Below, piece by piece: positions 1 to 64,000 of a DNA stretch of 64,000 nucleotides (positions within the stretch are counted from its first letter, which is position 1; every line of letters begins with the position of its first letter). Source of the stretch: an uncultured Alphaproteobacteria bacterium (GTDB taxonomy: Bacteria; Pseudomonadota; Alphaproteobacteria; HIMB59; GCA-002718135); NCBI GenBank assembly GCA_902614085.1, contig CACMJS010000002.1, positions 124,001-188,000 on the forward strand. The letters run 5' to 3'. The position numbers and the translations under genes were made by a program. The notes below the pieces were generated by a model. The model searched no databases. It was not told the origin of the DNA and saw only the letters and a program-made list of their open reading frames with translations.

Positions 1-528
1 AACACCAACATCAAAAACTGGTCCAGCGCCAGGTTTAAAGAAAAAATCTGGATTAGGATGCCAATGCTCCATTCCATGTGACATCAAATTAAATGTTCCT
101 AAAACAATTTTACCTATTTTATTATCTTCAATTAATTTTCTAGCTTTTTGTCCTGCCGCTCCTAGAAAAGTATCTGGTGCACATCCTACATATAGACCCT
201 TTTCATTTGCTAATTTTTGTATTTCTAAGCCTTCTTGAAAATTCATTGCTAAAGGCTTTTCACTAAAACAATGTTTTCCATTATGAAGTGAATTTGTAAT
301 AATTTCTTTATGAGCTGCAGGAATTGTTAAGTTAATAATTAAATCAATTTCATTGTTTTCTAGTATTTCATCAACTGACAACGCGTTAACATTATATTTA
401 GATGCAGCATTAGATGCAGCTTCTTTATTTATATCCGCGCAAGCTATTATTTTAAAATTATTAAATATATTTTGACATTCAAAATAAGTCTCAGAAATAT
501 TGCCACAACCAACAATTCCAATATTCAT
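1..528 (-). CDS. Gfo/Idh/MocA-family NAD(P)-dependent dehydrogenase (3' end outside window)
   Basis: This gene reads leftward from an ATG at 526-528 and is still open at position 1, so only about 176 N-terminal residues are visible. The translation starts MNIGIVGCGNIS, a Rossmann dinucleotide-binding motif, and has the family's EKP motif (CFSEKPLA) near residue 93, the lysine of which is normally catalytic. Family members oxidise or reduce sugars, inositols and related polyols; the substrate cannot be read from sequence. Its start overlaps the stop of the preceding isomerase gene by one base (TAATG), so it is the sixth gene of the LacI-controlled sugar operon. It was identified by translating the minus strand directly. 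Confidence 0.88.
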   Translation of the reverse strand, partial: MNIGIVGCGNISETYFECQNIFNNFKIIACADINKEAASNAASKYNVNALSVDEILENNEIDLIINLTIPAAHKEIITNSLHNGKHCFSEKPLAMNFQEGLEIQKLANEKGLYVGCAPDTFLGAAGQKARKLIEDNKIGKIVLGTFNLMSHGMEHWHPNPDFFFKPGAGPVFDVGV

Positions 529-1301
529 TAAATTGTCTCTAGATAATTTAGAGATTTAGTTGTGTATTCTTTGTAGTCTTTTGGATCATCGTGCTCTAGC
601 ACAAAAACTTCACATGGTGTTTTTTTAACTTCAGAAATTAAAGAAGGCCAATCAATAAAACCTTCTCCAACAGCAGATTGTTCATCGTGCTCTAATAAGT
701 TTTTACTCTGATCATAAAAATCTTTTAAGTGACAGCCAATGATTTTATTTGAATATTTTTGAATCCACGGAATAGGATCTGCGCCTCCAGCTATTGTCCA
801 CCCTAGATCAATTTCTAATTTCAAATTTTCATTATGATCCATCATACATTCAATTGGAAGCTTTCCACTTGGCAAAGGTTTAAATTCATAAGAATGATTA
901 TGATATCCAAGTGTTAATCCAGCATCTTCAAAAATACTAACATGATCAGATAATTTTTTTCCAAAATCCATCCATTGTTCTTCATTCATATCAAATGTGT
1001 TTTTAAATTCAGCATCTTTTCTTGCGGGAGGTGCTGGTACAATAATATGTTTGATATTCATTTTATTTGCACGATTAATGATATTAGTTGAATTACTTAG
1101 AGATTCAAAACCAACATGAGTAGACTTTGATGTAATTTTTGATTGATCCATCATCAATTTAAATTCATCTGTGTTCATTGATTCTAAGCCAAAAAGTTCA
1201 ATATTAACAATACCTGAGTCTGATAAAAATTTTAGTATTGGTTCATATGGCTGAAAGTGTCGAGTTGTATAAAGTTGCATTGAAACATCTTGTTTATTCA
1301 T
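528..1301 (-). CDS. Sugar phosphate isomerase/epimerase-like TIM-barrel protein
   Basis: A protein of about 257 residues of the xylose-isomerase-like TIM barrel (AP endonuclease family 2 fold). Likely metal-binding positions are visible in order: GYHNHSYEF, LEIDLGW, GCHLKDF and the C-terminal VLEHDDP. Such proteins isomerise or epimerise sugars or keto-inositols in the cytoplasm. The start at 1301 was chosen because GAGGAG lies just upstream; a longer frame to 1331 has no such site. It lies one base after the ATPase gene and overlaps the next dehydrogenase gene by one base, so it probably acts with that dehydrogenase on the sugar imported by the adjacent transporter. The actual substrate is unknown. 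Confidence 0.85.
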   Translation of the reverse strand: MNKQDVSMQLYTTRHFQPYEPILKFLSDSGIVNIELFGLESMNTDEFKLMMDQSKITSKSTHVGFESLSNSTNIINRANKMNIKHIIVPAPPARKDAEFKNTFDMNEEQWMDFGKKLSDHVSIFEDAGLTLGYHNHSYEFKPLPSGKLPIECMMDHNENLKLEIDLGWTIAGGADPIPWIQKYSNKIIGCHLKDFYDQSKNLLEHDEQSAVGEGFIDWPSLISEVKKTPCEVFVLEHDDPKDYKEYTTKSLNYLETI

Positions 1302-1302
1302 A

Positions 1303-2376
1303 TTAAATTCTCTCCTCAGATTTACTATCAAATATTGAAGATCTATTTATATCAAAAGAGATATTTATTTCATCATTTAAATTATAATTTGAACTTCCTT
1401 CTAATCTAATTGATATCGGTGTACCCTCTATACTAGTCCAAACTAAAGTATCAGCACCCATGGGCTCTACTAATTCAACTTTAGATAAAATAGAATTTTC
1501 ATTTTTATCTATAATTATATTTTCTGGCCTTATACCAAAAACTACTTGTTGATCATCAGTCAAATTATTAATATTTTCATATTTAGAAATATTAATATGT
1601 CGTTTTCCAATAATTAAATTTTGATTTGTTTTATCAAATTTTGCGTTCAAAAAATTCATACTTGGAGATCCAATAAATCCAGCCACAAATAAATTAGCTG
1701 GCTTATTATAAATTTGTTTAGGTGTATCTAATTGTTGTATTAGCCCATCTTTCATAACAGATATACGGTCAGCAAGTGTCATTGCTTCAATTTGATCATG
1801 AGTTACATAAATCATGGTATTGGATAAATCTCTATGAAGTTTTTTAATTTCATAACGTAATTCAGCTCTTAATTTTGCATCTAGATTACTCAATGGTTCA
1901 TCAAATAAAAATACTTTTGCATCTCTTACTAGAGCTCTTCCTATTGCAACACGTTGTCTTTGACCTCCTGAGAGTTGAGATGGTTTTCTTTTAAGTAATT
2001 CATTAATCTGTAAAAGATTTGCTGCTTTTTCAATTTTATCATCTATAATTTTTTTAGCAGTTCCCATCATCCTTAAACCAAATGATAAATTTTTCTCAAC
2101 AGTCATACTTGGATATAAGGCGTAAGACTGAAACACCATTCCTATGTGTCTATCTTTTGGCTCTTTCCAAGTAACATTATCATCTTCAATCCAAATTTGA
2201 CCTTCAGTCAAATCTAAAAGACCAGCTATACAGTTTAATAAAGTTGTTTTGCCACAACCTGAAGGCCCTAACAAAACCATAAATTCACCCTCTTTAATAT
2301 CAAGACTTAAATCATTTAATATTTCTGTTTTTCCATAACTAAAGGATATATTTTTTACCTCTACACTATTTTTCAT
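1303..2376 (-). CDS. Sugar ABC transporter ATPase, MsmX/UgpC/MalK type
   Basis: ATP-hydrolysing subunit of a carbohydrate importer, about 357 residues, cytoplasmic and membrane-associated. Visible are Walker A (GPSGCGKTT, near 36), the Q-loop (VFQSYALYP), signature LSGGQRQR, Walker B (VFLFDEPLSNLDAKLR), the switch histidine in YVTHDQ and a C-terminal OB-type regulatory region of MalK-like length. The start at 2376 is preferred over an upstream frame at 2421 because a GGGGTG ribosome-binding site precedes it and it begins two bases after the permease stop. Its neighbours are two permeases and a binding protein. Because the second sugar importer (8605-11747) has no ATPase, this subunit may energise both, as MsmX does in Bacillus. 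Confidence 0.95.
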   Translation of the reverse strand: MKNSVEVKNISFSYGKTEILNDLSLDIKEGEFMVLLGPSGCGKTTLLNCIAGLLDLTEGQIWIEDDNVTWKEPKDRHIGMVFQSYALYPSMTVEKNLSFGLRMMGTAKKIIDDKIEKAANLLQINELLKRKPSQLSGGQRQRVAIGRALVRDAKVFLFDEPLSNLDAKLRAELRYEIKKLHRDLSNTMIYVTHDQIEAMTLADRISVMKDGLIQQLDTPKQIYNKPANLFVAGFIGSPSMNFLNAKFDKTNQNLIIGKRHINISKYENINNLTDDQQVVFGIRPENIIIDKNENSILSKVELVEPMGADTLVWTSIEGTPISIRLEGSSNYNLNDEINISFDINRSSIFDSKSEERI

Positions 2377-2378
2377 AC

Positions 2379-3275
2379 TCACCCCTTTATTGCCCCAGCT
2401 GCTATTCCACGCACAAACCATCTTCCAGAAATAAAGTATACAAAAAGAGGTACTAGAGAAGTTAAAATTGTTGCAGCCATATCTACATTGTACTCTGCTA
2501 CACCGTAATCTACTTGAACTATGTTATTTAATTGAACTGTCATTGGTTGATTATCTCTGCCAGCAAAAACTAAACCAAGAAGAAAATCATTCCAAATTCC
2601 TGTAACTTGAAGAATAACAGCTACAATAGTTATAGGAGTAGACATTGGAATTATTACATAGAAGAATATTTTTATAAAATTACCACCATCTATTCTGGCT
2701 GCTTTAAAAAGATCTATTGGAAGACTAGCATAAAAATTTCTAAATATAAGTGTTAGTATTGGCATACCAAAAATAGTATGAACAAGAATTATTCCTGGCA
2801 AAGACGAATAAATTCCAATTGCACTCTCAATCTTTAACAAAGGATATACCATTACTTGATAAGGAATAAATGCTCCAAAAAGACAAAGACCAAAGAAAAA
2901 ATAAGCTCCTTTAAAACGCCAAAATGCTAGAGCATATCCATTTATTGCGCCAAGTGAAACAGATACTATAACACTAGGAACTGTAATTTTAATTGAATTT
3001 ATTAAACCTGGTTTTAAACCTTCACAGACAAAACCCGTGCAAGCTTCCGACCAAGCTTTTGGCCAAGCATAAAAACTTAGTACTTTTGGAATATATAATA
3101 AATTTCCAGATCTAATTTCATCCATATCTTTTAGTGATGTTACGATCATTACGTATAAAGGCATTAAAAAAAATAAAGCGCACATAAAAACAAAACAATA
3201 CATGCCTATTCTTCCAATGGTTAAATGTTTTGGTCGCGGTCCATTTGGTTGAAAATTATTGGAATTAATATTCAC
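2379..3275 (-). CDS. Sugar ABC transporter permease, MalG-like
   Basis: Inner-membrane permease of 298 residues with about six transmembrane helices. The EAA loop that contacts the ATPase is recognisable (FKAARIDGGNFIKIFFYVIIP), and the C-terminus ends in the MalG-type pattern RGIAAGAIKG. The start codon is GTG at 3273-3275; it overlaps the TAG stop of the upstream permease by one base (TAGTG), with AGGAA about ten bases upstream. It forms a heterodimer with the product of 3275-4156 and transfers substrate from the binding protein encoded at 4215-5459. Identity as a carbohydrate (CUT1) permease is firm; the sugar is not known. Confidence 0.94.
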   Translation of the reverse strand: MNINSNNFQPNGPRPKHLTIGRIGMYCFVFMCALFFLMPLYVMIVTSLKDMDEIRSGNLLYIPKVLSFYAWPKAWSEACTGFVCEGLKPGLINSIKITVPSVIVSVSLGAINGYALAFWRFKGAYFFFGLCLFGAFIPYQVMVYPLLKIESAIGIYSSLPGIILVHTIFGMPILTLIFRNFYASLPIDLFKAARIDGGNFIKIFFYVIIPMSTPITIVAVILQVTGIWNDFLLGLVFAGRDNQPMTVQLNNIVQVDYGVAEYNVDMAATILTSLVPLFVYFISGRWFVRGIAAGAIKG

Positions 3276-4156
3276 TATTTTGCTTCCTTATTCCTAAAAT
3301 AAAACTCATAGTATGCCCACGGAGCAAGAATACAAACAACACTAATAAACATAATAATTGATGCAGCAAAAGCTTGGCCTAAATTTGCTCTACTAAAAAA
3401 ATTCTCCATAACATACATAGCTGGAGTTGTAGTTGCGTAACCAGGTCCGCCTGATGTTAATGCTAAAATTAAATCGTAAACTTTTACCACCCCTGCTGCA
3501 ATTAAGACTATAGATGTTACAACCATTGGTCTTATCATAGGAAGTATTACAAATAAATATGACCTCCATTTTGGAATACCTTCAATACTAAGTGATTTCC
3601 AAATATCTTCATCAATTCCTCTTAATCCTGCAAGCATAAGAACCATAACAAAACCTGCACCTTGCCATACTGCTGCAATACAAACTGCGTAAATTGCTAA
3701 TTCTCTATTTACTAACCAGTCAAGTTTGAACCAATCAAATCCCCATAAATGCATTGAATGCTCAAGTCCAAAAGTAGGATTCAAAACCCACTTCCATACT
3801 AATCCCGTTACTACAAAAGACATCGCATAGGGGTATAAAAAAATTGTTCTAAATAAACTTTCACCTCGAATTTTTTGATCAATTAAAACAGCTAACAAAA
3901 AACCAATTACTAAGCATCCAATTGTAAAGACAAAACCATAAATAAATATATTTTCTACAGCTACGTCCCATTTTCTACTTTTAAAAAGCCTCTCGTATTG
4001 TTGAAAGCCAACGTAATTTAAAGCGGGAATAAGTTTTGATCCAGTCAATGAGTAAATGAATGAATATATGATGCATCCAACAAAAACGGTTAAAGAAATA
4101 ATTATCATTGGCAGTAAAGAAATTTTAGATGCCAGATTTTTTGTTAAATAATACAT
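3275..4156 (-). CDS. Sugar ABC transporter permease, MalF-like
   Basis: Inner-membrane permease of 293 residues, the MalF-type partner of the 2379-3275 gene. It has about six hydrophobic helices, the CUT1 pattern FLYPYAMSFVVTGLVWKW, the EAA loop beginning DEDIWKSLSIEG and the LTSGGPGYATTT motif before the last helices. No strong ribosome-binding site precedes the ATG at 4154-4156. The gene is separated from the binding-protein gene by a short intergenic space with a perfect inverted repeat at 4180-4203. CUT1 permeases usually import oligosaccharides, glycerophosphodiesters or polyols. Confidence 0.94.
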   Translation of the reverse strand: MYYLTKNLASKISLLPMIIISLTVFVGCIIYSFIYSLTGSKLIPALNYVGFQQYERLFKSRKWDVAVENIFIYGFVFTIGCLVIGFLLAVLIDQKIRGESLFRTIFLYPYAMSFVVTGLVWKWVLNPTFGLEHSMHLWGFDWFKLDWLVNRELAIYAVCIAAVWQGAGFVMVLMLAGLRGIDEDIWKSLSIEGIPKWRSYLFVILPMIRPMVVTSIVLIAAGVVKVYDLILALTSGGPGYATTTPAMYVMENFFSRANLGQAFAASIIMFISVVCILAPWAYYEFYFRNKEAK

Positions 4157-4179
4157 TGGAAATTTAAAAGTAATTTAAC

Positions 4180-4203
4180 TAAGGCAGGATAAATCCTGCC
4201 TTA
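4180..4203 (-). terminator. Hairpin between binding-protein and permease genes
   Basis: A perfect inverted repeat of 11 bases (TAAGGCAGGAT / ATCCTGCCTTA) with a two-base centre; in RNA it would form a 9-bp stem with a 6-base loop. It starts about 12 bases after the stop of the binding-protein gene. The following T-run on the transcribed strand is poor, so it may stabilise the upstream mRNA or partly terminate rather than stop transcription fully. Confidence 0.7.
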
Positions 4204-4214
4204 ATAAATTTATA

Positions 4215-5459
4215 CTATAATCCGCTTGTTAATACAGCTTCTAAATCGTCCATAGCAGCACTAACTGAGTAATTAGGATCATTTCTAAATTCAGAAATAA
4301 TATCTTCCCAAGCAGAAGTGAAGGCTGGGCTATTCCAGTCATCATTTTCTCTCATTATTGCGCTAGGTTGTTGTATTAATTCAAGGCCCATTTGCATACA
4401 AGCATCAGCAGCTGAAGTATCAACATCCAATCTCATTGGAAGTGATCCTTTTGCGTTATTGAAGTTAGCTTGAACAGTAGGATTTACCATCATACTTGCC
4501 ATTTTTAGCTGAATTTCTTTAACTTTTGGATCTGAATTTTTTGGAAATACAAATACATCACCACCAAGAGCAACGTATTTTTCTTTTCCAGGAATTACAC
4601 AATCGTAATCTACTTTTGCTTCTTTTCCTGCTACTGCAAACTCACCACGAGCCCAATCACCCATGATTTGCATTGCAGCTTTTCCTTCTACAACCATTGC
4701 TGTCGCGTCATTCCAAAGTCTGCCAGGCGCACCTTCATCAATGAACTTATTTAGATCTCTGTAAGTTTGTAAAACCATTTCCATCTTACCATCTCTAAAT
4801 GCTTCAACATCTTTATCTCTATAAAGTTTAGCCATGTGAGGAAAACCTAATGTAGAAGATGCTACAACATCAAACATAAGACCTTCTTGCCAAGGCTGAC
4901 CTCCTAAAGCTAGAGGTATAAATCCAGCATCTTGAATTTGTGGAGCAACAGCAATAAAATCTTGAATAGTATTTGGTTTTGGTACTCCAGCTTTTTCAAA
5001 AACTTCATTGTTAATCCACATCCATTGAGCACTATGAATATTTACTGGCACACAGTAGAATTCACCTTCAAATTCACATGTCTCAATTAGTTCAGGTGGA
5101 TAGATAAAATCTCTCCATCCTTCAGCAGATGCAACTTCTTCTAATGATTGAAGTTGTCCCTGTTCAACTAAATCAACAAACTGTTTAGAAATATTGAACT
5201 GAGCTGCAGTTGGAGGGTTTCCTCCTATAATTCTGTTTACAGTAGTTCCTCTTGCATTATCACCACCTGTAATAGCAGTATCAATCCAAGTACCACCCAT
5301 ATCTTTCCAAGCTTCAGCAAATTTTGATATTGCAGCTTGCTCTCCACCAGATACCCACCAGTGAATAACTTCAGCTTCCATGTGACCGCCAGCCTTAGAA
5401 GCATTAGTAAAAGACAGGGGTATAAATAACGTAAGTATAATTGAAAAAAATTTTTTCAT
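4215..5459 (-). CDS. Periplasmic sugar-binding protein, extracellular solute-binding family 1
   Basis: Secreted binding protein of 414 residues that delivers sugar to the adjacent permeases. An N-terminal signal peptide is clear (MKKFFSIILTLFIPLSF, probable cleavage around residues 20-24). The mature part has family-1 features such as the early WWVSGGEQAAI segment, the AMQIMGDWARGEF stretch and the hinge-like PGKEKYVALGGDVFVFP region. GGGAGGA is placed just upstream of the ATG. It is the first gene of the operon, 28 bases from the LacI operator, and is followed by a hairpin. The family fits disaccharides, sn-glycerol-3-phosphate derivatives or similar; specificity is not readable. Confidence 0.94.
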   Translation of the reverse strand: MKKFFSIILTLFIPLSFTNASKAGGHMEAEVIHWWVSGGEQAAISKFAEAWKDMGGTWIDTAITGGDNARGTTVNRIIGGNPPTAAQFNISKQFVDLVEQGQLQSLEEVASAEGWRDFIYPPELIETCEFEGEFYCVPVNIHSAQWMWINNEVFEKAGVPKPNTIQDFIAVAPQIQDAGFIPLALGGQPWQEGLMFDVVASSTLGFPHMAKLYRDKDVEAFRDGKMEMVLQTYRDLNKFIDEGAPGRLWNDATAMVVEGKAAMQIMGDWARGEFAVAGKEAKVDYDCVIPGKEKYVALGGDVFVFPKNSDPKVKEIQLKMASMMVNPTVQANFNNAKGSLPMRLDVDTSAADACMQMGLELIQQPSAIMRENDDWNSPAFTSAWEDIISEFRNDPNYSVSAAMDDLEAVLTSGL

Positions 5460-5486
5460 TATTTTCCTCCCTTTAAAATTTAATAT

Positions 5487-5506
5487 TTAGTAAAACGTTT
5501 TACTAA
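5487..5506. promoter_or_regulatory. LacI-family operator O1
   Basis: A perfect 20-bp palindrome, TTAGTAAAAC followed by GTTTTACTAA, with the central CG typical of LacI/GalR-family operators. It overlaps the -10 box of the sugar operon promoter. The neighbouring gene at 5575 encodes a LacI-type regulator, the obvious candidate to bind it. Confidence 0.85.
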
Positions 5507-5515
5507 TCAAGTCAA
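5487..5515 (-). promoter_or_regulatory. Sigma-70-type promoter of the sugar ABC operon
   Basis: On the minus strand, TTGACT (5515-5510) and TACTAA (5492-5487) are separated by exactly 17 bases, predicting a transcript start near 5480 and a leader of about 20 bases. The same pair of hexamers with the same spacing occurs before carA. Operator O1 covers the -10 box and most of the spacer, which would let a bound repressor exclude polymerase. Confidence 0.72.
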
Positions 5516-5527
5516 TAAAACGTTTTA
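5516..5527. promoter_or_regulatory. LacI-family operator O2
   Basis: A second, shorter palindrome TAAAACGTTTTA whose centre lies 25 bp from that of O1. It repeats the core of O1 and lies immediately upstream of the -35 box of the sugar operon, between that promoter and the regulator gene. It may allow cooperative binding and autoregulation of the regulator gene. Confidence 0.75.
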
Positions 5528-5574
5528 CTTGTAAGACTGCTAATTTATAATTATGAAAAGATAATTTGCAAAAA

Positions 5575-6612
5575 ATGAGTAAAAATAAAAAAATAAATAT
5601 TAAAGAATTGGCCAAAAAACTTGGTTTATCTGTAAGTTCTGTTTCTAGAGCACTTAATGGCTATGACAATATATCACAGCAAACTAAGGATAAAATTTTT
5701 AAAACTGCAAAAAAATATAACTACTTTCCAGACTTGAATGCAAGAAGATTAGCGTCAAAAAAAACTGATACAATTGCTTTTATATCATCTATTGATCCAG
5801 AGGCACCTGATCATGTTGTTTTACAGTTTCTTGCAGGAATTACTCTAGGAATAAAGAATACTAATACAGAATTAATTACGAAGTTTTGCTTAAATGAAGA
5901 TGAAGAAATGAATTATTTCAAAAAACTTATTTCTACAGAACAAGCAGATAAATTTATTTTTTATAAAATTAAAAAAAATGATGAAAGAGTTACTTTCTTG
6001 AATGAAAGAAATATTAAATTTGTAACTTGGGGCAGAACAAATAAACAGAAAGACCATGCATGGATTGATTTGGATAATAAGAAAAGCATAGAGCTTCTGA
6101 TGAATAAACTTTCAAATAATGGACATAAAAGAATTGCATTTATTAATGTCCATCGAAGTTTTAATTATGGAGCTCAACGGAAAATTGCTTATGAAAGTTC
6201 AGTAAGGAATTTACAGCTTCAATTTTCAAAAGAATACTATCAAGATAGTTTAATTGAAACAGTTGAGTCAGGATCGGCTTTAACAAGTTATTTACTAGGT
6301 TTAAAAAAACCTCCTACAGCTATAATTTGCTCACATCTTCGTTTTTTTACAGGGTGTTTGTTAAAGTGTCAGGATTTAAAATTAGATATTGGTCACGATA
6401 TTTCCGTAGTAGGATTTAATGATCAAGATAGTTATTTAAGCTCGCAAAATCTTACATATATTTCTCACCCGTTAATGGAAATGGGAAAACGTTCTGTAAA
6501 AATGTTACAGGATCTAGATCAAGATATACCAATTAGTAAAGTATCAACTTTGATTGAGCCAATATTAAATGAAGGAACGAGTCATAAAATCAAAAAGTCT
6601 AAACTAAGATAA
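5575..6612 (+). CDS. LacI/GalR-family transcriptional regulator
   Basis: DNA-binding repressor of about 345 residues. The N-terminus carries the LacI helix-turn-helix (NIKELAKKLGLSVSSVSRAL) followed by the hinge region ending LNARRLASKK, then a periplasmic-binding-protein-like effector domain with the usual ending pattern (VVGFNDQD, ISHPLMEMG). The ATG at 5575 was preferred to an in-frame TTG at 5566 that adds three residues. It is transcribed away from the sugar ABC operon, and two palindromic operators lie between them, so it is inferred to repress that operon until the sugar binds. Its 3' end overlaps the aldo/keto reductase gene on the other strand by nine bases. Confidence 0.95.
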   Translation: MSKNKKINIKELAKKLGLSVSSVSRALNGYDNISQQTKDKIFKTAKKYNYFPDLNARRLASKKTDTIAFISSIDPEAPDHVVLQFLAGITLGIKNTNTELITKFCLNEDEEMNYFKKLISTEQADKFIFYKIKKNDERVTFLNERNIKFVTWGRTNKQKDHAWIDLDNKKSIELLMNKLSNNGHKRIAFINVHRSFNYGAQRKIAYESSVRNLQLQFSKEYYQDSLIETVESGSALTSYLLGLKKPPTAIICSHLRFFTGCLLKCQDLKLDIGHDISVVGFNDQDSYLSSQNLTYISHPLMEMGKRSVKMLQDLDQDIPISKVSTLIEPILNEGTSHKIKKSKLR

Positions 6613-7563
6613 ATTTAACCAATTAATTTCCTCCGATGTTAATTCTATATCAAGACATGGCAGTGTTGTATCAAGCTCTTTTACTGTTCTTGGTCCAATT
6701 AATGCAAATGATGGAAAGGATTGATTGATAGTCCAACTTGCTGCAATATTATGAGCAGAACATCCCTTTTTTTCTGCTAATTCTATAGCTCTTTTTTTTC
6801 TTTCTCTATTATCTGCACTATCATAACAACTAATAGGACCACTAGAGTTTTCACCAGGCTTTCTCCATGATGATTCAGCTTCAGAAATTTTTTTCTCTAT
6901 TTCATTTGTAATTTTATCGTCTAAAAAATAACCTCTTGCTTGACTTGACCATGACATATGAGACTTTTGAGTAGAATTAAGATAATCTAATGTTTCATCT
7001 ACATTAGATGATAAGCAACCATTCCAAAGTGGGTTAATCATCTTAGCAAGAGCTAAATTATTATTAAGGATAGACATTTCTTGTTTATTATTTTTTTGTG
7101 CCCATGCATTTCCTTCTTTAAATCTTTCAATAGTCCAATTAGAGCCACCAAATATTTTAATTCTGCCTTTTTCTTTCTCTTGATTTAAAACATCCATAAA
7201 TTCTTCAACAGGATAATCTGTATTATCTCGGTGCATAATATAGACATCAACATAATCAGTATTCATTCTTTCAAGAGAGATTGTTAATTGCTTTGAAATA
7301 GCTTCAGGGTTGCAATCAGGGGTATGTGCACCCTTACCAAGTATTAAAACATCTTGTCTGTTGTTATTATTTTTTAACCATTGTCCTAAAACTTTTTCGT
7401 GATTACCACCACCATAAATGAATGCCGTATCAAACATATTACCACCGACTTCAATCCAATGATCCCATAACTTTGAAGCTTCGTTGATATCATCTTGGTT
7501 ATCACATCCCATGACAAGTTTGGATATGTCTTTATCTATTCCTTCTATTCTATCATATTTCAT
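6604..7563 (-). CDS. Aldo/keto reductase
   Basis: NAD(P)H-dependent oxidoreductase of 319 residues with an AKR TIM barrel. The catalytic tetrad is recognisable: Asp in MFDTAFIYG, Tyr of the same segment, Lys in LILGKGAH and His in YIMHRDN. Near the C-terminus ALIGPRTVKEL resembles the cofactor-phosphate-binding loop. It is the last gene of the second sugar operon; its ATG overlaps the stop of the dehydrogenase gene (ATGA). It could reduce a sugar aldehyde or ketone arising from the imported substrate, but the substrate is not determinable. Confidence 0.92.
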   Translation of the reverse strand: MKYDRIEGIDKDISKLVMGCDNQDDINEASKLWDHWIEVGGNMFDTAFIYGGGNHEKVLGQWLKNNNNRQDVLILGKGAHTPDCNPEAISKQLTISLERMNTDYVDVYIMHRDNTDYPVEEFMDVLNQEKEKGRIKIFGGSNWTIERFKEGNAWAQKNNKQEMSILNNNLALAKMINPLWNGCLSSNVDETLDYLNSTQKSHMSWSSQARGYFLDDKITNEIEKKISEAESSWRKPGENSSGPISCYDSADNRERKKRAIELAEKKGCSAHNIAASWTINQSFPSFALIGPRTVKELDTTLPCLDIELTSEEINWLNLS

Positions 7564-8603
7564 ATTTCATCCTGTGGTAGTTTATAATTTACTTTCTCTC
7601 TCCATGTATCAAGAGCTTGAAGGTTACCTAATGTATCTTCCCAAGTCATTGCTGGATGAGGTGGTTGTGTCTTTTCTTTTGCAATACACTGACTTGCAAG
7701 TTCTGCTTCAAAGAAAAATAAATGCTCTGGTCCTTTAACATCTATAATTTCTTCATTACCATTTTTTGTAATAATAATTTTAGCATGGTAAGGTCCGCCT
7801 TCTCTTCCGGGCATCCATGGATCTGGCAACTCAATTATACCTTCCGATCCCGAAATAACTGCATTATTTTTCATACTTTCCATAACTGCTGTTGAGACTT
7901 TTGCTTTGATACCATTTTTAAATTCTAAATTTGCGTGAGCAACTTCATCAACACCTGTCTCTCCTATTTTAGCTTCAGCATCTATAAATTTAGGTTCTAA
8001 AAATTTTTCGCCAGTTGCAACACCTGCAATAAGTCTAGAAAAAGAAATGGGATATAACCCAACATCTAGGATACCTCCACCTGCTAAATTTTTATTAAAT
8101 AATCTGTGATCTGGTATTGTTTTACCCATATCAAAACCAAAAGAAGCTTCAATTGATGTAATATCTCCTATCGTTTTATTTTTTATTACTTCTAAAAGTT
8201 TTGGAATTTGAGGATGGCATCGATACATAAAGCCTTCCATATAAAAAACTCCAGCTTCTTTTACAGCCTCTATAATTTTTTTACCTTCTAATAGATTTAC
8301 AGCCCCTGGTTTTTCACAAAGAACATGCTTTCCTTTACCTGCAGCTTTTATTGTCCATTCAGCATGTAGAGTATGTGGTGTAGAAATATAAATAGCATCA
8401 ATATGTTCTGAATTTATAATATCATCATAATTATCAAATCTAAAATCAGGATGAATATTGTATTTATCACCAAAGCTTTTTCGGCGATCATCATTTTTAC
8501 TTGCTATACTTACCAGTTGACCAGAGTAAGATCCTTTAAGTCCATCTGCAAAATTATTTGCTATACTTCCAGGACCTATTATGCCCCATTTAATTTTTTC
8601 CAT
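7560..8603 (-). CDS. Gfo/Idh/MocA-family dehydrogenase
   Basis: About 347 residues with an N-terminal Rossmann fold (KWGIIGPGSIANNFADG) and the family motif CEKPGAVN near residue 98, containing the conserved lysine. The later GGILDVGLYP matches the C-terminal substrate domain. Members interconvert sugars or sugar derivatives using NAD(P). The start at 8603 (with AGGGT upstream) was chosen over a frame extending to 8657, which would run into the permease gene; it begins one base after the permease stop. It is probably paired with the aldo/keto reductase in degrading the sugar imported by the 8605-11747 transporter. Confidence 0.93.
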   Translation of the reverse strand: MEKIKWGIIGPGSIANNFADGLKGSYSGQLVSIASKNDDRRKSFGDKYNIHPDFRFDNYDDIINSEHIDAIYISTPHTLHAEWTIKAAGKGKHVLCEKPGAVNLLEGKKIIEAVKEAGVFYMEGFMYRCHPQIPKLLEVIKNKTIGDITSIEASFGFDMGKTIPDHRLFNKNLAGGGILDVGLYPISFSRLIAGVATGEKFLEPKFIDAEAKIGETGVDEVAHANLEFKNGIKAKVSTAVMESMKNNAVISGSEGIIELPDPWMPGREGGPYHAKIIITKNGNEEIIDVKGPEHLFFFEAELASQCIAKEKTQPPHPAMTWEDTLGNLQALDTWREKVNYKLPQDEI

Positions 8604-8604
8604 A

Positions 8605-10431
8605 CTACCCTTTAACCGCTCCAGCTGATAAGCCGGCAATGTAATATTTTTGAACAAAAGAAAAAATGAATATAATTGGAATTGTTGTTAAGGTTGCAAA
8701 AGCCATAGCTTGTCCATACTGTGGTTCCTGACCAACACTTAACGCAAATACTTCCGTCATACCAAGAGGAATAGTATAATTAAGATCATCCCTTAATATT
8801 ATAAGAGGCCATAAGAAACTATTCCAGGAATTAACAAATGTAATTATTGCTAGAGTAGCAATACCAGGCCAAACAAGGGGGACAACTATTTGCCAAAAAA
8901 TTCTAAACTCACCAGCGCCATCTGATCTTGCTGCTTGAATTAATTCATCAGGAACAGATGTTATGAATTGTCTCATCATAAAAATTCCTATAGCAGGAGC
9001 AACAAAAGGAACTATTAATCCCGATAAAGTATCATTCATTCCCATTCTCCCCACTAAAACGTAAAGAGGGATCATTATAATTGGGAAAGGTATCATTGCA
9101 GTTGCTACCATAAATATGAAAAGTTTATTTTTTCCTTTAAAATTATATTTTGCAAAAGCGTACCCAGCTAAAGTGCATAAAAAGATCGTTAAAATTGTAA
9201 CTGCAATAGCAACAAAGAAGGAGTTGAATATCCATAAACTTGCTGGAAACTCAGTAAACAATTTTGTTACATTTTCCCAATTAGGACTTTTAGACCACAT
9301 TATTGGTGGCCATGCCATTATTTCTGCTGTTGATTTAACTGAAGAGGTAAGCATGAAAGCGTAAGGGATAAGTGTTATCAAGCCAATAATTGTTATAATG
9401 AAATTTAATGAATATTTACCAATTTTTGGAGATAAAGATTTTTTACTAGAACTAGAAGATTCTATTGGAAAAATATTAGCAATAAAATCTATGATAGGAG
9501 ATAAAATTCTCTCAATAAAACTTTTTCTAGCATCCTGATCTAAATTTGATGCAAATGATCTAAATTGAAATAATGATATAACTAAAATACAGATGAACAT
9601 AAATACACCAATAGAAGAACCAAATCCTAATTTAAGTTGATTGAAACCTCTTTCCATCATGTATACAACCATTGATTTAGCGTGAGTTGGAACATCATTT
9701 CCACTATACATAACAAATACATCTTCAAATATTTGAAAAGAGCCAATAGAAACAATTATACAAACAAAAAGAGTAACTGGTGCTAATTGTGGAAGAGTTA
9801 CATACCAGAATTGATGCCATGCCGTTGCACCATCAATTTTTGCAGCTTCATACAAAGTTCTATCTATAAATTGTAGTCCAGCTAAAAAATAAATACAGGT
9901 TAAGCCAGTCCATCTCCATATTACTAACATCATAACAGACCACTTTGAGGTTGCTGAAGACTCAACCCAATTGACTGGTTCAATTCCAATAAAACCAATT
10001 ACATAATTAAGTAGTCCAAATTCACTATTTAATATCATCTTGAAAGTTAAAGCAGCTGCAACAACTGAAGTAACAATCGGTGAGAAAAATACTAAGCGCC
10101 AAAAAGGTTTTAGTTTTAAACTATGACTATTAAGAGCAAGAGCTAATAAAAGAGCAAGGGGAATAGTAATAAATACACTGCCAGCAGAATAAAATACTGT
10201 ATTCTGAAAAGTTTCCCAAAAGTTTTGGTCTTTAAAAAATAAATATTCAAAATTTCCCCACCCTCTAGGTTTAGGAGCCTTTACACCTTTCCATTTGTAA
10301 AAAGCTAAAATAAAAGAAGCTATGGTAGGTAAAAGAAAAAAAATTGTAAAAATAATATAAAATGGCGATATAAAAAAATAGGGCGCAACCTTTTCGGGTC
10401 TAAATCTTCTACTATTATTCACAACTGACAT
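8605..10431 (-). CDS. Fused sugar ABC transporter permease (MalF-like + MalG-like in one chain)
   Basis: A single 608-residue open frame contains two complete CUT1 permease domains. Residues about 15-300 are MalF-like, with the EAA loop EAAKIDGATAWHQFWYVTLP. Residues about 345-608 are MalG-like, with the second loop QAARSDGAGEFRIFWQIVVP and the typical end GLSAGAVKG. A serine- and lysine-containing linker around 300-345 joins them. CUT1 permeases are normally two separate proteins of about 290 residues. No stop or obvious frameshift interrupts the frame. The gene follows a binding-protein gene and is not accompanied by an ATPase gene. Import function is firm; the sugar is unknown. Confidence 0.93.
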   Translation of the reverse strand: MSVVNNSRRFRPEKVAPYFFISPFYIIFTIFFLLPTIASFILAFYKWKGVKAPKPRGWGNFEYLFFKDQNFWETFQNTVFYSAGSVFITIPLALLLALALNSHSLKLKPFWRLVFFSPIVTSVVAAALTFKMILNSEFGLLNYVIGFIGIEPVNWVESSATSKWSVMMLVIWRWTGLTCIYFLAGLQFIDRTLYEAAKIDGATAWHQFWYVTLPQLAPVTLFVCIIVSIGSFQIFEDVFVMYSGNDVPTHAKSMVVYMMERGFNQLKLGFGSSIGVFMFICILVISLFQFRSFASNLDQDARKSFIERILSPIIDFIANIFPIESSSSSKKSLSPKIGKYSLNFIITIIGLITLIPYAFMLTSSVKSTAEIMAWPPIMWSKSPNWENVTKLFTEFPASLWIFNSFFVAIAVTILTIFLCTLAGYAFAKYNFKGKNKLFIFMVATAMIPFPIIMIPLYVLVGRMGMNDTLSGLIVPFVAPAIGIFMMRQFITSVPDELIQAARSDGAGEFRIFWQIVVPLVWPGIATLAIITFVNSWNSFLWPLIILRDDLNYTIPLGMTEVFALSVGQEPQYGQAMAFATLTTIPIIFIFSFVQKYYIAGLSAGAVKG

Positions 10432-10456
10432 ATTATTATTTTGATTTGATTTTTAA

Positions 10457-10480
10457 AAAGCAGGGTAAAAACCCTGCTTT
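10457..10480 (-). terminator. Hairpin between binding-protein and fused permease genes
   Basis: A perfect 10-bp stem (AAAGCAGGGT / ACCCTGCTTT) with a four-base loop, placed 13 bases after the stop of the binding-protein gene and followed on the transcribed strand by a short T-run. It resembles an intrinsic terminator and probably raises binding-protein mRNA relative to the permease. Confidence 0.75.
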
Positions 10481-10493
10481 AAAAAATTATCGT

Positions 10494-11747
10494 CTATAAA
10501 AAGTCAAGTTCATCCTGAACTTGTGAAATGAACCTTTCATGAGCTTCCTCAGCAGTTATTTCACCATTTGCTAATAATGTTGTCAAATCACGAGAAACAC
10601 TATCAATAATAGCTCGACCAACATGCTGATAGTCATCAGCACTTGACCCTGCTACAGAAATAAATGGCTCTGCAAATTTTTGACCTCCATAAAAATCAAA
10701 TTTTTTATCCGCAATTCTTGGATCTTCAAGAGCAGCCAATAAAGTAGGCATTCCTCCGAAGAAATCATATTTTGCAATTTGACCTTCATATGAGAAGTAA
10801 GCGAGTTCAAGTAACTTTTTAGCAACGTCTACAGCTTCTGAAGATTTATGAATGGCAAAACCAGTTCCACCCCAGTGAAAAGTTTTATATCCTTCATCTC
10901 CCCAAGTAGGAAGAGGAGCAACTCTCCACTCACCAGACTGTGTATCCTTAACTGTAGGTTGTAAACAACAGTTGTTATACCAGTCAGGCGCCATAGTTCC
11001 TACAGTTTGTTTTGAATTGTAAAGAACACCAGGTGTTTGACCCCAATAGTCAGTAGTGTAATTAATTACTCCGGATGCAAAAGCTTCTTCTTGGAATTTT
11101 AAAACCTCCATGAAAAGATCTTCATCCATTTCAAATTCACCATCTTCATTGAAGAATTTACCACCAGCTTGTTGGTACATTCCAATAAATCTTAACTCAG
11201 ATAGCATCATTGAAATTCCATCTTTTGCTAAAATTTTTCCAGTTTCCATAAACTCATCCCAAGTTTTTGGTACTGATTTACCATAACTTTCAAGAATGCT
11301 TGGGTTGTAGTAATAGACCATATAACAGCCTTCACTTTCAATTCCATATATCTCACCATTAGTGTGAGTCCAAGCAGCTACTTTTCCTGGATTCCATTGA
11401 GACATGTCACCGTACATATCTGTTAGTGGTACAAAGTTGTCTGAAATAATATCATCAACCATAAATAGACCAAAACCGCTAATCTCAATTCCTAAAAGAT
11501 CAGTATGTTCAGAACCTGAAGCAATCGCCGTTAAACTGTTTGTAGCCATATCAGGCGTAACTTGAAAATCAAAAGTAATATTATCATCTGGAAATGCAGC
11601 TTGCACTTCTTCAAGATAAGTATTGAAATAATCAACATAGAGCTGGTTATGCGTCCACATTGAAAGTGTAATATCTCTAGCATTTGAAGTTGATGAAAAC
11701 CCAACTAAAACTGCAAGAGACAAAATTAAGGATTTTATTAATTTCAT
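10494..11747 (-). CDS. Periplasmic sugar-binding protein, extracellular solute-binding family 1
   Basis: Secreted binding protein of 417 residues. It has a clear signal peptide (MKLIKSLILSLAVLVGF, cleavage likely after SSTSNA), then ITLSMWTHN, the usual first strand of family-1 sugar-binding proteins. WGGTGFAIHKSSEA is the familiar hinge region. An AAAGGGAGGA ribosome-binding site precedes the ATG. It is the first gene of the second importer operon and partners the fused permease. Specificity cannot be inferred, but the neighbours (dehydrogenase, reductase) point to a sugar or polyol. Confidence 0.93.
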   Translation of the reverse strand: MKLIKSLILSLAVLVGFSSTSNARDITLSMWTHNQLYVDYFNTYLEEVQAAFPDDNITFDFQVTPDMATNSLTAIASGSEHTDLLGIEISGFGLFMVDDIISDNFVPLTDMYGDMSQWNPGKVAAWTHTNGEIYGIESEGCYMVYYYNPSILESYGKSVPKTWDEFMETGKILAKDGISMMLSELRFIGMYQQAGGKFFNEDGEFEMDEDLFMEVLKFQEEAFASGVINYTTDYWGQTPGVLYNSKQTVGTMAPDWYNNCCLQPTVKDTQSGEWRVAPLPTWGDEGYKTFHWGGTGFAIHKSSEAVDVAKKLLELAYFSYEGQIAKYDFFGGMPTLLAALEDPRIADKKFDFYGGQKFAEPFISVAGSSADDYQHVGRAIIDSVSRDLTTLLANGEITAEEAHERFISQVQDELDFL

Positions 11748-11839
11748 CTATTCCTCCCTTTAATATATCTTTTAAAAGTTAAATTGATCGAAAAATCAAG
11801 ATAAAAAAATGTATTTAACAAGTAAATAATCTTGTTTTT

Positions 11840-12667
11840 TTAGTTATTTGGTGAAAGCACTTGCTCGTGAGGCATTACTATTTTTTTTTGAAATTCAGTG
11901 AGATTTGAAAGTAGTTTTTTTGAAGGTCGATAAGGGTGTCTAAAAAAACCCCAAGAAGGCCCATATCTGTAAACAACAATTCTTCTTTCTCCTTTATTTG
12001 TTCTTTTTGCAGAACCATGACAAAGTGAATCTACAAATAATAGTCCATCTCCAGCTTTTAAATAAATTTCTTTTGAAGCTGTCATATGATCAGCTGATGT
12101 AACTTTACCCTTTTTCATAACATGTTTATCAAACTCTGGATGACGTAAATTTGATTTATGTGATGAAGGAATAATGACTGTACCACCATCACCTGGGCCT
12201 ATATCATTGAGAGCTAGCAGAATATTAATTTGTCCGCAGTGAAATTTTCCATTTTCAAATCTATAATGACCTCTTTGAGTTCCTTCGTGAGCACCAGAAT
12301 GAATTCCAATAGCTTCTCCCTGCCCTCTAATATTCGCAAAATTTTCATCGATAAATAATGGTCCATGATGTTGATCAAATGTATCTTTTCCTCCAACAAA
12401 ATGAAGCATATGATTTATCCATGAAGGATGATCAATTAATTTTTCAAAGGGTTTTCCGGCTTCATAAATTTGTTGAAGATTTAAACCTTCCTTACCACCG
12501 TAATTGTGTCCATGAACATAGCCTGCCCATTCTTTATGTTTTAAACTTTTTAATTTATCTAGAATATTATTAAGATCTTTTAATTCTTTTTTACTTAAAG
12601 CATTTTCAATGATTAAATATCCATTTAAATCAAATAAATATTCATCAAGCTGTGAAACTTTTTTCAT
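11840..12667 (-). CDS. Phytanoyl-CoA dioxygenase (PhyH) family Fe(II)/2-oxoglutarate oxygenase
   Basis: A 275-residue cytoplasmic oxygenase of the PhyH family. The double-stranded beta-helix core is visible: the metal-site region around GIHSGAHEG (near 121-129), the strand FHCGQINILLALNDIGPGDG, then the distal histidine and 2-oxoglutarate-binding arginine in CHGSAKRTNKGERR. Family members hydroxylate varied small molecules, and the substrate is unknown. The gene lies between fructose-bisphosphate aldolase and the second sugar-binding protein on the same strand, with gaps of 45 and 92 bases, so it may be part of the same sugar-related transcription unit. Confidence 0.87.
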   Translation of the reverse strand: MKKVSQLDEYLFDLNGYLIIENALSKKELKDLNNILDKLKSLKHKEWAGYVHGHNYGGKEGLNLQQIYEAGKPFEKLIDHPSWINHMLHFVGGKDTFDQHHGPLFIDENFANIRGQGEAIGIHSGAHEGTQRGHYRFENGKFHCGQINILLALNDIGPGDGGTVIIPSSHKSNLRHPEFDKHVMKKGKVTSADHMTASKEIYLKAGDGLLFVDSLCHGSAKRTNKGERRIVVYRYGPSWGFFRHPYRPSKKLLSNLTEFQKKIVMPHEQVLSPNN

Positions 12668-12712
12668 ATTTATATTTTGGATTAAAAAATAATTTTTATC
12701 AATAATAAAAAG

Positions 12713-13777
12713 CTAATTGATAATAGCTTTAAACTCACCAGATTTATATTTTTTTGACATTTCACCTAAAGAAATTGAGTTTATAGATGAAGCATTTCCT
12801 GCAGTTCCAAACTCTTGAAGTCTACTTTTTACAACTTCTTTCATAGCATCTTTTGAAAGTAATAAATATTTTCGGGGATCAAATTGAGAAGGGTTTTCAT
12901 GGAAATATTTTCTTACTGCAGCTGTAGCTGCTAGTCTTAAGTCTGTATCAACATTTACTTTTCGAACACCATGTTTAATTCCTTCTTGGATTTCAGACAC
13001 AGGTACACCGTATGTTTCTTTTATTTTTCCGCCATATTCGTTAATAGTTTTTATTAAATCTTGAGGAACAGAGGATGATCCATGCATTACTAAATGAGTA
13101 TTTGGAAGTCTTGAATGTATTTCTTTAATTCTATCAATTGCTAAAATATCACCTGTAGGTGGTCGAGAAAATTTATAAGCTCCATGACTCGTTCCAATAG
13201 CAATAGCTAATGCATCTACATTAGTTGCCTTAACAAAATCTGATGCCTCATCTGGATCTGTTAAAAGTTGATCATGATCAAGTTTGCCTTCTGCACCAAC
13301 ACCATCTTCTTTTTCCCCAGTTCCAGTTTCCAAAGAACCTAAGCATCCAATTTCTCCTTCAACGGAAACACCTAAGGCATGCGCCATATCAGTTGTTTCT
13401 TTGGTAACTCTAACGTTATAATCAAAGTCTGAAGGTGTTTTTTGGTCATCCATTAAGGAGCCATCCATCATGACAGAAGTAAATCCAAGTTCGATACAAT
13501 TTTTGCAATCTGATGGAGATCCACCATGATCTTGATGTAAAACAGTTGGAATGTCTGAAAATTCGTCCATTGCGGCTTCTACTAATTTTTTAACAAAAAT
13601 GGGGCCAGCGTATTTTCTTGCTGCTCCAGAAGCTTGCAAAATAACTGGGCTATTTAACTCTTTAGCCCCTTCCATTATAGCCCTAATCGCTTCCAGGTTA
13701 TTTACATTAAATGCTGGTACACCGTAATTATTCTCTGCAGCGTGATCCAAAAGTTGTCTAAGTGAAATTAATGCCAT
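12713..13777 (-). CDS. fba: Class II fructose-bisphosphate aldolase
   Basis: A 354-residue zinc-dependent aldolase that cleaves fructose 1,6-bisphosphate to glyceraldehyde 3-phosphate and dihydroxyacetone phosphate in central carbon metabolism. Visible are the catalytic and metal region [11 protein letters not shown] (near 81-91), VEGEIGCLG, the later metal-binding histidines in GTSHGAYKF and [10 protein letters not shown], and the phosphate-binding KVNVDTDLR. Length matches the class II long subtype also found with Calvin-cycle genes, but no such genes are seen here. It sits among sugar-import genes and diverges from an MFS transporter, from which it is separated by 47 bases. Confidence 0.96.
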
Positions 13778-13824
13778 CTATTTAGGGCTTTATTAATTGT
13801 ATAAAAAGATTATTCAAGAAAATA

Positions 13825-14958
13825 ATGAGGAATATTATTAATTATTCGACAATCATATTTTCTTTTGCTCTTGCAGCAAGTTTTCTATCTTCTACTCTAG
13901 CAATAGATCTTAAATTAAAAAATTATAATGAATCTTTAATTGGTTTTTCTTTGTCCTTTTTTGCACTTGGAGTTATTGTTTCTTCATTTTTGCATAATAT
14001 TATTAGAGAAAAGTATAGTTTATTTTTTACTTTAATTTGTTCTATTTTAATTCAATTATTATTTTTTTTACTTTTATTTTTTCAATTCAGCATTTTCACT
14101 ATTGTGATTATTACATTTGTCATGGGATTTACAAATCATATCAATTTTTTGACAATTGAAACATACATTAGTTCAGAATTTAAAAATAAATCAGGTTTTT
14201 ATATTTCTTTGTTTTGGTCTAGTGCGGGATTTGGAGCAATACTGGGCTCTCTTATTATTGCATTTAATGGAGTTAATTATTTAAGTTACGTAATCGCTAT
14301 ACTGCTTATTGTATTTCAATTTTTACCAGTTTTTGTTTCTAAATCGAGCATACTCTTAACAAAAGTTGAAAAGGTTGAGTTTTCATTATCTTATAATGTG
14401 ATTAATAATATTAAATTTATTTTAATTTGTGTATTTTTTTTAGGAATTAGTGATGCAGGTTGGAGTTCTCTCTTTCCATCATTCTTAATTGAAAAAGGGT
14501 TTGCAGATAAAGATGTTGGAAGAATTAATTTTATTTCAGGAATGTTAGTGTTATTAATTTTTCCATTAATAGGAAAATTAATAGATAAAATTAGTAAAGT
14601 TTTAATTTTAAATATATTCTGCTTAATTTCCATTGCTGGATTAATTATTTTCTTTTTTACAGAAAATTATTTTAGTATCATTTTCTTTACTTTTATTTTT
14701 TATTTATCTGTAGGAAGTTTATTCCTTATTAATTTCAATTTAATTAACACTAATTTAAAAAGCCATTTAATTGTTTTTGGAGTAGCAAGTTATAGCATAT
14801 GTGAAAATATTGGTTCCTTTATTGGTCCAACTATCATTGGTGCTTTAATAAGCTTTAATATCAATTATTTTTTAATTATATTTGGTGTAATTTTCTTTTT
14901 AATATTTACTATTTTTAACTTTTCAACAAAATTAAATGGTGGGCCCTCAGGGACTTGA
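13825..14958 (+). CDS. Major facilitator superfamily transporter
   Basis: An integral membrane protein of 377 residues with about 12 hydrophobic helices and short loops, matching the MFS fold. The substrate is not recognisable. It diverges from fba. Its reading frame does not stop before the tRNA gene on the opposite strand: the last codons (for GGPSGT and the TGA) are complementary to the tRNA 3' end, so the gene and the tRNA overlap by 22 bases. A truncated ancestral C-terminus extended into the tRNA is possible. Confidence 0.85.
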   Translation: MRNIINYSTIIFSFALAASFLSSTLAIDLKLKNYNESLIGFSLSFFALGVIVSSFLHNIIREKYSLFFTLICSILIQLLFFLLLFFQFSIFTIVIITFVMGFTNHINFLTIETYISSEFKNKSGFYISLFWSSAGFGAILGSLIIAFNGVNYLSYVIAILLIVFQFLPVFVSKSSILLTKVEKVEFSLSYNVINNIKFILICVFFLGISDAGWSSLFPSFLIEKGFADKDVGRINFISGMLVLLIFPLIGKLIDKISKVLILNIFCLISIAGLIIFFFTENYFSIIFFTFIFYLSVGSLFLINFNLINTNLKSHLIVFGVASYSICENIGSFIGPTIIGALISFNINYFLIIFGVIFFLIFTIFNFSTKLNGGPSGT

Positions 14959-15013
14959 ACCCCGGACCACCCCGTTATGAGCGGGGCGCTCTAACCAACT
15001 GAGCTAAGAGCCC
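14937..15013 (-). tRNA. tRNA with CAT anticodon (probably tRNA-Ile2, possibly elongator tRNA-Met)
   Basis: A 77-base cloverleaf including an encoded CCA. The acceptor stem GGGCTCT pairs with AGGGCCC, the anticodon stem is CCCCG/CGGGG with loop CTCATAA, and the T arm is CGGGG-TTCAAGT-CCCTG. The anticodon CAT lies at 14977-14979. A CAT anticodon may read Met or, after lysidine modification by TilS, the Ile codon AUA. The variable and T-arm pattern (TGGTC, TTCAAGT) resembles bacterial tRNA-Ile2 more than tRNA-Met, but this is a resemblance only. It lies 49 bases downstream of the halogenase gene on the same strand. Confidence 0.92.
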
Positions 15014-15062
15014 TAAATATTGCGTATACATGTAAAACAAATGAATATTAAGCTTTAATTTA

Positions 15063-16589
15063 TTAAAGTGATGCATATTCTAAATAATCATTGTGCTTTA
15101 TAAATCTTTTCATTTGATCATCATACTGATCATTAAATCTTTTATATTCATCTCTTGCAAAGGGCTTTAAGTTAAAATTATTCATTTCTTCCCTTGCAAC
15201 ATCTTTTTGAAGTAAGCCTAGGCCATCTAAAACAGGATAATAAAGTTGTGACTGAACATGAGGAAGACCTGAAAGATACAATTCAAAATCACTCATTCTA
15301 GGTAATTGATTTTTCCATTTATTAATAAGGTTCAAAGTGTCTTCGTGAATACATTCATTTTTAACATATTTCCAAAAATCACTATCATCTCTATTGGACA
15401 CATAATGAGTATTAAGAAAGATCATAAAATCATCAAACTGACGTCCAACTCTATCATTAAACTCATCCATTATTTTTTCATTATTAAAATCCATTTCTTC
15501 TTTGAGGTAATCAGTTGCAAACAAAATCATTTGTATTAGAGTGCTATGAATTGAAGTGGCTTCTAATGGCTCAAGAAAACCAGAAGCTAATCCTATGGCA
15601 ATACAATTTTTTACCCATGATTTTTCTATTCTACCCGAAGTAAATTTAATATCGTTTCTTGGTTCTATTTCATGACCTAAGACTTTCTCTATTTCAATCT
15701 TAGCTTCTTCTGGACTTGTAAAATTATCACAATATACATAACCAGCACCAATTCTTTCTTGAGTTGGTATTTGCCACATCCAACCATTTTTTTGTGCCCA
15801 AGCTAAAGTATAATTACTAATATTTTTTTCATCTAATTTTAAAAAGAAAGGCATAGCTCTATTTACTGGTAAATTTTTTTGATAAGATTTCCATCCAACA
15901 TTATATAATTTATTTATGAGGAGTTTTCTGAAGCCTGTACAATCAAGAACTAAATCAGTTTCAATTTCTTTACCACTTTCAAAATGAAGTTTTTCAATTT
16001 CTCCATTTTCATTTAATGAAGCATGCGTATAGACTTCATCAAGAATCTCTATATTTTTTGATCTTTTTCTTAAATAATTTCCAACAAGATGATTATCAAA
16101 ATGATAAGCATAGAAAAAAGGGCTTTTTAAATCGGGTCTGCTATTTTCAAGATTGAAAGGAACTTTATTTGTTTCCATTAGTTTTGTGTGTAAATGCACA
16201 TCAGCAACAGATCGACCTGCAGCAACTGCATAAACATTTAAATATTCAAAATCTTCAGGGTCTTTTTTAGATGCTAACAAATGTGGGTCATCAATTGGTC
16301 CATAATATTGATGATTTAATTCTTTCCAGTCTTTATGAACAATCCCAAACTTTAGAGTAGCTTTTGTTTCTCTTAAAAAGTCTAGTTCGTCTAAATTATA
16401 TCTTTTTAAAAAATCATAAAATATTCCGGTTGTTCCTTCTCCAACACCAATTATAGGAATGCTTGAAGGATCAACAATTGTTACTTTTACATTTTGTTTA
16501 TTTGTGTAAAAAAAATCACTTAGAATATATGCAGAAATCCAACCGGCGGTGCCTGCGCCTAGGATAGTTACGTTTTTTAATTTCCTCAT
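15063..16589 (-). CDS. Tryptophan-halogenase-like flavin-dependent protein
   Basis: A 508-residue protein of the PrnA/RebH family. Visible are the FAD-binding GAGTAGW (11-17), the GVGEGTT segment (48-54), a lysine at about 80 that aligns by context with the catalytic Lys79 of PrnA, and the halogenase signature WxWxIP as WMWQIP at 270-275. Characterised members chlorinate or brominate indoles with FADH2 and halide. Here it is the last gene of a family-5 ABC transporter operon, overlapping the ATPase stop by one base (TAATG), so it may act on something other than free tryptophan. A flavin reductase gene lies far away at 45788. Confidence 0.9.
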   Translation of the reverse strand: MRKLKNVTILGAGTAGWISAYILSDFFYTNKQNVKVTIVDPSSIPIIGVGEGTTGIFYDFLKRYNLDELDFLRETKATLKFGIVHKDWKELNHQYYGPIDDPHLLASKKDPEDFEYLNVYAVAAGRSVADVHLHTKLMETNKVPFNLENSRPDLKSPFFYAYHFDNHLVGNYLRKRSKNIEILDEVYTHASLNENGEIEKLHFESGKEIETDLVLDCTGFRKLLINKLYNVGWKSYQKNLPVNRAMPFFLKLDEKNISNYTLAWAQKNGWMWQIPTQERIGAGYVYCDNFTSPEEAKIEIEKVLGHEIEPRNDIKFTSGRIEKSWVKNCIAIGLASGFLEPLEATSIHSTLIQMILFATDYLKEEMDFNNEKIMDEFNDRVGRQFDDFMIFLNTHYVSNRDDSDFWKYVKNECIHEDTLNLINKWKNQLPRMSDFELYLSGLPHVQSQLYYPVLDGLGLLQKDVAREEMNNFNLKPFARDEYKRFNDQYDDQMKRFIKHNDYLEYASL

Positions 16590-18211
16590 TAATAAATAAT
16601 ATCAAAAGCAGATTTTATTAAATTCTTTGTATAATCATTCTGAGGGTTGGTTAATATATTTTTTGCCACACCTTGTTCTAGAATCGAACCATCTTTCATA
16701 ACGATTAAATTGTGGCTTATTGATCTAATAACTCTTAAATCATGACTGATAAAAATATAAGTAGTTTTGTGATTTTTTTGGAGTTGAAGTAATAGTTCTA
16801 GAATTTGTTTTTGAATAGATAAATCAAGAGCAGATGTTGGCTCATCCAATAAGACAAATTTTGGATTTAAGACAAATGATCTTGCTATAGCTATTCTTTG
16901 TCTTTGGCCTCCAGAAAACTCATGAGGAAATCTAAGCATGGAGCTAGGTTCTAAACCAACTTCACTCATTATGTTTTCAATTTTATTTAGCCGTTCGTTT
17001 TTATCTTTCATATTAAGTGCTACAATTAATCCCTCTTCTATAATTTGTTTAACAGACAATCGTGGATTTAAAGATGCATATGGATCTTGAAAAACTATCT
17101 GCATTTGATTTCTAAATGGCTTAAATTGCTTTCGAGATAAACGGTCAATTCGATCATCGAAAAACTTAATTTCACCTTCTACATCTGTGTTAGATTCTCT
17201 ATCAACTAACCTTAATAATGTTTGACCTAAAGTAGTTTTACCAGATCCACTTTCGCCAACAATTCCAAGAGTCTCACCTTCTTTAAGATCGAGACTGATA
17301 TTATTTACAGCGTTAATTGATAAAACTTTATTTCTACCTGATACTTTTACTTTAGTATTAAATGTTACATTAAGATTTTCTCCTGAAAGGATGCTTCTTC
17401 CATTTTTATCATAATGTAAATCTCTTTCTTCTGGCTCTGATGACAATAAATGTTTTGTATAATCATCTTTTGGATTTTCAAAAATTTCTTTTGTAATGCC
17501 TGTTTCTTTAATTTTTCCATTATACATTACACAAACTCTATCACTTATTTGTCTGACAATAGTCAGATCATGAGTAATAAATAAAATGGACATTTGATAT
17601 TTTTGTTGAAGACTTTGAAGTAATTTAAGTATCTCTGTTTGAACTGTAACATCAAGAGCAGTAGTTGGCTCATCTGCAATAAGTAAATCTGGATTATTAG
17701 CTATGGCGATAGCAATCATAATTCTTTGTCTTTGTCCTCCTGACAATTGATGTGGATACTGTGATAATCTAGACTCTGGTTCTGGAATTTGAACTTGTTT
17801 TAGTAATTCAAGACATTTTTCTTTGAGTTCTTTATCTGAAAATTTTCCATGAATTTTTAAAACCTCACTAATTTGGTTTTCAATTGTATATATTGGATTT
17901 AAAGAACTCATTGGTTCTTGAAAAATCATTGAAATATTTTTTCCTCTAATATTTTGATACTCTTTTTCAGAATAAGAATTTATATTTGTACCATTAAACT
18001 TTATTGATGTTTGATCAGATATAATTGCATTTTCTGCAAGTAATCGAATAATTCCTCTAGCAGTAACAGATTTACCAGACCCACTCTCTCCTACTAGTGC
18101 TAATGTTTCGCCCTTTTTAATATTAAAGGATATGCCATTCACTGCATTTACTTCACCACTATCTGTATTAAACTTTACTTGAAGATTTTCAATTTCAACA
18201 AGATTAGTCAT
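16589..18211 (-). CDS. Double-domain ABC transporter ATPase, DppD-DppF/OppDF-like fusion
   Basis: A 540-residue protein with two nucleotide-binding domains in tandem. Domain 1 has Walker A GESGSGKS (near 36), signature LSGGQRQR and Walker B LLIADEPTTALDVT; domain 2 has GESGSGKTT (near 313), FSGGQRQR and FVLLDEPTSALDLS. Each domain ends with the extension typical of peptide/oligosaccharide importers. It supplies both ATPase sites for the permease pair encoded at 18211-20318. Start and stop overlap neighbouring genes by one base, indicating translational coupling. Such fused ATPases are common in alphaproteobacterial family-5 systems. Confidence 0.95.
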   Translation of the reverse strand: MTNLVEIENLQVKFNTDSGEVNAVNGISFNIKKGETLALVGESGSGKSVTARGIIRLLAENAIISDQTSIKFNGTNINSYSEKEYQNIRGKNISMIFQEPMSSLNPIYTIENQISEVLKIHGKFSDKELKEKCLELLKQVQIPEPESRLSQYPHQLSGGQRQRIMIAIAIANNPDLLIADEPTTALDVTVQTEILKLLQSLQQKYQMSILFITHDLTIVRQISDRVCVMYNGKIKETGITKEIFENPKDDYTKHLLSSEPEERDLHYDKNGRSILSGENLNVTFNTKVKVSGRNKVLSINAVNNISLDLKEGETLGIVGESGSGKTTLGQTLLRLVDRESNTDVEGEIKFFDDRIDRLSRKQFKPFRNQMQIVFQDPYASLNPRLSVKQIIEEGLIVALNMKDKNERLNKIENIMSEVGLEPSSMLRFPHEFSGGQRQRIAIARSFVLNPKFVLLDEPTSALDLSIQKQILELLLQLQKNHKTTYIFISHDLRVIRSISHNLIVMKDGSILEQGVAKNILTNPQNDYTKNLIKSAFDIIY

Positions 18212-19314
18212 TATTTTTTTGTTGTTGTTGCATATGGATCAATTGCATCGCGTAAAGCATCACCCAAAGCATTAAATCCTAAAACTGAAATTAAGATTGC
18301 AAAGACAGGACTTAAAACCCAAGGATAACTTCCAATTGTTCGCATATCTTGAGCAGAATTTAATTGAAGACCCCAACTAACAAATGGAGATTGAATGCCT
18401 AAACCTAAAAAGCTAAAAAAACTTTCTGTCAAAATTACAGAAGGTATCAATAAAGAAACACTTACTATAACGTGACTTGTTACATTAGGAAGTAGATGTC
18501 TATAAATAATTCTTAGATCATTGGAGCCTAAAGCTTCAGCTGCTTTAATATAGTCTAATCTTCTTAAAGAAAGGGTTTTTCCTCGGACCTCTCTTGATAG
18601 TTGAGCCCACCGTAAAGAGGATAAAATAAATGCCATAAAGATAAAAATCAGAAATGGATCCATTTGCCTTGGAAGAATTGCTACCAAGGATAAATACAAA
18701 GGTAGATCTGGAAAAGCTAAAGCAAGTTCCGTAACTCTTTGTGAAGCTATATCAAATTTTCCTGAAAAATAACCTGAGCTAATTCCAACTAAAATACCAA
18801 TAAAAGTTGTTATACTTACAACTATGAGAGCGAATAATAGCGTTACCCTACTTCCCTTAAAAATTCTTGATAACATATCCCTTCCATAGGCGTCTGATCC
18901 AATAAAAAAAACTTTAGACCCGTCTTTAGTAGTAAATAAATGTAAGTCCAAATTTAAGCCTAGAAACTTATATTCCCATCCTCTAGTAAAAAAATAAAGA
19001 TAGTTTTTTTGAGTATAATCAATCTCCATTATTGGAAGATATGTGTCAGGATCAAATCCTTCAGTAAAGCCATAAGCGAAAGGTCTTAACGAAAAATTAT
19101 TATCTTCATCAAAGAAATGTATTCCCTGAGGTGGATAAAAAACTCTATCACTGTCTCTTGCTGCTGGATCATATGGAGATAAAAAATCTGCAAAAACAGC
19201 AGAGAAAATTAAAAAGCCTACAAAAATTAAGCCTAATATTCCAACTCTGTTTTTTAAAAATCTTTTTCTTACTAGTGAAAAATATGAATTTTGTAAGTTT
19301 GAAGTTGTTTCCAT
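18211..19314 (-). CDS. ABC transporter permease, DppC/OppC-like
   Basis: An inner-membrane permease of 367 residues. It has an N-terminal OppC-type segment with one helix (residues about 28-48), a long periplasmic insertion of roughly 80 residues before the main helices, and the loop AAEALGSNDLRIIYRHLLPN that docks on the ATPase. It pairs with the DppB-like permease six bases upstream. Although the family is named for dipeptides, the operon context (GH4 glycosidase, large binding protein) favours oligosaccharide import. Confidence 0.93.
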   Translation of the reverse strand: METTSNLQNSYFSLVRKRFLKNRVGILGLIFVGFLIFSAVFADFLSPYDPAARDSDRVFYPPQGIHFFDEDNNFSLRPFAYGFTEGFDPDTYLPIMEIDYTQKNYLYFFTRGWEYKFLGLNLDLHLFTTKDGSKVFFIGSDAYGRDMLSRIFKGSRVTLLFALIVVSITTFIGILVGISSGYFSGKFDIASQRVTELALAFPDLPLYLSLVAILPRQMDPFLIFIFMAFILSSLRWAQLSREVRGKTLSLRRLDYIKAAEALGSNDLRIIYRHLLPNVTSHVIVSVSLLIPSVILTESFFSFLGLGIQSPFVSWGLQLNSAQDMRTIGSYPWVLSPVFAILISVLGFNALGDALRDAIDPYATTTKK

Positions 19315-19319
19315 AATAT

Positions 19320-20318
19320 TTAATTCTGTCTTACACGAGGATCTAAAATTGCTAGCAAAATATCAGCAATGATATTTCCAATAATTAATATTACTGTTAA
19401 GCAAAATAAAATTGCTGCAGTAGTATAAGTGTCTTGTCTTTGAATAGATTCTACTAAAAGTGGTCCCGCAGTTGGAATAGATAAAACGATCGCAGCTTCT
19501 AGTTCACCCATTAGCATATATGGTAAAGCAATACCCTGGAACATTACAAGGGGATGCAAAGCATTTGGTACAGCATGACGGTATAATGTTTGATTTTCAG
19601 ACAAACCTTTTGCTCTTGCTGTTTCAATATATTGCATACGCATTACATCTAATAAATTTCCTCGCATTACTCTCATATTGTATGCAAGACCTCCGATAAT
19701 TGCGATGACAAATATTGGCCAAATATGAAGTATGCCATTCCATAGTTTTGCAAATGACATTGGTTGAACAGCGTAGTACGGAGAGTACATTGATCCAGTG
19801 TTATCCGAATTTAGAACAATTGCTAACCAATACATAATTAGTAATGCTAGAAAGAAACGTGGAATGGTCATTCCTAAAAAAGCGAAGATAGTGGCTACAT
19901 TATCACCTAACTTATTTTGATTTTTTGCAGCATAAATTCCGATAAAAACACCAATTGTTGTAGCAAAAAAATGACAAATTAATGCTATTGCTAAAGTTCG
20001 AGGTAATCTATCGCCTAACATTTCACTGACAGGTTTGTTGTAATGCATGGAAAAACCAAAATCGAAATTTAAAACAATATTTTTAATCCAATTGAAATAT
20101 CTTATTACTAATGGTTCATTAAGTCCGTATTTTTCTCTCAACATTATTGTTAGTTCTAAAGCTTGTTCTTGTGTGATATTTGCTAAAGCTTTAGTTTGAC
20201 TAACATACCATGTTGCGTAATCACCAGGTGGTAATTCAATAATAAAAAAAATTATAATACTGATTACGAACAGTAGCGGAAGTGAATAAAGAATTCTTCT
20301 AAATATAAATGAAAGCAT
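19320..20318 (-). CDS. ABC transporter permease, DppB/OppB-like
   Basis: An inner-membrane permease of 332 residues with the OppB start (MLSFIFRRILYSLPLLF), about six helices and the ATPase-contact loop ARAKGLSENQTLYRHAVPNA. It forms the heterodimeric channel with the DppC-like protein. A strong hairpin (20332-20358) separates it from the binding-protein gene upstream. Confidence 0.94.
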   Translation of the reverse strand: MLSFIFRRILYSLPLLFVISIIIFFIIELPPGDYATWYVSQTKALANITQEQALELTIMLREKYGLNEPLVIRYFNWIKNIVLNFDFGFSMHYNKPVSEMLGDRLPRTLAIALICHFFATTIGVFIGIYAAKNQNKLGDNVATIFAFLGMTIPRFFLALLIMYWLAIVLNSDNTGSMYSPYYAVQPMSFAKLWNGILHIWPIFVIAIIGGLAYNMRVMRGNLLDVMRMQYIETARAKGLSENQTLYRHAVPNALHPLVMFQGIALPYMLMGELEAAIVLSIPTAGPLLVESIQRQDTYTTAAILFCLTVILIIGNIIADILLAILDPRVRQN

Positions 20319-20331
20319 TTTTTTTAAATAA

Positions 20332-20358
20332 AGTAAGGGGCTTAAATAGCCCCTTACT
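20332..20358 (-). terminator. Hairpin between family-5 binding-protein and permease genes
   Basis: A perfect 11-bp stem (AGTAAGGGGCT / AGCCCCTTACT) with a five-base loop, 10 bases after the binding-protein stop. No strong T-run follows on the transcribed strand, so mRNA stabilisation or partial termination is likelier than full termination. It is the third hairpin in this window at the same place in a transporter operon. Confidence 0.72.
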
Positions 20359-20368
20359 AAGAAGTTTA

Positions 20369-22420
20369 TTAATCAATACCAGGAACTCTTCCGGGGAAAA
20401 GTTCATCTAATTGATCATATTGATAAACCCAGAATTGTTCACGGATAACTGTATCTTCAGCCCATTGATAAGCTAAAACAGGCATTCCATCAGCTAAGTT
20501 TTGAATTCTTTTATTTATCAAAAGTGCTGTTGGATATTGAACTATACCAGGCATATAAACATTTTCTGTAAATAGTTTCTGATAGCGAGACATTAATGCT
20601 TGAGCCTCTGCTCCTTCAACACCATCTCTCCACTCTTCAAGAATACTTACGATTTCTTTCTCAAATGGTTGAAGTTGTTGAGGGTGTTCATCAGTTCCTA
20701 AGTGAGGATCAAATGAAGACGTAGTTACAGGACCCATATCTGACCAATAACCCGAATTAGGGAAGGCCATTTCTTGTTGAGATCTTACAAGTAACCAATC
20801 CCATTCACCTGCTTGTCTTGTTGGCTCAGTATCTTCCATTGGTTTAATATTAATTTTAATACCAACTTCAGCCATCATAGTTGCCATTCCATCGCCAATC
20901 AACATTTCATTATCACTGCCTTTATTTTGAACTAAATTAATAACTAGATCTCCACCTCCATTTGGAAGGTTTCGAATTCCGTTACCATCAGTATCTATAA
21001 GACCTAATCCATCAAGTATAGAATTTGCACCTGCTGGATTATAAGGGAAAAATGAAGTAGCATCTGCATCAAAGAAAGCACTATCTCTAGCAAGACCGCC
21101 TGCATAAACTGTCACAAATGGTCCTTTGGACATTGCTTTTGCAAATGCTTTACCATCAATTGCATGCTTAACAGCTTTTCTGAATTCTAAATTTCTATTT
21201 AGATCTCGAATAGCTGCCATTTGATCATCCAATACACCTAACCCAATTGCTTGGTTCATGGCGAGTTGATATCCCATAGTTCTTCCACTAAAAGATAGTT
21301 GAGCTTGCGCATCGTCACTCTTAGACTCTTTAACAGCTTCTAAGTATAAAGGTACGTTCTCCATATTCGAGAAGTCAGCGTTACCTGCTAAGGTATCAAC
21401 CGTTCTTTGTCCCCATGTTTTTAACTGGAACACCATCTCGTTCATATATGGAAGTTGTTGTCCTTTACTATCAACTTTCCAATAGTATGGATTACGACGA
21501 AGTATTACGACCTCGTCTTGTTTATATTCAACAGCAGTCCATGCACCCATGCTAACCCATGGTAAACGTCCAGCAGGGAATGCTTGAACATAATCATCAT
21601 AAGACGTACCACCATATTTAGGGTGATGTTCTTTAAGTAAATGTGATGGTCCAGGGCATCCATTTATATATGCCATGGAGTGAAGAACTAATTTAGGTTC
21701 CTCTTGTGGGAATGTCCATCTAATCTGAGTAGGACTAAGTACTTCTAGAGTTGTCCCTTCTCCCATTGTGGTTGCATTCATTCTTGTTGGAACATTCTCA
21801 TCTAGAACGTTATCTTCCCACCAAAAACGAACATCTTCTGCATCAAATGGATCACCATCTGACCACTTTGCTCCATCAATTAGGTTCATAGTAAGTTTAT
21901 TTCCATCCCATTCCCAATCAGTAGCTAAGTTTGGTAAAGGATAAGAGTCTTCAGCTTTTAATCTTACCATTGGACCATTTCTTGTTAGACATTCTTGAAC
22001 TGTGTAATTAATTCCACCCCATCCTTGATGTTGTGAAGCAGTCCAGTTCCATCCTTCAGGTCTTCCGCCAATTGTATGTCTAAAAGTTCCTCCATAACGA
22101 CCAATACCATCAGGCATTGCATCTCCATTAAAAACTAAAGGTCTTTTTGGTAAACGTTCCCAAATTGGTGGGAGTTTTCCTTCTTGAACTAGAGCACTAA
22201 TATATTCTGGCTCATATAAAAATTCAAAGTCTCCAATATCTTGATAGCTCATCAATTCATCTCTTCCAATGAACTGAACTTCTTGCATATTTTCAATTGC
22301 AGGTGCTGATGGAAGTGCTATTGCACCTTCCGGTCTAGCAGACGCATTAGTACTGGTTAATGCAAAAGTAGCTGATGCTACGCTAGCAAGTAATGTGGAT
22401 CTAAATTTATTTTTTTTCAT
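20369..22420 (-). CDS. Periplasmic solute-binding protein, family 5, large type
   Basis: A 683-residue secreted binding protein with a signal peptide ending near STNASA (about residue 28). It has family-5 landmarks such as WKVDSKGQQLPYMNEM and the early GGTFRHTIGG and GDPFDAEDVRFWWED segments. At this size it is longer than classical DppA (about 500 residues) and resembles the large binding proteins such as AgpA of Sinorhizobium, which bind alpha-galactosides. With a GH4 glycosidase upstream and MelA nearby, an oligosaccharide ligand is inferred; a peptide ligand is not excluded. A gap of 81 bases separates it from the GH4 gene. Confidence 0.92.
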   Translation of the reverse strand: MKKNKFRSTLLASVASATFALTSTNASARPEGAIALPSAPAIENMQEVQFIGRDELMSYQDIGDFEFLYEPEYISALVQEGKLPPIWERLPKRPLVFNGDAMPDGIGRYGGTFRHTIGGRPEGWNWTASQHQGWGGINYTVQECLTRNGPMVRLKAEDSYPLPNLATDWEWDGNKLTMNLIDGAKWSDGDPFDAEDVRFWWEDNVLDENVPTRMNATTMGEGTTLEVLSPTQIRWTFPQEEPKLVLHSMAYINGCPGPSHLLKEHHPKYGGTSYDDYVQAFPAGRLPWVSMGAWTAVEYKQDEVVILRRNPYYWKVDSKGQQLPYMNEMVFQLKTWGQRTVDTLAGNADFSNMENVPLYLEAVKESKSDDAQAQLSFSGRTMGYQLAMNQAIGLGVLDDQMAAIRDLNRNLEFRKAVKHAIDGKAFAKAMSKGPFVTVYAGGLARDSAFFDADATSFFPYNPAGANSILDGLGLIDTDGNGIRNLPNGGGDLVINLVQNKGSDNEMLIGDGMATMMAEVGIKINIKPMEDTEPTRQAGEWDWLLVRSQQEMAFPNSGYWSDMGPVTTSSFDPHLGTDEHPQQLQPFEKEIVSILEEWRDGVEGAEAQALMSRYQKLFTENVYMPGIVQYPTALLINKRIQNLADGMPVLAYQWAEDTVIREQFWVYQYDQLDELFPGRVPGID

Positions 22421-22501
22421 CTTTCCTCCACTTAAAATTTAAAAAAACCTATAATAAAATTGGATTATTGAGAAGAACTATTTCAGATTTGATTAAATAA
22501 T

Positions 22502-23965
22502 TTATAAATTAAATGCTTCTTTTTCGACTAAAACTGACCTTTTTTGTTGATTACGCTTTGTTTTTTTAGTCAGCCCTTTAATTGCTTTATTATATTTATA
22601 ACTTTTTAATTTTTTTAGATTCTTTTTAATACTATTAATTTTTGATTGATATTGTGGAAGCCACTGTGCTTGTGCTACAAGCATCTCATCTACCATTTGC
22701 CAAACTTCCTCTGATGAACATACTGAGCTTACTAGTGGATCTTGCAGTACAGCAAGTTTTAATAATTCAATATCTCCTTTTATTGCTGCCTTTACAGCCA
22801 TTCTTTGGACATCTATTGAAGTACTGCATAGAGAAGCGCATTGTAGGGGTAAGGTTACTCCTTTAATCATTTTTATACCTTTTGAATCTACGTATCCTGT
22901 ACTCTCAATTACGCAATCATCATCTAAATTAGAAATTATTTTTTTATTAATAACATTAAAATGCCCTCTATATTTTTTTCCAGTTTCAATTGCTTCAATT
23001 ATATAACTTCCGTGTTCAGTTGATCTTTTGTAATCTTTAAGTTTAATTCCAGAATTTTTTAAATATTTTGGATAATCCTCAACAAACCAATTTCTTTTTT
23101 CATTACATACTCTTAAGTAACCACCTGTTTCGCCATGTATCCAGTTTGAAAGACTACTCCATTTCTTCACATCTTTTTGAGTACGTCTATACCATGGTAA
23201 ATATTCGCTCAAATGACCGTTACTTTCTGTAGAAAAATAACCAAATTTATCTAAAACATCTATTCTAACTTTTTCATCTCTTGAAAATTTTTTATGTTTC
23301 TTTAACGATTTAGAAAGCTGGTCTTTTGTAATTTTTTTACCTTTATAATTTAAATCCAAATACCAAGTCATGTGATTTATACCGCTGCAAGAATATTTCA
23401 TTTTTCCAAATGGAATGTTTAATGAATCTTCAATTAATTTTGCTCCACCTTGTACTCCATGACACAAACCAATTGTATTAACTTTACCAATTTCATTTGC
23501 AGCCCAGGTATTCATAGCCATAGGATTTGCATAATTTAAGAAAAGAGCATTTTTTTTTGCATATTTTTTTATATCTTTACAAAAATCTAAAATAACTGGA
23601 ATGTTTCGTTGTCCATACATTATACCGCCAGCACAAATTGTATCTCCAACACATTGATCGATACCATATTTTAAAGGAATAGATATATCAGTCTCAAATG
23701 CTTCTAAGCCCCCAACTCTAACACAACTAATTATATATTTTGCATTTTTTATTGATTCTTTTCTAATTGGATCAATACTAAGTTTAGTTGGAAGGTTATT
23801 AGCTGTTATATCTTTTTGAATTAATTCAGCTACCATTAACAAATTACTTCTAGATATGTCGTGAAGAGAAATTTCTATATTTTGAAGTTTTTTTACTTTT
23901 AAAATATCTCGAACAAGGGTTTGGGTAAAGCCAACACTGCCTGCGCCTAGAAATGATATTTTCAT
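22502..23965 (-). CDS. GH4-family glycosidase, CHGV subtype
   Basis: A 487-residue NAD- and metal-dependent glycosidase. The N-terminal Rossmann motif is ISFLGAGSVGFTQTLV. The active-site CHGV occurs at 168-171 and the metal-binding histidine in CSGINHMTW near 198. GH4 enzymes cleave glycosides by oxidation at C3, elimination and re-addition. E. coli MelA has CHSV at this site, and the second GH4 in the window also has CHSV, so this copy probably acts on a different glycoside (alpha-glucoside or uronide are candidates). It is the first gene of the family-5 transporter operon. Its ribosome-binding AAGGAG lies about 15 bases from the ATG, farther than usual. Confidence 0.9.
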   Translation of the reverse strand: MKISFLGAGSVGFTQTLVRDILKVKKLQNIEISLHDISRSNLLMVAELIQKDITANNLPTKLSIDPIRKESIKNAKYIISCVRVGGLEAFETDISIPLKYGIDQCVGDTICAGGIMYGQRNIPVILDFCKDIKKYAKKNALFLNYANPMAMNTWAANEIGKVNTIGLCHGVQGGAKLIEDSLNIPFGKMKYSCSGINHMTWYLDLNYKGKKITKDQLSKSLKKHKKFSRDEKVRIDVLDKFGYFSTESNGHLSEYLPWYRRTQKDVKKWSSLSNWIHGETGGYLRVCNEKRNWFVEDYPKYLKNSGIKLKDYKRSTEHGSYIIEAIETGKKYRGHFNVINKKIISNLDDDCVIESTGYVDSKGIKMIKGVTLPLQCASLCSTSIDVQRMAVKAAIKGDIELLKLAVLQDPLVSSVCSSEEVWQMVDEMLVAQAQWLPQYQSKINSIKKNLKKLKSYKYNKAIKGLTKKTKRNQQKRSVLVEKEAFNL

Positions 23966-23993
23966 ATGATTATTCTTAAACTCCTTAAATTAT

Positions 23994-24022
23994 TTGACAA
24001 TATTATTATTTATTTTTAACAT
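23994..24022 (+). promoter_or_regulatory. Putative promoter of the PhyH-desaturase-melA gene group
   Basis: TTGACA at 23994-23999 and TAACAT at 24017-24022 with a 17-base spacer. The predicted transcript start, near 24029, is only about three bases before the ATG at 24032, implying a nearly leaderless mRNA. It lies in the 66-base divergent space shared with the GH4 operon. Confidence 0.5.
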
Positions 24023-24031
24023 AAACTAACA

Positions 24032-24763
24032 ATGACAGATTTTTCAGATTTCAGAAATAATGGATATATTCTTAAAAGAAATCTTTTTTCTAAAGATGAA
24101 GTATTAAAGCTAATAAGGTATATCGAAGACAATTCTGAAAAAGAAGATCAAGCCAGAGAAACTTTTAGCTCTACAGGTAAATTAAATATTACTTTATGGA
24201 ATCATCCATCTGATGATTTATTTGGTAAATTTTCTACTAATGAGAGAATTGTTAAACCAATGGAAGAATTTCTTGAGGATGAGGTCTATCATTATCACTC
24301 AAAAGTAATTTGGAAAAAACCTGGTGATGGAGGTTTTGATTGGCATCAAGATTATGGATACTGGTATCATAACGCATGTCTTTACCCCGACATGGGGTCT
24401 TGCTTTATAATGTTGGACAAAGCTACAAAAGAAAATGGATGTCTGAAAGTTTTAAAAGGATCACAAAAAGTTGGAAGAATTGGTCATGGCGTTTCTGATA
24501 CTCCTGAACAAACAGCTGACTTGGATAGAATACGCGAATTAGAAAAAAGACATGAGTGTGTCCATATTGAAGCTAATCCAGGTGACGCACTTTTTTTTCA
24601 TGCAAATCTTTTACATTCCTCTGATGCAAATAAATCAAATGAATCTAGAAGAACATTAATTGTTTGTTTTAATACTAAGTCCAATGATCCATATAAAGAA
24701 AACGGTCATGCAAGTTACTCGCCATTAAAAATTTCTCCATATAATTCGATTATGGAATATTAA
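24032..24763 (+). CDS. Phytanoyl-CoA dioxygenase (PhyH) family Fe(II)/2-oxoglutarate oxygenase
   Basis: A 243-residue oxygenase with a clear HxD iron site (DWHQDYGYWY, near 108-112), the core strand FIMLDKATKENGCLKVLKGSQK, and the distal histidine and arginine region LLHSSDANKSNESRRTL. Family reactions are hydroxylations using O2 and 2-oxoglutarate; the substrate is unknown. It is divergent from the GH4 operon and is followed by a desaturase-like gene, melA and the PanB-like gene on the same strand. It is not a close copy of the PhyH protein at 11840-12667. Confidence 0.9.
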   Translation: MTDFSDFRNNGYILKRNLFSKDEVLKLIRYIEDNSEKEDQARETFSSTGKLNITLWNHPSDDLFGKFSTNERIVKPMEEFLEDEVYHYHSKVIWKKPGDGGFDWHQDYGYWYHNACLYPDMGSCFIMLDKATKENGCLKVLKGSQKVGRIGHGVSDTPEQTADLDRIRELEKRHECVHIEANPGDALFFHANLLHSSDANKSNESRRTLIVCFNTKSNDPYKENGHASYSPLKISPYNSIMEY

Positions 24764-24832
24764 TAAAATGAAGCCTAAAATATTTTATAATAATATTTTA
24801 AAAAAATGATTTATACTTACTGAATTAGAATT

Positions 24833-25825
24833 ATGCATATAAATTCTTCCACATGGTATATTCCTAAGATTGAAAAGAAAAAACTCAAAGAACTTTCAAA
24901 AAGAAGTGATGGACCAGGTTTGATTCATTTCTTAATATATTTTTCATCACTTATATTTTTTGGTTATCTTTCATATTTTTTTTGGGGTAGTATTTTGTTT
25001 TACTTTTTCTTTTTTATTTATTCTACAATCTATACATTTGCTATTTCTAATCTTCATGAAACAATTCATCGTACAGCTTTTAAAACTCGCTGGATTAATG
25101 AAATTTTTCTGTACATATCATCTTTTCAGCTGCATAGTGAACCAGTTGGCTTTAGATGGAGTCATACATTTCATCACTCAAATACATTACAGACACAAGG
25201 TGAATATGATCATGAAATTGAAGTTTCAAGACCCACAGACCTATTAAAATTTTTTTTAAAATTTATTCCTTTTTCAGATATATTTTTTATTCACCAATCT
25301 TCTTTTGTTGGAACAATTAAATCATCTTTAGGAATTATGAGTCCTGCTATAAAAATTAGTGCCCCTAAAGATCAACAAAAAAAAATAATAAGTAATGCAA
25401 GAATAATAATAGTTATTTGGGCAATAATAATTTCAACTTCTATTTATTTTAATAACTTGTGGCCAATAATATTTTATTTTTTACCAACTTTTGTGGGAAG
25501 ACCTGTACATTTTGCAGTTAATGTAACACAACACTTAGCAGCTAAAATTGATACAAAAGATCATAGATTAAGTACACATACAATCATCTTAAATCCAATA
25601 TTAAGTTTTTATTATTGGCATATGGAATATCATACAGAACATCATATGTTTCCAATGGTGCCTTCTTATAATCTTAAAAAATTAAGAAATGAAATCAAGG
25701 ATTCTTTGCCTATTCCATTTTATGGTCTTTTTGATTTTTATAAAAAAGTATTGCCATCTTTAATTAAACTAGCATTTGATTTAAATGGATATTATAAAGT
25801 CAAATTACCTTATGATCAAAATTAA
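24833..25825 (+). CDS. Membrane fatty acid desaturase-family di-iron protein
   Basis: A 330-residue integral membrane protein with the three histidine boxes of the desaturase/hydroxylase family: HETIH (75-79), HTFHH (111-115) and HTEHH (near 265), plus an extra QHLA histidine segment. Hydrophobic stretches lie near residues 31-70 and 192-222. Members insert double bonds or hydroxyl groups into lipids, carotenoids or alkyl chains. It lies between a PhyH oxygenase and melA, and is followed by melA after 29 bases, suggesting co-transcription. Its substrate is not inferable. Confidence 0.87.
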   Translation: MHINSSTWYIPKIEKKKLKELSKRSDGPGLIHFLIYFSSLIFFGYLSYFFWGSILFYFFFFIYSTIYTFAISNLHETIHRTAFKTRWINEIFLYISSFQLHSEPVGFRWSHTFHHSNTLQTQGEYDHEIEVSRPTDLLKFFLKFIPFSDIFFIHQSSFVGTIKSSLGIMSPAIKISAPKDQQKKIISNARIIIVIWAIIISTSIYFNNLWPIIFYFLPTFVGRPVHFAVNVTQHLAAKIDTKDHRLSTHTIILNPILSFYYWHMEYHTEHHMFPMVPSYNLKKLRNEIKDSLPIPFYGLFDFYKKVLPSLIKLAFDLNGYYKVKLPYDQN

Positions 25826-25854
25826 TAATAATATTAAAAAAACAGAGATACAAA

Positions 25855-27216
25855 ATGACTAAATTAACAATAATTGGTGCGGGAAGTGCAGTTTTTACTA
25901 AGAATATTTTTACAGATTTAATGTTTATTGATGATTTTAAAAAAATGGACATTGCACTGGTAGACATTGATGAAAAAAGATTAAAAATCTCTCATGAGTT
26001 ATTAGATGTAATTGCAAAAAAGTTGGATGCTTCTCCTAATATAAAATCATATACTAATAGAAAAGAGGCTTTAGCAGGTTCTGATTTTGTACAATCAACT
26101 ATTCAAGTAGGCGGTTACAAACCATCCACAGTTATAGATTTTGACATTCCAAATCAATTTGGTTTAAAACAAACAATTGCTGATACTCTTGGTATTGGAG
26201 GAATTATGCGAGGGCTTAGAACAATTCCTGTCTTAGTAGATATTGGTAAAGACATAATGGATCTTTGTCCAAATTCTTTGTGGTTACAATATGTAAATCC
26301 TATGTGTTCAAATATGATAGCGATAAATAATGCATGTCCTGGAATTAATTCTATAGGACTTTGTCATTCAGTCCAAGGAACTGCAGAAATGCTTGCTAGA
26401 GATCTAAATGAAAAAATTGAAGATATTGATTATCTATGTGCTGGGATAAATCATATGGCTTTTTATAAAAAGTTTGCAAAAAAGAATGGCAATGGTGGAG
26501 AAGATCTTTATCCAAGATTGAAACAATTAGCTGATGATATTGTTAGAGATAAAATAACATCTACTAGAAGTATAGGTAAGGATAGTGAATCAGATAAAGT
26601 TCTACATGAAAAAGTAAGATACGAAATTTTAAGACGATTTGGTTATTTTGTTACAGAGTCTAGTGAACATTTTGCTGAGTATGTTCCATGGTTCATTAAA
26701 CAAAACAGACAAGATTTAATTGATCAATATAAAATTCCAATTGAAGAGTATATCGATAGATGTGAAAATAATATCAAGTTATGGGATGATTTAGAAAAAG
26801 ATATGACGCCTATTCATAATCAACCTCTAAAAAGAGGAAAAGAATATGCATCATACATTATGGATGCTGTAACAAATAATAATGAAGTAACAATTAACGG
26901 AAATGTAATGAATGATGGATATATAGATAATTTACCATCAAATTGCTGTGTTGAAGTTCCCTGTTTAATTAATTCAAATGGTAATCAACCTCAAAAGACT
27001 GGTCGCTTACCTGAACATTTGGCAGCTTTAATGAGAACAAATATAAATGTTCAAATATTGACTGCAGAAGCGGCATTAACAAATAAAAAAGAGCATATTT
27101 ATCATGCTGCAATGCTTGATCCATTAACGGGAGCAAATTTATCCATTGATGAAATATATGCAATGGTTGATAAATTAATTGAAGCACACGGTAATTACTT
27201 ACCTAAATATCATTAA
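25855..27216 (+). CDS. melA: Alpha-galactosidase, GH4 family (MelA)
   Basis: A 453-residue cytoplasmic enzyme that hydrolyses alpha-galactosides such as melibiose, using NAD and a divalent metal. The Rossmann motif IIGAGSAVFTKNI opens the protein. The GH4 active site is GLCHSVQGTAE (CHSV at 170-173), identical in type to E. coli MelA, and the metal histidine is in CAGINHMAFY (His200). TESSEHFAEYVPWF and the C-terminal HAAMLDPLTGANLSIDEIY also match MelA. Its stop overlaps the PanB-like gene's ATG by one base (TAATG). The likely importer is the family-5 system on the opposite strand. Confidence 0.94.
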   Translation: MTKLTIIGAGSAVFTKNIFTDLMFIDDFKKMDIALVDIDEKRLKISHELLDVIAKKLDASPNIKSYTNRKEALAGSDFVQSTIQVGGYKPSTVIDFDIPNQFGLKQTIADTLGIGGIMRGLRTIPVLVDIGKDIMDLCPNSLWLQYVNPMCSNMIAINNACPGINSIGLCHSVQGTAEMLARDLNEKIEDIDYLCAGINHMAFYKKFAKKNGNGGEDLYPRLKQLADDIVRDKITSTRSIGKDSESDKVLHEKVRYEILRRFGYFVTESSEHFAEYVPWFIKQNRQDLIDQYKIPIEEYIDRCENNIKLWDDLEKDMTPIHNQPLKRGKEYASYIMDAVTNNNEVTINGNVMNDGYIDNLPSNCCVEVPCLINSNGNQPQKTGRLPEHLAALMRTNINVQILTAEAALTNKKEHIYHAAMLDPLTGANLSIDEIYAMVDKLIEAHGNYLPKYH

Positions 27217-28043
27217 TGCCTAAACTTACAGTTAAAGATTTATTTGACAAAAAAGGAAAGGTTAAATTAACAGAACTATATGTGACAAATGCTTTAGAAG
27301 CGTATGCAGCTGAACAGGCTGGAATAGATATTCAAATTGTTTCATTCAAAAAAGAGACATTAAGAACAGGTGTACCAACAAATAAATGGTTTCGAGATGC
27401 TCATATTAAAGATATTCGTGATGCGGCAGCAAACACTTTTATGATTTATGGTCTTGGTCAACTTTCTTCACCAGAGAAAGCAATTGATGCTGCACTTATA
27501 GCAAGGGAAAATGGTGCTGATGCAGTTTATTGCGGTAATAGTCCAAAATATATAGAAGCTCTTCGCAATGAAGGTTTACCAGCAGTCAGTCATATTGGCT
27601 TAATTCCATATAAAAGTACATGGACAGGAGGGTTCAAAGCAGTTGGAAAAGATGCACAGTCTGCTTATAGGGTTTATCAAGATGCTTTAGCATATGACCA
27701 AGCTGGGGCTATAGGTCTAGAGGTAGAATGTGTTCCTGATAGAGTTGCAGAAATAATTACAAATAAAGTTAATTTATTAACGTTATCCATGGGCAGTGGT
27801 CCTAAATGTGATGTTGAGTTTTTATTTATTCAAGATGTTATTGGAACAAATACAGATAGAGTACCTCGTCATGCTAAAGTTTTTAAAGATACAAATAAAT
27901 CTTACGAAAAACTTGTTGATGATACTATAGAAGGTCTTAAAAATTTTATTGAAGACGTAAACACTAAAAAATTTCCAACTCCATCAAATGTTGTTGAAAT
28001 AAAAGATGAAGAGTTCGAAAAATTTTTGACTAAAGTTGGCTAG
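27216..28043 (+). CDS. Divergent PanB (ketopantoate hydroxymethyltransferase)-like protein without canonical metal ligands
   Basis: A 275-residue protein that follows the PanB TIM-barrel pattern: AAEQAGIDIQIV near 31-42, SHIGLIP (125-131), TGGFKAVGK (137-145) and LEVECVPDRVAEIIT (168-182). PanB makes ketopantoate for coenzyme A synthesis. Aligned by eye with E. coli PanB, the catalytic glutamate (Glu181) is kept as Glu171 and His136 as His126, but the three metal ligands Asp45, Asp84 and Glu114 correspond to Phe44, Gly79 and Gly107. It is therefore unlikely to be an ordinary PanB. Translational coupling to melA suggests a role in sugar catabolism; the reaction is unknown. Confidence 0.72.
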   Translation: MPKLTVKDLFDKKGKVKLTELYVTNALEAYAAEQAGIDIQIVSFKKETLRTGVPTNKWFRDAHIKDIRDAAANTFMIYGLGQLSSPEKAIDAALIARENGADAVYCGNSPKYIEALRNEGLPAVSHIGLIPYKSTWTGGFKAVGKDAQSAYRVYQDALAYDQAGAIGLEVECVPDRVAEIITNKVNLLTLSMGSGPKCDVEFLFIQDVIGTNTDRVPRHAKVFKDTNKSYEKLVDDTIEGLKNFIEDVNTKKFPTPSNVVEIKDEEFEKFLTKVG

Positions 28044-28870
28044 ATACTTATAGTTAATAAATCTTCTCCAATAATAGGATCTTTACCAAAATCTTTTTTT
28101 ACAATTTTCTTTAATTTTGAAGCATTAAATCTTGTTGGAACAAAATGTGTTAATACAAGTTCTTTACAATTTGATAATTTAGCAACTTTGCCCACAAGAT
28201 TACTTGGTGTGTGATATTCTTTGACATTATGTAATGTTTTTTTAGTTCTAAGTTTAGACGTTTTATTCATTTCATATTCTATAAAAACCTCATGAAGTAA
28301 AACATCTGAGTTCTGAGCATTTTGCATTAAACTCTCACACGGTCGTGTATCTCCACTAATTGTTAATTTTTTCTTATTATTATAAAATGAAAAACCATAT
28401 GCATATGGCACTGGTTTGTGATCAACTTCAAAATATTTAATTTTTATATCGTTTATTTTTATTGAGCCATTTTTTTTTAATTCATAAACTTTATATTTAA
28501 GAGCATTTGTTGATTTTCTTTTTTCATAAGAAATTCTTAATTGACGTTCAATTTTCCAAGCTGAAAATATTTTATCAACAAATTTCTTTGTTCCTTTTGG
28601 TCCATATATTTTCCATATTGAATCTCTATCGGAGTGCCAAGAAGAAATGATTAGTTGATACAAATCTATAACATGATCAGTGTGTAAATGGGTAAGTAGT
28701 AAAGCGTCAATATCAGCCGAAGAGTTTTTACTTTGATTTAATCTTTGCGTTACTCCAGAACCACAATCAATTAAAATTTTAGTTTTCTTTGTTGATACAA
28801 GGTTTGATGCACCACACCTTTTATAATCAATTGAGGGACATCCTGTTCCTAGAAGCGTTAGCTTCATCAT
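28040..28870 (-). CDS. MBL-fold metallo-hydrolase, RNase Z/arylsulfatase-like subgroup
   Basis: A 276-residue beta-lactamase-fold hydrolase. The beginning [18 protein letters not shown] and the zinc motif HLHTDH (near 80-85) are typical; further metal positions lie in SGDTRPCE and near [10 protein letters not shown]. Such proteins hydrolyse phosphodiesters or sulfates; a role in tRNA 3' processing is possible but not shown. Two adjacent ATG codons (28870 and 28867) could start it. It overlaps the rpoD stop by a few bases and may be co-transcribed with rpoD. Its TAG stop and that of the convergent PanB-like gene share CTAG. Confidence 0.85.
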
Positions 28871-31032
28871 TCATCTAAAAATGTTTTTAATTTCCTTGCC
28901 CTAGTCGGATGTTTTAATTTTCTTAATGCTTTAGCTTCAATTTGTCTTATTCTTTCTCTAGTAACACTAAATTGCTGACCAACTTCTTCTAGAGTATGAT
29001 CACTATTCATACCAATACCAAAACGCATTCTTAAAACTCTCTCTTCTCTTGGAGTTAATGAAGATAGTATTCTTGTAGTAGTATCACGTAATGAGCTTTT
29101 TACAGCCGCATCTATTGGTATAAGAGCATTTTTATCTTCAATAAAGTCTCCCAAAGAACTATCTTCTTCATCTCCAACAGGAGTTTCTAAACTGATTGGT
29201 TCTTTTGCAATTTTTAAAACTTTTTTAACTTTATCTAATGGCATATGAAGTCTATCTGCCAACTCATTCGGAGTAGGTTCTCTTCCAATTTCAGACATTA
29301 TTTGCCTTGTGGTTCTAACAATTTTGTTGATTGTTTCTATCATATGAACCGGTATTCTTATTGTCCTTGCTTGATCTGCAATTGATCTTGTAATTGCCTG
29401 TCTAATCCACCATGTTGCATAGGTAGAAAATTTGTAACCTCTTCGATATTCAAATTTATCTACAGCTTTCATAAGACCGATGTTACCCTCTTGAATTAAG
29501 TCTAAAAATTGTAAACCTCTGTTAGTATATTTTTTTGCTATAGAAATAACTAATCGAAGATTGGACTCTATCATTTCTTTTTTTGCTCTATTCGCAGATC
29601 TCTCACCTTGTTGTACTGTTCCAACTATTCTTCTAAACTCTGATAAAGGTAATTCTGAAGCAGACTGTATTTCTTTAACTTCTTCAATTGTTTTATTAAT
29701 TTCTATATGATTTCTATTAATAAATTTTTCCCAATTTTTGTCTTTAGTGGCAAGTAAGCTTTGGATCCAGTTTTTTTCAAAGTTAAAATTTAGATATTTA
29801 GAAACAAAGTCTTCTCTTTTTACACCAGCACTAGTAGCCATACGCAACATTTTTCCTTCTCGTAATAGAAGTTTTTTGTTTAATTCGTATAAAGCTTCCA
29901 TTAGAGCTTCAATAGTTGTCGAATTAAAATGAACAGCCTTCATTGCAGAGACCATTTCTTTTTGAATTTTTAAATATTTTTTTTCTAAAGATGTAAAAGT
30001 TTTTTCGTTTTTTTTATCTGCATTAATTAACTCATGACTATGTTTTTGAAGTTTTTTAAAAAGTTTTGTAATATCATTAAAATCATTAAGAACTTTAGGT
30101 TTGAGTTTTTCCTCCATTGCCGCTAAAGAAACATTCAAACTATCATCTTCATCTTCTTCTTGCTGTTGATTATCTTCATTATTTTCATTATTATTGTCTT
30201 CACTATCTTTCTTTTTTTTATTATCATCTTTATCATCTGAACCACTTTCAATTAGCTTGAAAGTATCCTCAAGTTTAGAGTCTGATATATCTGACATATC
30301 GTATGTAGCTTCTAAATCTACAATATCTCTTAAAAGCATTGTTCCATCTTTAATTGCATCTTTCCAATTAATTATAGATCTAATAGTCATTGGGCTTTCA
30401 CAAATAGCACCAATCATTTTTTCTCTTCCTGCTTCAATTCTTTTTGCAATAGCAATCTCTCCTTCTCTACTTAGGAGCTCTACTGCCCCCATATCTCTCA
30501 AATATAATCTTACAGGATCATCAGTTTTTCCAGTTTGTTTTTTTTCCTGATCTTCTGTCCCTTCCTCTGTTTTTGTCGTTTGTTCTTTTGCTAAAGTAAT
30601 TAACTCTTTTGCCTCTTCCTCAGAATGAATAACTATATTATTAGAAGTTATAAGATTTACAAATTTTTTGATATTTTCTTCAAGTCTGAATTTTTTTGGA
30701 ATTGCCTTTTCAATAATTTTTTGCGTATAAATCCCATCTACTTTATGTTTATTTATCAGTTTAGTAAAAATTTCTTTTATTTTATCATCAAAACCTGAGA
30801 TTGCTTTTGGAATTTTTTTTATCTTATTATCTTGCGCAGGTTTAGTTAAAGACTTTTTAGATACTTTTTTATCAATTGTTTTTTTTGTGATAGTTTTTTT
30901 TGTAGCTTTTGATTTAGGTGATTTTGAAGACTTGGCAACTGATTTTTTTTTAACTAATTTTTTTTTAATTGAATTTTTCTTTTTAGTAGCACTTGTTTTT
31001 TTCTTAACAGTTTTTTTCTTTTTTTTTGCCAT
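28867..31032 (-). CDS. rpoD: RNA polymerase primary sigma factor RpoD with lysine-rich N-terminus
   Basis: The housekeeping sigma-70, 721 residues. Core regions are clear: region 1.2 ([21 protein letters not shown]), region 2 ([20 protein letters not shown] and [17 protein letters not shown]), region 3 (RIPVHMIE) and region 4 ([15 protein letters not shown], with [21 protein letters not shown]). The non-conserved region contains an acidic low-complexity stretch near 265-300. The first 76 residues are unusual: 34 are lysine. It follows dnaG by four bases, the usual dnaG-rpoD order. Confidence 0.98.
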
Positions 31033-31036
31033 AACT

Positions 31037-32785
31037 TTATTCTAATAATTCTTCGTTATTGTGAAGATTATAGGTGATATTTTTTAACTCATCCCATGTC
31101 ATAGAAGATGAATTAATATCTATATCATTTAGGCTTTTATTTATTTTTTTCAAATTTGAAAGTCTTGTATTCAAATTATTTATGGATTCTTTAATTTCTT
31201 TTAAAGCTTCCTCAGAGTCATAATCTTGGCTAACATAGGGAAAAAGTTGAAATATACTGCTATCCTTAGTATTTTCATAAATTTCGGATATTTTATTAGG
31301 AAAATCACCTCTATCAATACTATCTATTTTAGCCTCTAATAATTCTGATTTATGAATAAAATTTAGGAATTCAGTCTGTGTCTCAGTCAATAATTCAGAA
31401 ACTATCAACATCGAATAAATTTCTTTTCTTAACTTTATATGATTTAAATAAGCTGTAAGAAAAGAGTATATTTGTTTCTCTTTTAATGAAATCTTTTTTG
31501 GATTAATTTTAATAGATTGTTTTTTATTAGAAAATGATTTTAATTTTTGAAAAAATAAAGACTTAAACTCATTTTTGTAAAAGTATTTTATTTTATTATC
31601 TTTTATATTTGTGACTAATTCATCAATATAGTTATCAAAAATAACTTTATTATCAGATTTTTGTAAATCAATTGATTTTGATGATTCCTGAAAAATAAAA
31701 TCTACAATTGAAAGTGGATTTTTTAAATATGTTGCAAATTTGCTTAAGGAATATTCATTTATGAAAGTATCAGGATCATATTCATTTGGCAAAATTATAA
31801 ATTGTAATAATTTTGAAGGAGTTAAATAAGGTAATGACATTATAGCACTTTTAAAAGAAGCTTTTAATCCTGATGTATCCCCATCAAACATCAATGTTGG
31901 TTTATTTACATATTTCCATGATAATAAAAGATGGCTATCAGTTAAAGATGTTCCAAGTGGAGCTACAGCTGTTTTAATATTTTTGTCATACAAACTTATT
32001 ACGTCCATATAACCCTCACAAATTAACATATTTTTTTTTGACCTTATGTTTTTCTTAGCGTTAGAAAGATTGTATAAAATTTCTCTTTTTTTAAAAAATA
32101 CACTCTCAGGTGAATTAATATATTTTGGATTTGAATTATCTAAAACTCTACCTCCAAATCCAACAATTTTTCCAAATTCATTAGCAATTGGAAACATCAG
32201 TCTATTATAAAAAAAATCACGCATCTTGTTATTTTGATCTAATTTTACTACATTACTTTCAAGCAGCTCTTTATCTTCAAAATCTTGTTCTTTTAGAAAT
32301 TGATAAAGAGTTTGTTTTGAACTAGAAGAAAAACCTAACTTAAAATGTTTAATTGTCTCATCTGATAAATTTCTTTTATTTAAATATCTTTGACAATCTT
32401 TATTTGCTAGTAGATTATCTTGAAACCATTTTGTTGAAAGTTCTAAGATTTTATAAATTTTATCATTTTTTTTATTAATATTTGAATCAAAATTATCAAC
32501 TATTCTAATACCAGCTCTTTGAGCTAATTCTTTTACTGCCTCAGGAAATGAAAAATTATAAAGCTCTGTATATATGGTAAATATATCTCCTTTAGCCCCG
32601 CATCCAAAACAGTAATAGGAACCTAAATCATCATTTATTTTACAAGACGGAGTTTTTTCATCGTGAAAGGGACAACAACACCAACTATCTTTACCTTTTT
32701 TTATGACTTTTGTTTTTTTTTCAATTTCTTGTGAAAGAAGAATTTTTGATTTTATTAATTCAAGATCATTTTTTGAAAATGACAT
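31037..32785 (-). CDS. dnaG: DNA primase
   Basis: Replicative primase of about 582 residues that makes RNA primers for DNA replication. The N-terminal zinc-binding domain is visible ([11 protein letters not shown] and [11 protein letters not shown], within about residues 37-65), followed by the RNA polymerase domain with [19 protein letters not shown] and the TOPRIM motif [14 protein letters not shown]. The C-terminal part, which binds the DnaB helicase, is poorly conserved. The start is the ATG at 32785, which overlaps the TGA of the YqeY-like gene by one base (TGATG); an extra in-frame TTG just upstream was not chosen. Confidence 0.97.
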
Positions 32786-33240
32786 CAATTGCCCAGTAAA
32801 GATTTAGCAATTTTTCCAACTAAACCTATATCTATTTTTCCAGTATATTTTTCCTTAATTATTTTCATAAGTGCACCCATTTCTTTGAGTGATGTATAAT
32901 TATTCTCTTGAATTATATTCTTTATGATCAATATTGTTTCATCTTCATCCATTTGTTTTGGTAAAAACATTTCTATTACTTTTATTTCATTTAGTTCCTT
33001 TTCAATAAGATCATTACGATTCGCTTTTTCAAAAGCTTCTATTGAATCTTTTCTTTGTTTTACTAAGCTTTGAAGTAAACTTAAAATATCAGAATCGGTC
33101 AAAGCGTCTTGCTTACCTCTTAGAGAAATTTCCTTATCTTTAATGGCGCTCTTTATTAATCGTAAAGTATTTATGGAATTACTGTCTTTTTCTTTGATAG
33201 AATTGTTGTAATGACTTTCAATTTTATCCTTTAAGCTCAT
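32785..33240 (-). CDS. GatB/YqeY-domain protein
   Basis: A 151-residue helical protein of the YqeY family, related to the tail domain of GatB. Characteristic segments are NTLRLIKSAIKDKEI, the VKQRKDSIEAFEKANR stretch and the C-terminal LMKIIKEKYTGKIDIGLVGKIAK. Function is not well defined; involvement with tRNA-dependent amidation has been suggested for the domain. It is the first gene of the yqeY-like-dnaG-rpoD unit and diverges from carA, the usual arrangement in alphaproteobacteria. Confidence 0.93.
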   Translation of the reverse strand: MSLKDKIESHYNNSIKEKDSNSINTLRLIKSAIKDKEISLRGKQDALTDSDILSLLQSLVKQRKDSIEAFEKANRNDLIEKELNEIKVIEMFLPKQMDEDETILIIKNIIQENNYTSLKEMGALMKIIKEKYTGKIDIGLVGKIAKSLLGN

Positions 33241-33305
33241 ATTTTTTCACTTTCTAATAAATTTAATTTAATAATATAATTCTTCTTTTTAATTTCAACT
33301 AATCC

Positions 33306-33334
33306 TTGACTACATTGTTATAAATGCCTACTAA
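33306..33334 (+). promoter_or_regulatory. Putative sigma-70 promoter of carAB
   Basis: TTGACT at 33306-33311 and TACTAA at 33329-33334 with a 17-base spacer. The predicted transcript start near 33341 gives a leader of about 20 bases before the carA ATG at 33361. The hexamers are identical to those of the LacI-controlled promoter at 5487-5515. Confidence 0.6.
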
Positions 33335-33360
33335 CTATCATTTTGCTTCATCAAAATATA

Positions 33361-34530
33361 ATGGAAGTTTTAAAAAAAGAACCACATATTCACAGTAAAA
33401 CTGCGGCTCTAATATTAGAAAATGGTGAAATCTTATGGGGTTATGGATTAGGAGAGAAAAAGGCTGCCGTAGGTGAGCTTTGTTTTAATACTTCTCAAAC
33501 AGGCTATCAAGAAGCGTTATCTGATCCCTCATATACAAAACAAATCATTACATTTACTTTTCCACATATTGGAATTGTAGGTACAAATCAAGAAGATCAA
33601 GAATCAAAAAAAATCTACGCTGATGGTTGTGTAATAAATCAGCCGTTATCAGAGTATTCAAATTGGAGAGCAGAACATGACTTGAATTCATATTTCTTAA
33701 AAAACAAAATTCCGTGTATTTTTGGAATTGATACTAGATACTTAACTAAGAAATTATCTGTTGAGGGAGCTAAGAAGGCCGCAATTATCCACTTTGGAGA
33801 GGGTAAAAATAAAATTGAAAAACTTAAAACTCAAATAAATGAGTGGAAAGGTCTTCAAAATTTAGATTTGGCTGGAATAGTATCAACAGAGCAAAACTAT
33901 AATTGGAAAAAAGGAATATGGAAAAGTAATAAATCAATTAAAAGCCAATTTAAATATAATGTCACTTGTTTAGACTTTGGTATCAAAAATAACATTTTAA
34001 GAAATCTAAATGAATTTAATCTGAACCCAACTGTATTAAATTTATTTTCTAGCTACGAAGAAATAATGGAAACTAATCCTTCAGGAATTTTTTTATCAAA
34101 CGGCCCTGGTGATCCTTATGCCACAGGGAGCAAAATAGTTGATGTAATTAAAAAATTAATTGATCATAATATACCAATATTTGGAATATGTTTAGGGCAT
34201 CAAATTTTAGGATTGGCATTAAATGCAAAGACTAAAAAAATGTTTCAGGGTCACAGAGGCTCAAACCATCCCGTCAAAAATCTTAAAACAGGCGTTGTTG
34301 AAATTACTTCACAAAATCATGGCTTTGAAGTTGATAGAGATAGTTTTGGCAAAGATATAATTGAAACTCATGTTTCACTATTTGATGGGACTAATGAAGG
34401 TTTAAGACATAAGCATTTGCCTGTATTTAGTGTTCAATATCATCCGGAGGCGTCGCCCGGTCCACATGATAGTCATTATTTGTTCGAAGAATTTTATAAA
34501 CTTATTCAGAAAAATGCCAAAAAGAACTGA
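33361..34530 (+). CDS. carA: Carbamoyl-phosphate synthase small subunit
   Basis: The glutamine amidotransferase subunit (389 residues) that feeds ammonia to CarB for arginine and pyrimidine synthesis. The N-terminal CarA domain includes [17 protein letters not shown] and [18 protein letters not shown]. The class I amidotransferase domain has the nucleophile in [14 protein letters not shown] and the catalytic His/Glu in [13 protein letters not shown]. The ATG at 33361 was preferred to an in-frame TTG at 33343, which would lie at the predicted transcript start. The 3' end overlaps carB by 17 bases. Confidence 0.98.
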
Positions 34531-37500
34531 CATAAATAAAATATTAATAGTAGGCGCAGGCCCTATAGTTATTGGTCAAGCTTGTGAATTTGATTACTCG
34601 GGTGCTCAGGCATGTAAGTCTCTCAAAGATGAAGGTTACAAAATTGTATTAATTAATTCAAATCCTGCAACAATAATGACTGATCCAGAATTAGCTGATC
34701 AAACTTATATTGAACCTATAACTAAAGAATTTGTAGAAAAAATAATCGAAATCGAAAAACCAGATGCTCTTCTGCCAACTATGGGAGGGCAAACTGCTTT
34801 AAATGTTTCAATGGAACTTTTTAATAATCGTATACTTGAAAAACACGGAGTTAAAATGATTGGAGCTAATCCAACAGCAATAGAATTAGCTGAGGATAGG
34901 CAAAAATTTAAAGATGCCATGAAGGAAATTGGTCTAAGCTGTCCTAAAAGTTACGTAGTTAACACTATTGAGGAGTCAAAAAGAGTAAAAGATGAATTAA
35001 ATTTACCTCTTGTCATAAGACCAAGTTTTACACTTGGAGGTACCGGAGGAGGTGTTGCCTATGATGATAAGGGATTTATAGATTTATGTAATAGAGGTTT
35101 AAATGCCAGCCCAACAAATCAGATACTTATTGAAAAATCTGTTTCAGGTTGGAAAGAATTTGAGATGGAAGTTGTTAGAGATAATAAAGATAATTGTATT
35201 ATTGTTTGCTCAATTGAAAATGTTGATCCAATGGGTGTTCATACTGGAGATAGCATTACAGTAGCTCCATCTCTAACATTAACTGATAAAGAATATCAAA
35301 TTTTAAGAAATGCTAGCATTAAAGTTCTCAGAAAAATAGGTGTAGATACTGGTGGTTCAAATGTTCAATTTGCAATAAATCCTGAAGATGGTGAAATTAA
35401 TGTAATTGAAATGAATCCAAGAGTTAGCAGATCTTCTGCACTAGCATCAAAAGCTACGGGTTTTCCTATAGCAAAAATTGCTGCAAAATTAGCTGTAGGT
35501 TACACTTTGGATGAACTTGAAAATGACATTACTACAACAACACCAGCGAGTTTTGAACCAACTATTGATTATGTTGTAACTAAAATTCCAAGATTTACTT
35601 TTGAAAAATTTGTTGGTGCTAATTCTGACTTAACGACATCGATGAAATCAGTTGGAGAAGCAATGAGTATAGGTAGATCCTTTAATGAATCAATCCAAAA
35701 AGGGTTTAATTCTCTTGAGTACGGTCTAACTGGTTTTGATAAACCTAAACTTAGCTCAAATGATAAAAATACAATTTTGAATGAACTTAAAATACAATCT
35801 TCTCAACGCTTATTAGTTGTAGGAGAAGCACTTAGGATTGGTTTTACAATTGATGAAATAAATCAAATTACAAAATATGATAAATGGTTTTTATACCAAA
35901 TTAAAACAATAATTGATTTTGAAAAAATCTTAAAAGAAAAAGGCCTCAACAAAGATATAATATTATATGCAAAGAAAATAGGTTTCTCAGATAGTAAAAT
36001 CTCATCAATATTAAATCTTAAAGAAAAACAATTAAGAAAATTTAGAAATAATAATGATATTAATCCTGTGTTCAGACTTGTTGATACCTGTGCAGGTGAA
36101 TTTAGTTCTAAAACTCCCTATCTTTATTCTACCTATGATTGGGATTTTGAAAATACTAAATTCTGTGAAGCAAATCCTACATCAAAAGAGAAAGTAATAA
36201 TTCTTGGAGGTGGCCCTAATAGAATAGGTCAAGGAATTGAATTTGATTATTGCTGTGTACATGCTGTCTATGCATTGAAAGAAAAGGGTATTGAAACGAT
36301 AATGATAAATTGTAACCCAGAAACAGTTTCAACTGACTATGATACTGCTGATAGACTTTATTTTGAACCACTTTCAGCTGAAAGTGTTATTGAAATTTAC
36401 AATAAAGAAAAAAGTAATGGAAATGTTCTTGGTGTGTTAGTTCAATTTGGAGGTCAGACTCCTTTAAAAATTGCAAAAGAAATAGAAGAGGCTGGAATAA
36501 AAATTATAGGAACTTCAACTGAAGCAATAGATTTAGCTGAAGATAGAGATAGATTCAGTGAAATATTAATGAAACTAAAAATTACTCAACCAAAAAATGC
36601 TTTTGCAAATACGGTAGCTCAAACTTTAGAAAAAGCTGAAGAAATTGGATATCCTGTTTTAGTTAGACCTTCATATGTACTAGGGGGAAGAGCTATGCAA
36701 ATTGCATATAATAAAGATAATTTAGAATCATTTTCTAATGAAGCTCTTGAAGTTTCTTCAAATAATATAATTTTAATTGATGAGTATCTTGAGAATGCCA
36801 AAGAAATAGATGTAGATATAATTAGAGATAAAAATGGAGAAATATTTGTAGCGGGGATTATGGAGCACATCGAAGAAGCTGGAATTCACTCTGGAGATAG
36901 TGCCTGTTCATTACCTCCTTATTCAGTTAGTAAAGAAACTCAGAATAAAATTATTGAATGGGTATCAAAAATTGCGAACGAAATTAAAGTTGTTGGATTA
37001 ATGAATACTCAACTAGCAATTAAAGATGAGAAAATATATGTTTTAGAAGTTAATCCAAGAGCTAGCAGGACCGTACCATTTGTAGCTAAATCAAAAGGTA
37101 TTCCAATTGCAAAAATTGCAGCAAAAGTAATGGTCGGCGAAAACCTTAATTCAATTTTGTGTGATTATAAAATTAATGAATTAAAAAACTTTAATGTTAA
37201 AGAATCTGTTTTTCCTTTCAATAAATTTGATGGAGTTGATCTAATATTAGGCCCTGAGATGAAATCTACCGGAGAAGTTATGGGAATAGATGAAACCTTT
37301 TTATCTTCTTATATAAAGAGTCAAATAGCCTGTGGAAATATTCTTCCATCTAAAGGGACAGTATTTATCTCAATAGATAATGATAATAAAAAGTTCATTA
37401 TTGATATAGCGCAAAAATTAGAAGAATTAGATTTTACTTTACTCGCAACAAAAGGAACTGCTGAATATTTAAATATAAATAACATCAAGACAAAAATAGT

Positions 37501-37744
37501 AAATAAAGTTAAAGAAGGTAATCCTCATGTAGTTGACTCATTAATAAATAATGAAATTCAACTAGTAATTAATACAACAAAAACTCAATCATCTATTAGA
37601 GATAGTTATAGTATTAGAAGGACATCATTAATGTATAACATTCCATATTATACGACAATAGCTGGGGCAAAAGTTGCTGTAGATGCTATTGAACATATGA
37701 AAAGTCAAGAATTCACTATAAAAAGTCTTCAAACTATAAATTAA
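34514..37744 (+). CDS. carB: Carbamoyl-phosphate synthase large subunit
   Basis: A 1076-residue synthetase that makes carbamoyl phosphate from bicarbonate, ammonia and two ATP. Its two homologous ATP-grasp halves begin [21 protein letters not shown] (about residue 9) and [21 protein letters not shown] (about residue 560), and each has the ATP-grasp signature ([19 protein letters not shown] and [19 protein letters not shown]). A C-terminal MGS-like regulatory domain follows. The start at 34514 is the conserved MPKRTDI; a longer frame back to 34430 lies inside carA and was not used. Confidence 0.98.
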
Positions 37745-37784
37745 TTTTATTGACTATAAAAAATAAATAACTCATCATAAGTTT

Positions 37785-38258
37785 ATGAATAAAATTCCTA
37801 TGACTGCTGATGGTTATACAAAATTACAAGATGAATTAAAAAAATTAATCTCTGAAGATAGACCAAAAATAATTGAGGCAATAGCTGAGGCTAGAAGTCA
37901 TGGTGATTTATCTGAAAATGCAGAATACCAATATGCTAAAGAACAACAAAGCTTAATTGAAGGAAGAATTATAGATTTAGAGAGTGCTATTAGTAAAGCA
38001 GAAGTAATAGATGTAAAATCTGTTGAAAGTGACGATATTAAATTTGGTGCAACAGTTGAAATAGAAGATGATGAAAGTGGAGAAAAACAACAGTATCAAA
38101 TTGTTGGGGAATATGAATCAGATATTGAAAATAAAAAACTTTCAATTACGAGCCCATTAGCAAGAGGCTTGATTGGCAAAACAAAAGAAGACAATGTTGA
38201 AATCAATAGTCCAAAAGGTTTAAAAAGTTATACAATATTATCAGTAAAATACATTTGA
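37785..38258 (+). CDS. greA: Transcription elongation factor GreA
   Basis: A 157-residue factor that rescues stalled RNA polymerase by stimulating transcript cleavage. The N-terminal coiled coil carries the GreA signature from ARSHGDLSENAEYQYAKEQQ, including the acidic tip residues, and the C-terminal FKBP-like domain ends with SPLARGLIGKTKEDNVEI. It lies 40 bases after carB, a common alphaproteobacterial order. Its TGA overlaps the TTG start of the next gene. Confidence 0.97.
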   Translation: MNKIPMTADGYTKLQDELKKLISEDRPKIIEAIAEARSHGDLSENAEYQYAKEQQSLIEGRIIDLESAISKAEVIDVKSVESDDIKFGATVEIEDDESGEKQQYQIVGEYESDIENKKLSITSPLARGLIGKTKEDNVEINSPKGLKSYTILSVKYI

Positions 38259-39208
38259 ATATAGACAATCTTAAAATTTGGTCATTAACTGATGGTTCAC
38301 AAGGAATGATAAGTCAGACTAAAGGCTTGGCAAATGAATTGGGTGTAAAAATAAAGGAAATTAAAACTGAAATAATTTTTCCTTGGAATATATTGCAGCC
38401 TGGGATACTTCCTATTTTTAATTGGATATTTAAAAATAAGTTACCAATAGATGAGACACCTGATTTAGTTATCAGTTGTGGAAGAAAAAGTGTTTACCTC
38501 TCAATCTATCTTAAAAAAAAATATCCAAATATTATTAATATTCATATTCAAAACCCAAAAATTTCTTCAAAAAACTTTTCTTATGTTATAGCTCCGAATC
38601 ATGATGGTTTATATGGTGATAATATAATTAATTCTTCGGGTGCAATACATCATTTTAAACAATTCAATAATTTGAAAAATCATTATGAAATTAATACAAA
38701 AAATTTGATCACATGTATTATTGGAGGTGAAAATAATCACTATAATTTCTCAAAAGAAAATACTTTAGATCTTTGTAAAAGAATTAAAAAGTTAAAGTCT
38801 CATAATAATGAAATTTTAGTTCTTACCTCGAGAAGAACTAATAAAGAAATTAAGCATATTTTGAAAAAAGAATTGAGCACTATATCTACATTATGGCTTG
38901 GAGAGGGAAAGAATCCATACGAATTTGCTATTTATAATTCCAGTTATTTTATTATTACTTCTGACTCAACCTCTATGATTTCTGAAGCAAGTATATCTGG
39001 TAAGCCAATTTATATTTATCAATTACCAATGAAGAGAAAAAGTAAAAGATTTATAAGATTCCATGAAGAATTTAAAAAAATGAAAATAACAAGAGATTTT
39101 AATACTTTAGATAAATTAGAAATATGGAAATATACGAAACTTGAGGAAAGCAAAAGAATTGCTGGAATTATAAAAAAAAGAATTATAGAAAGGAAAAATG
39201 AATCTTGA
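38255..39208 (+). CDS. ELM1-like (DUF1022) family protein, possible glycosyltransferase
   Basis: A 317-residue protein of the bacterial ELM1/DUF1022 family, named for homology to the plant mitochondrial-fission protein ELM1. Recognisable segments are IWSLTDGSQGMISQTKGLA at the start, PDLVISCGRKSVYLSIYLKK, the IHIQNP strand and the late TSDSTSMISEASISGKPIYIY, which resembles a nucleotide-sugar-binding site of GT-B glycosyltransferases. The start appears to be TTG at 38255, overlapping the greA stop; the next ATG would remove the conserved N-terminus. Function is unproven; envelope polysaccharide assembly is possible. Confidence 0.82.
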   Translation: MNIDNLKIWSLTDGSQGMISQTKGLANELGVKIKEIKTEIIFPWNILQPGILPIFNWIFKNKLPIDETPDLVISCGRKSVYLSIYLKKKYPNIINIHIQNPKISSKNFSYVIAPNHDGLYGDNIINSSGAIHHFKQFNNLKNHYEINTKNLITCIIGGENNHYNFSKENTLDLCKRIKKLKSHNNEILVLTSRRTNKEIKHILKKELSTISTLWLGEGKNPYEFAIYNSSYFIITSDSTSMISEASISGKPIYIYQLPMKRKSKRFIRFHEEFKKMKITRDFNTLDKLEIWKYTKLEESKRIAGIIKKRIIERKNES

Positions 39209-39818
39209 GAACTTAACTCATGCAGATTTTCCTTTTAATCACTGGTTATTTAGTAATTGTTTAGAAGAAGGCGCATTAGATGAAATTTCCTATAGTAATA
39301 TTCCGTCAGGAGACAGAATGTACGATGGGACAAGAGCTGCCGATCATACAGGACAGGGAGTTGATGGTAAATTAAGACTTTTTATAACAAAAAATAATTG
39401 TCAAAATTTTCCATATCTAACAAAATTAATTCAGTCTTTACAAAACAAAGAAATGGTAAATAAAATATCGAAAATAATTGATAAAGATTTATCAAATTCA
39501 TACGTCAGATTAGAGGTAATTGGAGATAAAAAAGGATTTTGGTTAAAACCACACAAAGATATTTCAGAAAAATTAATGACTATGATGGTTTGGGCAAACC
39601 CATATAATGAAGATTCAAATTTAGGTACCGACCTATATGATAAAAATTTTAAATTAGTTAAAACAATTGAATATATTCATAACAGTGGTTATTTTTTTTC
39701 TTCAGGGGATGATACTTGGCATGGACTTGAGTTAAAAGAAATCCAAAAAGAAAGAAGATGTATTCAAATAAATTATGTTACTTTTAATACAGATTGGCCA
39801 GTTGAAAAAAGTGCTTAA
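39198..39818 (+). CDS. Fe(II)/2-oxoglutarate oxygenase-superfamily protein
   Basis: A 206-residue protein with prolyl-hydroxylase-like features: the iron motif HKD in WLKPHKDISEK (near 132-134), a distal histidine in DDTWHGLEL and an arginine in KERRCIQINYV. An AAAGGAAAA site precedes the ATG, and the start overlaps the ELM1-like gene by 11 bases, suggesting coupling and perhaps a shared role in modifying envelope sugars. The substrate is unknown. It is the third 2-oxoglutarate oxygenase-type gene in the window. Confidence 0.75.
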   Translation: MNLENLTHADFPFNHWLFSNCLEEGALDEISYSNIPSGDRMYDGTRAADHTGQGVDGKLRLFITKNNCQNFPYLTKLIQSLQNKEMVNKISKIIDKDLSNSYVRLEVIGDKKGFWLKPHKDISEKLMTMMVWANPYNEDSNLGTDLYDKNFKLVKTIEYIHNSGYFFSSGDDTWHGLELKEIQKERRCIQINYVTFNTDWPVEKSA

Positions 39819-39835
39819 ATTATTAATTTAATTAT

Positions 39836-40777
39836 ATGACTGAAAAAATAGAAAATGATGTCTTAATTATTGGCTCTGGACCAGCAGGCTATACTGCTGC
39901 AATCTATGCAGCAAGAGCAAATTTAAAACCGCATTTAGTTTCAGGTTTAGAACCAGGAGGTCAGCTAACCATCACTACGGATGTAGAAAACTATCCAGGA
40001 TTTGAAAATGTTATTCAGGGTCCTTGGCTTATGGAACAAATGAAAGAACAAGCAGTAAAAGTAGGAACTATCTTTCATAATGATATTGTAACTTCAGTTG
40101 ATTTTGAAAAAAATCCATTTACTTCCAAAACTGAGTCTGGCAAAGAATTTGTGTCCAAATCGATAATTATTGCAACAGGCGCTCAAGCTAGATGGCTGAA
40201 TTTGGAGAGTGAAAAAAAATTTAAAGGATTTGGTATTTCTGCTTGTGCAACTTGTGATGGGTTTTTCTTCAAAGATCAGCAAGTAGCAGTGATTGGTGGA
40301 GGTAATAGTGCAGTAGAGGAAGCAATGTTTTTGACTAAATTTGCTTCAAAGGTTTTGTTAATCCATAGAAGAGATAGTTTACGAGCTGAAAAAATTTTAC
40401 AAAAAAGACTATTTAACAATAAAAAAATTGAAGTAATTTGGAATAGTAAGGTTTCTGAGTTCGTTGGAGAAGAAAATCCAAACACTTTAAAAAAAATTAT
40501 TTTAGAGAACACATTAGATGGCACCAAAACAACTATAGATGTAAATGGTGCCTTTATAGCTATAGGACATGATCCCGCTACTTCACTTTTTATAGATAAG
40601 TTAAAAATGGACGAGGAAAATTATATAATTACTAAACCTGATAGTACTGAAACAAGTATTAAGGGAGTCTTTGCAGCCGGTGATGTAAAAGATAAAATCT
40701 ATAGGCAAGCTGTAACTGCTGCTGGTATGGGCTGTATGGCTGCTTTAGAGGCTGAGAAATATATTGCAGAAAATTAA
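39836..40777 (+). CDS. trxB: Thioredoxin reductase
   Basis: A 313-residue FAD/NADPH disulfide reductase that keeps thioredoxin reduced. Visible are the FAD motif DVLIIGSGPAGYTAAIYAAR, the redox-active CATCDG (near 137-142), the NADPH motif VIGGGNSAVEEA and the second FAD segment GVFAAGDVKDKIYRQAVTAA. It abuts the convergent rpmJ gene with no intervening base. Confidence 0.98.
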   Translation: MTEKIENDVLIIGSGPAGYTAAIYAARANLKPHLVSGLEPGGQLTITTDVENYPGFENVIQGPWLMEQMKEQAVKVGTIFHNDIVTSVDFEKNPFTSKTESGKEFVSKSIIIATGAQARWLNLESEKKFKGFGISACATCDGFFFKDQQVAVIGGGNSAVEEAMFLTKFASKVLLIHRRDSLRAEKILQKRLFNNKKIEVIWNSKVSEFVGEENPNTLKKIILENTLDGTKTTIDVNGAFIAIGHDPATSLFIDKLKMDEENYIITKPDSTETSIKGVFAAGDVKDKIYRQAVTAAGMGCMAALEAEKYIAEN

Positions 40778-40903
40778 TTATCCCTGTCTGGCTTTCATTC
40801 TGGGATTTTTCTTATTAATTACATAAATCCTACCTTTTCTTCGAACTACTTTACAATCCTTATCTCTAGTTTTGGCAGTTTTTAATGAACATTTAACTTT
40901 CAT
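40778..40903 (-). CDS. rpmJ: 50S ribosomal protein L36
   Basis: A 41-residue basic protein read on the minus strand from the ATG at 40903 to the TAA at 40778. The translation begins [16 protein letters not shown] and ends [13 protein letters not shown], the standard alphaproteobacterial L36 of the C-minus (zinc-free) type. It assists folding of the 50S subunit. Its stop directly abuts the trxB stop. A TTGACA hexamer on the minus strand at 40939-40934 may be its -35 box, though no convincing -10 box follows. Confidence 0.95.
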
Positions 40904-40960
40904 AAAAAGCGCTTTAAATTCTGGGATTTGTTTTGTCAAACATATATTGTCTGAATTAAT

Positions 40961-42547
40961 ATGAGAAAGTTATCTTACCCTGGAAGATCTAATGTTTTAG
41001 CTCAAAATGGTATGGTGGCAACATCAAATCCACTAAGTTCCATAGTTGCTATTAATGTACTTCAAAAGGGTGGAAATGCTGTTGATGCTGCTATCGCGGC
41101 TTCAGCTGTTCAAGCTGTAGTATGTCCAAGCGCAACAGGAATCGGTGGAGATTGTTTTGCAATTATTTCGATGAATGGGAAAAAACCAATTGCTGTAAAC
41201 GGTTCTGGAATTGCCCCTAAAAGAGCAAAATTACAGTTTTATAAAGATAATAAAATAAAAAATATTGGTTTAACAAGTCCGCATTCAGTCACTATTCCTG
41301 GGGCAGTTCATGCATGGTGTTCTATGCACGAAAAATTTGGAAGAATTGATTTTAAAGAAATTTTATCTGATGCAGAAAACTTTGCGAGAAATGGATTTCC
41401 TGTTCATGAAGTTGAAGCTATTGCATGGAAAGAGAATGAAAAAAAACTTCAAAAAAATTCTAATTCTAAAAGATTACTTTTAAATAAAAATCTTAGTTAT
41501 AGTTATGGTGAAGTTTTTAAAAATATTCCTTTAGCAAACACTTTAAGAGTCATCTCAAAAAATAAAATTAAAGGATTTTATCAAAGTGAAATAACTAAAG
41601 ACATGGTTAAGACACTAAATAAACTTGGAGGATTGCATACAGAAGAAGATTTCTATAATCAAAAAACATTATTTTCAAAAACAATAACAAATTCATATAG
41701 AAATTTAAAAATACACCAATGCCCCTTAAATAGTCCTGGATTAGTTGTTTTGATGATGATGGCAATGACTGAGAAACTAAATATCAAAAAATACCCTCCT
41801 TCAAGTTTTGAAAGATATCATCTTCAAGCTGAGATTTCAAAAATATGTTTTGAGGTTAAAGAAACAATATTTGGTGATCCTAATTTTAATAAAATAAATA
41901 TAAAAGATTATTTAAGTAATGAATATATTAGCTCTTTATGCTCTAGAATAAATAAAAATAAAATTTATTCTTCCAAAAAAGGCTATGTAACTTCTCACCC
42001 TGAAACAATATATTTAAGTGTTGTAGATAGAGATTTGAATTCTGTTTCGTTTATTAATTCAATATGTCATGGTTTTGGAAGTGGAATTACAAGTGATAAA
42101 ACAGGAATTCTTTTTCAAAATAGAGGTGTAAATTTCAGATTAGAAGATGGTCACCCCAACTCAATTGATAGTCATAAAAGACCACTTCATACAATAATCC
42201 CTGGGTTAATAACTAATAAGAATGATGAGACACTGTATTCTTATGGAGTTATGGGAGGACAATATCAGCCAATTGGTCAAACTCATTTGATGCAAAATAT
42301 AATCGACTATAATTTGTCAGTTCAAGAAGGCTTAGATTTACCTAGAGCATTTGCTCTTAATGGCATTTTAAATGTTGAAAATTCTTTAGATGATAAAATT
42401 GTAAAAAAATTAAAAAGTATTGGTCATAAAATTAAAATAAACAAAAATTCTATTGGTGGTGGTCAGTGTATAAAAATAGATAGAAAAAATGGAGTACTTA
42501 TTGGGGGATCAGATCCACGAAAGGATGGTATGGCAATAGGTTACTAA
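40961..42547 (+). CDS. Gamma-glutamyltransferase-family Ntn hydrolase
   Basis: A 528-residue protein of the GGT/cephalosporin acylase family. The N-terminal half has [20 protein letters not shown] and GIGGDCFAI. The self-cleavage and nucleophile region is [11 protein letters not shown], with Thr349 matching Thr391 of E. coli Ggt. Other active-site residues differ: the histidine of TTHYSVVD is tyrosine, Asn411 corresponds to cysteine, and the Asp-Asp that binds the glutamyl amino group (NNQMDDF) reads QNRGVNF. No signal peptide is evident, so it may be cytoplasmic. It is probably a hydrolase or acylase acting on something other than glutathione. Confidence 0.82.
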
Positions 42548-42548
42548 T

Positions 42549-43586
42549 TTATACTTTCCCAAAAGTATCATTATACTGATTATTTACTCTTACAAATGTA
42601 GTACACTTACTAAGCTGCTTTAATGATGAAGCACCTACGTATGTACAACTACTTCGAACTCCTCCTAAAATGTCTCTAATTGTGTTATCCAACGAATTTT
42701 TCATTCGAATTTTAACTTTTTTTCCTTCAGATGATCGATAATTTGCAAGACCACCATAATGTTTCTCATTTGCCTCTTCAGAACTTGATCCATAAAACTC
42801 GATGTACTTATTTCCATTTTCCTCAATTATATCTCCTCCACCTTCTTTATGACCCGCTAACATTCCGCCAAGCATAACAAAGTCTGCACCAGCACCAAAT
42901 CCCTTTGCAACATCACCAGGACAAGTGCAACCTCCATCAGCAATAATATGCGCTCCTAATCCATGTGCTGCATCAGCACATTCCATAACAGCACTTAGTT
43001 GTGGATATCCTACTCCTGTTTGTATTCTAGTGGTACAGACACTGCCAGGACCAATACCAACTTTCACAATGTCCGCTCCACTTAATACTAATTCCTGAGT
43101 CATATCTGCAGTAACAACATTACCTGCAATTATAGTTTTTTTTGGGTATTTTTTTCTTACTTCTGAAACAAAATTACTAAAATTTTCTGAATATCCATTT
43201 GCTACATCAATACAGATAAATTTAAATTTTGGATATTTTTTTAAAATTGAATTTAACCTATTGTAACTGTCCTTACTTGTACCGCAACTAAGAGCAATTG
43301 AATCAAAGAAAATATTTTTTTTATAAATAGTTCCTATTTGATTAATATTATGCTGTTTTGTTAGAGCAGTCATTAGTTTGTGAGAAGTTAGTTTTTTTGC
43401 AACGTCTATTTCACCAACACCATCCATATTAGAGGCTATTATTGGAATTCCTTTCCATGATGATCTTGAATGTTTGAAAGTATATTTTCTATTCAAATCA
43501 ACATCTTTCCTACTTTTTAAAGTACTTCTCTTTGGTCTAAAAAGAACATCTGAGTAGTCAAGTTTAATTTCTTCTTCTATTCTCAT
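42549..43586 (-). CDS. guaC: GMP reductase
   Basis: A 345-residue enzyme that converts GMP to IMP with NADPH in purine salvage. It begins [20 protein letters not shown], very like E. coli GuaC, and carries the IMPDH/GMPR catalytic loop [21 protein letters not shown] with the active cysteine, followed by [21 protein letters not shown]. It lacks the CBS-domain insert of IMP dehydrogenase, which supports GuaC. Its stop lies one base from the convergent ggt-like gene. Confidence 0.95.
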
Positions 43587-43648
43587 AAATACATTCGCAT
43601 ATTTGTATTAAATAATTTAGAAATTAAAACAAATATAAATTGTTATCT

Positions 43649-44530
43649 ATGAACTTAAATACGTTAATAAATGTACATAAAAGAAAGTTTGATATTAAGT
43701 TTAAAAAACTTTTGAAAAATAAGCTAGAAAAATCTAGTTTATCTAATGCCATGTTTTATGGCTCTATGAATGGAGGAAAAAGAATAAGGCCATTTTTAGT
43801 AATGGAGTCTGCAAAAATAGCAAAAATTTCATTAAATGATGCCTTCATTATAGCCTCATGTATTGAATGTATACATTCGTACTCTTTAATTCATGATGAT
43901 TTACCATCAATGGATGATGATGATTATAGAAGAGGTAAATTAAGTACTCATAAAAAATTTAATGAAGCTACTGCAATTTTAGCAGGAGATGCTTTACACG
44001 ATTTAGCATTTGAATTAATTTCAGGAAATATTAGTAAGAAAAATAATTCTACTAAATTAAAACTAATAAATTATCTTTCTTTATGTATTGGACACAAAGG
44101 ACTAGCTCTTGGCCAAGCTTTAGATTTAGAATTTGAAAATAAAAAATTATCAAAAAATAAAATTTTAGATATGTATTCTAAAAAAACTGGTAAATTATTT
44201 GAATTCTCTTTTTCTGCGCCTTTTATATTAAAAGATAAAAACAAAAAAGATATTCAATTTGCCAAAGATTTTGGAATGTTGTTTGGTTTAATCTTTCAAG
44301 TAATAGATGATTTAATCGATGAGATTGGAACTTTTAAAAAAATTGGGAAAACACCAGGTAAAGATGTTGAGCAAGGCAAAAGTACTTTGCTACAATTAAT
44401 TGGTGAAAAACAAGTTACTGATTTATGTAATAATAAAATCAATACTTTTATGAAAAAATATAAATATAAATTAAGTCAAAACCCTATACTGATAAAAATG
44501 CTACTGTTTGGAATGGATCGACTAAATTAA
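43649..44530 (+). CDS. ispA: Polyprenyl (farnesyl/geranyl) diphosphate synthase
   Basis: A 293-residue isoprenoid synthase that condenses IPP with allylic diphosphates. The first aspartate-rich motif is HDDLPSMDDDDYRRG and the second VIDDLIDE, with GGKRIRPFLV near the N-terminus. Length and motifs fit the IspA-type short-chain synthase. The ATG at 43649 was preferred to a TTG nine bases earlier. Its TAA overlaps the TAA of the convergent DUF2177 gene in the palindrome TTAA. Confidence 0.93.
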   Translation: MNLNTLINVHKRKFDIKFKKLLKNKLEKSSLSNAMFYGSMNGGKRIRPFLVMESAKIAKISLNDAFIIASCIECIHSYSLIHDDLPSMDDDDYRRGKLSTHKKFNEATAILAGDALHDLAFELISGNISKKNNSTKLKLINYLSLCIGHKGLALGQALDLEFENKKLSKNKILDMYSKKTGKLFEFSFSAPFILKDKNKKDIQFAKDFGMLFGLIFQVIDDLIDEIGTFKKIGKTPGKDVEQGKSTLLQLIGEKQVTDLCNNKINTFMKKYKYKLSQNPILIKMLLFGMDRLN

Positions 44531-44937
44531 ATATGAACTATTTTTTTTGCTAAATATAATCCAGAGGTAGCTGATACAGCAGTCAATGAACCACCCCAAA
44601 ACATGTCTACGAAAGTAACAGTTGGCGACCATCCTTTTAGTACAGCCATATTGGTTAAATTATATGTGCCGTAAGCAACCAAACCAAAAATGAAACCAGT
44701 GTATAATGTTCTCATTAAGTTACCTGATTCAACGCACGGTTGAATTACAACCAAAGCCATACCAAAGACATACAAAATGTAAAAAAGAGCGGCAGCCCAC
44801 ATTACTGGCTTGTCGGCTAATAAATTACCAATTAGAGGTCTATAAAAAGATTTTGTAGCAAAGCTTAGCCATATTACGTCTATTATTAGGAATATCAATG
44901 AAGCAATTAAAGTTGCTATTAGTAAACATTTGAACAT
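44527..44937 (-). CDS. DUF2177-family membrane protein
   Basis: A 136-residue protein with about four membrane helices. Segments typical of DUF2177 are FLIIDVIWLSFATKSFYRPLIG, ALFYILYVFGMALVVI and FGLVAYGTYNLTNMAVLKGW. No biochemical function is known for the family. The adjacent tRNA-Val on the same strand lies 57 bases upstream of its start codon. Confidence 0.9.
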   Translation of the reverse strand: MFKCLLIATLIASLIFLIIDVIWLSFATKSFYRPLIGNLLADKPVMWAAALFYILYVFGMALVVIQPCVESGNLMRTLYTGFIFGLVAYGTYNLTNMAVLKGWSPTVTFVDMFWGGSLTAVSATSGLYLAKKIVHI

Positions 44938-44993
44938 ATATAATATAAATATATCATATTATTAAATTTCAAGAATATTTATTAAAATTTCTA

Positions 44994-45068
44994 TGGTGGG
45001 TGTGACAGGGATTGAACCTGTGACCCCTGCCGTGTCGAGGCAGTGCTCTACCGCTGAGCTACACACCC
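44994..45068 (-). tRNA. tRNA-Val (GAC) with C at position 33
   Basis: A 75-base cloverleaf with encoded CCA. Acceptor stem GGGTGTG/CACACCC is fully paired, the anticodon stem is CTGCC/GGCAG, and the T arm is ACAGG-TTCAATC-CCTGT. The anticodon loop reads TCGACAC, giving anticodon GAC at 45034-45036. Position 33, nearly always U, is C in this register. Confidence 0.92.
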
Positions 45069-45087
45069 ATTAATTTTATTTTATTTA

Positions 45088-45093
45088 ATTATA
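45088..45093 (-). promoter_or_regulatory. Likely -10 box of tRNA-Val
   Basis: A perfect TATAAT on the minus strand, about 20 bases upstream of the tRNA 5' end. The hexamer at the expected -35 position is AAAGTC, a poor match. The remaining gene-free DNA to 45290 is very AT-rich and shows no open frame, conserved RNA or strong repeat. Confidence 0.45.
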
Positions 45094-45290
45094 GTATTTT
45101 GAAATATAATGACTTTTAAAGCTAAAGCAATAATTGAAAGCTTATATAAGATTTTTAAATTTTACTTAATTTAACCTTTTTTAATCATTAATTAAGTAAA
45201 TAAATTATAAACATATTGATCAATTTTTTATTAAATAATATTCAGTGTTAAGAATTATTCATACAATCGATTTTTTAGATTAGGAGATAA

Positions 45291-45791
45291 ATGAAGGTAA
45301 AAAAATACAATTTTACAGAAAAAGAAATCTCTAAAGCTCTAAATATTTATAATTATTTTATTGAAAATTCATTCTCTAATTTTGAAGAAAAAAAATTATC
45401 TAAATCAAAATTTAATTTATTATTAAAAAAAATAAAAAAAAATAAGTTACCATTTATTTTGGCAATTGAAGAAAATGAAGTTATTGGATTAGCATTTGTA
45501 AATAAATTTAGAGAAAAAAGTGGATATAGATTTTCATATGAACATTCAATCTATGTAGATCCAGATTACATTAATAATGGTTATGGTAATAAGATATTAA
45601 AAGAACTTGTTAAATTATGTAAAAAAATTTCAAAGATTAAAAATTTAATAGCAGTGATTGGTGGAAAAAATAATTTTGCTTCTATAAAAATACATAAAAA
45701 TAACGGATTTCAATATATTGGAACTATAAAAAAAGCTGGTTTTAAAAAAAATAAGTGGGTTGATTCAATTTATATGCAAAAAAGATTATGA
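45291..45791 (+). CDS. GNAT-family N-acetyltransferase
   Basis: A 166-residue acyltransferase. The acetyl-CoA motif is seen as SIYVDPDYINNGYGNKILKEL, followed by the family pattern ASIKIHKNNGFQYIGTIKKAGFK, similar to phosphinothricin acetyltransferase-like proteins. TTAGGAGATAA precedes the ATG, a strong ribosome-binding site. Its end overlaps the flavin-reductase gene by four bases (ATGA). The amine substrate is unknown. Confidence 0.9.
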   Translation: MKVKKYNFTEKEISKALNIYNYFIENSFSNFEEKKLSKSKFNLLLKKIKKNKLPFILAIEENEVIGLAFVNKFREKSGYRFSYEHSIYVDPDYINNGYGNKILKELVKLCKKISKIKNLIAVIGGKNNFASIKIHKNNGFQYIGTIKKAGFKKNKWVDSIYMQKRL

Positions 45792-46252
45792 AAAAAGTAA
45801 ACACTAAGAATTTTAAAAAAACACTTAGTAAGTTTTCGACAGGAATTACTGTTGTATGTGTTAAAAATAATAATTCTATATATGGGAAAACTGTTAATTC
45901 GTTTAACTCTCTATCTCTAAACCCTCCTATGGTTTTGTTTTCTTTAGGTAATTATTCATCTTCAATAAAGCAATTTTCAAAAACTAAATTTTTATCAATA
46001 AATATTTTATCTAGTAAACAAAAAAAATTATCTGATAATTTTGCCTCAACTACACCTAAGTTAGAAAATATAAAATTTATTGAAGGTAATAATAAAACAG
46101 TAATTATACCGGATTGCATAGCAAATCTTGAATGTAAACTAATAGATAAAATCAAAAAAGGTGATCACATTATATTTATATGTAAGATATTAGAGTTACA
46201 ATCTAATGATAAATTGAAACCACTTGTATATTTTAATTCAAAATATTTTTGA
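45788..46252 (+). CDS. Flavin reductase-like FMN-binding split-barrel protein
   Basis: A 154-residue protein matching the flavin reductase domain: FSTGITVVCVKNNNSIYGKTVNSF near the start, then NPPMVLFSLGNYSSS and FLSINILSSKQKKLSDNFA. Such proteins supply reduced flavin to partner oxygenases or halogenases. The gene is translationally coupled to the GNAT gene and followed without a gap by the M23 peptidase. It could serve the flavin-dependent halogenase at 15063, but no linkage supports this. Confidence 0.87.
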   Translation: MKKVNTKNFKKTLSKFSTGITVVCVKNNNSIYGKTVNSFNSLSLNPPMVLFSLGNYSSSIKQFSKTKFLSINILSSKQKKLSDNFASTTPKLENIKFIEGNNKTVIIPDCIANLECKLIDKIKKGDHIIFICKILELQSNDKLKPLVYFNSKYF

Positions 46253-47545
46253 GTGTTTAGAATTCTAAGATATCTGATTTTAATTTCTTTAATATCTTCA
46301 GGATATTATCTATTTATTTCTGAATACTTTAACTTATCAGAGAAAAATTTTTTAGAGAGAGAGATTGTAAAAAATGAAATAGTAGAAGATAAAAAAGAAA
46401 TTATTAAAGAAAAAAAAGAGGAACTGGCTTTACCTAATATAAAAAAAAGTATTGATAAAGTGCAGTATGTTGAGAAAAAAATTAAAATTTTACAAGGTGA
46501 TACTTTTGTTTCTATTTTAGAAAGTTTAAACATTAAACGAGAAAATATTTACGAAATTATAAGTGAGATAGAAAACTCTTTTGATTTAAAGAAAATCAAA
46601 ACTGGAGAAATTATAAGTGTGTTTGAAAATAGTTTTGGAGAAATAAAAAAAATTGAATTTTTTAAGAACAATGAGACAATTATTTCAGTTAATTTAGATA
46701 AAGAAATAAATTTACATATAAGAGAATTAACTAAGGATTCATTTATTGAATCCAAACAATATACAATTACAGAATCATTATTTTCAGATGGTATTAAAAA
46801 TGGTGTATCACCTGATATTTTAGTAAAAATAATAAGCCTTTTTAGTTTTGATCTCGATTTTCAAAGAGATATTAGAGTCGATACTGTTGTTTCAATATCA
46901 TATGAATTTGATGAAATAATTGAAACGGGTAGACTGGAATATAACGATATTAAATATGCTTCGATAATAATTGATGGGAAACAATTAGAATATTTTAAAT
47001 TTATAACAGATGATGGTTATATTGATTATTTTAACAGAGAAGGTAAAAATGTTAAAAAATCAATATTAAAGACACCTTTAGATGGCGCAAGAATCTCATC
47101 AAATTTTGGAATGCGTAAACATCCTATCTCAGGTTTCAATAAAATGCATAAGGGTGTTGATTTTGCTGCTCCTACAGGAACGCCAATTTATGCTGGAGGA
47201 AATGGAATTGTTGAATACGTTGGAAGGAATGGAGGATATGGAAAATATATCCGTATAAGGCATAATAATGGATATAAAACGGCGTATGCACATTTGTCAA
47301 ATTATAGGAAAGGTATTTCTAAAGGGGCAAGAGTTAACCAAGGTGAAGTTATAGGCTACGTAGGTAGTACAGGAAATTCTACAGGGCCTCATCTTCATTA
47401 TGAAATTATTTATCAAAATAAACACATAAATCCGTTAAAACTAAAACTTCCTTCGGGAAAAATACTCGAGGGTAAAGAATTAGAAAAATTTAAAGAAGAA
47501 TATAAAAAAATATATGCTGATCATTTGAGCATGTTGTACGAATAA
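46253..47545 (+). CDS. M23-family peptidoglycan endopeptidase
   Basis: A 430-residue membrane-anchored peptidase similar to MepM/YebA. An N-terminal transmembrane helix (about residues 4-22) is followed by a charged region, a LysM/OapA-like domain around ILQGDTFVSILESL, and the C-terminal LytM domain with metal residues in HKGVDFAAPTGTP and GPHLHYEI. It cuts peptide cross-links to allow cell-wall growth. The start appears to be GTG at 46253, directly after the preceding TGA. Its stop directly abuts that of the convergent DUF4167 gene. Confidence 0.92.
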   Translation: MFRILRYLILISLISSGYYLFISEYFNLSEKNFLEREIVKNEIVEDKKEIIKEKKEELALPNIKKSIDKVQYVEKKIKILQGDTFVSILESLNIKRENIYEIISEIENSFDLKKIKTGEIISVFENSFGEIKKIEFFKNNETIISVNLDKEINLHIRELTKDSFIESKQYTITESLFSDGIKNGVSPDILVKIISLFSFDLDFQRDIRVDTVVSISYEFDEIIETGRLEYNDIKYASIIIDGKQLEYFKFITDDGYIDYFNREGKNVKKSILKTPLDGARISSNFGMRKHPISGFNKMHKGVDFAAPTGTPIYAGGNGIVEYVGRNGGYGKYIRIRHNNGYKTAYAHLSNYRKGISKGARVNQGEVIGYVGSTGNSTGPHLHYEIIYQNKHINPLKLKLPSGKILEGKELEKFKEEYKKIYADHLSMLYE

Positions 47546-47959
47546 CTACTTTGTTGATCTTGTTCTTTTTTCTTTAGATGGTTCAGCTATAAATGGAATA
47601 GATTCGATGGAATCATCTTCTGCTTTATCATTATCATTTACTTCAATAGTTTCATTATCATTATCTGATGTTTGTTCATTAGAAGTACTTTGTCTTTGCT
47701 CATCTAAATTTGTATTTTCTTCAATATTAATACCTAGCTCAACCATTATTCTGTAGTAGTGATCAGTAAATTGATAATAGTATTCAGATTGAATTCTATC
47801 ACCTGATCTTGATGCTTCTTTAGCTAGTTTTAAGTACTTGTTATATTGCTGGGATACATTTCCTCTATTTCTATTATTGAAATTTTTGTATCCACCAGGT
47901 TTCTTAAAACTGGTTCTTCTATTACTCTTATAAGCGGTTCTACCGTTTTTTTTATACAT
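47546..47959 (-). CDS. DUF4167-domain protein
   Basis: A 137-residue protein. The conserved DUF4167 part is the N-terminal half, including QQYNKYLKLAKEASRSGDRIQSEYYYQFTDHYYRI, preceded by an Arg/Asn/Gly-rich stretch that looks nucleic-acid-binding. The C-terminal half is acidic and disordered and ends in basic residues. The domain is characteristic of alphaproteobacteria and sits downstream of prmC, as it does here. Its function is unknown; RNA or ribosome association is a guess from composition. Confidence 0.92.
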   Translation of the reverse strand: MYKKNGRTAYKSNRRTSFKKPGGYKNFNNRNRGNVSQQYNKYLKLAKEASRSGDRIQSEYYYQFTDHYYRIMVELGINIEENTNLDEQRQSTSNEQTSDNDNETIEVNDNDKAEDDSIESIPFIAEPSKEKRTRSTK

Positions 47960-48036
47960 ATTGTTTGGAAATTAAAAATTTTAATAAATTATTAATCTTT
48001 TTTACCACCTATACAGTTCATTTGATTTATTTCAAC

Positions 48037-48867
48037 TTATATCTTTGAAAAAGTAAGGATTCTCTCGATTCCTTGAAGATCATTAATTATTTTTTTCAAA
48101 TATAATCCAGAATTTTGAAATATTTCTTCACAATCTTGTCTCTGTTTAATACCAATTTCACATATAAAATAAGCACTTTTATTCATTAAATTTTTTAAAT
48201 TATTTGAATATTCTCTATAAAATTTTAACCCATCATCTCCTCCAACTAAAGCTAATTTAGGCTCAAAATTTTTAATTTCTGGATCTGCTTTATTAAACTG
48301 TTCATTTGTAAGATATGGTGGATTAGATACAATCAAATCAAACTGTGAATTAATATTTTTAAAATCAATCATCTTAAGTTGGATTTGATTATAACAATTA
48401 TGTATTTTTAAGTTTTTTTCTGCAACTTCTAATGCTTTTTTAGATATATCTATAGCTGTAATAGATGCATTTTTAAATTCCTTTGCTAGTGATATAGCGA
48501 TGCAACCTGATCCAGTACCAATATCTAATATTTTTAGTTTGAGGTTTTTGTTTCTATAAATATTTAAAACTTCTTCAATTATTAGTTCTGTTTCGGGACG
48601 TGGGTCTAAAACAAAATTATTTACATAAAAATTATTTTTCCAAAAAGGTTTATTTTTAATAATTTTAGCTATTGGTTGTCTATTAATTCTTTTTTGAAGA
48701 TAAGATTTAAATTTAACAATATCAATATTATCTATTTTAAGATTACTTAAAATAATTTCATTATTTTTTTTTGAAGCATGCTTTAGTAAAATTCTTAGAT
48801 CTAGTTCTGGATTACTTATATTTTTTTGTTTTAATTTAGCTAAACTCTCTTTAATTAAGTTATTCAT
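48037..48867 (-). CDS. prmC: Peptide chain release factor glutamine methyltransferase
   Basis: A 276-residue SAM-dependent enzyme that methylates the GGQ glutamine of release factors. The SAM motif is [18 protein letters not shown] and the catalytic motif is [10 protein letters not shown]. An N-terminal helical domain recognises the release factor. The start overlaps the prfA stop by eight bases, matching the functional link between the two. Confidence 0.96.
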
Positions 48868-49936
48868 ATTTCATATTTGCTAACTTTGTACTTTCTTCTT
48901 CAGCAATTAAAGGATTGATCAACTCATCTATTTTACCCTCAAGTATTTCTGAAAGATTATACAATGTAAGATTTATTCTATGATCAGAAACCCTTCCTTG
49001 AGGAAAATTATAGGTTCTTATTCTTTCAGATCTATCTCCAGAACCTACTTGATTTTTTCTTTGCTCAGATCTTTCTTTGTTTTTTTCTTGTATTTGATTA
49101 TCTAGTAATCTTGATCGTAAAATCTTTAAAGCTTTTGCTTTATTTTTATGTTGAGATTTTTCATCTTGTTGAGAAACTACTATACCAGTTGGAATGTGTG
49201 TTATTCTTACGGCGCTATCAGTAGTGTTGACAGATTGTCCTCCTGGTCCACTTGATCTAAAAACATCAATTCTTAGATCTTTATCAAGAACTTCAATGTC
49301 AACATCTTCAGCTTCAGGTAGAACTGCTACGGTAGCAGCTGATGTATGCACTCTTCCACTACTTTCAGTCGCTGGAACCCTTTGCACTCTATGAACACCA
49401 GATTCAAATTTTAGTTTTGAAAAAACATTTAATCCTGAAATGTTACAAATAGCCTCCTTTACTCCTTTTAAACCTGTTTCTGATATTGATAAAATATCAA
49501 ATTTCCATGAATTTAAATCGGCATATCTCTGATACATATTTAATAAATCAGAAGCAAAAAGAGATGCTTCATCACCTCCAGTACCAGCTCTAATTTCTAA
49601 AATTGAATTTTTAGAGTCATTTTGATCTTTTGGTATTAGTAATTTTAATAATTCCTGCTCAAGATCTTTGATTTGATTTTTTTTTTCAATGAGTTCCAAT
49701 TCAGCTATTTTACTAATTTCTAAATCATTATCTTTAACTAACTCATTGAGATTTAATATATCTTTTTGTAAATTCTTGTATTCTTGAATTTTTTCCACAA
49801 TTGGTTGGAGCTCAGAATATTCTCTGTTTAATTTAATTAATTCATTTGAGTCAATATTATTCATATTGTTTAATGAATTTTCGATCAATTTAAATTTTTC
49901 TAAAATTATTGAAAATTGTTTATCTAGATTTATCAT
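48860..49936 (-). CDS. prfA: Peptide chain release factor 1
   Basis: A 358-residue factor that ends translation at UAA and UAG. Visible are the peptidyl-hydrolase GGQ loop ([20 protein letters not shown]) and the [13 protein letters not shown] segment; the stop-recognition motif PAT is present in [19 protein letters not shown]. Its start overlaps hisS by 17 bases. Its methyltransferase is encoded next. Confidence 0.97.
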
Positions 49937-51164
49937 TCAAATGATTAAATATTTGATTAAGCTTTAATTCTTTTTGTTCGCCAGTCATTAAATTTTTAAT
50001 AGTAAAAAAATCACCATTAAACTCATTTTCTCCAATAATAATTATATATGATGCTGAGGATGTATTTGCTTTTGTAAATGATTTTTTTAAATTGTATTTA
50101 TAATTCCAATAATATGAAATTTTATTTTCAGATAAATATTTTTGTAGATAAAGAAAATAATCTGTAAATTTTTCATTTGTTATTGCAATATGAATAGTTG
50201 AGCTTATTTTTTTTTCAGACTCCATTAATAATGCAATTCTTTCAATACCTGCAGCCCATCCAATACCAGGTATATCAGGCCCGCCTAATACTTTTATTAA
50301 ACCGTCATATCTTCCACCACCAAGTAATGTATCTTGACTTCCTAAATTATCTGATTTGTATTCGAATACTGTATTACAATAATAATCAAGCCCTCTAACG
50401 AGATTAGCATCTTCTTCAAAATCAATTTCTAGTATATTTAATGATCTTTTAAGATCTTCGTAGTGTTTTTTAGCTTCATCAGTTAAGTATTCATAAATTT
50501 TAGGTGAAGATAGTGAAATTTCAATATCTTGCTGATTTTTTGAATCTAATATTCTTAATGGGTTAGTTTCAATTTTTTTGATGCTTTCTTCTGATAGTTT
50601 TTTTTTATATGTGTTAAAATATTTTGTAAGACTTTTTTTAAAATCAATTAATGTTTTTTTATCTCCTAGAGAATTAATATTAAGTTTTATTTTAGATTTA
50701 GGTAACAGTTCATTTAAGATATTATTTGACAGAGAAATTAACTCAACATCAGCAAGAACATCTTTAGTTCCAAGTATTTCAAAATTAATTTGATTAAATT
50801 GTCTATATCTACCCTTTTGAGGTCTTTCTCTTCTGAACATTGGGCCAATTCCAAAAATTTTTAATGGAAGTTCACTCAAGAGATTATTTGTAATGGCAGC
50901 TCTAATCATAGGCGTCGTATATTCAGGACGTAGTGTCAAAAATTCATTATTTCTATCTTCAAATGAATACATTTCTTTCAACACAACATCAGATTGCTCT
51001 CCAAGAGGTTTTGCAAATAAATCACTAAATTCAAAAATTGGTGTCTGAATTTCTTTAAAATCTTTCAAATATGCATTTTTAGAAACAATTTTAGAAATGT
51101 AATTAAATTTATCGATTCCTTCTCCAAAAATATCATGTGTTCCTCTAACTGATCTTAATTTCAT
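49920..51164 (-). CDS. hisS: Histidyl-tRNA synthetase
   Basis: A class II aminoacyl-tRNA synthetase of 414 residues. It begins [11 protein letters not shown] and has motif 2 ([21 protein letters not shown]), the histidine-specific [15 protein letters not shown] and GGRYDGLI, and motif 3 ([15 protein letters not shown]). It lies one base from ispG and overlaps prfA. Confidence 0.97.
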
Positions 51165-51165
51165 T

Positions 51166-52263
51166 TTAATTACTATGTTCTATTTCTTTTGTTTTTTTTC
51201 TAATAAGATCTTCAAGATAATTTTCTAAATCAACATTTTTTACGACATTGTTTTTTTTACCATCAAGATAAATCATATGTGTATCATTTCCACCCCCAGT
51301 TATTCCAATATTTGTCATAGTTGCTTCGCCTGGGCCATTAACAACACATCCAATTATTGACACTGTTATTGGTGTAGAGATATCATCTAATTTTTTTTCT
51401 AAATTTTTTACAGTTTTTATTACTTCAAATTGTTGTCTAGCACATGAAGGGCAAGATATAATTTTTACACCCCTATTCCTTAATCCTAAGCTTTTTAAGA
51501 TTTCAAAACCAACCCTTACTTCTTCTTCTGGCTCATCTGACAGCGATATTCTAATTGTATCTCCTATTCCTCTCAAAAGTAAATTTCCCACTCCAATAGA
51601 AGATTTAATTGACCCAGTTCTTTTTCCTCCTGCCTCTGTGATACCTAAATGCAATGGATAATCACATAATTCAGCTAATTGTTCATATGCTTTTATTGAC
51701 ATAAATATATCTGAAGATTTCACACTGATTTTGAAATTGGTGAAATCATTATCTTCTAGAATTTTGATATTTAATTTTGCACTTTCAACTAAAGCTTCTG
51801 GATTTGGCTCAGAAAATTTTTCTAAAATTTGTTTTTCTAAACTTCCAGCATTAACACCTACCCTAATTGAACAATTATTATCTTTTGCAGCTTTTATAAC
51901 CTCTTTTATTCTTTCAACACTACCAATATTACCAGGATTTATTCTAATACAAGAAGCACCATTATTTGCTGCTTCGATACCCCTTTTATAATGAAAATGT
52001 ATATCTGCAATAATAGGTACAGGGCTATGTTTGACAATTTCTTTTAAAGAATTCGAAGATTCTTTATCTGGGACTGAAACGCGAACTAAATCTGCTCCTA
52101 GTTTTGCTGATCTTTCTATTTGAGCAATAGTATCTTTTGCATTAGTGGTTAGAGTGTTTGTCATTGTTTGAACTGCAATTTGATTATTACCACCAATACT
52201 TACATTTCCAACTTTAATTACGCGTGACTTTCTTCTATTAATTTGTTGATACGGTCTAAGCAT
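51166..52263 (-). CDS. ispG: 4-hydroxy-3-methylbut-2-enyl-diphosphate synthase
   Basis: A 365-residue iron-sulfur enzyme of the MEP isoprenoid pathway. It shows the TIM-barrel start [20 protein letters not shown] and the cluster-binding cysteines in [13 protein letters not shown] and [11 protein letters not shown]. Together with ispA (43649) it indicates isoprenoid synthesis by the non-mevalonate route. It is placed between the RodZ-like gene and hisS with gaps of only a few bases. Confidence 0.97.
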
Positions 52264-52267
52264 CTAT

Positions 52268-53056
52268 TTAATTGGTAAAATCTTTATATAAAATAAATGA
52301 ATCTAATATATCACCATATTTTCCTATTTTACCTCTTACGTTCCCATCTATAAGTACTAAAATATTTCCAGCATTTCCAGCCGTGATATTGTAGTTCAAA
52401 TTTAGTTCATAAGAAAACTCTTCATCTTTGTCCATTAACTTGCTTAGGACAATATTATTATTTTCATCTCTTAACTGTAACCATGTTGGATTTAAAATTT
52501 TTAAAGTAGCAACAGTACTTATATTCTCATCAATTTCTATAGACGCTATAACGCTAGAATTATTTATCAAATCACTTGTGTTTAAATTATTTTCTTGAGA
52601 TAAATCATTATTAAAAGTATTAGCTTTTTCAATTATAGGCTCCAAGCTTTCTGGAATATCAGGTACCAATGCATAATTAATCTGATTATTATCTTCATAA
52701 ATAAATAAGAAATAAAATGAAGAAAACACAATTAATATAAGAGAGGCAGCAAAAAACTTTTCTATTTTAAAAAAATTATTTTCAACTATTGGCGTAATAT
52801 TTTTTTTTTCTTTCTTAATATTAAAAGATAAATCATTTTTAAATTTTAGAATAATTGTATCAGTATCTAGTTCAAGAAAATTTGAATAAGATCTTAGATG
52901 GCCGACATTAAATATAATATCTGGATTATTTTTAATATTATCATTTTCAAGATCATTAATTATATTTTTAGATATATTAAGCTCATTTGCAACATCATTA
53001 ATAGAGAGATTTTTACTATTTCTTTCAGATGATAAAATTTGACCAACAGTTTCCAT
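52268..53056 (-). CDS. RodZ-like membrane protein with N-terminal helix-turn-helix
   Basis: A 262-residue protein with a cytoplasmic helix-turn-helix of RodZ/HTH_25 type (residues about 5-70, including LSINDVANELNISKNIINDLE), a single transmembrane helix at about 101-120, and a periplasmic C-terminal domain resembling DUF4115. RodZ links the MreB cytoskeleton to the elongation machinery and sets cell shape. The weak conservation of the periplasmic half leaves some doubt. The neighbour ispG is a frequent partner of rodZ in proteobacteria. Confidence 0.83.
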   Translation of the reverse strand: METVGQILSSERNSKNLSINDVANELNISKNIINDLENDNIKNNPDIIFNVGHLRSYSNFLELDTDTIILKFKNDLSFNIKKEKKNITPIVENNFFKIEKFFAASLILIVFSSFYFLFIYEDNNQINYALVPDIPESLEPIIEKANTFNNDLSQENNLNTSDLINNSSVIASIEIDENISTVATLKILNPTWLQLRDENNNIVLSKLMDKDEEFSYELNLNYNITAGNAGNILVLIDGNVRGKIGKYGDILDSFILYKDFTN

Positions 53057-53059
53057 TTA

Positions 53060-54268
53060 TTAACTCAGATTATATGCTTCATGCAAAGATTTTACAGCAA
53101 TTTTTGTAAATTTTTTATCAATCAAAACACTTATCTTTATTTCAGATGTTGAGATTGCTAATATATTAATTGTATTTTCTGCTAAAGTTGTAAACATTTT
53201 CTTAGCAACTCCTGATTGAGACATCATCCCCATACCAATTACTGAAATTTTAGAAATATTGGTATCTGTTTCAATAGATTTAAAATCAATTAAATTTTGG
53301 TTATCTTCTAATAGTTTTTTTGTATTATGAATTTCGCTATTTGGCACAGTAAATGTAATATTTGCAGTTACACCATCTTGTGATGTATTTTGGACAATCA
53401 TATCAACATTAATATTATTATTAGCTAACAATCCAAAGATTGTTGCAGATATCCCAGGTTTATCTGCAATGCCAGATAAGGTTAATTTTGATTCATTATT
53501 ACTATAGCTTACACCACTTACTATTTCTTTTTCAATTAATTTATTTTCATCTATAACAAAAGTACCAGTTTTTTTTGTTATTGATGAAAGCACCTGCAGA
53601 GTAAGATTGTTTTTCATTGCTAATTCTACAGAACGAGTATGAAGTACTTTTGCTCCAGTTGAAGACATTTCCAACATCTCTTCAAATGCTAATTTATTTA
53701 TTTTTTTAGCCTTAGGTTCCAAATTGGGATCAGTTGTATAAACTCCATCAACGTCAGTATAAATATCACACCTATCCGCATCAATAGCTGCAGCAACTGC
53801 AACAGCAGTTGTGTCAGAACCACCTCTACCTAATGATGTAATGTTTCCATCCATATCGACACCCTGAAACCCGGCAACCACTATTACATCATAATCTTTT
53901 AGAAATTGATCGATCCTATTTGTATCAATATTTAAGATTTTAGCTTTTTGATGGTTGCTATCTGTAATAATTGGTATTTGCCATCCGAGTAAAGGGACGG
54001 ATTTAATATTTCTTTTTTTTAAAATAGCTGAGAGAAGTCCCACAGACACCGCTTCACCAGAAGTTAAAATTAAATCATTTTCAATGATCTCATTTGACTC
54101 AATTTCGTCAATATATTCTTGCATTTTATTTGTTACGCCTGACATTGCAGATAAAACAACAATCAATTTTTTATTGTTTAGTTGCTTTTCAACAATGTTT
54201 GCAACATTATTGATTTTGTCGATACTGCCAACTGAAGTACCACCAAATTTCATTACTACAAGTTTCAT
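53060..54268 (-). CDS. lysC: Aspartokinase
   Basis: A 402-residue kinase that phosphorylates aspartate, the first step toward lysine, threonine and methionine. The N-terminal kinase domain has VMKFGGTSVGS, LTSGEAVSVGLL and GRGGSDTTAVAVAAA, and two C-terminal ACT domains (from about residue 260) mediate feedback inhibition. It is divergent from ubiG and is the first gene of the lysC-to-DUF4167 run of closely spaced genes. Confidence 0.96.
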   Translation of the reverse strand: MKLVVMKFGGTSVGSIDKINNVANIVEKQLNNKKLIVVLSAMSGVTNKMQEYIDEIESNEIIENDLILTSGEAVSVGLLSAILKKRNIKSVPLLGWQIPIITDSNHQKAKILNIDTNRIDQFLKDYDVIVVAGFQGVDMDGNITSLGRGGSDTTAVAVAAAIDADRCDIYTDVDGVYTTDPNLEPKAKKINKLAFEEMLEMSSTGAKVLHTRSVELAMKNNLTLQVLSSITKKTGTFVIDENKLIEKEIVSGVSYSNNESKLTLSGIADKPGISATIFGLLANNNINVDMIVQNTSQDGVTANITFTVPNSEIHNTKKLLEDNQNLIDFKSIETDTNISKISVIGMGMMSQSGVAKKMFTTLAENTINILAISTSEIKISVLIDKKFTKIAVKSLHEAYNLS

Positions 54269-54331
54269 TGACTTAAATCTTTTTTAAATTATTTCAGCTA
54301 TTATAATTATTGTTTCTAACAAACAAGATAT

Positions 54332-55039
54332 ATGATGAATATAAAATCAAAAAATGAAGAATTTGCCCTCTTTAATCAACTTTCAGATGAATGGTGGAAT
54401 GAAAATGGTAAATTTAAGATTCTTCATGAAATTAAAAGTCATAGAATGACTTATATATTAGAGCAAATAAATAATAGAAATATTAGAAATTTAAAAATAC
54501 TTGATGTAGGCTGTGGTGGAGGAATAATTTGTGAACCTCTAGCAAGACTAGGTGCGAAGGTTACAGGAATAGATTTTGCCCCAAATAATATCATAGCTGC
54601 TAAGATACATTCTAAAAAAAATAAACTTAAAATTAACTATATTAATAAAGATATTGAGAAATCAAAATTAGATGAAAAATTTGATATAATACTAATGTTT
54701 GAAGTTTTGGAGCATTTAGATAATTGGAAAAAAACAATAAAAAATATAAAAAAAAATTTAAATAAGAATGGTTTAATAATTATTTCTACTATTAATAGAA
54801 ACTTACTCTCTAAACTGTTTGCAATTAATATAGCAGAAAATATCCTCAATTGGATACCAAAAGGAACCCACGATTATAATAAATTAATTAAACCTGAAGA
54901 ATTAAAAAATACTTTATCAAAAGAAAATTTTCAGTTTAACAATATTAGAGGTCTAGTTTTTGATCCACTAAACAGGGAATGGAAATTATCAAAAAATTAT
55001 ATGATAAATTATTTTTGTACTGCTAATTTAATTAATTAG
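54332..55039 (+). CDS. ubiG: Ubiquinone biosynthesis O-methyltransferase
   Basis: A 235-residue SAM methyltransferase for two O-methylation steps of ubiquinone synthesis. It has the UbiG start FNQLSDEWWNENGKFKILHEI, the SAM motif ILDVGCGGGIICEPLARLGA and the later WIPKGTHDYNKLIKPEEL. Adjacent ATG codons at 54332 and 54335 could start it. Divergence from lysC is the usual alphaproteobacterial layout. Its 3' end overlaps the convergent DUF1178 gene by eight bases. Confidence 0.96.
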   Translation: MMNIKSKNEEFALFNQLSDEWWNENGKFKILHEIKSHRMTYILEQINNRNIRNLKILDVGCGGGIICEPLARLGAKVTGIDFAPNNIIAAKIHSKKNKLKINYINKDIEKSKLDEKFDIILMFEVLEHLDNWKKTIKNIKKNLNKNGLIIISTINRNLLSKLFAINIAENILNWIPKGTHDYNKLIKPEELKNTLSKENFQFNNIRGLVFDPLNREWKLSKNYMINYFCTANLIN

Positions 55040-55445
55040 TCTTTTTTGTTGAAAAAGGCAATGGTAGTACATCGATATCTTCATCTATTAATTCTTTAGT
55101 TTGTTCAATAGAAGCTTCACCATATATTGCACGTTCCTCAGCTTCACCATATTTAATTTTCTTTGCTTCCTCAGTAAATTTATTACCAACATAATCAAAT
55201 TCTTTTTCTATAATCTTTTTTAGTTTCTTAACATTTGAAGCAATTGAATTATTCCTTTTAGAAATTTTTGAATTTGATTTTTTTGATACATTTGGAGTCA
55301 TTAAACCTTTTTTTATTTGATTACTATTACAGGAAGGACAAGTGAGTAAACCTTTTCTAATTTGCTTATTGTAATCCTTCGTATTTTCGAACCATCCTTC
55401 AAAAGAGGAGGTACAATCAGAGCAATTAAGATTAAATACGATCAT
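55032..55445 (-). CDS. DUF1178-family zinc-ribbon-like protein
   Basis: A 137-residue protein that begins MIVFNLNCSDCTSSFEGWF and has a second Cys pair in TCPSCNSNQIKKGLMTP, the arrangement of a small zinc ribbon typical of DUF1178. The C-terminal half is charged and ends EEAKKIKYGEAEERAIYGEA. The function is unknown. It is probably co-transcribed with the unknown gene at 55451, five bases upstream. Confidence 0.9.
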   Translation of the reverse strand: MIVFNLNCSDCTSSFEGWFENTKDYNKQIRKGLLTCPSCNSNQIKKGLMTPNVSKKSNSKISKRNNSIASNVKKLKKIIEKEFDYVGNKFTEEAKKIKYGEAEERAIYGEASIEQTKELIDEDIDVLPLPFSTKKTN

Positions 55446-55450
55446 ATCTC

Positions 55451-55933
55451 TTATATTGTTTCATCTGTTTTTTTTTCAATATCTAAATCAACATCATCAG
55501 ATTCTAGCTGCATAATTAGCGAATTTTTTGGAAAATTTAAATTACATACTGTGCCCTTAGAAAGCGTTACACCCATAAAAGGTTTTAAGCTAACATTGAT
55601 ATATTTTTGAGTATTTTGATTAAAAATATCAATTTTTACAAGTTCTTTAAAAATAATAAGAAGAAAATTTTTTTTCAGTTCGAATTTCAATAATGATTTG
55701 GGAGTTTGGTAAAGGGATAATTTAAAAAAAAGTTTTTTTTCAAGAACATTTATATTTTCTTCTAAATGAATATTAGAATTTTGTATTACAAGATTTTTTA
55801 AAGTAATTTGTTCTTGTCTATTTAAAATTTTTTCTTTTAATATTTCTAAAAATGTTGTTCCATAGATTTTTTTATTAATATTTTCAGTTTCTTCTTTAAT
55901 AATTGCAACTATCTCTTTAAGAATGATATCCAT
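55451..55933 (-). CDS. Unrecognised 160-residue protein
   Basis: No family is recognised. The N-terminus is helical and charged (residues 1-70). The C-terminal part, from about 115, contains FMGVTLSKGTVCNLNFPKNS, faintly reminiscent of a cupin or beta-rich domain; the end is acidic. There is no signal peptide or membrane helix. It lies five bases upstream of DUF1178 on the same strand and diverges from a methyltransferase gene 27 bases away. Gene spacing supports it being real, but conservation is untested. Confidence 0.55.
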   Translation of the reverse strand: MDIILKEIVAIIKEETENINKKIYGTTFLEILKEKILNRQEQITLKNLVIQNSNIHLEENINVLEKKLFFKLSLYQTPKSLLKFELKKNFLLIIFKELVKIDIFNQNTQKYINVSLKPFMGVTLSKGTVCNLNFPKNSLIMQLESDDVDLDIEKKTDETI

Positions 55934-55960
55934 AATTGCTTTTTATACTTTATAAAAAAA

Positions 55961-56737
55961 ATGATAAACAAAAAATACCTTAAACTATTAAGAACTAAGG
56001 ACAGAAAATATGGAGAAAACTTTATATTTAATGAAATAAGTAAAAATATTATTGATTCACTAGATATTTTGAAAGTTCCTTTTAACAATATTTTAGAACT
56101 TGGGATTAATGACAAATTAATTATTAATTATTTGAAAGAGAGATTTCCTTCTTGTTCTATAACAAGTGCTGATATCGATTTGTCATCTTTTACTAATAAA
56201 GCAGATCGACAATTAATAGAAATTGATTTGGACGATATAAAAATTAAAGATAAAAAATTTGATTTAATTTATAGTAATTTTTTTTGTCAATTAACATCGA
56301 ACTTTGAGAAATTGATAGAAAATATCTTTAAAAACCTAAATTCCAATGGATTTTTTATAGCAACGATTCCAAGTGCTGAAAATATGTATCAGCTTATAAA
56401 TTCAATGTATGAAACAGATAATATTTTATACGGAGGCATGTATCAAAGAGTTAATCCAATTTTAGATACAAATGATATTTTTAAACTGCTTAAAGTGTAT
56501 AACTTTGATGCACCTTTAATAAATAACAATAACTTTACTATTGAATATTCGGTTTTTAAAAAACTACTTGATGATGTAAGATTTTTGAACTTGCCCTATG
56601 CAGGTAGGGATAAAAAAAATAATTTTGAGAATAAAAAATACTTTATTCTTTTAGAAGAACAATTCAAAAAAAAATACTATAAAGATAATTTTAATCTTGA
56701 TATAAATTTTAATACAATTTGTGCTTGGAAAAAATAA
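55961..56737 (+). CDS. SAM-dependent methyltransferase, BioC/NDUFAF5-like
   Basis: A 258-residue methyltransferase-fold protein. It begins with a helical segment rich in basic residues, then ILELGINDKLIINYL in place of the usual glycine-rich SAM loop, FDLIYSNFFCQL and LNSNGFFIATIPSAENMYQL. The late NLPYAGRDKK segment matches the NDUFAF5-like group, which in mitochondria modifies a complex I subunit. The SAM-binding loop is degenerate (LGIND instead of GxGxG), so activity is uncertain. It ends two bases from argJ on the opposite strand. Confidence 0.75.
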   Translation: MINKKYLKLLRTKDRKYGENFIFNEISKNIIDSLDILKVPFNNILELGINDKLIINYLKERFPSCSITSADIDLSSFTNKADRQLIEIDLDDIKIKDKKFDLIYSNFFCQLTSNFEKLIENIFKNLNSNGFFIATIPSAENMYQLINSMYETDNILYGGMYQRVNPILDTNDIFKLLKVYNFDAPLINNNNFTIEYSVFKKLLDDVRFLNLPYAGRDKKNNFENKKYFILLEEQFKKKYYKDNFNLDINFNTICAWKK

Positions 56738-56739
56738 AA

Positions 56740-57951
56740 TTAAGATCTGTAATCAGCATTAATCTTTAAATATTCAAAGGTAAGATCATTTCCATGAACA
56801 GTGTGAAAATACTTACCCAAGTTTAATTTTACATTGATTTCTATAGTTTTATTTTTCATATAATTATTAAGTTTTCTAATATTTATTTTTTTACTAATAG
56901 AACCATTTTCGCATACAAAGTTGTTTCCAAACAAAATTTTAATTTTGTTTTGATTTATATTTTCTTCAGTTTTACCAATTGCCATTATTACTCTACCCCA
57001 ATTTGCATCTTCACCGGCTACAGCTGTTTTAACCAAAGGAGAATTAGCAATACTAAATGCAATTTTTTTTGCTTGATTTTTTGATCTGGCATTCGAAACA
57101 TTAACTCTTATTAGCTTAGAAACACCCTCACCATCTTTAATTACTTGAAGAGATAAATCATACATTAATTCAAATATTTTATTATTTAGTATTTTAAAAT
57201 TCTTTTTATTTAAATTTATATTTTTATTACCAACAGAAAACATCATTAAAGTATCACTTGTTGATGTATCACTATCTACAGTTATTGAATTGAATGTGTT
57301 ATCTAAATTATTTTTAAGGAGTCTGTTTATTAACTGTTTTGAAATTTCACATTCTATAAAAATATACACCAACATAGTTCCCATATTTGGTTGTATCATT
57401 CCTGATCCTTTTGCTATTCCATAAATCTTAAATGATTGATTGTCTAAGTTAATATTTTTAATTGATACTTTTGGAAAAGTATCTGTTGTCATAATTGCCT
57501 TAGCGCTTTCTAATAAACCATTTTTATTTTTGGAATTTATTTTTTCAAATTTATCTATAATTAAATTCGGGTTAAATTTTTCACCGATTACACCAGTAGA
57601 TGATACTAATACTTCATTGGGTCTACATTTAATTTTTTTTGTTAATGCTTTTACATACTTATCTATAATTTTCAGACCATCTTTACCAGTATGCGCATTC
57701 GCATTACCAGCATTCACAACTAATGCTTTAGCTTTACCTTTGTTATTTTTTTTATCCCAAATTATTGGAGCTGAAGGTGTTGATGTTTTTGAATAGACAC
57801 AACATACATTAACAATTTGATCAAAAATTATTAATAAAAGATCTTTATCTTTTTTTTTAAATCCAGCATTAAAAGTATAGATATTTAGGCCACTAGGATT
57901 AAAATCTTTGATTTTTTTTGGCTTAAATATTGAAATCATTTTATTGACCAT
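56740..57951 (-). CDS. argJ: Glutamate N-acetyltransferase / amino-acid acetyltransferase
   Basis: A 403-residue bifunctional enzyme of the cyclic arginine pathway that moves acetyl from N-acetylornithine to glutamate. Visible are VVNAGNANAHTGKDG and VSSTGVIGE, and the autoprocessing site with its threonine in KGSGMIQPNMGTMLVYIF; later VAGEDANWGRVIMAIGK is also typical. A second ATG four codons later (57939) is an equally plausible start. It diverges from secA. Confidence 0.95.
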   Translation of the reverse strand: MVNKMISIFKPKKIKDFNPSGLNIYTFNAGFKKKDKDLLLIIFDQIVNVCCVYSKTSTPSAPIIWDKKNNKGKAKALVVNAGNANAHTGKDGLKIIDKYVKALTKKIKCRPNEVLVSSTGVIGEKFNPNLIIDKFEKINSKNKNGLLESAKAIMTTDTFPKVSIKNINLDNQSFKIYGIAKGSGMIQPNMGTMLVYIFIECEISKQLINRLLKNNLDNTFNSITVDSDTSTSDTLMMFSVGNKNINLNKKNFKILNNKIFELMYDLSLQVIKDGEGVSKLIRVNVSNARSKNQAKKIAFSIANSPLVKTAVAGEDANWGRVIMAIGKTEENINQNKIKILFGNNFVCENGSISKKINIRKLNNYMKNKTIEINVKLNLGKYFHTVHGNDLTFEYLKINADYRS

Positions 57952-58015
57952 ATTTTAGCGTAAATTCCTTTGTAGAAGAAATATTTTTCATATATTAACT
58001 GCCATCTATCATAAC

Positions 58016-60535
58016 ATGATTAATATCGTTACTAAATTATTTGGTTCTATAAAATCTAATTCGCTTAAAAAATATACAAGTTTTGTAGAAAAAGTAAACA
58101 AATTAGAAGAAGTAATTTCTCAACTTTCAGATCAAGAATTAAAAAATAAAACAAATTATTTTAGAAATGAATTTAAAGAAACGGGATCAATAAACAAATT
58201 ATTACCAGAAATATTTGCTGTAGTAAGAGAAGCATCCAAAAGAACATTAAACATGAGACACTATGATGTTCAGATAATTGGTGGAATGGTTTTATATGAA
58301 AACAAGATTACTGAAATGAAAACTGGAGAAGGAAAAACCTTAGTTGCTACTCTAGCTGCTTACGCAAATGCTTTAGAAAACTTATCCGTACACATCATTA
58401 CGGTTAATGATTATCTTGCAAAAAGAGATGCTGAATGGATGGGGAATATATATAATTTTCTTGGTCTTAGTGTAGGGTGTGTAACTGCTGAAACAGCACA
58501 TGAAGATAGATCTAACAAATATGATGCGGATATTGTTTACGCAACAAATAATGAAATAGGATTTGATTATTTAAGAGATAATCTCAAAAACGATTACAAT
58601 AACTTATGTTTTAAAAAAAATGCATTTGCCATAGTTGATGAAGTAGATAGCATTTTAATAGATGAGGCCAGAACACCTCTTGTAATATCTGCAGAATCAA
58701 ATTCCAATACTGATTTATTTCCTAAAATTGATAAAATTGTAAAAATTCTTAGAGAAAATGATTTTGAAATCAATGAAGAAAGTAAAAGTATTTTACTTAC
58801 TACTGAGGGAATGGAAATTTGTGAAAAGTTACTAAAAGATAACGGAATCATCAAAGAGGGTACACTTCAGGATTTAGGAAATATGGTTTTAAACCATAAT
58901 ATTATACAAGCTCTTAGAGCGCATCATTTATTTATAAAAGATAAAGATTACATAATAAAAGATAGAAATGTTGTTATTATTGATGAGTTAACTGGCAGAG
59001 CTATGGAAGGTAGAAGATATGGTGATGGATTGCATCAAGCTATAGAAGCAAAAGAAAATTTAGTAATCCAAAAAGAAAATCAAACTATTGCTTCTGTTAC
59101 ATATCAAAATTTTTTTAGGACATATTATCGTCTAAGTGGAATGACAGGAACTGCTACAACAGAAGCTAAAGAATTTGAAAGTATATATAATTTAGAGGTC
59201 GTTGAAATTCCTCCAAATATAAAGGTAAATCGTATTGATAAAAATGATCAAATTTATATGACAAAAAGAGAAAAATATAATGCTGTATTAGATCTTGTTA
59301 AGTCACGAAATAATATAAATCAACCAATCCTTATAGGAACCACGTCTGTAGAAAACTCAATAAAAATTTCTGATTTATTAAAAAAAGAAAATCTTAAGCA
59401 TAATGTTTTAAATGCTAAAAATCATTTGAGTGAAGCTAAGATAATTGAAGAGGCAGGAATGCCTGGGAATATTACAATTTCAACTAATATGGCTGGAAGA
59501 GGAACTGATATTAAATTAGGAAATGGCGATGATAATTTGAAAAAAGAAGCAATTGATGCTGGTGGATTATTAGTAATTGGTACAGAAAGACATGAGAGTA
59601 GAAGAATAGATAATCAACTAAGGGGTAGATCAGGAAGGCAAGGAGATATTGGAGAAAGTATTTTTTTCCTATCATTGGAAGATGATCTCATGAGAATATT
59701 TGGATCAAAAACTCTTGAAAATGTATTATCAAAATTAGGTCTAAAAGATGGTGAGGTGATTACACATTCAATGATTACCAAATCTCTAGAACGTGCTCAA
59801 CAAAAAGTTGAAAGTCATAATTTCGATATGAGAAAACAGATTTTAAGATTTGATGATATTTTGAATGATCAAAGAAAAATAATTTATCAAAATAGAAAAG
59901 AAATTCTTAATACGAATGATCAATCTAAAATTATAGAAGATATGATTTTGGATTATGTAAATTATTTAATTGAAGTAACAATTCCCCCTAAAAAATACTC
60001 ACATGAATGGGACGGAAATTTGTTAAAAGAAAAAATTAGAGAAATATTTGGTATAGATATTCCAATCTTAAAATGGATTGATGAAGAAGGTGTTGATGAT
60101 GAAGAAATTAAAAAAAGGTTATTAGATGAAGTTAACCAAAAATATAAAGAAAAACAACATCAATATTCATATGAACTACTCAAGTTTGCAGAAAAAAGAG
60201 TGATGCTTTTTCAAATAGATAAAGATTGGAGAGATCATCTAGCAGCAATGGACTCACTACGCGGCAGTGTTAATTTAAGAGCTTTGGGAGGTAAAGATCC
60301 ATTCTATGAATATAAAAAAGAATCTTTTGATTATTTTGATGAAATGCTCTCAAACCAAAATGAGAGAGTATTAAAAACACTATTTAATATAAAGTTAGTA
60401 AATGAAAATAATAATAATGATACTAATATTAAACAAACAAAAGAACCAAGAAGAATTATAACTAAAAAAATAGGTAGAAATGAACCTTGTCCATGTGGCT
60501 CAGGTAAAAAATATAAACAATGTCATGGTAATTAA
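58016..60535 (+). CDS. secA: Preprotein translocase ATPase SecA
   Basis: The 839-residue motor of the Sec secretion pathway. Motifs include Walker A ([13 protein letters not shown]), [29 protein letters not shown] and [10 protein letters not shown]. The C-terminal zinc-binding tail [14 protein letters not shown] is retained. It is slightly shorter than typical alphaproteobacterial SecA. Its TAA shares the palindrome TTAA with the convergent accA stop. Confidence 0.98.
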
Positions 60536-61470
60536 ATATCTGATGTAATATTTAGATATTTGTCTTTTCTTATTTTAACTAAATCTTCGATTGAGATTTG
60601 CTTCAATTCTTTCATAAAAAATTTAATCTTTTCTTTTAATATTTCAGCTTGTTTTATAGGATGTCTATGAGCACCACCATATGGTTCAGGAATAATATCA
60701 TCAATAATTTTAAAATTTTTACAATCATTAGATGTTAGTTTCAGAGTATTTGCTGCTTCCTTAGAAAATTCAGTATTTCGCCATAATATAGAAGCACACC
60801 CTTCTGGAGAGATCACTGAATATATTGAATGTTCAAGCATTAATACTCTATCAGATGTTGCGATTCCTATTGCTCCTCCAGAGCCACCTTCTCCAATTAT
60901 TACTGATATTGTAGGTATTTTTACTTTTAAAAAATTAAGTATTGATGAAGCTATGGATTCTGATTGTCCTCTTTCCTCTGCATCCTTTCCTGGAAATGCG
61001 CCTGCTGTATCTACAAATGATATTAATGGTAATTTAAATTTTTCTGCTAACTTCAATAATCTTTGAACTTTTCTATATCCCTCTGGTTTAGCCATTCCAA
61101 AGTTATGCTTAATTCTTTTTTCCATTGTATTGCCTTTTTCAGTGCCCACAAAAAAAACTGAATTACCATCAATTTTTGCTAAGCCGCCCACTATTGCATT
61201 ATCATCAGCATATTTCTTATCTCCATGTAAAAGAACTATTTCATCAAAAATTTGCTTAGTGTAGTCTAGTGTATGTGGTCTTTCTCCATGACGAGAAACT
61301 TGAACTTTTTGCCAGGGATCTAAATTTGAATAAATTTTTTTATATAACTCGTCTTTTTCTCTTTCTAATTTTTTAATTCTATCATTATTTAATTCTTTAT
61401 TATTATTTAATTGATTTAAAATTGTTTCAATTTTTTCTATTTTAGTTTCAAATTCAAAATATTTAATCAT
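60532..61470 (-). CDS. accA: Acetyl-CoA carboxylase carboxyltransferase subunit alpha
   Basis: A 312-residue subunit that, with AccD, transfers the carboxyl group from biotin to acetyl-CoA, the first step of fatty acid synthesis. Typical segments are [51 protein letters not shown] and [11 protein letters not shown]. It lies six bases after the gene for the secreted 589-residue protein. Confidence 0.97.
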
Positions 61471-61476
61471 ATTAAA

Positions 61477-63246
61477 TTAAATTATGAATTTATAATTTTT
61501 AAATATTTCTAATATTAAATTTCTAAATAGTGCCCCGTTATTATAACTTAAGTAACCTTGAAGTATAAGTTTAAGATGTTCTGGATGTATATCATCCCAA
61601 TTTTTATTATTTAAAGAAATTATTGAATAAATAAGGAATTTATCATCATCATTATTAACAATACTATTTTTAATTTCATTGTATAACAATATTGATGGCA
61701 TTAATCTTTCATCAAAAATTTTATCTAAATTAATATTGGTATTAGCTTTTATATCTAAATTCATTACATCTTTTAAAACAAAAAATAATTCCTCATTTTC
61801 ATTATTTTGATCATCGATATAATTTTCTAAAGTAATATATAGAGAATTTATAAATGAATCTAAAGTATTAGTAGAATATAAATCTAATAAAACTCTTGTA
61901 TAAATACTTTTTGCATCTACTGCCTTTGCATTTTCATATAATTCTATCCATGCAAGTGCTTTTTCAAAATTATTGTTAAATATATAGGCAGAAGCAATTT
62001 TTGGACCAAAAATTATATTTTCTGCAGTAGCTTCAATGGAGGCCAACATATTATTTGAAAGTTTATAAGCTATTTCTTCTAGATTGTTTTGTTTTGCAAA
62101 ATCCCAAAATTGAACTAAGGCATTTAATCTATCATTTGGAAAAATTTGAATATTTACTAATTGATATAAAAAAGCCATACTCAACTCTTTATTATTTGTA
62201 AAAGAATCTATTGTATTTTTTGAATCATTAAATTGGTCAGAATTAAAATCAGCAGACATATACAATGCTGCCAAACTATCAACAGTAATTAAATTTTCTA
62301 AAAAACTTTCATTTGCTGCTTTAATTCTTAAGTCAATAGGTGAAGCTTGATTTAATATTATTGGAATTGATAGGTTTTTTTTATCAAGCTCATAAAATTC
62401 GTGTGAAAATGGAAGTTCAGCAATTCTTGTCATAGCACTATATAAAAAAATCAATTCTTTATTAATCTCTGAATTTTTAATTTCAACATCAACCATTAAT
62501 AAATCTTCTGAGTTAGTTATAAGTGAAAATAACTGTTGGTAATAATTGTCTGCATTGTTTTCTGACTCTACTAAAATAGAGTTTAACAATTTTGCTTCTG
62601 ATTCATTATTGTTTAATATTGAACAAAATATGTCAAGTTTTTCCAAAAAGAAGTAGTCTAAAACAATATTTGAATTTAGTTCTTCTCTAAAACTACATGC
62701 TTGGTTAAGTTGAAAAGTTGACAAAAGATAATTCAATCTGACACTAGTATAAAAATTAATATTTTTGTCATTATTTAATTCGTATTTTTCAATAAATTCA
62801 AAAGACTTATTAATATGACCAATAGATTTAAAATAATTTACTATTAAGAAGAGTATTTCTCTATCTTTCTCAATTTCTAAATCCAATTGTAGATTTTCTA
62901 AAACTCCAATTATTTCTTTTTGAAGAGATTTTGAGCTAATATTTTGAAGATTATCAAAATAATTATTTAAATCCTTTATCTGATTTTTGAAAATAAAATT
63001 ATCTTTTACAATTTTAATTTTTTCAACTTTTACTTCACTAGTAGTAACTTCTTCATCTACTTCATCTGCAGTTGTATTTTCAATTATTTCATTAACTTTA
63101 TTATCATTGTTTAGATTTTCTAAAACCATTTGATCTAAGCTCTTACTTTCATGTAAATTAATTACCTCTATTTCACTATTTTCTAACTCATTTGCAGAAA
63201 TTAAATTAGAGATAAAAAACAAGATAATAATAAAAATAAGTTTCAT
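61477..63246 (-). CDS. Secreted 589-residue helical-repeat protein of unknown function
   Basis: A signal peptide (MKLIFIIILFFISNLISA, cleavage near residue 18) is followed by an acidic low-complexity stretch to about residue 70, then a long helical region with TPR/SPOR-scaffold-like composition. No catalytic motif is seen. An alphaproteobacterial protein of similar kind often precedes accA, but no function is known to me. Its ATG overlaps the stop of a 42-residue membrane-protein gene (ATGA), and accA follows six bases later, so the three are probably co-transcribed. Confidence 0.78.
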   Translation of the reverse strand: MKLIFIIILFFISNLISANELENSEIEVINLHESKSLDQMVLENLNNDNKVNEIIENTTADEVDEEVTTSEVKVEKIKIVKDNFIFKNQIKDLNNYFDNLQNISSKSLQKEIIGVLENLQLDLEIEKDREILFLIVNYFKSIGHINKSFEFIEKYELNNDKNINFYTSVRLNYLLSTFQLNQACSFREELNSNIVLDYFFLEKLDIFCSILNNNESEAKLLNSILVESENNADNYYQQLFSLITNSEDLLMVDVEIKNSEINKELIFLYSAMTRIAELPFSHEFYELDKKNLSIPIILNQASPIDLRIKAANESFLENLITVDSLAALYMSADFNSDQFNDSKNTIDSFTNNKELSMAFLYQLVNIQIFPNDRLNALVQFWDFAKQNNLEEIAYKLSNNMLASIEATAENIIFGPKIASAYIFNNNFEKALAWIELYENAKAVDAKSIYTRVLLDLYSTNTLDSFINSLYITLENYIDDQNNENEELFFVLKDVMNLDIKANTNINLDKIFDERLMPSILLYNEIKNSIVNNDDDKFLIYSIISLNNKNWDDIHPEHLKLILQGYLSYNNGALFRNLILEIFKNYKFII

Positions 63247-63371
63247 TTAAAATTTAGATTGTATTTTTCTGTGATAACTATTGATGGTGAAGGAATTTCA
63301 ATCATATAAAGTGCAACAAATATGATTATTGTTAGTACTGTAAATAAATATATAATGTATTTGTTTTTCAT
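63243..63371 (-). CDS. Small single-pass membrane protein, 42 residues
   Basis: An open frame from ATG at 63371 to TGA at 63243. The protein has a short basic N-terminus (MKNKY), one hydrophobic helix (about residues 6-23) and the tail IEIPSPSIVITEKY. From memory, small alphaproteobacterial proteins near accA/aroK end in a similar IPAP-containing tail, which supports it being real. The stop and the next gene's start share ATGA, indicating coupling. Confidence 0.7.
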   Translation of the reverse strand: MKNKYIIYLFTVLTIIIFVALYMIEIPSPSIVITEKYNLNFK

Positions 63372-63470
63372 ATATAATATTAAAAAAATGACTAATATAT
63401 GTTTTTACCATTTTTTTAAGTTTTTTTTAATTTCAACAAAAATTTGTCAATAATAAGAAATAATTAAAAT

Positions 63471-64000
63471 ATGTTTAATCTCATTGAAATTAAAAAGAAA
63501 AATATTTGTATCATGGGCCTAATGGGCTCTGGAAAGTCTATAATTGGAAAAGATTTGGGCAAATATAGTAAATTAAAATTTTATGATACTGATAAGGAAA
63601 TTGAATTAATAACTAAAAAAAGCATAAATGAAATCTTTGAAAAAGATGGAGAGTCATATTTTAGGAAAATTGAAGAAAAAATTTGTCTGGAATTACTAAC
63701 AAAGAATAATTGTATAATATCATTAGGAGGTGGAAGTATAATTAATAAAAATATCAGAAAAGCAATAAATCAAAATTCTTACTCTATTTATTTAGAGGTT
63801 AAGTTGGATAATTTAGAAAATAGATTAAAATCATCAAAAAAAAGACCCTTACTAAATGAAAATTCTAACAATAAAGAAACTTTGAAAAAACTCTACAATC
63901 AAAGACGAAAGTTTTATGAAAAAGCTGATTTTATTGTAAATAATGATAATGATAAATCACAAGTATTAGAAAAAATTAAATTTAAACTCAATTCGTATGC
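63471..64000 (+). CDS. aroK: Shikimate kinase (3' end outside window)
   Basis: The frame opens with ATG at 63471 and is still open at 64000, giving about 176 residues. The protein phosphorylates shikimate in aromatic amino acid synthesis. The Walker A motif is IMGLMGSGKSIIGKDL, the shikimate-binding part is FYDTDKEIE, GESYFRKIE and SLGGGSII, and the lid arginine is in KKRPLL. It diverges from the 42-residue membrane-protein gene. Confidence 0.95.
   Translation, partial: MFNLIEIKKKNICIMGLMGSGKSIIGKDLGKYSKLKFYDTDKEIELITKKSINEIFEKDGESYFRKIEEKICLELLTKNNCIISLGGGSIINKNIRKAINQNSYSIYLEVKLDNLENRLKSSKKRPLLNENSNNKETLKKLYNQRRKFYEKADFIVNNDNDKSQVLEKIKFKLNSY

Follow-up and report, generated by a model that had tools for sequence, protein, structure and literature searches.

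The window analysed here is a stretch of 64,000 nucleotides from contig CACMJS010000002.1 of an uncultured alphaproteobacterium (assembly GCA_902614085.1). It encodes a protein resembling PanB beside the following genes:

16589..22420, minus strand: oligopeptide-type ABC transporter (binding protein and one permease assigned by Pfam, the rest from translations)
16589-18211, minus strand: ABC transporter ATPase
18211-19314 and 19320-20318, minus strand: ABC transporter permeases
20369-22420, minus strand: ABC transporter binding protein, SBP_bac_5
22502..23965, minus strand: second GH4 glycosidase, divergent (NF011657, 544.1 bits)
24032..24763, plus strand: PhyH-type oxygenase (PF05721, E 2e-33)
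24833..25825, plus strand: FA_desaturase-family membrane oxygenase, MocD-like (PF00487, E 5e-27)
25855..27216, plus strand: GH4 glycosidase, alpha-galactosidase subfamily (NF011657, 595.6 bits against a cut-off of 486)
27216..28043, plus strand: PanB-like protein, 275 aa, in which the PanB metal site is missing (PF02548, residue table, AF2 model)

The PhyH, MocD-like, GH4 and PanB-like genes lie on one strand, separated by gaps of 69 and 29 bases and then joined by a one-base overlap, and likely form one run with the PhyH gene first. The overlap is that of the GH4 stop codon (TAA, 27214-27216) with the PanB-like start codon (ATG from 27216), exactly as in the original prediction, which had placed this start inside the melA stop codon. 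The MocD-like product contains the histidine motifs HETIH, HTFHH and HTEHH and is 35% identical over 325 aligned positions to a MocD-like protein from a Rhizobium johnstonii operon. The window run shares this component with the MocDEF rhizopine system, and rhizopine-type loci hold a PanB-like gene inside the mocDEF run; the window run differs in having neither the MocE ferredoxin nor the MocF reductase, for which there is no room between its ORFs; both are present beside a PanB-like paralogue at locus L007. The ABC transporter may take up the glycoside.

A PanB relative in a genome with a canonical PanB

The Pfam family PF02548 (Pantoate_transf) spans residues 3-255 of the window protein at 135.3 bits (E 3.3e-39), above the gathering cut-off of 28.7 bits, and the score against the PanB equivalog TIGR00222 is 107.9 bits, below the cut-off of 207.55. 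The AlphaFold (AF2) model (pLDDT 90.4) has the PanB TIM-barrel fold, with Z of 26.1 to 3vav_H and 25.0 to 1m3u_A, well above the values of ~14 to 16 obtained for many members of the PEP mutase/isocitrate lyase superfamily, whose barrel it shares. The full-length match and this model, for which a structure prediction had been proposed, bear out the view that the PanB scaffold is kept.

The 1.65-Mb genome encodes four PanB-like paralogues, the window protein among them, with TIGR00222 scores of 92.9 to 107.9 bits. The separate canonical panB that the original prediction had suggested looking for is present elsewhere (G000:C1:315798-316538; PF02548 255.7 bits, TIGR00222 230.9 bits and thus above the cut-off), and panC is also encoded. 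FolD and formyl-THF synthetase are encoded as well, and neither Fae (PF08714) nor class III formaldehyde dehydrogenase gave a match over cut-off in this genome.

One half of the PanB active site appears to be lost

To compare active-site residues, 105 distinct PanB-like sequences, including the window protein and its own paralogues, were aligned with 44 canonical PanBs (43 from genomes and that of E. coli); rows had E up to 1e-8 and at least 220 residues, and identical sequences were entered once. Asp45, Asp84 and Glu114 of E. coli PanB, which we take to be the metal ligands, correspond to Phe44, Gly79 and Gly107 of the window protein, and Glu181 to Glu171; the multi-sequence alignment thus returns precisely the pairs first proposed, with the catalytic Glu kept. 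Asp or Glu occurs at none of the three metal columns in any of the 105 PanB-like sequences, whereas all three acids are found in 44/44 canonical PanBs. The equivalent of Lys112, which together with the metal ligands presumably serves keto-acid enolates, is likewise gone in 105/105. In 42/105 members an Asp lies one column after D45, where confidence in the model is lower; the window protein has no such Asp. In the PEP mutase/isocitrate lyase superfamily, acidic metal ligands lie on the side of beta2-beta4; at the level of the PanB alignment, the equivalents of the PanB metal positions are non-acidic in all 105 sequences.

Other residues are retained: His136 in 104/105 members and Glu181 in 105/105 (H126 and E171 in the window protein), as well as Asp209 and the GxG loop. 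A new Glu (E169), invariant in 105/105, precedes the catalytic Glu by two residues and might contribute to a new acidic metal site. Judged from these residue patterns, the family appears to have lost the keto-acid/metal half of the PanB active site and to have retained the other. The earlier view that the protein does not serve pantothenate synthesis agrees well with the absence of the metal ligands and Lys112 throughout the family and with the canonical PanB and PanC of the genome.

Related loci were collected by two peptide patterns, and the family as treated here consists of the matches listed. The tree took in matches of at least 185 bits and 215 residues, each distinct sequence once and loci L001-L005 and L149 excepted; these 122 sequences were reduced to 77 at 85% identity, with L116 representing the clade of the window protein. 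The 77 PanB-like representatives separate from 6 canonical sequences with a support of 100/100. The window protein is therefore a member of a separate, PanB-derived family and not PanB itself: it shares with PanB (TIGR00222, PF02548; PDB 1m3u, 3vav) the fold, His136, Glu181, Asp209 and the GxG loop, but differs in lacking Asp45, Asp84, Lys112 and Glu114, in its sub-cut-off score, in its catabolic oxygenase context and in its coexistence with PanB. Twelve phage records also match the window protein, all at less than 60% identity.

Oxygenase genes recur beside PanB-like genes

The GH4 gene directly upstream and the TTAATG junction are kept in 7/7 close relatives (L009-L015). For two of these (L013, L014), no oxygenase was detected closer than 6.3-6.4 kb, and the one at that distance is on the opposite strand. 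Across the family, GH4 adjoins the PanB-like gene in the context listing of 1/77 representatives, the one standing for the window's own clade. The melA/PanB-like pair, whose recurrence the original prediction had proposed to check, thus does recur, but locally. The proposal of a new activity in galactoside catabolism is too narrow, because GH4 is so restricted and it is oxygenases, ferredoxins and, at some loci, purU/folD that recur elsewhere.

An oxygenase, as detected with neighbour HMMs derived from the same loci that they scored, lies within 3 kb of the PanB-like gene in 37/77 representatives. Among the 26 representatives with 9 kb on both sides, the nearest oxygenase is at 0-3 kb in 13, at 3-6 kb in 6 and at 6-9 kb in 2 (0-3 kb versus 6-9 kb, Fisher p 0.0016). 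A class-wide sample comprised 19 other genomes with a match of at least 250 bits, from which 18 loci were used (G020 was left out); here the linkage was found at 8/18 PanB-like loci compared to 1/20 canonical panB loci (p 0.0067), some stretches in both sets stopping at contig ends and three of the controls being 3.3 to 5.1 kb. The order-level sample contained a PanB-like gene in 5/61 genomes, four of them new, and in these four loci a sterol desaturase adjoins the gene in two and an FA_desaturase in one.

The recurrent partners are MocD-like proteins, sterol desaturases, PhyH and one Rieske locus, which counts once as L178 of the class sample and L068 are the same contig. Since the oxygenases are of several kinds, a shared product, a C1 unit, is their simplest common denominator, and they may well demethylate their substrates. 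Runs of the order PanB-like - MocD-like - PanB-like - sterol desaturase occur in L020, L021, L023 and L032, and ten L007-type loci hold one PanB-like gene per three oxygenases, which argues against strict one-to-one pairing. An apparent oxygenase/PanB-like fusion in L072 was rejected, the long ORF being a GC-rich overhang.

The linkage has clear bounds. No recognised oxygenase lies within 3 kb in 40/77 representatives, including 13/13 of a Verrucomicrobia/Planctomycetes clade, and none is linked at 10/18 PanB-like loci of the class sample. In members from Verrucomicrobia, Planctomycetes, Actinomycetota and Betaproteobacteria, a Pfam scan of 30 among 215 neighbour ORFs gave no shared theme beyond sugar enzymes in some. 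Conversely, the PanB-like gene is missing from 4/7 MocD-type loci (L220-L223; 5 kb on each side, 7 of the 40 listed matches) and is thus not obligatory there; in L220, purU directly follows the reductase.

Rhizobial loci place a PanB-like gene beside purU and folD

Annotated runs of MocD-like protein, MocE or Rieske-type ferredoxin, FAD reductase and PanB-like protein are found in Rhizobium and Sinorhizobium, in one case with iolG next after the PanB-like gene. The rhizopine-type order mocR-mocD-mocE-mocF-PanB-like-purU occurs in five records (L219, L233-L236), which were found via one match and its homologues and are close relatives of each other rather than independent cases. At the Phyllobacterium zundukense locus an intact folD follows purU (FolD 476.6 bits, cut-off 396; PurU 330.3, cut-off 285.95; MocE 185.8, cut-off 136.15); FolD matches were obtained at L219, L233 and L234, and the gene is intact in L234 only. 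The same run with purU, but with a LacI-type regulator, is present in S. fredii NGR234 (L237), and a further locus (G146/L189) reads MocE - TIM barrel - PanB-like - two MocA-type dehydrogenases - purU - PfkB/DUF2090 kinase. The loci with purU beside a PanB-like gene are thus of three types (moc, LacI as in L237, and L189) and stem from few lineages. The moc gene order places the PanB-like protein between an O-demethylase and the folate C1-oxidation enzymes.

In marine relatives, neither purU nor folD turned up next to members of the window gene's family, and the loci gathered before the moc loci had no FolD or formyl-THF synthetase next to PanB-like genes; among the 20 canonical panB controls FolD adjoins one (L201, the same locus as L133). 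The PanB-like proteins of the rhizobial loci are 33-40% identical to the window protein, across which distance their function may carry over.

Discussion

We favour, at a probability of roughly 55%, the reading that the PanB-like family puts a demethylation-derived, formaldehyde-level C1 unit on tetrahydrofolate (THF), beside oxygenases that hydroxylate methyl groups; the reaction, the THF acceptor and the substrate are those that we infer from residues and gene context. The oxygenases would act on methylated sugars and inositols by hydroxylating their methyl groups, the PanB-like protein would accept free formaldehyde or the substrate-bound hydroxymethyl hemiacetal and load the C1 unit on THF to give 5,10-methylene-THF, and FolD, followed by PurU or formyl-THF synthetase, would convert this to formate. 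More tentatively, at slightly under even odds, the protein could be a dedicated THF-dependent enzyme, a PanB without its keto-acid site, that passes the demethylase hemiacetal (or formaldehyde) to THF before formaldehyde escapes. In the window, GH4 would free a (methylated) sugar, the PhyH and MocD-like oxygenases would attack its methyl group and the PanB-like protein would gather the C1 unit.

A folate-linked C1 step is preferred over a sugar aldolase, lyase or isomerase because it fits more of the evidence. A PanB barrel acting on the skeleton of a sugar or sugar acid after cleavage or demethylation is an improbable but serious alternative: sugar-acid enzymes (SMP30, IlvD-type dehydratase, SDR) are neighbours in L007 and its relatives, PfkB kinase, RbsD mutarotase and UxuA occur among the neighbours, GH4 stands in the window, and for over half of the representatives no oxygenase was recognised within 3 kb. 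However, such an enzyme is hard to reconcile with the family-wide absence of metal ligands and Lys112, and the sugar enzymes vary widely where oxygenases, ferredoxin and some purU/folD recur. The tight operon linkage and the repeated oxygenase/PanB-like runs would also suit an accessory or non-catalytic oxygenase protein with nothing of PanB left but the fold, be it an assembly partner, formaldehyde sink or sensor, but we consider this quite unlikely, as the near-strict conservation of His136, Glu181, Glu169 and Asp209 looks like a working active site and the purU/folD linkage hints at C1 chemistry.

No greater weight is given to formaldehyde handling without THF, on another carrier or by addition to a metabolite. 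The oxygenase linkage is indeed wider than that of purU/folD, and the THF step draws on PanB chemistry and few loci, but purU adjoins the PanB-like gene at loci of three types, folD is intact in L234, and the window's own genome has neither Fae nor class III formaldehyde dehydrogenase over cut-off. Least probable is that the profiles mis-score what is really a second, divergent ketopantoate hydroxymethyltransferase; homologues in public plasmid records are named 3-methyl-2-oxobutanoate hydroxymethyltransferase and the window protein shares Pfam family and fold with PanB, yet the four paralogues score at about half the TIGR00222 cut-off that the canonical copy exceeds, the metal ligands are gone, and canonical panB and panC lie elsewhere in the genome.

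MocDEF is a system of rhizopine (3-O-methyl-scyllo-inosamine) catabolism, reportedly treated by Bahar et al. (1998); a demethylating role is ascribed to it. In PMC10107442, as excerpted, the catabolic units are mocDEF, mocR, mocBA and mocC, and no PanB-like or purU part is named. Neither the titles nor the abstract openings of the open-access PMC matches listed describe a PanB-like part of mocDEF or a folate role for one. In the nicotine catabolism of pAO1, the purU-mabO-folD operon likewise joins a methylene-THF-yielding demethylation step to purU and folD, the oxidase MABO yielding methylene-THF itself (PMC3891541, in excerpt); in our loci a separate oxygenase and the PanB-like protein occupy the place of MABO. 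The PanB-like protein would capture formaldehyde enzymatically on a pterin cofactor similarly to Fae (PF08714), but it belongs to an unrelated family, and Fae uses tetrahydromethanopterin and has no match in the window genome (cofactor from the excerpted PMC7073904). The same excerpt regards the spontaneous condensation of formaldehyde with THF as too slow for growth and weighs PanB as a possible promiscuous catalyst in E. coli; against a THF reading, deletion of panB and ltaE left formaldehyde-dependent growth unaltered.

If the favoured reading is true, rhizobial plasmid genes named 3-methyl-2-oxobutanoate hydroxymethyltransferase carry a wrong annotation and have their place in methyl-ether catabolism. 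As a dedicated THF-dependent enzyme, the family would be the missing folate counterpart of Fae and would supply a step that rhizopine and methyl-sugar catabolism lack. PMC7073904, as excerpted, treats the formaldehyde-folate condensation as spontaneous and very slow, and a family placed between O-demethylases and folate enzymes opens the question of an enzyme for this reaction to direct test. The favoured reading would also show why a small genome, in which neither Fae nor class III formaldehyde dehydrogenase was detected, can afford several such oxygenases.

The PanB-like gene and its genome

The PanB-like gene of the window lies on one strand with three upstream genes, separated by gaps of at most 69 bases, and its start shares one base with the GH4 stop (TAATG):

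24032-24763, + strand, PhyH oxygenase
24833-25825, + strand, MocD-like FA_desaturase-family protein
25855-27216, + strand, GH4
27216-28043, + strand, intact PanB-like ORF (275 amino acids; PF02548 along its whole length, 135.3 bits)

The opposite strand carries a second GH4 gene and an oligopeptide-type ABC transporter, and the role in galactoside catabolism put forward in the original prediction holds for the neighbourhood of this gene only. Also on the minus strand are a tryptophan-halogenase family protein (15063-16589; PF04820, 334.8 bits) directly after the genes of this transporter, a second PhyH protein (11840-12667) and a class II fructose-bisphosphate-type aldolase (12713-13777) adjoining sugar ABC transporter genes, and an RNase Z-like metallo-beta-lactamase protein (28040-28870) whose end shares four bases with that of the PanB-like ORF.

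The window protein scored 107.9 bits with the panB equivalog profile, against a cut-off of 207.55 bits. The source genome (1.65 Mb, 96% complete) encodes five PF02548 proteins, of which one is a canonical PanB (PF02548, 255.7 bits; panB equivalog, 230.9 bits, above cut-off) and four are PanB-like: the window gene, one in locus L007 and a tandem pair in locus L008. The separate panB sought as a check on the original prediction thus exists and, since PanC was also found, the window gene is not needed for pantothenate synthesis. The L007 run (5360-13545) reads MocD-like, FAD reductase, MocE, PanB-like, MocD-like, sterol desaturase, SMP30 and IlvD-type, adjoins a sugar-type ABC transporter and looks like a methyl-sugar degradation cluster. 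The tandem pair (L008:8232-9922 and 10019-11559) is divergent from two PhyH oxygenases, and PhyH genes also flank such pairs in L040, L044 and L065; in the L008 region Pfam further identified genes of the sialidase-like (BNR) and M81 peptidase types, the names NanE- and ROK-like coming from reading only.

Half of the PanB active site is lost

In an AF2 model of the window protein (48 sequences; mean pLDDT 90.4, pTM 0.83), the best solved-fold matches were PanB entries (Z 23.6-26.1), followed by the PEP mutase/isocitrate lyase superfamily (about 15). Our alignment comprised 105 different PanB-like sequences and 44 canonical ones, among them that of E. coli. An acid occupies the three metal positions in 0/105 PanB-like sequences whereas the site is complete in 44/44 canonical ones, which bears out the predicted loss of all three ligands and establishes a PanB relative lacking the metal site. 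Lys112 (E. coli numbering) follows the same pattern (0/105 against 44/44), while His136 (104/105), Glu181 (105/105) and Asp209 (104/105) are conserved. The lost residues lie at the ends of strands 2-4 of the model and the kept ones on strands 5-8, indicating that the site has lost what we take to be its keto-acid/metal half and retained the other. In 42/105 sequences an Asp stands one column past D45, so some family members do have a single, shifted acid. The family also has residues of its own: E169 (window protein numbering) in 105/105, where all 44 canonical rows have Val or Leu, W136 (100/105), S191 (101/105), R218 (105/105) and H219 (104/105).

The 77 PanB-like representatives separate from 6 canonical sequences in the tree with 100/100 support. 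Matches of at least 250 bits occurred in 20 of 385 alphaproteobacterial genomes sampled, the source genome included; best scores in the 15 other genomes listed were 139-180 bits, and at least one of these (G051) is canonical. The family is patchily distributed, and its rhizobial members are named PanB in public records.

Oxygenases and folate genes near the PanB-like gene

An oxygenase lies within 3 kb of the PanB-like gene in 37/77 representatives. In the 26 flanked by 9 kb each way, the number with an oxygenase was 13 for the 0-3 kb interval, 6 for 3-6 kb and 2 for 6-9 kb (0-3 kb vs 6-9 kb, p 0.0016), and in the class sample oxygenases were found at 8/18 PanB-like compared with 1/20 canonical panB loci (p 0.0067). 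The sole such control (L208, genome G078) has a Rieske-type oxygenase 1.5 kb and a PhyH 3.8 kb off. Against this linkage, no oxygenase was found within 3 kb for 40/77 representatives, including 13/13 of the Verrucomicrobia/Planctomycetes clade. At two loci where no oxygenase neighbour was detected, a threonine dehydratase adjoins the PanB-like gene (L061:2497-4011 and L174:6215-7729).

Eight of 14 annotated plasmid regions fetched with a PanB-like gene show the order LacI regulator, MocD-like protein, MocE or Rieske-type ferredoxin, FAD-dependent oxidoreductase (missing from two) and PanB-like; iolG comes next in one. Two others have a sterol-desaturase oxygenase, a 2Fe-2S protein and an FAD reductase, one of them behind ribokinase, and the remaining four are purU loci. 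Elsewhere, a Rieske oxygenase is directly upstream at one locus (L068, on the same contig as L178) and PhyH is nearby at several. In Mesorhizobium plurifarium (L078:3812-10666), PhyH, a sugar-binding protein, a PfkB kinase and an RbsD mutarotase (Pfam) precede the PanB-like gene on one strand; L079:3011-9737 is similarly laid out, with PhyH and a sugar-binding protein, and as a speculation both runs might serve 2-O-methylribose. Two PanB-like genes are interleaved with oxygenases at L020, L021, L023 and L032, and ten loci (L007, L022, L024-L030, L036) have one per three oxygenases.

Rhizobium indicum pPR13E04, reached from one MocD-type hit, encodes in order a MocR-like regulator (GntR plus aminotransferase), MocD, MocE, an FAD reductase, the PanB-like protein and purU. 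R. lentis and P. zundukense have this order in their annotation, and it emerged from profile scans in S. kummerowiae; in Sinorhizobium meliloti RCAM1115 MocD is unannotated but detected by profile in two pieces, and S. fredii NGR234 combines MocD, MocE, an FAD reductase, PanB-like and purU with a LacI-type regulator in place of the MocR-like one. An intact folD begins 3 bases past purU in P. zundukense (L234); in R. indicum and R. lentis (L219, L233) only folD-like pieces, not one intact ORF, were detected there. In a separate lineage (G146, L189), one strand carries MocE, a xylose-isomerase-like barrel, PanB-like, two MocA-type dehydrogenases, purU and a PfkB/DUF2090 kinase; no oxygenase was detected in this run. 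With the window protein, the P. zundukense homologue shares 40% identity and that of G146 33%. No purU was found at the 20 canonical panB control loci.

A possible role in folate C1 capture

PurU releases formate from formyl-THF and FolD converts methylene-THF to formyl-THF, so that the enzyme still wanted in the purU runs is one making methylene-THF from the oxygenase product. PanB itself couples THF chemistry with a hydroxymethyl group. With its keto-acid site lost, the C1/THF part of PanB would remain: an oxygenase would yield R-O-CH2OH, and the PanB-like protein would transfer the C1 unit to THF from the bound hemiacetal or free formaldehyde. FolD and formyl-THF synthetase are present in the source genome, where neither Fae nor class III formaldehyde dehydrogenase scored above cut-off, a gene set that fits this mechanism. 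The purU-mabO-folD nicotine operon of pAO1, as excerpted from PMC3891541, shares the logic of these runs. According to passages of PMC7073904, spontaneous condensation of formaldehyde with THF is too slow and PanB was considered as a promiscuous catalyst; loss of panB and ltaE had no effect in E. coli, a result that does not test the PanB-like family.

Other results count against a folate partner. The MocD-type search matched 269 records; of 7 loci fetched from the 40 listed, 3 have a PanB-like gene and 4 have none within 5 kb, and passages of PMC10107442 on the moc units mention no PanB-like part. One of the four, from Alisedimentitalea, adjoins 5-guanidino-2-oxopentanoate decarboxylase, and its oxygenase may be a hydroxylase rather than a demethylase. 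Another of the four, on a Nitratireductor rhodophyticola plasmid (L220), has LacI, MocD, MocE, FAD reductase and purU, and no PanB-like gene in the stretch fetched. In Mimosa root exudate, where pinitol is more concentrated than any other component, R. mesoamericanum mocDEF homologues rose 1.5 to 2.1-fold (passages of PMC5789663); this rise fits methyl-inositol catabolism and is silent on the PanB-like gene.

Overall, we infer that the PanB-like family most likely acts as a folate C1-capturing partner of oxidative demethylases, with a probability of roughly 0.55, and the window protein should not be filed as PanB.
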